Positions 1-39,154 of a stretch of 39,154 nucleotides of DNA are shown piece by piece. Source of the DNA: Rhodospirillales bacterium (GTDB lineage: Bacteria; Pseudomonadota; Alphaproteobacteria; Rhodospirillales; Casp-alpha2). Numbering within the stretch: the first letter of the stretch is position 1; every line of letters begins with the position of its first letter. The notes below the pieces were generated by a model, which searched no databases, was not told the origin of the DNA, and worked only from the letters and a program-made list of their open reading frames with translations. The stretch lies in the NCBI GenBank assembly GCA_021775105.1, contig JAJFIJ010000247.1, positions 1-39,154 of the forward strand, read 5' to 3'. Both the position numbers and the translations under genes were made by a program.

Positions 1-897
1 GTTGTCGAAAAGGTGCTGGTCGAAGAACGATCCGATATCAAGCGTGAATTCTATGCCGCAGTTCTGAATGACCCGGCATCCAAGGGTCCCGCCGTGATGT
101 TTTCAACGGAAGGCGGCATGGATATTGAAGAGATTGCGGTAAACACACCAGAAAAACTCCGAAAAGCGGAGGTCGATATCCGGACTGGTCTCAGTCAGGA
201 TCAGGCAGAGCAGCTTGTTAATGGTCTTGATCTGGATGGAGCTAATCAGGCCGTCGCAGATGTATTGATGAAACTCTATCAGGTGTATTGCGACAACGAT
301 GCGGAATTGCTGGAAATTAACCCCCTGATCCTGACAGGGAATGGAGATATTGTCGCGCTCGACTGCAAGTTCGTGATGGACGATTCTGCCATAAAACGTC
401 ACACCGAACTGGCCGAACAGGGTACGCCCGACAAACTGAGCGGGTTGGAAGCCAAGGGCGAAACCAACGGCATCAAGTACATCGAGCTTGAGGGTAATGT
501 TGCGGTCCTCGCCAATGGCGCCGGGTTGACGATGACGACGATGGATGTTGTTCGACACCATGGTGGCAGTCCTGCCGATTTTTGTGAAATCGGTGGCGAA
601 GCCTATACCAAGGGTAAAGTGGCGCTGGAGATGGTGCTGGAAAAACCCGGTGTTAAGAGTCTGGTCGTTAATTTCTGCGGTGCGTTTGCGCGCTGCGATG
701 TGATGATGGGCGGATTGTTGACAGCCTGGGAAGACCTGAAGCCGGACTTGCCGGTTTTCTTTTCCATTGCCGGAACCGGAGATGAGGAAGCCATTCGTAT
801 GTTGAAGGAACGTCTTGATATGGAGCCCTATCCGAATATGGATGCAGCGAGTAAAGCGGCTGTTGAAGCGGCCAACGCTGCGGGAGACAGAGTATGA
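1..897 (+). CDS. Succinate/malate-CoA ligase beta subunit-like (ATP-grasp), 5' truncated by the window edge
   Basis: Open from base 1. Motifs GGMDIEEIA, LLEINPLILT, NGAGLTMTTMDVV and VVNFCGAFARCD align with SucC/MtkA. Stop overlaps the next gene's start (ATGA). Confidence 0.9.
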   Translation, partial: VVEKVLVEERSDIKREFYAAVLNDPASKGPAVMFSTEGGMDIEEIAVNTPEKLRKAEVDIRTGLSQDQAEQLVNGLDLDGANQAVADVLMKLYQVYCDNDAELLEINPLILTGNGDIVALDCKFVMDDSAIKRHTELAEQGTPDKLSGLEAKGETNGIKYIELEGNVAVLANGAGLTMTTMDVVRHHGGSPADFCEIGGEAYTKGKVALEMVLEKPGVKSLVVNFCGAFARCDVMMGGLLTAWEDLKPDLPVFFSIAGTGDEEAIRMLKERLDMEPYPNMDAASKAAVEAANAAGDRV

Positions 898-1772
898 GGA
901 TTATTCGCAGACAGCATCGTGTATTGGTCCAGGGTATCACTGGCAAACAGGGGACATTCTGGACAGAACGTATGCAGGAGTACGGGACGACCATCGTCGG
1001 TGGCGTCAATCCTAAAAAGGCCGGTACAATACACTGCAATGTTCCGGTCTATGCATCGGCCAAAGACGCCATGGAGGCAGAAGGCGGGTTCGATGCATCG
1101 ATCCTGTTTATTCCGCCGCTGGGTGTCAAAGATGCGGCCATGGATGCGATCGAAGCTGGGGCTAAAGGGATTTGCATCCTGACTGAACATATCCCGGTTC
1201 AGGATGTCATGTATTTTATGGCTGCGGCCAGGGAACATGGAACCATGATCACCGGGCCGAATACGGCGGGCTCGGTCACAGTCGATGAGTGTTTCGTTGG
1301 CTTCATGCCGGCCTTCAATCAGCGTATTTTCAAGCGTGGCCGTGTTGGGGTGATGTCACGATCGGGTAGTCTCGGTACCTTATTGTGCCAGAACATCGTC
1401 AGTGCCGGGTTCGGTCAGTCTGCCTTCATTGGTATTGGTGGTGATCCGATTATCGGGACAACGACCAAAGATGCACTGGAAGCTCTTGACCGGTTCGAAG
1501 GCACGGATGCTGTTGTCATGGTCGGTGAAATCGGTGGTTCTATGGAAGAAGAAGCGGCCGAATATGCTATGACCATGGACAAGCCCGTGTTCGCCTTCAT
1601 CGCCGGTGGGGCTGCCCCTGCGGGCAAGAAAATGGGACACGCCGGGGCTATTGTCATGGGTGACAAAGGGACGTACAAATCCAAGAAGGTCGCGCTTGAG
1701 GGTGCGGGCGTAACAGTTCTGGACACGCCGTCTCATATAGGTGAGGCGCTGAAAGACGCCTTGAGTGGATGA
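894..1772 (+). CDS. Succinate-CoA ligase alpha subunit-like
   Basis: QGITGKQGTFW, GGVNPKKAG, SRSGSL, GIGGDPIIG, GEIGGSMEEEAA and the phospho-His motif GHAGAIV are SucD-like. Overlaps the beta subunit by 4 nt. Confidence 0.92.
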   Translation: MRIIRRQHRVLVQGITGKQGTFWTERMQEYGTTIVGGVNPKKAGTIHCNVPVYASAKDAMEAEGGFDASILFIPPLGVKDAAMDAIEAGAKGICILTEHIPVQDVMYFMAAAREHGTMITGPNTAGSVTVDECFVGFMPAFNQRIFKRGRVGVMSRSGSLGTLLCQNIVSAGFGQSAFIGIGGDPIIGTTTKDALEALDRFEGTDAVVMVGEIGGSMEEEAAEYAMTMDKPVFAFIAGGAAPAGKKMGHAGAIVMGDKGTYKSKKVALEGAGVTVLDTPSHIGEALKDALSG

Positions 1773-2970
1773 TCAAGAACCGAGTTTGACGGGCAACAAA
1801 AACCGCCGTGCCGTTCTGGGCGCTGGCGGTTTTACTCACTTTATCCACGATGGTTTCACCGACACCCTGTACGTTCTGCTGCCGCTATGGGCCGAAGCAT
1901 TCGGTCTCAGTCATACCCATGTCGGTGCACTGAAAATGGCGGCGTCCGGAACTCTTGCGGCCTTTCAGGTTCCCGCCGGGCTGCTGGCGGAAAAATTTGG
2001 CGAACGTCAGGTCCTGGTGCTTGGAACGTTGTTGACCGGAACCGGGTTCCTGCTGTTGGGATTGGCGGGTGGATTTGTCAGCCTGTTTCTCTGTCTGTTG
2101 GTTGTGGGATTGGGCTGTTCTACCCAACACCCGCTGGCATCCGCAGTAATTTCAAAGGCTTATGACAGTGGCGGGCGTCGGGCGGCGCTCGGAACTTATA
2201 ATTTCGCCGGTGACCTTGGTAAAGTGGCAGTTCCCGTATCTGTCGCGGCGGGAGCCGCTGCTTATGGCTGGCAAACCAGCGTCATGGTTTATGGCGGCAT
2301 CGGTATCGTTGCGGCAGTTATCATTTATGTATTGCTGAGCCGAATTAATATTGGTTCGGCGAAAACCAAAACTGGGAAAGATGGTGCCGCAGGAAAGCAA
2401 TCCCAGGGATGGGGGATCACCGATGTCAGGGGTTTTTCTGGTCTTTCCGCCATTGGCATGGTTGACAGCTCCGCCCGTCTCGCTTTTCTGACCTTTGTTC
2501 CGTTTCTGCTGATCAACAAAGGCGCCGCAATTGAGGCCATCGGCTTTGCGTTGGCGCTGATATTTGCCGGAGGAGCTGCGGGTAAGCTGATCTGCGGTCA
2601 TATTGCCGAGCGGGCAGGAATTCTACGCACTGTCGTGCTTACTGAAATTGCAACTGGCGGCGGATTGTTGTTGCTGATCAGTTTGCCGTTGGATGGCGCG
2701 ATGATCCTGTTGCCGTTTCTAGGCGTTGCTCTCAATGGAACATCGTCTGTACTTTACGGCACGGTTGGCGATTTTGTTGATTCCGAGCACCAATCCCGTG
2801 CTTTCGGTTTGTTCTATACGTTAGGCGTAGGTTCGGGTGCGATAGCACCGTTGATCTATGGCCTGATCAGTGATCACTGGGGTGTCGATATCACGTTAAC
2901 TATTTTGGCCTTAAGTGTATTTTTGATTTTGCCGCTATGTCTTATTCTTAAACCGAGGCTGATCCACTGA
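1765..2970 (+). CDS. MFS transporter (Fsr-like subfamily appearance)
   Basis: 401 aa, multiple hydrophobic helices; FTHFIHDGFTDTLYVLLPLW and TQHPLASAVIS resemble fosmidomycin-resistance-type MFS. Overlaps the preceding gene by 8 nt. Confidence 0.85.
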   Translation: MDDQEPSLTGNKNRRAVLGAGGFTHFIHDGFTDTLYVLLPLWAEAFGLSHTHVGALKMAASGTLAAFQVPAGLLAEKFGERQVLVLGTLLTGTGFLLLGLAGGFVSLFLCLLVVGLGCSTQHPLASAVISKAYDSGGRRAALGTYNFAGDLGKVAVPVSVAAGAAAYGWQTSVMVYGGIGIVAAVIIYVLLSRINIGSAKTKTGKDGAAGKQSQGWGITDVRGFSGLSAIGMVDSSARLAFLTFVPFLLINKGAAIEAIGFALALIFAGGAAGKLICGHIAERAGILRTVVLTEIATGGGLLLLISLPLDGAMILLPFLGVALNGTSSVLYGTVGDFVDSEHQSRAFGLFYTLGVGSGAIAPLIYGLISDHWGVDITLTILALSVFLILPLCLILKPRLIH

Positions 2971-3167
2971 ATGACTGAAAACTGTGTTGGCATTCTGCCG
3001 GAAGGCAAGGCTCTTAAGTCTTGCCCGAAAGTGGGCCATTCAAATGCTCCGTCAATCGAAGTTCGATGTCAATTTTGTCGAAGGTATTGATGATCCTGCC
3101 AGAGCAGGGAAGGCAATATGCGATTTTCATAAATTGCCCGTCAAAGCAGGAATTGCCTGATCTTCTC

Positions 3168-3920
3168 CTAAAACACCGCACGCCGGATCAGGTTCAGGCC
3201 GATAATGAAAAGCGCAATTAGCAGCACCTTGCGGAAGGTTTCCTGATCTATGTGTTTGCGAATGACTTCGCCAACCAAAATCCCTGCCATGCCTGGCAGA
3301 CAGGCATAGATGGATAGCGGAATGGTCTGCGCGTTGAGAATGCCGTTGGCCCAGTAGGACAGGGTCAACGGTATGGACCCCAAAAACCACACCAGACCGA
3401 CGACCCTGACCCAGATGTCTTTTGGCAACTTGAGTAGGACCAGATACATCATCATCGGCGGCCCCCAGATCGTCGATACACCACCAAGTATGCCGCCGAG
3501 TGTCCCAGCCAGCGGAGCAGCCCATTTCTGTGTTTTTGGACTTAAAGGTTCGACCGGGGGGCGGATAAAATTCGATAGAGTAAAGATCGTCACGCAGACA
3601 CCGAGAATGCCAAACAGGGCGTTGGGGTCGATATTGACGACGAAATGAGCGGTCAAGACGAGAAACACGATGAAGCAGATAATCATCGGCGCAAATTGTC
3701 TCAGCGGTGCAAACAGGTTTCCGGCGCGCACGGCCTGCCAGAGGTTGGTCACCAGAATGGGGGCAACAACAATCGCCAGCGCCACTGGCGCGGATACGAA
3801 ATTGACGACAATGGCAATGGTGACGATGGGCAAGCCGATGCCGCTGACGCCCTTGACGATACCGCCGACGAAGATGGCAGCGGAGATCACAGCGAGAGTT
3901 GGTGTGTCATACCCGAACAT
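3168..3920 (-). CDS. TauE/SafE family permease
   Basis: 250 aa, hydrophobic; GGIVKGVSGIGLPIVTIA and GTLGGILGGVSTIWGPPMMMYL are typical of the family. Confidence 0.88.
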   Translation of the reverse strand: MFGYDTPTLAVISAAIFVGGIVKGVSGIGLPIVTIAIVVNFVSAPVALAIVVAPILVTNLWQAVRAGNLFAPLRQFAPMIICFIVFLVLTAHFVVNIDPNALFGILGVCVTIFTLSNFIRPPVEPLSPKTQKWAAPLAGTLGGILGGVSTIWGPPMMMYLVLLKLPKDIWVRVVGLVWFLGSIPLTLSYWANGILNAQTIPLSIYACLPGMAGILVGEVIRKHIDQETFRKVLLIALFIIGLNLIRRAVF

Positions 3921-4055
3921 TTTTTACCCTATAGCAGGAAAAAATATAAGCCAATAAGCTATAGAGCTATATAGGACTTGAAGATATGATAGATTTCATG
4001 CAAAATCACTGCATTCACACGAGGCGACAGTATTCGTTTATTTGGGGAGCGGGCG

Positions 4056-4826
4056 TTGGAACTCGACAGGTTGGCGAAAACTTTGGGCGAAGAAAGCGCG
4101 ATTGGTGAAACGCGCGTGCCCAAATACGTGGTCCTGTCGGATCAGATCATCGGTGAAATTGAAGCCGGGAATTTGCGGCCTGGCGAACGCCTGCCCGGTG
4201 AGGCAGATATGGCCGCTGTCCTGCCCGCCAGTCTTGGCACCATCCAGAAAGCACTTTCGCGACTGGCCGATCAGGGAATGGTCGTGCGCCGCCATGGTAC
4301 GGGAACATTCGTATCTGACGGGCGCAGGCGGCTGATAGATCTCTGGCATTTCAGGTTTCTGGCGGACGACGACGAAACTTTGTTGCCGGTATTTGCGACT
4401 GTCGAAAACATTTCCCTGACGCGAACTGTCGGACCGTGGTCAAAATTTCTGGGTGAAGATGCAGATTATGTCTGTATCGAACGCCGGATCGATGTGAATG
4501 AAGAGTTCGACAGTTTCGCCCGATTCTTTGTTTCGGCCGAACAGTTTCCGGGGCTGGTCCAACTGGACCGCAACGCACTTGATAACGTCTCATTCCGAGC
4601 CTTTCTGAAGGCCCAGTATGGCGTCGCGACGCTGCGGGTCGCCGAACAGGTCGCGGCGGAAGCCATGCCGGATGATATTTGTGAGGTGATGGGACTGACA
4701 TCCCAACCTGTCGGGCTCGTCTATCACCTGCGCGGTTTTGGTTACAAGGATGCCCCTGTTTCTTATCAGGTTGTTTATATTCCGCCGAACTCCCGACGTC
4801 TGGAGTTCGGACCCGTCAGAAAATAA
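4056..4826 (+). CDS. GntR family transcriptional regulator with UTRA-like effector domain
   Basis: N-terminal wHTH: PKYVVLSDQIIGEIEAGNLRPGERLPGEADMAAVL...GTIQKALSRLADQGMVVRRHGTGTFV; the C-terminal half resembles UTRA. Confidence 0.9.
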   Translation: MELDRLAKTLGEESAIGETRVPKYVVLSDQIIGEIEAGNLRPGERLPGEADMAAVLPASLGTIQKALSRLADQGMVVRRHGTGTFVSDGRRRLIDLWHFRFLADDDETLLPVFATVENISLTRTVGPWSKFLGEDADYVCIERRIDVNEEFDSFARFFVSAEQFPGLVQLDRNALDNVSFRAFLKAQYGVATLRVAEQVAAEAMPDDICEVMGLTSQPVGLVYHLRGFGYKDAPVSYQVVYIPPNSRRLEFGPVRK

Positions 4827-4840
4827 TCAAGGACAGTTAC

Positions 4841-7084
4841 ATGCCACATTCCACCTATCTCCCACATCTTATGGGCTCGGCGACCGTATCCCCAACAGGA
4901 AGTTTTGAGGCCGGATCCTGGCAGGAGTTCACAGTCACTTATACGGCGGGAAAGTTCGGCATTGATGATTCCGGTTCAATCAAACTGGTTCACCGATTTG
5001 CCAGCGATATGGGGCGTCCGCAAATGGCCGATCCCAAGGCCGCTAATTATGTTTCGGTTGAGGCGTCAAACGGCGCGGTGCTGGCTGTTGATTTCGATGG
5101 CAAACAGAACATCCGCCCATGGGACAAAACCATTTATATCAAGGTCGTTCGGGGGTTTCTCAGGAAAGGCGACCAGATCGTTATGCGCCTTGGAGACCGG
5201 CGTCAGGGGAGTCCCGGTATCCGTGTCCAAACCTTCTGTGAGGATACTTTCGAATTTCGCATCATTGTTGATGCGATCGCCACCTATAACTATGTCGAAC
5301 TTCCCGAACAGCCTGTTGTCTCCATCGTTTCCGGTCCGCCGGTATTATGGAAAGCCATTTTACCGACAGAACGCAAAACGGGGACACTTTTTCGTCTTTG
5401 CCTGAAAGGGGAAGATCGCTGGGGCAATCCATCCGATCAATGCGACCAGACGTTCCGGCTTCAGACCAATATGCCCGTTGACGGGTTGCCCGAAACGGTG
5501 ACTTTCAGCAAAGGTGAATTCTCCATTATTCTACCTGATTTGAGCTGTGCCGCAGCAGGAGACCTGGTGATTAAGTTGCTGGACAGTGACAATCAGGTTG
5601 CTGCCCGTTCCAATCCGTTACGCCTTTCGGCATCTTGTGACCTGTTCCCGTATTGGGGTGATTTGCATGGTCAGTCAGAAGAAACCATCGGCACCAATTC
5701 GGCACGTGAATTTTTCGAGTTCGGGCGCGACAAGGCGTTTCTGGATGTCTGCTGTCATCAGGGTAACGATTTCCAGATCACTAAAGAATTCTGGGCGCAT
5801 CTGAATGAGCTGACGGCGGAGTTTAATATTGATGGCCAGTACATCAGTTACCCAGGGTATGAGTGGTCAGGCAACACCGGCATGGGCGGAGATCGCAATG
5901 TGCTGTTCATGGAAGAAGGTCGACAAATTCACCGCTCATCCCATGCGTTGATTGAAGATCTGTCCGATGAGGATACGGATTCTCACACGGCTGCCGAATT
6001 GTTCGAAGACATCAGGGACGAAGATTGCACGGTGTTTGCCCATATTGGCGGTCGGTATGCCGATATCAAAATGGCCCATGACGACAGACTGGAACGCGCC
6101 GTAGAAGTTCATTCCGCCTGGGGGACGTTTGAATGGTTGATCCATGATGCCTTTGAGCAAGGGTATCGTGTTGGCATTGTCTCGAATTCCGACGGTCATA
6201 AGGGACGTCCCGGTGCCAGTCATCCTGGTGCGACCAGCTTCGGCTCCTATGGTGGGTTGACCTGTATGTTGGCTTCTGACTTGACGCGCGCCGGAATTAT
6301 GGACTCACTCCGCCGTCGCCATCATTACGGAACCACCGGATGCCGCATGGTTCTTGATACCCGCGTTGTCTTCGACGACCCGGCTGAACGTTTCGCCGAA
6401 GACCCCAACCTCGGTCCAACATCATCTGAACAGGTAGCAGATGCGATGATGGGGGATATTGTCAAATGCAACGCCGGAGAAATCACGTTCAGAATTGACG
6501 CTCATGGGTCTGCCCCCATTGAACGTATTGAAATTCGCAATGGGCTCGACACCCTTGAAACCTATCGTCCGTTCACCAGATCCGAACTTGGTACTCGCAT
6601 TCGGGTGATATGGGAAGGATCGGAATACCGGGGCCGGGGTCGTGAGACCTACTGGAACGGGTTTGCCGAACTCGACGGGAACACATTTTCCAGATTATCC
6701 CCCATCAACCGTTACAATGTTGACCGACGATTTGAACAGACTGCAGATGGTCGCGTCGACTGGGAAGCATTGACCACGGGAGGCTTTGGCGGGTTTGATG
6801 CGTGGCTCGGGGATCGAGATAGCGGAACGCTGAAGATTGATACAGCGCTGGTTAAGGAAGAGATCAACGTCAGAGATATCGGACTGGAAGATCTGGGGTT
6901 TGAAAACGGTGGTATCAACCGCCGCATTCGGGTCTTCCGTATGCCGGATGTCAATCCACACCATCACGTTACACTTGAGCGCCGCTTGCCGGTTCTCGAG
7001 GGGCGCGATAATGCCTATTACGTCTGCATCGTTCAGGAAGACGGTCATTTCATCTGGTCGAGTCCGACCTACGTATTCAAGTAG
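4841..7084 (+). CDS. DUF3604 (PHP-like) domain protein, function unknown
   Basis: 747 aa; PYWGDLHGQSEE, HQGNDF, YPGYEWSG, AHIGGRY and VSNSDGHKGRPG resemble the DUF3604 metal-site pattern. 14 nt after the GntR gene. Confidence 0.85.
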   Translation: MPHSTYLPHLMGSATVSPTGSFEAGSWQEFTVTYTAGKFGIDDSGSIKLVHRFASDMGRPQMADPKAANYVSVEASNGAVLAVDFDGKQNIRPWDKTIYIKVVRGFLRKGDQIVMRLGDRRQGSPGIRVQTFCEDTFEFRIIVDAIATYNYVELPEQPVVSIVSGPPVLWKAILPTERKTGTLFRLCLKGEDRWGNPSDQCDQTFRLQTNMPVDGLPETVTFSKGEFSIILPDLSCAAAGDLVIKLLDSDNQVAARSNPLRLSASCDLFPYWGDLHGQSEETIGTNSAREFFEFGRDKAFLDVCCHQGNDFQITKEFWAHLNELTAEFNIDGQYISYPGYEWSGNTGMGGDRNVLFMEEGRQIHRSSHALIEDLSDEDTDSHTAAELFEDIRDEDCTVFAHIGGRYADIKMAHDDRLERAVEVHSAWGTFEWLIHDAFEQGYRVGIVSNSDGHKGRPGASHPGATSFGSYGGLTCMLASDLTRAGIMDSLRRRHHYGTTGCRMVLDTRVVFDDPAERFAEDPNLGPTSSEQVADAMMGDIVKCNAGEITFRIDAHGSAPIERIEIRNGLDTLETYRPFTRSELGTRIRVIWEGSEYRGRGRETYWNGFAELDGNTFSRLSPINRYNVDRRFEQTADGRVDWEALTTGGFGGFDAWLGDRDSGTLKIDTALVKEEINVRDIGLEDLGFENGGINRRIRVFRMPDVNPHHHVTLERRLPVLEGRDNAYYVCIVQEDGHFIWSSPTYVFK

Positions 7085-7096
7085 GGGAAGCCGGTA

Positions 7097-8344
7097 ATGA
7101 GATTGACGGACTATGAACAGGCGATGCTGGCAGGGGAATTTGGCGAACCCCGCCGTCGTGCATTATCTCAGCAGATCGAAATTGGAAATTTTTTTGACGC
7201 CGAGGATTTCGTTGAAGTTGCGCAGGCCCATATCATGGCCGACACCGAATCCCTTGGAGAGGCCGGAGTTGTTTTCCTTGAGGAACTGGCTGCGGGCTCG
7301 AAAGAAGAAACCTGCGTTCTGATTCCAACCATCACCGACCCGCGCGGTGCCGATTTTCAGGCCTACGAAAGAATCAATCACGATCCGGCCTATGTCGCGC
7401 TGGAACGTCGGGCCGTTGATGCCTTTCGTGCACTTGGCATTCTGATGACCGATACCTGCATCAACTATCAAACGGTGATGGCCCCGGTGCGCGGTGAACA
7501 TCTGGCAATGGGCGACACAGGCGTTGTGATCTATTCGAATTCGGTTCTGGGGGCCAGAACCAACTATGAAGGTGGCCCATCGGCGCTGGCATCAGCCATG
7601 ACCGGACGGACAGCGCGCTACGGATTTCACCTCGATCAGCACCGCCGGGGGACAACGCGTTTTGTTGTCTCGCGTCAACCCGAAGACTGGTGTGACTGGG
7701 GGATATTGGGCGGTATCGTCGGTCGTGCTATGGGATCATATTTCGAGGTGCCGGTCATTGAAGGGCTTGAGGGCACAGCGCCGACTTCTGATGATCTGAA
7801 ACACTTCGGCGCGGCGATGGCCAGCTTCGGTTCCTCCGCCCTGTTTCATATTCCCGGCGTAACTCCCGAAGCTCCCAATCTGGAATCGGTCTTTGAAGGT
7901 GCCTCGCCGGAGCCGACCGTTATCGAAGACACCGTAATTGATGCGTTCAAACAATCTTACGGGGCTTCTGACGACCGTCTGGATGTAGTTGTTTTTGCCG
8001 CCCCTCAGTTGTCATTAATGGAATTACAGCGCCTTGCCGGATTACTTGACGGCAAGCAGGTGAACGACGCGGTTACCTTGCTGGCGGCGACCAACCCTGA
8101 GAACAAGTTTGCCGCAGATCGTATGGGACTGACCGGAACCATTGAGCAAGCGGGAGGAATCCTGCTGGAGGGTGTGTGTTTCTATCAGATGCATGCCCGC
8201 GAACTGGGTGAGGCAAACGGCTGGACCCGATTGATGACCAACTCGGCGAAACTCTCCAACATTATTGGCGGATACGGTTACGAGCCGGTTCTGGCGGATA
8301 TGAAACGATGTGTCGAATCTGCTGTTGCCGGGAGGATTGTCTGA
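7097..8344 (+). CDS. Aconitase X large (catalytic) subunit-like protein
   Basis: YSNSVLGARTNYEGGPSALASAMTGRTARYGFH, LSLMELQRLAGLL and LMTNSAKLSNIIGGYG match the AcnX catalytic domain (former DUF521). Confidence 0.9.
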   Translation: MRLTDYEQAMLAGEFGEPRRRALSQQIEIGNFFDAEDFVEVAQAHIMADTESLGEAGVVFLEELAAGSKEETCVLIPTITDPRGADFQAYERINHDPAYVALERRAVDAFRALGILMTDTCINYQTVMAPVRGEHLAMGDTGVVIYSNSVLGARTNYEGGPSALASAMTGRTARYGFHLDQHRRGTTRFVVSRQPEDWCDWGILGGIVGRAMGSYFEVPVIEGLEGTAPTSDDLKHFGAAMASFGSSALFHIPGVTPEAPNLESVFEGASPEPTVIEDTVIDAFKQSYGASDDRLDVVVFAAPQLSLMELQRLAGLLDGKQVNDAVTLLAATNPENKFAADRMGLTGTIEQAGGILLEGVCFYQMHARELGEANGWTRLMTNSAKLSNIIGGYGYEPVLADMKRCVESAVAGRIV

Positions 8345-8763
8345 TGACGAATGTTGTCATTCAAGGTCATGTAGGCATGGGGAATCCCGTCAGTGGAAAA
8401 GCGCTGGTTGCCCATGATAATTTCAGTGCGCGCTATGATCTCGACCGCATCAAGGGTGTGTTTTCCCGCCCGGCTCATGCGCTTTATGGTGAGAGCTATG
8501 TGAATAAAATTCTGATCCTCAATATCGCCAAAGGTGGCGTCGCGACCGCCTGGATGCTTCATGAAATGATGTCGAGAGAGATGGCACCAAAAGCCCTGTT
8601 GCTGAATTATGCCAACCCGATTATCGCTCAAGGTGCAGCTTTTGCCGGATTCACGCTGCTTGACCGGTTTGAACACGACATTACCCAAACAGTTAAAACC
8701 GGTGATCAGGTTCACGTCGATCCGGCCAGTGGCATTGTCATGATCGGGAGTAATTCGGTATGA
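8344..8763 (+). CDS. Aconitase X small (swivel) subunit-like protein
   Basis: GKALVAHDNFSARYDLDRIKGVF... and VLNIAKGGVATAW-like region typical of the AcnX swivel domain (former DUF126). ATG overlaps the stop of the large subunit (TGATG). Confidence 0.88.
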   Translation: MTNVVIQGHVGMGNPVSGKALVAHDNFSARYDLDRIKGVFSRPAHALYGESYVNKILILNIAKGGVATAWMLHEMMSREMAPKALLLNYANPIIAQGAAFAGFTLLDRFEHDITQTVKTGDQVHVDPASGIVMIGSNSV

Positions 8764-9599
8764 GCCGGGGTATTGATCATCTTGTTCTTGCAGCCCGAGA
8801 CCTGTCGGAAGCCTGCGGCTTTTACGAGCGGTTGGGGTTCAAGCTGACGCCACAGGCTCAGCACCCGTTCGGCACTGGCAATCGGCTGGCCCAACTGAAA
8901 AATGACTTTCTGGAAATCCTGAGTGTTACCAGCCCAGAAGATCTGATTGAACACAGCGAAGGGTTTTTCAGCTTTGGTGCTCATAACCGCGATTATCTGG
9001 AACGTTGTGAAGGCATGTCGATGATCGCATTGAAAAGCGATGGTTGGGAAAAAGATCGTCAAACGTTTAAGGATGCAGGATTCGACCTGCCCAAGCCCTT
9101 TACGTTTTCAAGACTGGCCCGCCAACCGGACGGTGGTGACGTCAAGGTCGGGTTCGATTTGACCTTTGTTCCGGACGCCGGATTGCCGGACGCTGTGTTC
9201 TTTACCTGCGATCACCAGCATCAACCGGAATACTTCTACAAACCTGAATTTCAGAAGCATGCTAACGGCGCGCTTGCTGTTGATGAAGTGATTATGATGA
9301 GCAATGATCTGACCGGCACAAATGCTTATCTGTCACGGCTTTACGGAATTGAACAGCCGGTTTCGGTTTTAACGACGGCGCAGCTGGAAGACCGTTTCCC
9401 CGGTCATGAAACGATAGATATAAGTGGTGACGCGGTCTTCGCCGGATACCGGATCGGAGTACTTGATCTGGGACATACGCGATCCATTCTGGAATCCAAC
9501 GCGATTGATTATGCTGACAAGGAAAGCAGCATTTGGCTATACGCCTTTGGAACAATCATAGAATTTTCCGACCACTCGGCAAATGAGAGTATGAAATGA
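8760..9599 (+). CDS. VOC / glyoxalase-like domain protein
   Basis: N-terminus GIDHLVLAARDLSEACGFYERLGFKLTPQAQHPFGTGNRLAQL; overlaps both neighbours by 4 nt. Confidence 0.85.
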   Translation: MSRGIDHLVLAARDLSEACGFYERLGFKLTPQAQHPFGTGNRLAQLKNDFLEILSVTSPEDLIEHSEGFFSFGAHNRDYLERCEGMSMIALKSDGWEKDRQTFKDAGFDLPKPFTFSRLARQPDGGDVKVGFDLTFVPDAGLPDAVFFTCDHQHQPEYFYKPEFQKHANGALAVDEVIMMSNDLTGTNAYLSRLYGIEQPVSVLTTAQLEDRFPGHETIDISGDAVFAGYRIGVLDLGHTRSILESNAIDYADKESSIWLYAFGTIIEFSDHSANESMK

Positions 9600-10315
9600 C
9601 AGAGGAAATGCTTCAGGTCTCCGTGTGGCGTGGGGGCGCTGAAGGCGCATTCGATGAATTTCAGGTGCCGCGTCAGGAAAGCCAGACGGTTCTTGATGTG
9701 GTTACCCACATTCAGCGCCACATTGACCCGACCCTGAGTTACCGTTTTGCCTGTCGGGTCGGGGTTTGCGGGTCCTGTGCGATGACGGTTAACGGCAAGG
9801 CCCGCTGGACGTGCCGCAGTCATGTATCGAACGTTGTTGAGGATGGGCGCATAGAGATCAGGCCACTGGAATCCCTGCCGGTGGTTAAGGATCTGGTTGT
9901 TGATATGACTGATTTCTTTGACAAATGGGCAAAGGCAAAGGGGTCATTCGAACCAACCTGTTCGCGCAATGATCAACTTGCTCCTGTTTCGCCGACTGAA
10001 AAGAAACGTCGTCTTGTCGATGCCGGGATTGAATGCATCGGCTGTGGGGCCTGTTACGCGACTTGCGACGTGGTCAAGTGGAAACCCGATTATCTTGGCC
10101 CGGCAGCAATGAACCGCGCCTGGACTCTGGTCAATGATATTCGAGATGGTGGCAACGATGACCGTCTGCGTGCTATCGGCGGAGATGACGGTTGTCTTGG
10201 TTGTCATAGCCAGCAGGGTTGTGTTGAGCGTTGTCCCCAAAAACTGAATCCGACGATGGCAATTGCCGGACTGAAACGCGAAACCGTCAAAGCCGCGCTA
10301 AAGGGAAAACTGTGA
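9596..10315 (+). CDS. Succinate dehydrogenase/fumarate reductase-like iron-sulfur subunit
   Basis: [2Fe-2S] motif CRVGVCGSCAMTVNGKARWTC, [4Fe-4S] motif CIGCGACYATC, [3Fe-4S]-type CHSQQGCVERCPQKLNP. Confidence 0.93.
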   Translation: MTEEMLQVSVWRGGAEGAFDEFQVPRQESQTVLDVVTHIQRHIDPTLSYRFACRVGVCGSCAMTVNGKARWTCRSHVSNVVEDGRIEIRPLESLPVVKDLVVDMTDFFDKWAKAKGSFEPTCSRNDQLAPVSPTEKKRRLVDAGIECIGCGACYATCDVVKWKPDYLGPAAMNRAWTLVNDIRDGGNDDRLRAIGGDDGCLGCHSQQGCVERCPQKLNPTMAIAGLKRETVKAALKGKL

Positions 10316-10677
10316 TGATCGACAACACGGTTCGTTCTGAAACCTTTCTGTGGTTGGCGCAACGTTCAAGCGCCGCGGTGCTGGCCATTTGCATCACGGT
10401 TCATATCATCACCATGATTTTGGCCATGGAAGGTGGCTTGAGTACTGCGGAAATCGCCGGGCGAGTTGGTGGAAATTGGGGTTGGTTAGTATTTTATTGC
10501 GTATTTGTTGCCGCCGTCTCCATTCACGCGCCCATCGGGTTGCGGGCAGTTCTGTTGGAATCAACATCCCTGTCTTCAAAGCGGGTGGGCCTGCTGACCA
10601 TGATCTTCGGCCTGTTTGTTTTCACCCTCGGCATCCGGGCGGTCTTTGGTCTGTTTCGTTTGGTGCTGGCCCCATGA
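10315..10677 (+). CDS. Succinate dehydrogenase-like membrane anchor subunit (cytochrome b type)
   Basis: QRSSAAVLAICITVHI and HAPIGLRAVLLE (H-x3-GxR pattern). ATG overlaps the stop of the Fe-S subunit. The listed ORF 10231..10677 is an in-frame upstream extension. Confidence 0.75.
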   Translation: MIDNTVRSETFLWLAQRSSAAVLAICITVHIITMILAMEGGLSTAEIAGRVGGNWGWLVFYCVFVAAVSIHAPIGLRAVLLESTSLSSKRVGLLTMIFGLFVFTLGIRAVFGLFRLVLAP

Positions 10678-11015
10678 AACGAACCAATCGAAATCACCCC
10701 ACCTATTGGGCTTTTCTCCTGCACCGGGTATCTGGCGTACTGCTGGCGGTGTTCGTTCCCGTTCATCTATATGTCCTGAGCCTCGCCATTAACGAGGGGG
10801 CGTTGCTGGATGAGTTTTTGCGCTGGTCCTCGACGCCTGTTGTCAAGTTAATGGAGACGGGCATGGTTGTGATGCTGGCGGCCCACCTAACCGGAGGTTT
10901 ACGTCTGCTGGGGCTTGAATTCCTCGCCTGGTACGCTTGGCAGAAAACCGCACTGGCACTGTCTGTCGGGATCAGTCTTGCTGTCGGTTTGGTATTTTTG
11001 CTCAATGCCAGTTGA
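10674..11015 (+). CDS. Succinate dehydrogenase-like membrane anchor subunit (SdhC-like)
   Basis: FLLHRVSGVLLAVFVPVHLYVL (HRxSG motif) and AAHLTGGLRLLGLE. Starts at ATG 10674, inside the longer listed ORF 10350..11015. Confidence 0.8.
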   Translation: MKRTNRNHPTYWAFLLHRVSGVLLAVFVPVHLYVLSLAINEGALLDEFLRWSSTPVVKLMETGMVVMLAAHLTGGLRLLGLEFLAWYAWQKTALALSVGISLAVGLVFLLNAS

Positions 11016-11727
11016 ACTTCTGATCATACCGCTTGGCGCATTTTTAGCCGCCTTTGTCGTTGCCGCGGCTGGTTTTGGTGACGCGCTGGTACTGGGTGCA
11101 ATCTGGTTTCATTTTCTGGACCCGATCGACGCCGTGCCGTTGATTGTCGCCTGCGGTTTCGTGATGCAGTTTCAACCACTATACAGGCTGCGCAAGGTGC
11201 TTATCTATTCAGACCTGCCGCCGTTCGTTTTTGCCGGCGTACTGGGAGTGCCCGTCGGCGCGTGGTTTCTGGCACACACGGCACCGGATCCGTTCCGTCT
11301 TGGTATCGGGGTTTTTCTGATTGCCTACGGCATTTTTATGCTGTTCCGGCCGCATACGACGGAACTGTTGTGGGGTGGAAGAATTGCCGATGCTTTTGTC
11401 GGATTCCTAGGCGGGGTTTTGGGCGGGTTCGCCGGATTGAGTGGGGTCACGCCAACTCTTTGGGTTGGATTGCGCGGCTGGGTCAAAGCCCGCCAGCGCG
11501 GTGTATACCAACCCTTCGTTTTTGCCATGCATGGTTTAAGCGTCGCCTGGTTGGCCTGGAAGGGTCTGGTTGATGCAGAAACCGGTATGTGGTTGGCGTT
11601 GTGTCTTCCTGCCATTCTGATTGGCGGTTGGGTGGGGTTGAAAGTTTACCACCTGCTTGATGAAAAACGGTTTCGGCAATTTATACTGGCACTCCTGCTG
11701 GTTTCCGGCATAGCGCTGGTTTTATGA
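11005..11727 (+). CDS. TauE/SafE family permease (second copy)
   Basis: AAFVVAAAGFGDALVLGAIWF and GFLGGVLGGFAGLSGVTPTLWVGLRGW. Start MPVELLIIPLG at 11005 overlaps the upstream stop. Confidence 0.85.
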   Translation: MPVELLIIPLGAFLAAFVVAAAGFGDALVLGAIWFHFLDPIDAVPLIVACGFVMQFQPLYRLRKVLIYSDLPPFVFAGVLGVPVGAWFLAHTAPDPFRLGIGVFLIAYGIFMLFRPHTTELLWGGRIADAFVGFLGGVLGGFAGLSGVTPTLWVGLRGWVKARQRGVYQPFVFAMHGLSVAWLAWKGLVDAETGMWLALCLPAILIGGWVGLKVYHLLDEKRFRQFILALLLVSGIALVL

Positions 11728-11742
11728 CTATTGAGGTCTGAA

Positions 11743-13464
11743 ATGAATGCAAATATCGAATATCAAAAAACCGATGTTTTGATTTTGGGAGCTGGCGGAG
11801 CCGGATTGTTTGCCGCCCTGCATGCCGCCAAGGCGGCTCCTGATCTGGATATCACCATCACCGTCAAGGGCCTGCTTGGTAAATGCGGTTGCACGCGTAT
11901 GGTGCAGGGCGGATACAATGCCGCGATGGCGTCGGATGATTCAGAAGTTCGCCATTTCATGGATACCATCGAAGGCGGAAAATGGCTCAATCATCAGGAA
12001 CTGGCATGGACGCTGGTTAATCAGGCCCCCGTCTGTATTCGCGAACTGGAAAATGAACTTGGGTGCTTTTTTGACCGCAACCCGGATGGCAGTCTGCACC
12101 AAAAGGCGTTCGCCGGACAAACTTACGACCGTACCGTTCACAAGGGCGATTTGACGGGAATCGAAATTATCAACCGTCTGTCTGAACAGGTCTGGAAGCG
12201 TGGCATTAACCGGCTGGAAGATCATCGCGCGCTGGAATTTGTGATGGCCGCTGACGGTTCCGGCCTGTCCGGGGTGTTGATGGTCGATATGCGGACCGGC
12301 GATTTCCGTTTCGTTCAGGCCAAGGCTGTTTTGCTGGCGACTGGTGGTGGACCTTCGATGTATCGTTACCATACGCCATCAGGCGACAAGTCATGTGATG
12401 GCATGGCGATGTCATTACGGGCTGGCCTGACGCTTCGCGATATGGAAATGGTGCAATTCCATCCGACCGGCCTTATTGCCGGGGACGATACACGGATTAC
12501 CGGAACTATTATTGAAGAAGGCCTTCGCGGATATGGTGGATACCTGCTGGACGGCAACGAAGAGCGTTTTATGCACAAATATGATGACCGCAATGAACGG
12601 GCGACCCGGGACATCGTCAGCCGTGCCATGTATTCGGAAATGACCAATGGCACCACCGGTCCCAATGGCGGGCTCTATATCAATATGGCCCATCTCGATC
12701 CCAAGGAAGTGCGAAAGCGCTTCAAGGGAATGGTCACGCGTTGTGCTGATTGCGGATTTGATCTGGTTTCCGGCAATGTCGAGGTTGTGCCGACCGCTCA
12801 CTACATGATGGGCGGTCTTGAATTTAACGTCGACTGTTCAACTGAATTATCGGGCTTGTTCGCTGCTGGTGAAGATACTGGTGGTGTTCACGGGGCAAAC
12901 CGGCTGGGTGGCAATGGTGTTGCCAATTCCACCGTTTTCGGTGGATTGGCCGGTGATTCACTGGCCCGTTGGGTGCCTGAAAATGGTCAGTGGCGTGATC
13001 CGGATAAAGAAGCGATGGGCGCCGCGGTCAAAGCCGCTTTACATCCTTTTGAGCACCCTGCCGGTGATTTGCCGGGTATTCGTGAACGCCTTTATACCGC
13101 GATGTGGGATGATGCGGGGATTATTCGCGATGGCGAACGTCTCCTCCGTGCGCGAGATTCCATCAAGGCGTTGGGCGATGAATTGTCAGCCGCCGGAATT
13201 TCCGGCAGTGACCGCGCCTATAACCTGACGTGGCACGACTGGATGAACCTCAATAACCTGATCTTGGTCAGCAAGGTGATTATTGAGGCGGCATTGACCC
13301 GCGACGATTCCCGAGGCGCCCATTTCCGGTCTGATCACCCAGATACCAAGGATGTTGAAAATTCATGGTACACCCGTGTGAAATACGTCGGTGACACGCT
13401 TGATATCTCGAAAAAATCAGTCGACTTCACGCGCGTTCAACCGGGAGAGACGTTGCTGGATTAA
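11743..13464 (+). CDS. Succinate dehydrogenase/fumarate reductase-like flavoprotein subunit
   Basis: DVLILGAGGAGLFAALHAA, QFHPTG, RGYGGYLL, ATRDIVSRA, HYMMGGLEFNVD and GANRLGGNGVANSTVFGGLAG. Confidence 0.93.
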   Translation: MNANIEYQKTDVLILGAGGAGLFAALHAAKAAPDLDITITVKGLLGKCGCTRMVQGGYNAAMASDDSEVRHFMDTIEGGKWLNHQELAWTLVNQAPVCIRELENELGCFFDRNPDGSLHQKAFAGQTYDRTVHKGDLTGIEIINRLSEQVWKRGINRLEDHRALEFVMAADGSGLSGVLMVDMRTGDFRFVQAKAVLLATGGGPSMYRYHTPSGDKSCDGMAMSLRAGLTLRDMEMVQFHPTGLIAGDDTRITGTIIEEGLRGYGGYLLDGNEERFMHKYDDRNERATRDIVSRAMYSEMTNGTTGPNGGLYINMAHLDPKEVRKRFKGMVTRCADCGFDLVSGNVEVVPTAHYMMGGLEFNVDCSTELSGLFAAGEDTGGVHGANRLGGNGVANSTVFGGLAGDSLARWVPENGQWRDPDKEAMGAAVKAALHPFEHPAGDLPGIRERLYTAMWDDAGIIRDGERLLRARDSIKALGDELSAAGISGSDRAYNLTWHDWMNLNNLILVSKVIIEAALTRDDSRGAHFRSDHPDTKDVENSWYTRVKYVGDTLDISKKSVDFTRVQPGETLLD

Positions 13465-13934
13465 CCGGCTGCCTGACTCGGGCATCCTGCACCGTCAATG
13501 GTAACGCCCCGTTCATTGGCCCAAATATTGCCCAGGTTTTCCTGTTCGTCTTCGCTGAGCACCTGCCGGGTCATGCCGAACAGCACCATTTCTTCTTTTC
13601 GGAAGTGGCTGTAGGCGAGCATGATCAGTTCATCGACCACTGATTTCAGTTGCTCAGGGTTTGTTTCCGCCTTGGCGGCCCCCAGCAAGCGGTCTATTTC
13701 CTGATGTTCGGATTTCATGACCCGGAGCGGACCCATCTGTCCGAGATGCGGTTCCAGAGCCGGGAATAAATGGTTTTCTTCCATTTGCGCATGGGTCCAG
13801 AGCTGGTTTTCCAGTATTTCCACAGCGACCTGCAGTTGTTCAATGGAGCGGTCTTCGTCGATCTGTCGACGAATATCTGTGAACAGGGCATATAACATGG
13901 CGTGTTCGCCAAGCAGTGCGTCGGTTATTTTCAT
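13461..13934 (-). CDS. Hemerythrin HHE cation-binding domain protein
   Basis: LLGEHAMLYALF, HAQMEENHLFPALEPH, KSEHQEIDRLL and HFRKEEMVLF provide the His/Glu ligand pattern. MKITDALL start at 13934. Confidence 0.85.
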   Translation of the reverse strand: MKITDALLGEHAMLYALFTDIRRQIDEDRSIEQLQVAVEILENQLWTHAQMEENHLFPALEPHLGQMGPLRVMKSEHQEIDRLLGAAKAETNPEQLKSVVDELIMLAYSHFRKEEMVLFGMTRQVLSEDEQENLGNIWANERGVTIDGAGCPSQAAG

Positions 13935-14034
13935 TGGTGAAGCCTTTGGTTTTTGATATCTGTTTTTAACTGCGGAATTTCGCAGACATACAGAGATAAC
14001 AGGGAACTCAGGCGTATCCTTGATTATGGTCAAT

Positions 14035-14619
14035 TCATACCGGTTTGGCGGGCTGAATCTGATAACCATACTCATACGATGCCTCAGTCAGTTCTTCCCA
14101 GAGCACCCGGGCGAAACCGCGGGCAACATAAACATCAAAAGTCTGATCATCGATGTGATCAAGCAGAATATTAAGGCTACCGAACCTGCTTTGCGCACAA
14201 TCACCAAAACGGAAACTTTTCGGATGCAGGTCAAGTGGGCAACCCTTGGCAAGAACATCGCGTATTTTCGGACCATGCAACCTGATGATTGTTCGCCCGC
14301 TGCTGACATTACTGATGCTGCCGCCGATAAACTCCGGGACCGTAAAATCAGACGCACTATCAGTTACAAGCCAGCGTTGAGGTGATAACCAAAAAATCCG
14401 ACGTGTATCGGCGCTAATGACTGAATTCGGGGTTAGCGGTAGTGGACTGCCGATAGCGGATTCAGCTTCGATGAGAAAATCGATATTGGTTGCATCTCCA
14501 CCAATATCGAACAAAATCAAGGGACGGCGTTCGAATATAACAAGGGCAGTTTCGTTGCCGAACGAACCTTCCTGATAAACCGCCTCAAGGGCGGAACGTC
14601 GCTGGGAAATATCAGGCAC
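14035..14619 (-). CDS. soxG: Sarcosine oxidase gamma subunit
   Basis: SoxG-like sequence (RRIFWLSPQRWLV...) directly after soxA. GTG start at 14619 overlaps the soxA stop; a longer ATG start at 14685 is less likely. Confidence 0.8.
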   Translation of the reverse strand: MPDISQRRSALEAVYQEGSFGNETALVIFERRPLILFDIGGDATNIDFLIEAESAIGSPLPLTPNSVISADTRRIFWLSPQRWLVTDSASDFTVPEFIGGSISNVSSGRTIIRLHGPKIRDVLAKGCPLDLHPKSFRFGDCAQSRFGSLNILLDHIDDQTFDVYVARGFARVLWEELTEASYEYGYQIQPAKPV

Positions 14620-17614
14620 GTAACCGCTCCCCTTCCGGGTCAATGAACACAGGGTTGGAAATTTCGACCTTGATCGACTGACCATTCAGCAGGGACACGG
14701 CATAGGTCGTCTCGCCAATCCGTTCGCGTCCATGATCAATAAGCGCCAGTCCAATGGGGTGCCCAAGGTTGGGACTGTAGCAGTTTGATGTGATCTCACC
14801 CTGTATGGGGATCGGCGGTGCCAGGGAGGGGTTGTCGATTATTCGACCCCCGCGCGGAATTGATGATTTGCCATCAACCGGAATTAAACCAACGAGTTGT
14901 GCGCGGTTCGTATCCTGCAAACCGGGGCGAGAGGTTGCGCGTTTGCCAATGAAGTCCTTGGCTCCGCTCATCATCTTGCCGAACCCAAGATCATCTGCCG
15001 TCGTCCGACCGTTCAACTCGCCGCCAACGACATGACCCTTCTCAATACGCAGAATACCCATGGCTTCCGTGCCATACGGGGCAATATCAAACTCTTTGCC
15101 GATTTCCATAATGTGTGTCCAGACATCGTGCCCGAAATCGGCTGGCACATTAATCTCATAAGCCAGTTCACCGGAAAAGCTGATGCGGAACAGTCTTGCC
15201 GGTGCGCCCGCTATGGTGCCTTCCCGAAAAGCCATAAACGGACAGGTTTCGTTAGAGACGTCAATGTCGGTGGTGAGTCTGCCCAGCAGCGCACGACTCA
15301 ACGGTCCGGCAATGGCGATGGCGGCCCATTCTTCTGTTACCGAGATCATATGCAGATCAAGTTCCGGCCATTCCACCTGAGCCATATATTCCATGTGCTG
15401 CAACACGGATCCGGCATGCACGGTGGTAGTGGTAATCAGGTAATGATGTTCGCCAAGGCGTGTGACCGTGCCATCATCAAAAACGATGCCATCTTCGCGC
15501 AGCATTACACCATAACGGGATTTTCCGATCTCAAGTTTCTTGAAGCCGTTGATATAAAGACGATTGAGAAATTCGGCAGCGTCCTTGCCCTGCAAATCGA
15601 TTTTACCGAGGGTTGAGACATCAACAATGCCAACCTTTTCGCGAACATGGGTGGTTTCACGCCAGATCGCCTGCCACATGCTTTCTCCCCGTTGCTGGTA
15701 ATACTGTGGGCGCAGCCATTGCCCGGCGCGTACAAACGTTGCACCAGCCGCGTCGTGGACGTCATGCATCGCCGAGCGGCGGATCGGGATGAAATGCTCA
15801 CCGACCTCCGCCCCGGTGATTGCCCCCAATGAGATGGGTGAGAACGGCGGGCGAAAGGTGGTGGTGCCAACAGCGGGGATGTCGATACCGCGCAGCCCGG
15901 CCATGATCGCCAAACCGTTGACATTGGACGTCCGCCCCTGGTCTGTACCCATACCGAGCGTGGTATAGCGCTTCAGGTGTTCGACGGAAATGTAGTTCTC
16001 GCGAAATGCCAGCGCGACATCCTCCGCCGTCACGTCGTCCTGAAAATCAACAAACCGTTTGCCGTGGTCATGGTGAGCGTGGGGAACAGACCATATCGGT
16101 TGCAGGGCTAAATCGTCTTCGGCATCGCAATCGAATTCTGCCTCTTCCGGGATCATGAACCCGGCTTTGGTCGCAGCGTCGGCACCTGCCATATATCCGC
16201 CGGACAGACATTGTTTTAACGCGAAATCACCATTGCAGGCCCCGGCAGAACGTTCATTCTGGGCGGAACTGTTCGGCACAAACGCCGATAGTGTTTCATC
16301 GTAGCGGAGTTTTCCCTTGGATTGTGACAACAGATGAACGGTGGGCGTCCAGCCCCCGGACATGCAGACCAGATCGCAAAGAATTTCGGTTTCGTTGCCC
16401 GTCAGTTGATCTCCAGCTTCATTGATTTTTGAAACTGTAACTGCATTAACCGATGAATTTCCGGAAACCTTCACAACAGCGTGGCCAGTTAATATGCCGA
16501 TACCTTTTCCCTTCGCCAGTGCAGCCAGATGATCGGGTATAGAGGCCCGTACATCGACAATGGCCTGAATTTCAATTCCGGCATCAGCCAGATCAAACGC
16601 CGCCGTGTAGGTGGAATTGTTGTTGGTGAATATAACGGCGCGTCGACCAGGCAGGACCCCGTACCGGTTGATGTAGGTTGCCGCAGCTGATGTCAGCATC
16701 ACACCGGGACGGTCATTGTTGGCAAAAACAATGGGCCGTTCCAGTGAACCCGTAGCCAGTACGACTTCCTTCGCCCGTACCTTCCACAGCCGTTGACGGG
16801 GTAGATGTGCGGCTTCTGGTGGCCGGTGGTCTGTAACCTGTTCATTGAGGATCAGCAGGTTGTGATCGTAATATGCCGACACGGTTGTTCGCGCCAGCAG
16901 CGTGACCTCTTCCATTGCGCCAAGTTCCGCCAGCGCATCACTGATCCAGTCGATGCCGGCATTTCCATTGATATTCGCATTCTGGCTCAGCAACATGCCG
17001 CCGAACTCCGGCTCGGCGTTGACAAGAATAACCCGTGCACCAGAACGCCCCGCGGCAAGAGCAGCGGTGATGCCGGCAGGCCCGCCACCGGCAATCAGGA
17101 CATCGCAGTGCTGATAACGGTGGGCATAATGATCGGGGTCATTCTCGGTCGGGGCTTCGCCCATTCCGGCTGCCTTGCGGATAATGTGTTCGTAAGTCAT
17201 CCAAAGCTTCTTTGGCCACATGAAGGTCTTGTAATAGAATCCTGATGGCAAAAATCGACTGAGGGTCATATTGATGGCGTTGACATCAAAATTTACTGTC
17301 GGCCAGCAGTTTTGACTGCGCGCGGTCAGCCCGTCATAAAGCTCGATTCGTGTGGCCTGAAGGTTGGGCTCGCTTTGCGGCCCCGATTCCAGTTGAACCA
17401 ATCCGCTGGCATCCTCAAATCCGCTACCCATGATGCCGCGTGGACGGTGGTATTTGAAACTGCGTCCAATCAGGCGAACGCCGTTGGCCAGCAGAGCGGA
17501 AGCGAGTGTATCACCCTGATACCCCTGATAGATATTGCCATTGAAGGTGAAGGTCAGGGGGCGTGTGCGATCGATTTTTCCGCTCTTCGAATGGCGATGA
17601 GATTGAGAGGTCAT
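14612..17614 (-). CDS. soxA: Sarcosine oxidase alpha subunit
   Basis: 1000 aa; GRSFKYHRPRGIMGSGFEDASGLVQLE, FLPSGFYYKTFMWP, FAD/NAD motif DVLIAGGGPAGITAALAA, C-terminal GcvT-like domain. Confidence 0.95.
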   Translation of the reverse strand: MTSQSHRHSKSGKIDRTRPLTFTFNGNIYQGYQGDTLASALLANGVRLIGRSFKYHRPRGIMGSGFEDASGLVQLESGPQSEPNLQATRIELYDGLTARSQNCWPTVNFDVNAINMTLSRFLPSGFYYKTFMWPKKLWMTYEHIIRKAAGMGEAPTENDPDHYAHRYQHCDVLIAGGGPAGITAALAAGRSGARVILVNAEPEFGGMLLSQNANINGNAGIDWISDALAELGAMEEVTLLARTTVSAYYDHNLLILNEQVTDHRPPEAAHLPRQRLWKVRAKEVVLATGSLERPIVFANNDRPGVMLTSAAATYINRYGVLPGRRAVIFTNNNSTYTAAFDLADAGIEIQAIVDVRASIPDHLAALAKGKGIGILTGHAVVKVSGNSSVNAVTVSKINEAGDQLTGNETEILCDLVCMSGGWTPTVHLLSQSKGKLRYDETLSAFVPNSSAQNERSAGACNGDFALKQCLSGGYMAGADAATKAGFMIPEEAEFDCDAEDDLALQPIWSVPHAHHDHGKRFVDFQDDVTAEDVALAFRENYISVEHLKRYTTLGMGTDQGRTSNVNGLAIMAGLRGIDIPAVGTTTFRPPFSPISLGAITGAEVGEHFIPIRRSAMHDVHDAAGATFVRAGQWLRPQYYQQRGESMWQAIWRETTHVREKVGIVDVSTLGKIDLQGKDAAEFLNRLYINGFKKLEIGKSRYGVMLREDGIVFDDGTVTRLGEHHYLITTTTVHAGSVLQHMEYMAQVEWPELDLHMISVTEEWAAIAIAGPLSRALLGRLTTDIDVSNETCPFMAFREGTIAGAPARLFRISFSGELAYEINVPADFGHDVWTHIMEIGKEFDIAPYGTEAMGILRIEKGHVVGGELNGRTTADDLGFGKMMSGAKDFIGKRATSRPGLQDTNRAQLVGLIPVDGKSSIPRGGRIIDNPSLAPPIPIQGEITSNCYSPNLGHPIGLALIDHGRERIGETTYAVSLLNGQSIKVEISNPVFIDPEGERLRA

Positions 17615-17889
17615 GTGTCGTCCTCCGCAAAACTGTCGTTCGGCGCGCCGGTTCGCAAGATGTCATGCGTTTTCAGATTACGCCGTACTTTGACGAACTG
17701 GCGGCATCCGGACGAATGCTGCCACATCTCGTCATGATCGCCGGAAGGATTGTCTCGCAAATAGATGTGATCAAGCCAGTCTTCGTCGCTGGCCGTTTCC
17801 GGGTCAGGTCGGCGAATAGTAGCGTCTCCTTTGTAGGTAAACTCGGTTTCCGCCCGCTCACCGCACCAGGGGCATTTGATATTCAGCAT
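17611..17889 (-). CDS. soxD: Sarcosine oxidase delta subunit
   Basis: 92 aa; MLNIKCPWCGERAETEFTYKGDATIRRPDP...DHIYLRDNPSGDHDEMWQHSSGCRQF is characteristic. Confidence 0.93.
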   Translation of the reverse strand: MLNIKCPWCGERAETEFTYKGDATIRRPDPETASDEDWLDHIYLRDNPSGDHDEMWQHSSGCRQFVKVRRNLKTHDILRTGAPNDSFAEDDT

Positions 17890-17900
17890 CCCAGTCCCTC

Positions 17901-19154
17901 CTAATGCGCGCCGGGCGTTGGCCCGGCCCCACGTTCGTCAATGACATATCCCTGGTGAAAACGGTCAAGGGTAAACAGTTCGTTCAATTCGTGCAGGCGG
18001 TCCTGAGCCATAGTATGGGCGAATACCCAACCTGATCCCGGAGTCGCTGTTAATCCGCCATAACACCAGCCGCCGATAAGGTAGAGACCTTCAATCGGTG
18101 TCTTGCCAATAATCGGGCTGCCATCCATGGACATGTCCATTATTCCACCCCAGCTTCGCATCAGGCGTAATCGGCTGAAGGCCGGGAACAGGTAAAGAAT
18201 GGAGGCGACGACGTGTTCGATGCGCGGGAAGTTGCCGCGTTGGGCGTAAGAATTATAAAAATCCAGATCACCTCCGAACACCAGTTCACCCTTGTCGGAC
18301 TGGCTGATGTACATATGCGCGACACCTGAAGTAATTACGGTGTCCAGGCAAGGTTTCAGGGGTTCGGAAACCATTGCCTGTAAAACGTGGCTCTCAATAG
18401 GCAACCGCAATCCTGCCATACCCGCAACATGGCTGGAATGACCGGCGACGGCGATGCCGATTTTTTTGGCACGGATCGCGCCGCGTGTGGTCTGCACGCC
18501 AGTGACGCGACCATTTTCCGTATCAATGCCGGTGACCTCGCAGTTCTGGATGATATCGACGCCTCGCATATCGGCACCTCGGGCAAAACCCCAGGCGACA
18601 GCATCGTGGCGCGCTGTTCCGGCACGCGGCTGCATCAGACCACCCATTACCGGAAAATGTCCGTCATTTTTGACTTCCATCATCGGTACGCGGGCCTTGA
18701 TCATGTCCGGGGACCACCATTCGGAATCGATGCCGTTCAGGCGAAGCGCATTGCCTCGACGCTGGGCGGCGTCAACCGCTCCGTCGGTATGCATCAGGTT
18801 CAGCACACCGCGTTGAGAGAACATGACGTTGTAGTTCAGGTCCTGACTAAGGTCTTCCCAAAGCTGCATGGATTTTTCATAAAACAGGGCATTTCCATTG
18901 AGTTCGTAATTGGAGCGAACAATCGTTGTGTTGCGGCCCGTATTGCCACCGCCAAGCCAACCTTTTTCAAGCACAGCGACATTGGTAATTCCGTGTTCCT
19001 TGGCGAGGTAGTAGGCGGTCGCAAGACCATGTCCGCCCCCACCGATAATGATCGCATCATATTCCGGTTTGGGGTCGGGGCTGCGCCAGGCTTTTGGCCA
19101 GTCCTGATGGTAATTTAGCGCATTGCGCACAAGGGAAAAAATTGAATAACGCAT
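17901..19154 (-). CDS. soxB: Sarcosine oxidase beta subunit
   Basis: MRYSIFSLVRNALNYHQDWPKAWRSPDPKPEYDAIIIGGGGHGLATAYYLAKEHGITNVAVLEKGWLGGGNTGRNTTIVRSNY. Confidence 0.95.
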   Translation of the reverse strand: MRYSIFSLVRNALNYHQDWPKAWRSPDPKPEYDAIIIGGGGHGLATAYYLAKEHGITNVAVLEKGWLGGGNTGRNTTIVRSNYELNGNALFYEKSMQLWEDLSQDLNYNVMFSQRGVLNLMHTDGAVDAAQRRGNALRLNGIDSEWWSPDMIKARVPMMEVKNDGHFPVMGGLMQPRAGTARHDAVAWGFARGADMRGVDIIQNCEVTGIDTENGRVTGVQTTRGAIRAKKIGIAVAGHSSHVAGMAGLRLPIESHVLQAMVSEPLKPCLDTVITSGVAHMYISQSDKGELVFGGDLDFYNSYAQRGNFPRIEHVVASILYLFPAFSRLRLMRSWGGIMDMSMDGSPIIGKTPIEGLYLIGGWCYGGLTATPGSGWVFAHTMAQDRLHELNELFTLDRFHQGYVIDERGAGPTPGAH

Positions 19155-19241
19155 GCTGCGCAAGACCTTGCCCGTTGATCGAATTGTACAGCGGAAAATT
19201 TAGCCCGACCATTCAATGATTAAAAAGCATAATTTTTCTTT

Positions 19242-19274
19242 ATATATAAAATTAAATGAATTAATTTTATATAT
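19242..19274. repeat. Perfect 14-bp inverted repeat, 5-nt spacer, reaching the LysR start codon
   Basis: ATATATAAAATTAA-atgaa-TTAATTTTATATAT read directly; the last two bases are the first two bases of the ATG at 19273. Confidence 0.95.
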
Positions 19275-20259
19275 GTCCCAGAATATTCAGTTCCAATCGC
19301 TGGCTTTTGACTTCAAGGCGCTTGATGTTTTTCAGGCGGTTTACAATTCGACCAGCATGACTTCGGCCGCCCGCCAACTGGAAATGACTCAATCCGCCGT
19401 GTCCCAGTCTGTATCACGCCTGGAAGAACGTCTGGGGCTGATTTTGTTTGAACGCAATCGGCCACTGGTGCCAACGCCAGCGGCAAACGAGTTGGCGAAA
19501 CAGGCGGTTCTCCTGTTGACTGGCGCGCAAAAGATGGAGGCGGGGGTTCGCGAATGTGCCTCCGTTGGCCGAGCAATGGTTCGGGTCGGCATGGTCGATA
19601 GTTTTACCGCCACCGTCGGCCCGAAACTTATTCCCAGGTTACGTGGTCGGTCTGAGCGATTATCGGTGTGGTCCGGTATCTCGCTAAATCTGGAAAAGGA
19701 TCTACTTGGCGGCAAGCTTGATATGATGATTGGCAGCCGCCCGTTGACCGGCGAACAGAACGTTGTTTCCTGGCCGCTTCTGCGTGAACCCTATTTCATC
19801 GTTCTGCCGGATCGTATGGCAAAATCGATAACCCGGTCCGGTGGGGAGATACGGCTTCGCGATCTGGTGCATAACCACACCTTCGTTCGTTATTCTCTGC
19901 GCTCGAAAATTGGCGCTGACATCGAAGCCTATCTGGAGCAGGTCGGTAAAGTGCCGCCGCAATCGCTTGAATTCGACGGCACAGAAGCCGCCTTCGCCAT
20001 GGTCAACGGCGGTCTCGGCTGGATGATCTCAACACCCTTGTGCCTGATCCATGGTGCCAGTGTCGAGAGCGGCCTGACAGCGATCCCCCTGCCCAAACCC
20101 ATGCCCGAACGCACGCTTTATTTATTGGCCCGCAAGGACCTCGACAAAGAGGTCATCAATGAAGTTCTGAGTGAAACAATACAGATTACACGCGATTTGA
20201 TGGCGAGCCGGTTAGTGGCGTTGGCTCCTTGGGCGGCAGAATTGATAAGAGTAGGATGA
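19273..20259 (+). CDS. LysR family transcriptional regulator
   Basis: DVFQAVYNSTSMTSAARQLEMTQSAVSQSVSRLEERLGLILFERNRP. Start MSQNIQF at 19273; an alternative in-frame ATG lies at 19216. Confidence 0.9.
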   Translation: MSQNIQFQSLAFDFKALDVFQAVYNSTSMTSAARQLEMTQSAVSQSVSRLEERLGLILFERNRPLVPTPAANELAKQAVLLLTGAQKMEAGVRECASVGRAMVRVGMVDSFTATVGPKLIPRLRGRSERLSVWSGISLNLEKDLLGGKLDMMIGSRPLTGEQNVVSWPLLREPYFIVLPDRMAKSITRSGGEIRLRDLVHNHTFVRYSLRSKIGADIEAYLEQVGKVPPQSLEFDGTEAAFAMVNGGLGWMISTPLCLIHGASVESGLTAIPLPKPMPERTLYLLARKDLDKEVINEVLSETIQITRDLMASRLVALAPWAAELIRVG

Positions 20260-20315
20260 AAAGCCGTAGATACAATTTTGAAAAGGCTGTTTCTGCTGTA
20301 TTGACCGGGTGTCGA

Positions 20316-20957
20316 TTATGAATCCAAACCGGAAAAATCACCGGTCTCGGTATCCATCACCCGCAATTCGCCGCTGGAAATGTCGAACCACGCCCCGTAA
20401 AGATTGATCCGGTTCTTTTTCTCGAGGATCGAGATGCAGGGGAAGGTGCGTAAATTGGCGATTGAGTAGCGCACGGAAATGTGCTCCAGCGCTGTCTGGC
20501 GCTCGATCTCAGTCATCCACTGATTGGCGACAACGGCTTCGGCGGCGGGGGTCAGCAGGTCCATCCATTTGCCGATGAAATCGCCGGGAGACAGGGGTTC
20601 GACAGAAGGTGAGAGCGCCGCTTTAATGCCGCCGCATCGGCCATGCCCCAGGACGACAATATTTTTGACTTTGAGGCTTTGAACAGCAAATTCGAGTGCG
20701 GCGGAAGTTGCATGATGTTCACCGTCCGGGTGATAGGGGGGGACAAGATTGGCGACGTTGCGGACAACGAAAACTTCACCCGGCAGGGAATTGAAAATTG
20801 TTTCGGGTGCTGCACGAGAATCACAACACGCGATAATCATTGTTTCCGGCGACTGACCCTGTTCAGCCAAGGTCCTGTAGCGCTGGGTTTCAACGGCAAG
20901 TTTCTGGTCCCGGAATTCGCGATAACCATTCAGCAGGGCGGCAGGAAAAGCGTTCAT
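20316..20957 (-). CDS. Beta-carbonic anhydrase
   Basis: MIIACCDSRAAPETIF, VFVVRNVANLVPPY and VVLGHGRCGGIKAAL supply the Cys-Asp/His-Cys zinc motifs. Confidence 0.93.
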   Translation of the reverse strand: MNAFPAALLNGYREFRDQKLAVETQRYRTLAEQGQSPETMIIACCDSRAAPETIFNSLPGEVFVVRNVANLVPPYHPDGEHHATSAALEFAVQSLKVKNIVVLGHGRCGGIKAALSPSVEPLSPGDFIGKWMDLLTPAAEAVVANQWMTEIERQTALEHISVRYSIANLRTFPCISILEKKNRINLYGAWFDISSGELRVMDTETGDFSGLDS

Positions 20958-21029
20958 GCCTGTAAAATATTGCACTGATTTGATTAATCAATAGCAAAAG
21001 CAGGTTTTATCAGCACCCTAAATTGATGT

Positions 21030-21962
21030 TTAGCTGTTCTCGGCCTGATGGGCAGCGATCAGGGCCGCCAGTGCTGCAGAGGCGACGCGGGCCTGCGGCG
21101 GATCAGCACGTGACGTCAGCATGATTGGCACCGTGGCCCCAAGGACGATACCCGCCGCCGTGGCACTCATGAAATAGGCCATCATTTTGAACAGGCCGTT
21201 ACCGGTTTCGATATTCGGAACGACAAGAATGTCGGCGTTTCCAGCAACCGGGCTGGTCACACCTTTCAGCCGTGCTGCATCCGGAGAGACCGCGTTATCG
21301 AAAGCAAATGGACCATCGACAAGGGCATTTCTGATTTCACCGGCAGCAGCAATCTTGACCACTTCGGCGGCTTCGCCGCTGGAGGGCATGGCGGGCAGGA
21401 CTGATTCCGTACCAGATAACATGGCGACCTTCGGCGTCGCGTTACCGAGTGCATGAGCCAGATCGATTGAATTTTTGACAATGTCGATTTTTGTTTTTGT
21501 ATCGGGCGCAATATTAACCGCGCCATCGGTAATCATTAAAACCCGCTCGCTGCCAGGGATGGTCATATGGAAGATATGGCTGAGGCGGCGTCCTGTACGA
21601 AGACCCGTGTCACGTTTGACGACCGCCGACATCAGCGCATCGGTATGGACATGACCTTTCATGATCGCCCCGACGTCGCCTTCTCTGGCGAGCGTGACCG
21701 CACATTCCGGAGCCTTGTTTTCGCCCGGTGCATCGATCACTCGAATACGCGCAATGTCCCAGTCGATATCACGGGCCAGGCGCCTGATCTGGTCACCATC
21801 ACCGATCAAGGTCGGGATGATCAAGCCGTCTTTCGTCGCCTGTCGGGCACTTTCCAGCGCCACCACATGATCGGCCCCGGCAACGGCCGTCATAACCGGC
21901 GGAACCTTTTTGCACAGGTCTTGCAGGTAGGGCGGAATTTCAAACGGCTTGGTGCTCAGCAT
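21030..21962 (-). CDS. Phosphate acetyl/butyryltransferase family protein (phosphate acetyltransferase)
   Basis: LARDIDWDIARIRVIDAPGENKAPECAVTLAREGDVGAIMKGHVHTDALMSAVVKRDTGLRTGRRLSHIFHM; next to Xsc, which yields acetyl phosphate. Confidence 0.85.
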   Translation of the reverse strand: MLSTKPFEIPPYLQDLCKKVPPVMTAVAGADHVVALESARQATKDGLIIPTLIGDGDQIRRLARDIDWDIARIRVIDAPGENKAPECAVTLAREGDVGAIMKGHVHTDALMSAVVKRDTGLRTGRRLSHIFHMTIPGSERVLMITDGAVNIAPDTKTKIDIVKNSIDLAHALGNATPKVAMLSGTESVLPAMPSSGEAAEVVKIAAAGEIRNALVDGPFAFDNAVSPDAARLKGVTSPVAGNADILVVPNIETGNGLFKMMAYFMSATAAGIVLGATVPIMLTSRADPPQARVASAALAALIAAHQAENS

Positions 21963-21975
21963 TGGAATATCCAGT

Positions 21976-22014
21976 AAAAAACAGGGGCTGGAGAGTAAAA
22001 GCTCCCCAGCCCCT
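21976..22014 (-). terminator. Rho-independent terminator/attenuator between xsc and the phosphate acetyltransferase gene
   Basis: On the minus strand: AGGGGCTGG-G-GAG-loop-CTC-T-CCAGCCCCT followed by GTTTTTT. Confidence 0.75.
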
Positions 22015-22038
22015 CAGAGAGCTAACGTCAGGGAGAGC

Positions 22039-23817
22039 TCAGGCGCCTTTTTGCGGGCGCATGTCGTTCGGATCAATGCCAGCAACCGAAACGGGAGCTT
22101 TCATGGCATCGCGGCGGAACGGTTCGCCAAGTTCCTGATTGAGCACAATTTCAATGAACGTTGTCACGCCATCTTCCTGTGCCTTGCAGGCAACTTTCAG
22201 GGCTTCTGTCAATTCTTCAGAGGTCTTGACCATCACACCCTTGAGACCACATCCTTCGGCTACTTTTGCATAGCTGAGATTACGGTCCAGTTCCGTGCCG
22301 ACAAAGTTGTCATTGTACCAGAGAATGGTGTTGCGCTTTTCAGCACCCCACTGAAAGTTGCGGAAGATCACCATCGTGACCGCCGGCCATTCGCCACGAC
22401 CGCATGAGGTCATTTCGTTCATAGAAATACCGAATGCGCCATCACCGGCGAAGCCGACAACCGGAACATCAGGTTTGCCGATTTTGGCACCCAGAATGGA
22501 CGGGAAACCATAACCGCAGGGGCCGAACAAGCCCGGAGCCAGATACTTGCGGCCTTCTTCAAAGGTCGGGTAGGCGTTGCCGATGGCACAGTTATTGCCA
22601 ATGTCACTTGAGACAATGGCGTCTTTCGGCAGGCCTGCCTGAATTGCGCGCCAAGCCTGACGGGGAGCCATAAGATCAGCATCGCGTTCGCGGGCTTCAG
22701 CATTCCAGACGGTACCCGGATCATCGTTTTCATGATCCAGACTGCTCAGTTCCTGCATCCAGGCCGATTTGGTCTGGTGGATCACGGCTTTGCGGTCTTC
22801 GCGTCCGGCGTCTCCGGCCGTTTGAGCGAGCTGGGCGAGGATTTGTACGGCAACCAGCTTAGCGTCACCCTGAATGCCAACTGTAACCTTTTTGGTCAGG
22901 CCAATGCGGTCAGAGTTGATATCGACTTGAATAATGGCGGCGTCTTGGGGCCAGTAATCTATGCCATATCCCGGCAGCGTCGAGAACGGGTTAAGACGGG
23001 TTCCGAGAGCCAGCACCACATCCGCTTTGGCAATCAGTTCCATGGCTGCCTTGGAGCCGTTATATCCAAGCGGTCCAGCGGCCAGCGGATGGCTGCCGGG
23101 GAAGCTGTCATTGTGCTGATAACCGCTGCAAACCGGTGCATCAAGACGCTCTGCCAAAGCTTTGCATTCAGGAATGGCACCGCCGATAACAACGCCAGCA
23201 CCTGACAAAATAACCGGGAATTTGGCGTTTGACAGAAGCTCAGCGGCTTCAGCGATTGCTGTGGCACCACCGGCCGGGCGTTCAAGGCGAACGATCTGCG
23301 GCATCTCAACGTCGATCACCTGAGTCCAGAAATCACGCGGCACGTTGATTTGGGCCGGAGCCGAACCACGGATGGCTTTTTCGATGACACGGTTGAGCAC
23401 TTCTGGAATACGGGTCGCGTCACGGACTTCTTCCTGATAGCAAACCATGTCTGCAAAAAGAGCCATCTGTTCGACTTCCTGAAAACCGCCCTGTCCAATT
23501 GTTTTATTAGCGGCCTGCGGGGTAACCAACAGCATTGGCGTGTGATTCCAGTAAGCTGTTTTGATTGGGGTGACGAAACCGGTGATGCCTGGTCCGTTCT
23601 GGGCAATGGCCATCGCCATCTTGCCGGTGGCGCGGGTATAACCGTCACAGATCAGGCCAGCGTTGGTTTCATGAGCGCAATCCCAGAACGTGATCCCTGC
23701 CTTGGGGAACAGATCTGAGATCGGCATCATGGCCGAACCAATGATACCAAACCCGTGTTCAATACCATGCATTTGCAGAACTTTTACAAATGCCTCTTCA
23801 GTTGTCATTTTGGTCAT
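22039..23817 (-). CDS. xsc: Sulfoacetaldehyde acetyltransferase
   Basis: ThDP-enzyme; FGIIGSAMMPISDLFPKAGITFWDCAHETNAGLICDGYTRATGKMAMAIAQNGPGITGFVTPIKTAYWNHTPMLLVTPQ is strongly Xsc-like. Confidence 0.95.
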   Translation of the reverse strand: MTKMTTEEAFVKVLQMHGIEHGFGIIGSAMMPISDLFPKAGITFWDCAHETNAGLICDGYTRATGKMAMAIAQNGPGITGFVTPIKTAYWNHTPMLLVTPQAANKTIGQGGFQEVEQMALFADMVCYQEEVRDATRIPEVLNRVIEKAIRGSAPAQINVPRDFWTQVIDVEMPQIVRLERPAGGATAIAEAAELLSNAKFPVILSGAGVVIGGAIPECKALAERLDAPVCSGYQHNDSFPGSHPLAAGPLGYNGSKAAMELIAKADVVLALGTRLNPFSTLPGYGIDYWPQDAAIIQVDINSDRIGLTKKVTVGIQGDAKLVAVQILAQLAQTAGDAGREDRKAVIHQTKSAWMQELSSLDHENDDPGTVWNAEARERDADLMAPRQAWRAIQAGLPKDAIVSSDIGNNCAIGNAYPTFEEGRKYLAPGLFGPCGYGFPSILGAKIGKPDVPVVGFAGDGAFGISMNEMTSCGRGEWPAVTMVIFRNFQWGAEKRNTILWYNDNFVGTELDRNLSYAKVAEGCGLKGVMVKTSEELTEALKVACKAQEDGVTTFIEIVLNQELGEPFRRDAMKAPVSVAGIDPNDMRPQKGA

Positions 23818-23920
23818 AATTAATTTCCTTCAAAAATATCGATAATGAGACAAATTTAATCAATAGTGCGAATAATGATGAATTTGTAGCAAATGTATCA
23901 TAACGAGTCAAAGGTTTATC

Positions 23921-23951
23921 GATGCCGTGCCTCAAATTCGGGCACGGCATC
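23921..23951 (-). terminator. Strong hairpin downstream of the ald stop, without a clear U-tract
   Basis: GATGCCGTGCC-tcaaattcg-GGCACGGCATC, 11-bp perfect stem, 15 nt past the ald stop. Confidence 0.5.
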
Positions 23952-23965
23952 AATCAGCTTCCCTG

Positions 23966-25084
23966 TCAGGCTGCGACCGCAGCGTTCGGGTCAACAAAAT
24001 TGTATCCGAGGTCGTCGGCGACCGCTTTATAGGTAACATCGCCCTCGTGGACATTGAGCCCGTTAAGCAGATGCGGATTGTCCTGAAGTGCCTGCTTATA
24101 ACCCTTGTCGGCGATTGCCAACGTGAACGGCAGGGTCATGTTGTTGAGTGCATATGTCGACGTGCGGGCCACAGCACCTGGCATGTTGGCAACACAATAG
24201 TGAACGACATCATCAACGATGTAGGTTGGATCCGCGTGTGTTGTCGCGTGAGAAGTTGCGAAACAACCACCCTGATCAATAGCAACATCCACCAGCACGG
24301 AACCCGTTTTCATCGCCTTGACGTGTTCTTCGTTAACCAGCTTAGGAGCAGCGGCACCCGGAAGCAGGACGCCGCCGATCACAAGGTCAGCACCAAGAAC
24401 ATGTTCTTCAATTGCCAGCGTGGTCGAATAGACTGTTTTAACCGTCTGTCCAAAACGAACGACAAGCGCCCGCATAGTGTCCACATTGCGATCCAGAATG
24501 GTTACATCAGCACCAAGCCCAATAGCCATATAAGCTGCATTTTCGCCGACGACCCCGCCGCCAATGATGACAACCTTGGCTGGAGCAACGCCGGGAACAC
24601 CACCCAACAGGATTCCGGAACCGCCCTGAGCCTTTTCCAGGCAATGTGCCCCTGCCTGAATGGACATCCGCCCAGCGACCTGTGACATGGGGGCAAGCAG
24701 GGGAAGTCCGCCGTGGCTGTCGGTCACAGTTTCATAAGCAATGCAGACGGCACCACTGTCGACTAAATCTTTGGTCTGGTCGGGGTCGGGAGCAAGGTGC
24801 AGATAGGTGAACAGAATCTGGCCTTCACGCAGCATTTTGCGCTCGGCCGCTTGTGGTTCCTTGACCTTAACGATCATATCCGCTTCGGCAAAAATCTGCT
24901 CGGGCGTCGTGTAGATGGTCGCACCTGCGGCTTCATAGTCGGCATCACTGGCACCGATACCGATACCACCGTTGGTCTCGACAACAACCTGATGACCATG
25001 ATGAACGGATTCACGAACACTGGCTGGCGTCATGCCAACGCGATATTCGTGGTTTTTGATTTCCTTTGGAACGCCAATAAGCAT
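23966..25084 (-). CDS. ald: Alanine dehydrogenase
   Basis: [44 protein letters not shown]... and [30 protein letters not shown]. The 25195 start is an upstream extension. Confidence 0.95.
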
Positions 25085-25202
25085 TTCAGTAAACTCCGGA
25101 AAATGAGGAAAAGACAGAACCAAGACTCCCGACGCGTCGCAAATCATGCACGCAGGGCCTTGATGTACCCCTTTGATAAGGCCACAGCACGGCACCGCGG
25201 TA

Positions 25203-25232
25203 GGACCAGATATTGGTATTCCCCCGGACCAG
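25203..25232. promoter_or_regulatory. Two direct GGACCAG repeats, 23 bp start-to-start, upstream of ald; candidate regulator-binding site
   Basis: GGACCAG at 25203-25209 and 25226-25232 in the tauR-ald intergenic region. Confidence 0.4.
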
Positions 25233-25259
25233 TTCTGATTCTGGAATAACGGCGGAAAA

Positions 25260-26729
25260 TCAGGCCTTGTGGCGCTTCATTATCTGCGAAAGCAACTCAA
25301 TGCCGGGCTCAATACGTTCGTCAGGAATGGAAGACAGTCCGAGCCTGAAAAAATTTGCCGGTGGAGCTTCTCCGGCAAAATGTGGGGTGCCGGGTTCGAG
25401 GACCAGACCTTCCGTCAAAGCGTCCTTTGCCAGATCAAATGAATCCATATTCTCATCCCCCCGGACCCAGAAACTGGTGCCGCCAAATGTTGGTATTTCC
25501 GCCGATCCCGGCAGGTATTTTTCAAGTGCGGCCGCCATCGCCTGCCAGCGTGAACGGTAGGCGCGATGCAGTCGGTGGATCAGGGTGTCGTGATGTCCGA
25601 GCGCCAGAAAATAGGCGACGGTACGTTGATTGTTATTTGGGGTATGGCGCAACATCAACAAACGCAATGCACGAAGCTCATCGATCAGGTCGGAAGATGC
25701 CACCAGATAACCTAGTCGAAGTCCAGGAAACAGTGTTTTTGACAGGCTGCCGACGTAAACAACACGGTTGTTGATATCGAGGGACTTTAACGCCGGGGTC
25801 GGTGAACTGGCGTAATTGGTTTCGCTTTCGTAGTCGTCTTCAATAACGACAAAATCATGCTCCTCGGCTCGTGACAGCAGGGCCTTTCGGCGTTCCATCG
25901 GCATGGTTCGGGTCGTTGGCGACTGATGCGATGGCGTGACATAGACGTAGTCGCATTGGTCCAGCCGTTCATCAATCGGCAGCCCTCCCTGATCAACCGG
26001 GATGGGGGTGATGTTGCTGGTTTTGACACTGAAAATATTACGGGCATCCGGATAGCCCGGATCCTCGATTGCAACCCGGACTCCTTCGCGCATTAACAGG
26101 CTTGCCATTAGATACAGTCCGTTCTGAGCACCCAGCGTGATCAGGATTTCATCAGTCGAGGCCATTATTCCGCGCCGTGGCAGCAGGCGGGTCTTGATTT
26201 GTTCGATCAACTGCGGATCGTCACTACCGCTGGTATCGCTGGTCCACGCATCCATACCGCGCTTACCCATGGCCTGTCGTGTGCATTCACGCCAGGCGGC
26301 GATGGGAAACAGTACGGGATCGACCTGATTGGAGATAAACGGGTATTTGTAGGTTTGCCAATCCAGTGGTTTTTTAATGGTGGGATGGATGGTCGGGTGA
26401 AGCTTGAAACGTTTTTTCCAGTCAAGTTTTTTACCTTTTGGCTCGTCCTGACGGGTGTCGGAGTTTGCCCGCCCCTCAAGAATTTCGGGATTTACATAAA
26501 ACCCGCTTCGTTCCCTCGACGTCAGATAGCCGTCGTCGACCAATCCCTGATAGGCCAGAACGACAGTATTTCTGGAGACCTTCAGGGTTTTCGCCATTTT
26601 TCTGCTGGACGGCAGGGGCATGCGGGACGGTAATTGCCCATTGAGAATAGCGGATACCAGCATTTCCCTGATCTGGGACTGAATACTGGTATTTTCAGTA
26701 CGCTCAAAGTGGAACAGAGTGTCCCGCAT
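25260..26729 (-). CDS. MocR-type regulator (GntR wHTH + aminotransferase-like domain), probable TauR-type taurine regulator
   Basis: N-terminal wHTH SSRKMAKTLKVSRNTVVLAYQGLVDDGYLTSRERSGFYV, followed by a fold-type I aminotransferase-like domain (VYVGSLSKTLFPGLRLGYLV). Divergent from the aminotransferase gene. Confidence 0.88.
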   Translation of the reverse strand: MRDTLFHFERTENTSIQSQIREMLVSAILNGQLPSRMPLPSSRKMAKTLKVSRNTVVLAYQGLVDDGYLTSRERSGFYVNPEILEGRANSDTRQDEPKGKKLDWKKRFKLHPTIHPTIKKPLDWQTYKYPFISNQVDPVLFPIAAWRECTRQAMGKRGMDAWTSDTSGSDDPQLIEQIKTRLLPRRGIMASTDEILITLGAQNGLYLMASLLMREGVRVAIEDPGYPDARNIFSVKTSNITPIPVDQGGLPIDERLDQCDYVYVTPSHQSPTTRTMPMERRKALLSRAEEHDFVVIEDDYESETNYASSPTPALKSLDINNRVVYVGSLSKTLFPGLRLGYLVASSDLIDELRALRLLMLRHTPNNNQRTVAYFLALGHHDTLIHRLHRAYRSRWQAMAAALEKYLPGSAEIPTFGGTSFWVRGDENMDSFDLAKDALTEGLVLEPGTPHFAGEAPPANFFRLGLSSIPDERIEPGIELLSQIMKRHKA

Positions 26730-26905
26730 CTGCTGGCCTCACGAATTCGGAAAAATTGGCACTAGAGTGGGTCCAGCGCAAAGATTACGTTGTTTAGGCA
26801 ACGCGAACAAGCCGTCCTGTGCCCAGTTGTCTTGCTAACCGGACGGTGGTTAGTTTGTAGAGATTATCATACTTGATTTAACGTTTTTGCTGGGAGGGAT
26901 TTCCA

Positions 26906-28216
26906 ATGCAATTTACCGCGAACAACCTCGAACACCACTGGATGCCATTTACGGCAAACCGAGCCTTTAAAAACGATCCACGTATTATCGTCAAAGGTGA
27001 AGGAGTGTATTTTACAGATCATCATGGCGCTCAGATTATCGATGGTTCATCGTCTCTGTTCTGTTGCCCGCTTGGGCATGGCCGTAAGGAAATCGCCGAA
27101 GCTGTATATAATCAGCTCCTGGAAAACGACTATGCATCGCCGTTCGGAAGCGGAACGCCGGGAACCTTTGAGTTGGCACAAAAGGTTGCCCGCATCACCC
27201 CGGACGAAATTAATCACGTATTTTTCGTCAACTCGGGTTCGGAATCCATTGATACGGCGCTAAAGATGGCAATGGCTTATCATCGCGCTCGTGGTGAAGG
27301 CCAACGTACACGGTTCGTTTCTCGCGAACGTGCCTACCATGGCGTCAACATTGGTGGAGTTAGCCTCAGTGGTATGGTCAAGAATCGTGAAACGTTCAGC
27401 GGAGTGATGCCGAATGTTGTCTGTATGCGTCATACCTGGGACGAAGATCAGGCCTTTTCACGTGGCCAGCGCGAGGGCGGCGTCGAACTCGCCAATGATC
27501 TCGAACGCTTCTGCGAAACCTACGGTGGAACAACGATTGCTGCGGTTTTTGTCGAACCGATAGCCGGGTCGACCGGTTGTCTGGTTCCACCCAAGGGATA
27601 TCTCGAACGCCTTCGTGAAATCTGTGACGAACACGGCATTCTGCTGGTTTTTGATGAAGTCATCACTGGCTTCGGGCGCACAGGCTCGGCATTTGCTTCG
27701 CAGCAGTTTGGAGTGACCCCAGACATTATGACCATGGCCAAGGCGTTAACCAATGGCGCGCAGCCCATGGGGGCGGTTGCTGTCCGTGATGATGTTTACA
27801 AGACAATCACCGAAGCGGCTCCGGAGAATGCCATTGAATTTTTCCACGGCTACACATACTCAGGTCATCCGGCAGCTTGTGCCGCAAGCATTGCTGTTCA
27901 GGATATCTTCCAGAACGAAAATCTGTTTGAACGGGCGAATGATCTGTCAGAATATTTCCTTGATGGACTTTATAGTCTTCAGGATCTGGACTGTGTGCGT
28001 GATATCAGAGGATATGGATTGATTGGCGCGGTTGAACTTAAACCCGTTGGCGGTCCGGGTGCTCGCGGTGGTGCGGCACAGGTGGCGCTATTCAAGAAGG
28101 GCATGCATGTGAAGTTTACCGGTGATTCCGGCATCGTTGCTCCACCCTTTATTTCAGAGAAAAGCCATATTGATGAGATGATGGACAAAATGCGTGCCAT
28201 GCTCAGCGAAATCTGA
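26906..28216 (+). CDS. Class III omega-amino acid:pyruvate aminotransferase, probable taurine:pyruvate aminotransferase
   Basis: PLP enzyme with VFFVNSGSESIDTALKMA, LLVFDEVITGFGRTGSAFASQQFGVTPDIMTMAKALTNGAQPMGAV. The taurine assignment rests on the xsc/ald/pta/TauR context. Confidence 0.8.
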   Translation: MQFTANNLEHHWMPFTANRAFKNDPRIIVKGEGVYFTDHHGAQIIDGSSSLFCCPLGHGRKEIAEAVYNQLLENDYASPFGSGTPGTFELAQKVARITPDEINHVFFVNSGSESIDTALKMAMAYHRARGEGQRTRFVSRERAYHGVNIGGVSLSGMVKNRETFSGVMPNVVCMRHTWDEDQAFSRGQREGGVELANDLERFCETYGGTTIAAVFVEPIAGSTGCLVPPKGYLERLREICDEHGILLVFDEVITGFGRTGSAFASQQFGVTPDIMTMAKALTNGAQPMGAVAVRDDVYKTITEAAPENAIEFFHGYTYSGHPAACAASIAVQDIFQNENLFERANDLSEYFLDGLYSLQDLDCVRDIRGYGLIGAVELKPVGGPGARGGAAQVALFKKGMHVKFTGDSGIVAPPFISEKSHIDEMMDKMRAMLSEI

Positions 28217-28240
28217 TTTCTCAAAGCAAGACGTATAGAA

Positions 28241-28268
28241 AACGGCACCTTCGGGGGCCGTTTTTTTT
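28241..28268 (+). terminator. Rho-independent terminator after the aminotransferase gene
   Basis: AACGGC-A-CC-TTCG-GG-G-GCCGTT followed by TTTTTT. Confidence 0.9.
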
Positions 28269-28306
28269 GTTACTGACGACACACCAGCCGCTTGAAACAG
28301 CGACTA

Positions 28307-29311
28307 TCAATCGGCTTGCAGGTCTAGTTCTTTCCAGCGATGGCAAGCCACAGTGTGTTCGTCGCCGACGTGCTCCAGCTTGGGTTCTTCCTGTTTGCAC
28401 ATGTCCGTCGCATAAGAACAGCGCGTGTGAAACTTGCAGCCGGGCGGCGGCGCTGCGGGACTGGGAATTTCTCCTTCCAGCTTCTGTGCCTTGGAATGAT
28501 GGTCCGGGTCCAAAGATGGAATCGCCGACATGAGGGCGCGGGTGTAGGGATGCTTCGACGAAGAGAACAACTCTTTGGTGGGAGCTGATTCGACAAGGCG
28601 ACCCAAATACATCACCGCCACATGATCACAAATATGGGCAACAACACTCAGATCATGACTGATAAACAGATATGTCAGGCCAAGCTCATCCTGTAGCTCT
28701 TTTAACAGGTTCAGGATATCCGCCTGAATTGACACATCCAGCGCAGCCACGGATTCATCAGCGACGATGAATTTGGGGTTGGAGACAAGCGCACGAGCAA
28801 TGGAGATACGTTGACGCTGTCCTCCGGAAAAGGCATGGGGGAAGCGGCGCAGATGTTCCAGATTGAGGCGACATCTGGCGGCAATTTCACGAACCCGTTC
28901 GTCAGTTTCTTCTCGTGAGTTGGTTAACCCCATAACTTCCAACGGTTCCGCAATTATATCCCGTACGGTCATGCGTGGGCTCAGCGCCGCATAGGGGTCC
29001 TGAAAGATGAGTTGGGCACGTTTACGATAATCCTTAAGCTCTTCCTTCGTCAGGTGCTCCAGATGATAGTCAACCTCGTCATCATTATACTTCACATGGC
29101 CATTTGAAATTGGCACAGCGTTCAGCAGGGCGCGTCCAAAGGTGGTTTTGCCAGACCCGGATTCCCCAACCAGGCCAAAGAAGCTACCGCGGGGAATTTC
29201 CAGTGAGATTCCAGCGACTGCATGAATAAAGAGCTTGGGACCAAAAAATGTCTTACCCAATGGAAAGGAAACAGAAAGGTTATTGGTTTCTATGAGGGGA
29301 TGCTCGTTCAT
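28307..29311 (-). CDS. Peptide-type ABC transporter ATP-binding protein (DppF/OppF-like)
   Basis: Walker A GESGSGKTTFGR, signature FSGGQRQRISIARAL, Walker B FIVADESVAALD, C-terminal oligopeptide-type CKFHTRC. Confidence 0.93.
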   Translation of the reverse strand: MNEHPLIETNNLSVSFPLGKTFFGPKLFIHAVAGISLEIPRGSFFGLVGESGSGKTTFGRALLNAVPISNGHVKYNDDEVDYHLEHLTKEELKDYRKRAQLIFQDPYAALSPRMTVRDIIAEPLEVMGLTNSREETDERVREIAARCRLNLEHLRRFPHAFSGGQRQRISIARALVSNPKFIVADESVAALDVSIQADILNLLKELQDELGLTYLFISHDLSVVAHICDHVAVMYLGRLVESAPTKELFSSSKHPYTRALMSAIPSLDPDHHSKAQKLEGEIPSPAAPPPGCKFHTRCSYATDMCKQEEPKLEHVGDEHTVACHRWKELDLQAD

Positions 29312-30315
29312 GCCTCACACGCTCCTTGGTCCTCTACCACAAAACAGGAAACAGTGTGGTCGTCTCTGACATTAAATGACCCAGGTCGATCTGCGTCACA
29401 ACGCCCCGGGATTGATTCTGGGCAGCGGGTATGGAAAACGCACCCGCTTGGCCGTTCAAGTGGACTTGGAATATCTCCAGAAACGGGTGTTAAGGGCGCA
29501 TCCAGATCTTCCAGTTTGGGCAGTGCGTTCAACAAACCGCGGGTATAAGGATGTGCCGCGTTGCGAATAACTTCACGTACAGGTCCCTGTTCGACCAATT
29601 TCCCCAGATACATGACAGCAACATTATCCGCAGTCTGGGCAATAACCCCAAGGTCATGAGTGATAAAAATGATGCCCATGCCAAATTCAGCAACAATATC
29701 ATTCATCAGTTCCAGCACCTGAGCCTGAATGGTCACATCAAGTGCGGTTGTCGGTTCATCGGCAATCAGCAGTTTCGGTTTGGTCGAAAGTGCCATCGCG
29801 ATCATGGCACGCTGGCGCATGCCGCCGGACAATTCGAAGGCGTATTGATTGAACCGTTTGCCGGCTTCCGAAATGCCGACACGGTCCAGCATCTCAATGG
29901 AGAGTTCCTTTGCTTGCGCCTTGGTCATATCGCTGTGCAGCATCAATTGCTCGGTCATGTGGTTTCCGATGCTGATGGCCGGTGCGAAGCTCGCCATGGG
30001 CTCCTGAAAGATCATGGAGATCGCCCCGCCGCGCACGACCTTCAGTTCACGTGCTGAATTGAGGCTGAGCACGTCAATGTTATGATCATCGGTATTAAGC
30101 GTTATCTTGCTTTCCGGCGCGTAGACCGAATTGCCGGGGTTCAGTTTCATCAGGGATTTTGCGGTCACGGATTTGCCCGACCCCGATTCACCGACCAATC
30201 CCATGACCTCGCCGGGTGCCAATTCAAACGACACATCATCGACTGCGGTAATCAAACCTTCATCGGTTTTAAATTGCAGCGTCAGGTTTTCGACTTTGAT
30301 AAGAGGTTCACTCAT
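29308..30315 (-). CDS. Peptide-type ABC transporter ATP-binding protein (DppD/OppD-like)
   Basis: [53 protein letters not shown]. Confidence 0.93.
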
Positions 30316-31517
30316 TATTTATGATCCGAATAGGGGTCAGCCGCGTCACGCAATCCATCGCCGACGAACACAAACGCCAAAACCAGCGCCATGAAGAAAA
30401 TCACTGGAATGAAGTACCATTGATAATTCAGCAGAACATCTGTCTTGGTGACGTTTTGCAGCATCACGCCCAGTGAATTAACCGGGTCCTTCAACCCCAA
30501 CCCGATGAAGCTGAGCGCGGTTTCGCTAAGCACCATGTAGGGAAAGGAAATAACCAGATCGACAATAATATAACTGGTGAAACTGGGCAGTAGGTGACGT
30601 CGGATGATGTGCCCCGGTGACGCGCCGCAAAGTTGAGCTGCCAGCACATATTCCTGGGAACGTTCGGTCAATAGATGTGTCCGCACGCGCCTTGCCAGCG
30701 TCGGCCAACCGATCAACCCGAGGATAACAGAGATGAAGAAGAACCTGAGTTCGGCGCTCCATTCATCGGGCACGAATGCCGCTAACGCCATGAACAGCGG
30801 AATTGCGGGCACCGTCCTGACGGCATCGGTGATCATCTGCAGAACACTATCCAACTTGCCACCGAAATACCCAGACACCCCGCCAATGACGAGAGCGAGC
30901 ACAAAGCTGATGAAAACCCCGATGGTACCGACCGCCAACGACGTGTAGACCGCATGCAAGGTTCGAGAGAAGATATCCTTGCCCGGTTTGTCCGTGCCGA
31001 AGATATGGATTTGACCTTTGTCTACGCCAAACAGGTGGAGATTTGATTTCAGCATACGGAAATCGAAGTCCAGCGCTTTGCCCGGCATATCGAGCCCGAT
31101 GTCAATTACGTGATACTCCCAGCCCTCTACGAACAATTCGACATAGCGCCGGTCTTTTCTGTCAACCGTGCTCACCCAACGAAAATTCGTTTTAATGGAA
31201 CGCTCACGCTTGTACGAATAAATAAACGGACGCAACGAGAATCCGTTTTCATCCCAGAACTTCGGAATTTGCGGCGCGCCATTCTGATACGTCGCGTCGC
31301 GACCGGCGATTGTCGGGTTGTAGGGAGACAGGAACGGCGCGAAGAGCCCCATCAAAACGAGCGATATGAGGACGAATGCGCCCGCCATAGCGGATTTGTT
31401 TTTCTTGAACCGGGCCCAGATTAACTGCATCTGACTGGCGGTAAAGTAAGCCTCTTTGCGTTTTTGTTCCGCGAGTTCAGCGCTGTCTTGAACTGCGGTG
31501 ATAGCTATGTCTGACAT
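30315..31517 (-). CDS. Peptide-type ABC transporter permease (DppC/OppC-like), with a long extracytoplasmic insertion
   Basis: GTDKPGKDIFSRTLHAVYTSLAVG and EYVLAAQLCGASPGHIIRRHLLPS (EAA loop); over 100 aa lie between the first TM helix and the permease core. Confidence 0.9.
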   Translation of the reverse strand: MSDIAITAVQDSAELAEQKRKEAYFTASQMQLIWARFKKNKSAMAGAFVLISLVLMGLFAPFLSPYNPTIAGRDATYQNGAPQIPKFWDENGFSLRPFIYSYKRERSIKTNFRWVSTVDRKDRRYVELFVEGWEYHVIDIGLDMPGKALDFDFRMLKSNLHLFGVDKGQIHIFGTDKPGKDIFSRTLHAVYTSLAVGTIGVFISFVLALVIGGVSGYFGGKLDSVLQMITDAVRTVPAIPLFMALAAFVPDEWSAELRFFFISVILGLIGWPTLARRVRTHLLTERSQEYVLAAQLCGASPGHIIRRHLLPSFTSYIIVDLVISFPYMVLSETALSFIGLGLKDPVNSLGVMLQNVTKTDVLLNYQWYFIPVIFFMALVLAFVFVGDGLRDAADPYSDHK

Positions 31518-31521
31518 GATA

Positions 31522-32535
31522 TCACCCTCCGCCCACGATGCTTCGCCAGACCCGAGGATCTATTAAGGCCAGCAGAATGTCAGTCACGAAGTTAAGCGTG
31601 ACGATGGACGCGGTGAGCATGAAAATGATGGCACCTGCGAGTTGCTGATCGTTGGATCGGGCCAGAGCCTCGATAAGAAGCGCGCCCGCTTCCGTCAGGG
31701 TCAGGATAATGGCGACAATCGGCAGTTCATTAAACACCCTGTTAAGATCAAACCCCAATGAGTTGATAATCGGGCCCAGCGCATGGCGGGCAGGATAGCG
31801 CCACAGCAATTGGCCTCCAGACAGACCGCGGGCCTTTGCGGCGGTAACGTATAGTTTGCCGTTTTCATCTGACATCAGGGCACGGACAGTCTGTAGCGCG
31901 AATGCGGTGGCAGACCAGCCTAAAATAAACACAGGCAGCCAAGCCCTCGACAAGAAGTCCTTCACGCGCTCATAAGACCAGGCGGCATCTCTGAATTCTT
32001 TACTAAACAGTCCAGTAAGGCTGTCACCATAAACTATTGTGGAGAACAGCATAATCATCAACGCCAGCAAGAAGTTAGGCATCGCCAAACCCAGATAACT
32101 GATAAAGCGGATTGAATTGTTAACTGTCGGATTATTTGAAGAGGCCGAGAATATCCCGGCTGGAATCGCTATAAGATAGGCAAACACAAGGGATGTCAGG
32201 CAAATCCCCAATGAGAGCCAGAATTTTTGGCCAAGAAGATCATTAATTCTAACCCGAAGAATACAGCTATCGCCGAAATCGCCCCTGAGAAAGACGTTGC
32301 CGACCCAGTTCACCCAACGGATTACATAGGGTTTATCTAGCCCCATGCGCCGTTCTTCGGCCTCAATATCGGCAACCGAAACCTGGCCGCCCTGAGTATT
32401 CTTGAATGCCACATAACGTTCAGCGCAGTTTCCCGGTACCATTTCCATCAAAGTGAAAACGATGAAGGACACCATCAACAAGGTAACGATCGCCATGAAG
32501 GCGCGCGAGACGACGAATTGGCCGAACTGAAGCAT
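31522..32535 (-). CDS. Peptide-type ABC transporter permease (DppB/OppB-like)
   Basis: FVVSRAFMAIVTLLMVSFIVFTLMEMVPG and YVTAAKARGLSGGQLLWRYPARHALGPIINSLG. Confidence 0.92.
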   Translation of the reverse strand: MLQFGQFVVSRAFMAIVTLLMVSFIVFTLMEMVPGNCAERYVAFKNTQGGQVSVADIEAEERRMGLDKPYVIRWVNWVGNVFLRGDFGDSCILRVRINDLLGQKFWLSLGICLTSLVFAYLIAIPAGIFSASSNNPTVNNSIRFISYLGLAMPNFLLALMIMLFSTIVYGDSLTGLFSKEFRDAAWSYERVKDFLSRAWLPVFILGWSATAFALQTVRALMSDENGKLYVTAAKARGLSGGQLLWRYPARHALGPIINSLGFDLNRVFNELPIVAIILTLTEAGALLIEALARSNDQQLAGAIIFMLTASIVTLNFVTDILLALIDPRVWRSIVGGG

Positions 32536-32611
32536 TAAACTCTCCCTGCTAACCCCGTTTCCGGATGATCGAGTCTAGATTGCCCAATGTCTTTTCCGGA
32601 AGAGAAAACGT

Positions 32612-32640
32612 GCCGGGCGCTCATCACGCCCGGCAAATTT
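32612..32640 (-). terminator. GC-rich hairpin downstream of the binding-protein gene, probable terminator/attenuator
   Basis: GCCGGGCG-loop-CGCCCGGC, 8-bp perfect stem; minus-strand downstream sequence is ACGTTTTCT, so the U-tract is weak. Confidence 0.6.
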
Positions 32641-32655
32641 TCCGATAACTAACTT

Positions 32656-34722
32656 CTACTCGTCAAGATACCACTGATGAGCACGGTACGGATAAGTCCG
32701 ATAATACTCATATGATGCTGTCTTGAATTCCGGGAAGTTTTTCAAGGCATTCCGATGATAAATCGGTGCCGGGGCAAGCACCGTACCGATGAACAACAGG
32801 TTCTCGGTCAGGTTCTTAACCATACGTGCGCCAATTTCATTGGACTTCGGCGTGCCGGCAACTTCTGCCTGGAACGCCTTAATGTCGTCCATCAGCTCAT
32901 AGACATATGCCGGTGGCTTGACGCCATTGGCACCTTTGCTGTCGATATACTCAGCCCAGAGAACGCCATTGCGAACACCAAAATAGTTTTCGAATGGAGG
33001 GTTCCAGAGTTCCGGGTTACCCAGGATAATTGCCATTGGCTGGCTTTTACGCCATGTCATGACGTCAAGCTGGTTCGCCGACTGCGCAGAACGGAATTCA
33101 TCTGGCGTAACTTCTTTCGAAGTCGTTTTGACACCGATGTTACTCCAGTGCTGGGCAACCAGTTCAACAACCTCAGTAGCGATACCTTGCGTTGCGAATT
33201 GCACGTTGAGTACCAGTTTGTCACCGTTTGGAAGGTCACGGTTGCCGTCACCGTCCTTATCGACAACACCAATTTCATCCAGCAATTTTTTGGCCATCGC
33301 GGGATCATGCTGAACGTAGTAGTTTAGCCATTTTTTGTCGACAAATGCTGGCGGAGGGCTAAAGCCAATATACTGCTGCGCCTTACCGAGATTGAAAAAC
33401 GCAACTTCGTTGATTTCATCCCGATTGATAGCGACGGACATTGCTTGCCGGAATTTAATGTTTCCGAAAACTTTACGTTTTTCCGGATCAGCGGATGTCA
33501 CGTTAAAGGCAAACGTCGGACCCGCAATTTCAGGCTTCAACTGGACGTTATATTTGCCTTTTCCCTTGTTATCCATGAGAACCGGAGCCGATGGCAAAGA
33601 GAGAGACTGAAGTTTGTAGTCATACTCGCCGTTAATGGCTTTCAGGATACGAACTTCGTGGTCGTTGATGTAGACTTCATCCTGTTCGCTGATGTAGGGC
33701 AACTGTTGGCCCTGAGTATCAACCATGTGGAAATATGGATTGGCTACATAGTGACGGCCTTCCGTCGTGTCGGCCACGGTGATGTAGCTTTCCAGCGAAG
33801 GCTGGATTGCAGCCGGCAATTTTGCAATTTTCGACGGATCTTTCAGCATGGGCGATGGAACGTCGGTCCAGTCCGATTGGCCATAGTAGAAGTTGACTAC
33901 GTCATAGCCCTTCTCAAAACCAGCGGCTTTCGCCAATTTGTCCGCATCCGGGTTCACGGCAGGGTGGAACTGACCGAGGAAATGTTTCGGCTGGAATCCC
34001 TGACCATAATGGGTCGCGAAATGAGCCAGTAACCCTGGATAAGGTGACGGCATGTTGAAACGAACGGTCTGCGGATCGATTACATCCACCGACATTGGTT
34101 TGCCACCAACCAGAGCGTAATCCTTGGTTTTTTCGATGACATTTTTGTCCAAATTCAAATTTTCGTACCAGAATTCAACATCGGCCGCTGTAAACGGAGC
34201 ACCATCGGACCATTTGTGCCCTTTGCGCAGGAAGAAAGTAAGCGACGTGAAATCGTCATTGAACTTCCAGCCTTTTGCGACGTTCGGGACAATAGTCGAA
34301 AGATCATCGGAATAACGCACAAGGTTAACATGGCGTGTGGACAAAAGATCCGAAGTTCCAGCCTCAGTCGCATTCGATATCATGTCGAAAACGCCGCCAT
34401 ATTTTCCGATAGAATCATAAGGAGCTACGACTAATGGTTCACTGGGCAGACGATCATTAACGCCAGGAAGACCTTTGTTTCCAACAATCTTGCCATTCAG
34501 CTTGCCGATATCCGGATTTTCGGAAAAGCTCAGTTTGCAATTTGCGGTTTTTTCGAATTCTGCCAGTTCGTATTGCTGAGGGAACGCACCTGCGGCGACT
34601 CCCTTCATATCTTTCACTGTTACAGCAGGGCAAGGTGCTGCCTGCACTACTGTCGATGCAAGGCCAAGCCCCGCGACGACGGCAACGAACGCACCCATCT
34701 GGATGCCTTTTCTTCTTAACAT
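32656..34722 (-). CDS. ABC transporter extracellular solute-binding protein, family 5
   Basis: Signal peptide; NVAKGWKFNDDFTSLTFFLRKGHKWSDGAPFTAADVEFWYENL and FRQAMSVAINRDEINE. Confidence 0.92.
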   Translation of the reverse strand: MLRRKGIQMGAFVAVVAGLGLASTVVQAAPCPAVTVKDMKGVAAGAFPQQYELAEFEKTANCKLSFSENPDIGKLNGKIVGNKGLPGVNDRLPSEPLVVAPYDSIGKYGGVFDMISNATEAGTSDLLSTRHVNLVRYSDDLSTIVPNVAKGWKFNDDFTSLTFFLRKGHKWSDGAPFTAADVEFWYENLNLDKNVIEKTKDYALVGGKPMSVDVIDPQTVRFNMPSPYPGLLAHFATHYGQGFQPKHFLGQFHPAVNPDADKLAKAAGFEKGYDVVNFYYGQSDWTDVPSPMLKDPSKIAKLPAAIQPSLESYITVADTTEGRHYVANPYFHMVDTQGQQLPYISEQDEVYINDHEVRILKAINGEYDYKLQSLSLPSAPVLMDNKGKGKYNVQLKPEIAGPTFAFNVTSADPEKRKVFGNIKFRQAMSVAINRDEINEVAFFNLGKAQQYIGFSPPPAFVDKKWLNYYVQHDPAMAKKLLDEIGVVDKDGDGNRDLPNGDKLVLNVQFATQGIATEVVELVAQHWSNIGVKTTSKEVTPDEFRSAQSANQLDVMTWRKSQPMAIILGNPELWNPPFENYFGVRNGVLWAEYIDSKGANGVKPPAYVYELMDDIKAFQAEVAGTPKSNEIGARMVKNLTENLLFIGTVLAPAPIYHRNALKNFPEFKTASYEYYRTYPYRAHQWYLDE

Positions 34723-35021
34723 TTGAATCCTCCTTGTTTTTTTGTCGTAGTAAATTTTTTCTTTTTGTTTTTGACGACGGCCCTCGGAATTTATCGAGGT
34801 TTCAACCGGCGCAAGTTAACTTCTGTTGTGCAAACAAATTCACAACAGCTTTTCTTCCAAAGACCTAAAACTGATTTTTATCCTGCGTCAACGGTATATC
34901 AATCTCGAAGTAGCGCAATGTATAAATCGCTTTTGCGTATCTTATTGATAAGAGAGTTCAAGAAAACGCCATGGAAGCGTTAGGGCCAGATACTCAAAAT
35001 TCATAGGTCCAAATTTGCAAT

Positions 35022-36182
35022 TCAGGCAGCAATCAGCTGATCGCGGTATTCCGCACGGATTTCGGCATACCAGTTGGGTTCGTCGGGCCACCACCACAAT
35101 CGATCCAGCGCATCGCCTGGATAGGCGGATTCAAACGCTGCTTTGGTTTTGGCATCAAGTAATGCGGTTACGCCACTGACAGCCGCGTTGTACCCCGTAG
35201 CGTTGGCCATCTGTGCGCCCGCCTTGGCGGTGTAGATGGCATTGACGAATTCATGTGCCTGTTCCTTGTGCTTTGCACCAATCGGCATGCTAAGGCCATC
35301 CAGCCAGGCAAATGCTCCTTCTTTTGGAGCAAGATATTGAACAGGCCGACCCTCTTTCATCAATTCGATTGCCGGACCGTCCCAGGTTTGTCCGATCACA
35401 CAGCCATTTTGCAAAAAGTTGGATTTCTGGGTGTCATGGTCATTCCAGAATGACTTGATCCACGGTTTGTGTTCGATCGCAAAACTGGTGATTTCGTCCC
35501 AGATCCCACGCATGCTATCTTCGTCTTTATAAGCGTTCTCGAACGGTGGCAGTTTGCCGATATCCGCAAGGTATCGACCGATCCCGGCCATCATTGAATG
35601 CGGGCGACCCTGAACCTTGCCCTTGACGCCCGGCAACCAAAGATCGCCAAAACTCAGTTTTCCGTATTCAGTCTGAAAAAGATCTTTGCGATAGGATATC
35701 GCTTCCGTACCCCAGATATGCGGCAAGTGGTGCTGTCCACCATCCCAGATCCAGGTTTCGCTCGGTTTTCTGAACGTGGCCTCGACGTTTTTCAGATTGG
35801 GGATTTTTTTGAGATCCCAGGGCTGGGTCAGTTTAAGGTCGATCCATTGGCCTTTGCGATGCACCGTCGGCGTAATGACATCGTACCCGCGACCCTTGGA
35901 CGCCTTCATTTTGTTGATCAGTTCTTCATTGGAGCCGAGTGTAATATAGTTGGTTTTAATCCCCGTAGATTTTTCGAAGTCTTTAAGAAACGCCTCAGGC
36001 AGGTATCCGGTCCAGCACAAGACATCAACTTTGCCGGATGATGAAAAGGCGTCCCTGACAATCCATGGGCCACCGGTCGCAATCGCTCCGACGCCTATCG
36101 CGTGCTTTATCAAAGTGCGCCTGGAAAAGGTTCGTGCTGCCTTGGCTGTAAGTCTGGAACTGGATTTTATTTTGGATGTCAT
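35022..36182 (-). CDS. PotD-like (spermidine/putrescine-type) extracellular solute-binding protein, probable Tat substrate
   Basis: N-terminal SRRTLIKHAIGVGAIATGG; VDVLCWTGYLPEAFLKDFEKSTGIKTNYITLGSNEELINKMKA; MTSKIKSS start at 36182. Confidence 0.85.
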   Translation of the reverse strand: MTSKIKSSSRLTAKAARTFSRRTLIKHAIGVGAIATGGPWIVRDAFSSSGKVDVLCWTGYLPEAFLKDFEKSTGIKTNYITLGSNEELINKMKASKGRGYDVITPTVHRKGQWIDLKLTQPWDLKKIPNLKNVEATFRKPSETWIWDGGQHHLPHIWGTEAISYRKDLFQTEYGKLSFGDLWLPGVKGKVQGRPHSMMAGIGRYLADIGKLPPFENAYKDEDSMRGIWDEITSFAIEHKPWIKSFWNDHDTQKSNFLQNGCVIGQTWDGPAIELMKEGRPVQYLAPKEGAFAWLDGLSMPIGAKHKEQAHEFVNAIYTAKAGAQMANATGYNAAVSGVTALLDAKTKAAFESAYPGDALDRLWWWPDEPNWYAEIRAEYRDQLIAA

Positions 36183-36630
36183 ATTGGTTCTTCCTGCGAA
36201 TAAACCATACAGATTGTGGCCTGCCCCAACAAACTTCGGCATTCCGGGTTCGGGTCAACAAGGCGAATGGGCAAAAATACACCTGTTTCAAGTATGAAGC
36301 CGATGTCCCGCCAAGGTCAACGCAAGAACGATCTTTGACAAGTGAAATTGACGATCATAATTTCGGTCGACAGTTCGGAAACTGGAAATTAAGCGCATGT
36401 TGATAGTGGGGCCAAAAAACTGGAATTGGTAGCTCCAGATTTTCCGGAATTACTTTCCAAATCATTGAAAGTACCAAGAACATGGCCAAACTGTGCCTGC
36501 TCAAACATGACAAAGCGATGTAATTCTTCTTACAAAAATGGCGTTTCTTGCTTTGCACGACTTTGAAATTATTGCATTTTGACGCAGGAATTTTGTAGAT
36601 GCGAACAAGCGCTGACTATAGGAGTTGAAG

Positions 36631-38142
36631 ATGACTGAGGAATTGATGCACTTTGTGGATGGTGTTCGTGTGAAAGGCACCAGTGGGCGTTTTGGAGATG
36701 TTTTTAATCCGGCGACGGGCGAAGTAACCAAGAGAGCTCCGCTTGCAAGTGCCGATGAAGTTCGCAAGGCCATCGCCTCTTCCGCAGCGGCACTTCCCGG
36801 GTGGGCAGCCACGCCTCCGGCCAAGCGCGCGCAGGTGATGTTCAATTTTCGCGATCTTCTTCACAAACATATGGATGAATTGGCCGAACTGGTTTCCCAG
36901 GAGCATGGAAAAACGCTGGATGACGCCAAAGGTTCGGTCACTCGCGGTTTGGAAGTTGTCGAGTTTGCCTGTGGTATTCCACATCTTCTGAAAGGGGATT
37001 ACTCGGCGTCAGTTGCCGGCGGCGTTGACAGTTTCAACACCCGCCAGCCTGTTGGTGTCTGCGCCGGTATTACACCCTTCAACTTCCCGGCCATGGTGCC
37101 AATGTGGATGTTCCCGATGGCTCTGGCCTGCGGCAATACGTTCATCCTGAAACCCTCCGAGCGCGATCCGTCCTGTGGAGTCAGGCTCGCCGAACTGATG
37201 TTTGAGGCAGGGCTTCCGGAAGGTTGCCTGAATGTGATTAATGGAGACAAGGAAGCCGTAGACACCCTGCTGACTGATCCTGGCGTCGGGGCTATCAGTT
37301 TTGTCGGATCGACGGCGATTGGACGATACATTTATGAGACCGGTGCCGCACATGGTAAACGGGTCCAGGCGCTTTGTGGTGCCAAAAACCATATGATCAT
37401 CATGCCTGATGCCGATATCGATCAGGCTGTCGATGCGACTATAGGCGCGGCATACGGTTCTGCTGGCGAACGCTGTATGGCGGTCTCCGTTGCGGTCGCT
37501 GTTGGTGATGAAGCTGCTGATGCGTTCGTCAAACAACTCGCTCCACGCGTCCAGAGCCTGAAGGTCGGTCCATATACAGATGCATCTGCGGAAATGGGGC
37601 CGGTTATTACCCGTGAATCAAAAGAGCGTATTGAACGTTACATTGGTGAAGGTCTCGCCGATGGCGCGGAATTGGTCGTCGATGGACGCGGCATCAGTCT
37701 TCAGGGATACGAGAACGGATACTTCGTCGGTGGTACACTGTTTGATCGGGTGACCACGGAAATGTCCATCTACAAAGATGAAATTTTTGGACCAGTTCTT
37801 GTCGTCGTCCGCGCCGAGAGTTATGACGAAGCCAAGCAGATGGTCATTGATCATGAATACGGAAACGGTGCCGCCATCTTTACCCGTGATGGTGACACGG
37901 CACGGAATTTCACCCAGGATGTCAATATTGGCATGGTCGGGGTCAATGTTCCGATACCGGTACCCGTTGCTTATCATAGCTTTGGCGGCTGGAAGGCTTC
38001 GTTGTTTGGTGATCATTCCATTCACGGCATGGAAGGTGTACGCTTCTACACCAAATTGAAAACCGTCACAGCCCGTTGGCCGTCCGGCATCAAAGAGGGT
38101 GCCGTATTTAATTTCCACAGTGGATCAGATACCGGACATTAA
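36631..38142 (+). CDS. mmsA: CoA-acylating methylmalonate-semialdehyde dehydrogenase-like
   Basis: HFVDGVRVKGTSGRFGDVFNPATGEV, GVCAGITPFNFPAMVPMWMFPMALACGNTFILKPSERDPS, GERCMAVSVAVAVG. AGGAG lies just upstream of ATG 36631. Confidence 0.9.
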   Translation: MTEELMHFVDGVRVKGTSGRFGDVFNPATGEVTKRAPLASADEVRKAIASSAAALPGWAATPPAKRAQVMFNFRDLLHKHMDELAELVSQEHGKTLDDAKGSVTRGLEVVEFACGIPHLLKGDYSASVAGGVDSFNTRQPVGVCAGITPFNFPAMVPMWMFPMALACGNTFILKPSERDPSCGVRLAELMFEAGLPEGCLNVINGDKEAVDTLLTDPGVGAISFVGSTAIGRYIYETGAAHGKRVQALCGAKNHMIIMPDADIDQAVDATIGAAYGSAGERCMAVSVAVAVGDEAADAFVKQLAPRVQSLKVGPYTDASAEMGPVITRESKERIERYIGEGLADGAELVVDGRGISLQGYENGYFVGGTLFDRVTTEMSIYKDEIFGPVLVVVRAESYDEAKQMVIDHEYGNGAAIFTRDGDTARNFTQDVNIGMVGVNVPIPVPVAYHSFGGWKASLFGDHSIHGMEGVRFYTKLKTVTARWPSGIKEGAVFNFHSGSDTGH

Positions 38143-38208
38143 ATACCATAGCACTGGTCAGCAGACTGCCCATGAGTCGAAAACCGACGTGCGTTGTGGG
38201 TGAACAAA

Positions 38209-38760
38209 ATGGCAGAACAGGCCTATCTTTCTAGCGTCGAGCAAGTAATCATCACCGACGCAAGTGTTGTTCCTGAACCGTTACAGGAGACATTTGTCTA
38301 CTGGGCTTCAAAATGCAGTCGTGCGTCAATGGCTGCCGAATTTAATATCCCGGATCTGCTGGTTAACGTCATTCCCTGGTCTGTGCTGGTAGATGTCTTG
38401 GGCGATCCGCCCGAATTTCGCTACCGGTTTTGGGGCACTGAACGGGTTCGGCTGATTGGTTATGAAATGACCGGGAAAACAATTTTGGATATTCGTCATG
38501 CTGAAATGCGTGACGCAAATCTGAAGGAGTATCAAGACGTTCTGCGGGCAAAAAAACCAATGCTTTGTCAGTCGATCAACATTTGGCCCAGTGGTCGCAG
38601 GGAGATGTTCCAGTCCATGCGGTTGCCGATATCCCGAGATGGTCACTCTGTCACACAGATCTATTCGATCATTAATTTTGTTGAAATATCGGCCATGCAT
38701 TACAAATATTTCGGCACTGAAATCCCTCTTGAAAAAACTCGTGATGGTGTGGATGACTGA
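38209..38760 (+). CDS. PAS-like domain protein
   Basis: ASMAAEFNIPDLLVNVIPWSVLVDVLGDPPEFRYRFWGTERVRLIGYEMTGKTILDI resembles PAS_5-type proteins of alphaproteobacteria. Confidence 0.65.
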   Translation: MAEQAYLSSVEQVIITDASVVPEPLQETFVYWASKCSRASMAAEFNIPDLLVNVIPWSVLVDVLGDPPEFRYRFWGTERVRLIGYEMTGKTILDIRHAEMRDANLKEYQDVLRAKKPMLCQSINIWPSGRREMFQSMRLPISRDGHSVTQIYSIINFVEISAMHYKYFGTEIPLEKTRDGVDD

Positions 38761-38796
38761 TATTGCTTGGCATCTGGCGAGGACGAGGCTGGTGTC

Positions 38797-39042
38797 GTGA
38801 AGGCATTATTGCAACGGGTTTCAGAGGCGCGAGCAGTATTGGTAGATACCGGCGAAGTGCTTGGAGAGATCGGTTGGGGATTGACGGTTCTTGTTTGCTC
38901 TGATCCGGACGATGGCACTGAAGAAGTAGACTTATTTGCCCGAAAAATAGTGAACTTGCGCTTGTTTGGCGATGATGAAGGGAAAATGAACCGTTCCGTA
39001 CTTGATGTCGGTGGATCGTATCCGTCCGGTGAAGGGCGCTGA
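38797..39042 (+). pseudogene. dtd: Truncated D-aminoacyl-tRNA deacylase (dtd), N-terminal half only
   Basis: From GTG 38797: VKALLQRVSEARAVLVDTGEVLGEIGWGL...FARKIVNLRLFGDDEGKMNRSVLDVGG matches DTD, then SYPSGEGR-stop with no SQFTL motif. Confidence 0.75.
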
Positions 39043-39154
39043 TCAGACAGGTAGAAGGAATTCGCTTGTTTCGATGGCGTGAAGGACGTCTTTGAGAGAC
39101 AAGCCTTGATGGACGCGGAACCATTGGCCGGTGTGGCGATGCCACTGGACATCG
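39043..39154 (-). CDS. C-terminal end of an unidentified protein, truncated by the window edge
   Basis: Minus-strand frame open to the edge: DVQWHRHTGQWFRVHQGLSLKDVLHAIETSEFLLPV-stop. Not in the ORF track because no start codon is in the window. Confidence 0.45.
   Translation of the reverse strand, partial: DVQWHRHTGQWFRVHQGLSLKDVLHAIETSEFLLPV

Follow-up and report, generated by a model that had tools for sequence, protein, structure and literature searches.

Canonical succinate dehydrogenase flavoproteins (SdhA) carry their FAD on an 8alpha-histidyl bond, and the question raised by the locus analysed here is what reaction a complex-II-like enzyme performs when that histidine is a cysteine and the substrate loop is altered as well. 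The locus lies in a window of 39,154 nucleotides, the whole stretch of Rhodospirillales DNA that was analysed, and the flavoprotein, P0001, is placed as follows:

11743..13464, plus strand: SdhA/FrdA-like flavoprotein P0001, candidate flavin subunit of a 3-sulfopropionate dehydrogenase, with Cys50 at the FAD-histidine site and Glu258 at the Thr254 site
11890..11892, plus strand: Cys50 codon, aligned with His45 of E. coli SdhA
12514..12516, plus strand: Glu258 codon, aligned with Thr254 of E. coli SdhA in the substrate carboxylate pocket

The open reading frame runs from an ATG at 11743 to a stop at 13464, encodes 573 amino acids and contains the motifs KGLLGKCGCTRMVQGGYN and TGTIIEEGLRGYGG. 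Its product exceeds the gathering scores of PF00890 (FAD_binding_2; 246.8 bits, cut-off 20.4) and PF02910 (Succ_DH_flav_C; 88.4 bits, cut-off 20.8). By alignment with E. coli SdhA, FrdA and NadB from MG1655, Cys50 falls on SdhA His45, on FrdA His45 of the gene product (His44 of the mature protein) and on NadB Ser45; since the Thr51 that directly follows is invariant and the alignment is gap-free from there to the QGG motif, this placement is not in doubt. The initial annotation had read Cys in place of the FAD-linking His, and this holds for all 103 aligned family members, with no His aligning at the position. It had also judged the other catalytic positions to be retained, in agreement with our alignment, in which His240, Glu259, Arg262, Arg289, His353 and Arg387 match SdhA His242, Glu255, Arg258, Arg286, His354 and Arg399, respectively. 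Because His240, Arg289, His353 and Arg387 are kept, the chemistry of C-C dehydrogenation is plausibly kept too, and its sequence marks P0001 as a member of the SdhA/FrdA superfamily with the dicarboxylate catalytic His/Arg set.

The substrate loop reads EEGLRGYGG where the canonical loop is TEGARGEGG. The replacement of the Thr, described at the outset, stands, with the correction that the first of two Glu takes its place and that a further change, Glu to Tyr, follows downstream (Tyr264 at the position of SdhA Glu260, where the family has Tyr, Ala or Phe). Taken by itself, this loop points to no particular substrate. Two further changes from SdhA are fixed in the family, namely Ala137, replaced by Lys134 (Lys in 102 of the 103 aligned members, Arg in one), and Gly120, replaced by Ala124 (103/103). 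Cys50, Arg52, Met53, Val54, Glu258 and Ala124 are invariant among the 103 members, and both Cys50 and Glu258 are absent from the 24 outgroup rows. This conservation and the gap-free surroundings rule out chance, sequencing error or misalignment as the origin of the two residues.

The family forms one clade apart from SdhA, FrdA and NadB (support 99 in a 50-row tree from a quick search, a value that is not a bootstrap). Phylogeny thus places P0001 outside SdhA, and clade and residues together exclude it as a canonical SdhA or NadB; by these sequence features the family is a sister of respiratory complex II, with Cys for the FAD-linking His. Features held in common with E. coli SdhABCD are the fold, the FAD domain, the equivalents of His242, Arg286, His354 and Arg399, and the B, C and D partners, at about 30% identity to SdhA, whose canonical model TIGR01816 gives P0001 333.3 bits, under the curated cut-off of 727.35. 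E. coli FrdA, 33% identical to P0001, differs in having the covalent His and a different genomic context. The highest-scoring NCBIfam model is NF004900, the CoM/CoB fumarate reductase TfrA of methanogens, an enzyme that reportedly lacks covalent FAD, and P0001 (504.1 bits) falls under its curated cut-off of 718. NadB, a homologue with non-covalent FAD (PMC5773532), has Ser at the Cys50 position and lies in a different clade. It is not known to have SdhB, SdhC or SdhD partners. An AlphaFold model of P0001, built from 12 relatives with a mean pLDDT of 73.8, is weak at the active-site loops, where confidence is low for residues 46-63, 120-136 and 239-256; its best structural matches are E. coli FrdA structures (6awf, 1kf6 and 5vpn, TM about 0.83-0.86), and the model supports the predicted fold, not the active-site geometry.

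Among 190 genomes of the class, orthologues with 61-69% identity occur in 11 besides that of the window, and the next matches drop to 38%. The named scan of genome contigs returned at least 577 relatives among at least 590 pattern matches; the best 80 of these relatives come from Rhodospirillales, Burkholderiales, Methylobacterium and others. Plasmid-borne relatives occur in Paracoccus, Sulfitobacter, Pseudorhizobium, Cupriavidus, Pseudomonas, Rhodococcus (50%) and haloarchaea (46-48%), and the 103 aligned members represent Proteobacteria, Rhodococcus and haloarchaea. The genome of the window also encodes a canonical SdhA (L003, with SHTVAAQGG), an FrdA/SdhA-like copy (L002) and a NadB (L004).

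P0001 belongs to an operon with the gene order sdhB-C-D-tauE-A. This operon and the genes upstream of it are:

3168..3920, minus strand: second TauE/SafE exporter
4056..4826, plus strand: GntR/UTRA regulator, first gene of the row
4841..7084, plus strand: DUF3604 protein, recurring in 9/79 family loci
7097..8344, plus strand: aconitase X large subunit, putative hydratase of the locus or putative added step
8308..8763, plus strand: aconitase X small (swivel) subunit
8760..9599, plus strand: VOC/glyoxalase-like protein, recurring beside sdh-like genes in Rhodospirillales loci
9596..10315, plus strand: SdhB-like iron-sulfur subunit with Fer2_3 and Fer4 domains and cysteines for three clusters
10315..10677, plus strand: SdhC/D-type membrane anchor (Sdh_cyt domain), predicted start
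10674..11015, plus strand: second SdhC/D-type membrane anchor (cytochrome b556 subunit type, Sdh_cyt domain), predicted start
11005..11727, plus strand: TauE/SafE exporter between anchors and flavoprotein, predicted start, overlapping the preceding gene

With the cysteine motifs of the SdhB-like subunit, two Sdh_cyt anchors and the flavoprotein, the operon is predicted to encode a respiratory complex II architecture. At the beginning of the window (13-2970), a SucC, cut by the contig start, and a SucD-like ligase are found with an MFS transporter; the two could form a sulfonate-CoA ligase pair like SauCD/HpfYZ. Directly downstream of P0001, on the opposite strand (13461-19163), lie genes for an HHE hemerythrin protein and sarcosine oxidase (soxG-soxA-soxB), counterparts of which recur in related Rhodospirillales loci. 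Further downstream, positions 21030-28216 hold a taurine-type cluster:

21030..21962, minus strand: pta-type phosphate acetyltransferase, probably acting together with xsc
22039..23817, minus strand: xsc, sulfoacetaldehyde acetyltransferase, a desulfonation enzyme (TIGR03457, 961.7 bits, cut-off 676.4)
23966..25195, minus strand: alanine dehydrogenase (ald), partner of taurine/omega-aminotransferase
25260..26729, minus strand: MocR-type regulator (PdxR/TauR kind)
26906..28216, plus strand: omega-aminotransferase (AptA family)

The neighbourhoods of relatives bear on the substrate. In 64 named loci, whose ORFs were clustered and then annotated, the core consists of SdhB, two anchors, a two-subunit hydratase resembling class I fumarase/tartrate dehydratase, and SdhA. 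Accompanying genes encode split proteins of the altronate dehydratase family (SuyB/SuyA type), D-2-hydroxyacid dehydrogenases, TauE, a TPP enzyme and transporters, as well as Ldh_2 dehydrogenases whose nearest model is sulfolactate dehydrogenase (219.7 bits, cut-off 500). The SuyA and SuyB calls rest on family, size and context and denote relatives with a predicted function; a search for a solved SuyB structure found only galactarate dehydratase. As a control, 79 family loci were compared, within about 10 kb, with 20 loci of ordinary SDH from the same class as the window; the loci span several classes and are partly dependent on one another, so that p values are to be read as guides. A class I, fumarase-like hydratase is present at 70 of the 79 family loci, any hydratase at 76, TauE at 46, a ComC-type protein at 36, a SuyB relative at 34 and an SlcC-type protein at 23, each against 0/20 ordinary loci. 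Among the 190 genomes of the class, SuyB occurs in 7 of the 12 with the family and in 9 of the 178 without it (p 4.6e-6); the corresponding figures for SuyB or Xsc are 10/12 and 24/178 (p 5e-7).

The link to sulfonate genes recurs in Methylobacterium, annotated plasmid records show the same neighbour pattern, and Paracoccus plasmids carry such a row of genes. In haloarchaea, the flavoprotein gene is flanked by SuyAB-like (UxaA) proteins, TauE and a Lyase_1-superfamily protein, with an Ldh at L140 in addition. On two haloarchaeal plasmids (L136 and L140), a protein annotated as argininosuccinate lyase lies between SuyAB/TauE and the flavoprotein and is possibly a third hydratase type; class I fumarase-like, aconitase X and argininosuccinate-lyase-like proteins may be three unrelated types of hydratase at one step. 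Aconitase X is out as a general obligatory partner, being present in only 9 of the 79 loci, five of which have a class I hydratase too. At 9 loci (L060 and L089 among them), mostly from Burkholderiales, the gene row includes a sulfatase-family hydrolase (ORF family F21).

3-Sulfopropionate is an analogue of succinate in which a sulfonate replaces one carboxylate. Oxidised and then hydrated, it would pass through sulfoacrylate to sulfolactate just as succinate passes through fumarate to malate, and a complex-II-like dehydrogenase, a fumarase-like hydratase and sulfolactate genes match these steps. We therefore propose, with a probability of roughly 0.6, that P0001 provides the flavin subunit of a complex-II-like 3-sulfopropionate:quinone oxidoreductase of four subunits that feeds sulfolactate degradation, the putative substrate being read from gene context. 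The complex of the sdhB, sdhC, sdhD and sdhA-like products would oxidise 3-sulfopropionate to 3-sulfoacrylate, its iron-sulfur clusters relaying the electrons to quinone, the presumed acceptor. A separate hydratase would then add water to give 3-sulfolactate; it would be the class I fumarase-like enzyme in most relatives and, in the genome of the window, either an unlinked copy or the aconitase X of the operon. SlcC/ComC with SuyAB, or routes through sulfopyruvate and Xsc, would release sulfite from sulfolactate, and TauE would export it. The SlcC/ComC-SuyAB pathway, relatives of whose genes flank the family in many loci, starts from sulfolactate (PMC12421959, PMC10507020), and the P0001 complex would add the preceding oxidation of 3-sulfopropionate. 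That the substrate is probably not plain succinate, as suggested when the locus was first read, is well supported by context, i.e. the separate clade, the fixed change in the carboxylate pocket, the canonical SdhA elsewhere in the genome and the sulfonate-gene neighbours.

Across the family, the link to sulfolactate degradation is seen in gene context; in the genome of the window it runs through xsc and TauE, not SuyAB, and sulfolactate could be drained via sulfopyruvate and sulfoacetaldehyde to Xsc. A linked class I hydratase is absent from the window, and contig C243 of the same genome encodes a two-subunit hydratase, the alpha subunit of which shares 67-75% identity with one subtype of SdhA-adjacent hydratases. 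Several points speak against 3-sulfopropionate. The Glu in place of Thr254 puts a charge beside the expected anion site and is no obvious adaptation to a sulfonate, no SuyB relative exceeds the threshold used in this genome, and its sole ComC-type match has 31% identity. By the thresholds of the locus comparison, 16 of the 79 family loci lack a sulfonate gene, though two of these (L136 and L140) are annotated with SuyAB-type proteins and TauE. Aldehyde dehydrogenases that would make 3-sulfopropionate, as the upstream 3-sulfopropanal dehydrogenase, are not enriched at family loci.

Another sulfonate or a substituted succinate, such as sulfosuccinate, methylsuccinate/mesaconate or a branched dicarboxylate, could be the substrate, and the hydratase would then form the corresponding hydroxy acid. 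Taken alone, the hydratase also fits a route from methylsuccinate through mesaconate to citramalate, and the TTT, ABC and TRAP transporters found at family loci suit many carboxylates. One locus (L051) has glutamate mutase (MutS/L/E) genes and an enolase-superfamily gene near its sdh-like operon, genes that match the mutase genes in size and order occur at L055 and L063, and no hydratase was found in loci L051 and L055. However, relatives of SuyAB, SlcC, ComC and TauE are strongly enriched, and the first three act on three-carbon sulfolactate, so we consider such a substrate possible, though unlikely. That P0001 is an ordinary second isoform of succinate dehydrogenase or fumarate reductase, altered by neutral drift, agrees with the complete set of complex II subunits and the conserved catalytic residues, but is very improbable: the differences are fixed in 103 sequences across two domains of life, the family forms a clade of its own, the genome has a canonical SdhA as well, and the sulfonate neighbours are non-random.

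The direction of the reaction is tied to the state of the flavin. In FrdA, covalent attachment lifts the potential of the flavin from -145 to -55 mV; mutants that lack it still reduce fumarate but no longer oxidise succinate (PMC5773532). Because loss of the link abolishes succinate oxidation in FrdA, an oxidising enzyme without the His needs explanation. FAD on an 8alpha-S-cysteinyl bond occurs in other flavoenzymes, and the fixed Cys50 could form such a bond; alternatively, FAD would be non-covalent and the potential of the substrate couple lower, or the enzyme would work reductively. The initial proposal that FAD is non-covalent or differently attached does follow from the missing His, and the sequence fits either state. 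In the reductive direction, sulfolactate would be dehydrated and sulfoacrylate reduced to 3-sulfopropionate as an electron sink, as in a fumarate reductase with non-covalent FAD. The behaviour of FrdA lacking its His link and the closeness to TfrA (504 bits, below 718) favour this direction, yet many of the named hosts belong to genera that we take to be aerobic, and the desulfonation and export neighbours suit catabolism; on balance, we find a reductive role distinctly improbable.

As for the proposed substrate, 3-sulfopropionate is formed from homotaurine and also when gut bacteria degrade sulfoquinovose. According to PMC11489063, the sole earlier report of its bacterial degradation is a thesis on Roseovarius nubinhibens ISM, which describes conversion of homotaurine to 3-sulfopropionate, sulfoacrylate and sulfolactate; the mechanism in Bilophila is described as unclear (PMC12890257). 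In the papers that could be searched, a set that leaves out most subscription journals and the thesis, no gene is assigned to 3-sulfopropionate oxidation. During growth on sulfofucose, Paracoccus induced a cluster labelled 'fumarate and tartrate' that includes a TauE homologue (PMC12421959) and is possibly of the same kind as the sdh-like cluster. A bolder reading, which we regard as speculative and rather doubtful, is that the family is a widespread, unrecognised branch of complex II that uses a sulfonate in place of succinate, holds FAD on an 8alpha-S-cysteinyl bond at the His position, restoring the flavin potential for oxidation, and supplies a missing first step of aerobic 3-sulfopropionate degradation.

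Altogether, the P0001 family offers candidate genes for 3-sulfopropionate oxidation and the hydration that follows it, in hundreds of bacteria as well as in some haloarchaea. Bacterial aconitase X types IIc-f are functionally unknown (PMC8184944), and the two-subunit aconitase X at 7097-8763 suggests sulfoacrylate hydration as a possible task for the bacterial enzyme. The family also puts a textbook point to the test, since it would represent either oxidative complex II chemistry without a histidyl-FAD bond or the use of cysteine as its replacement.
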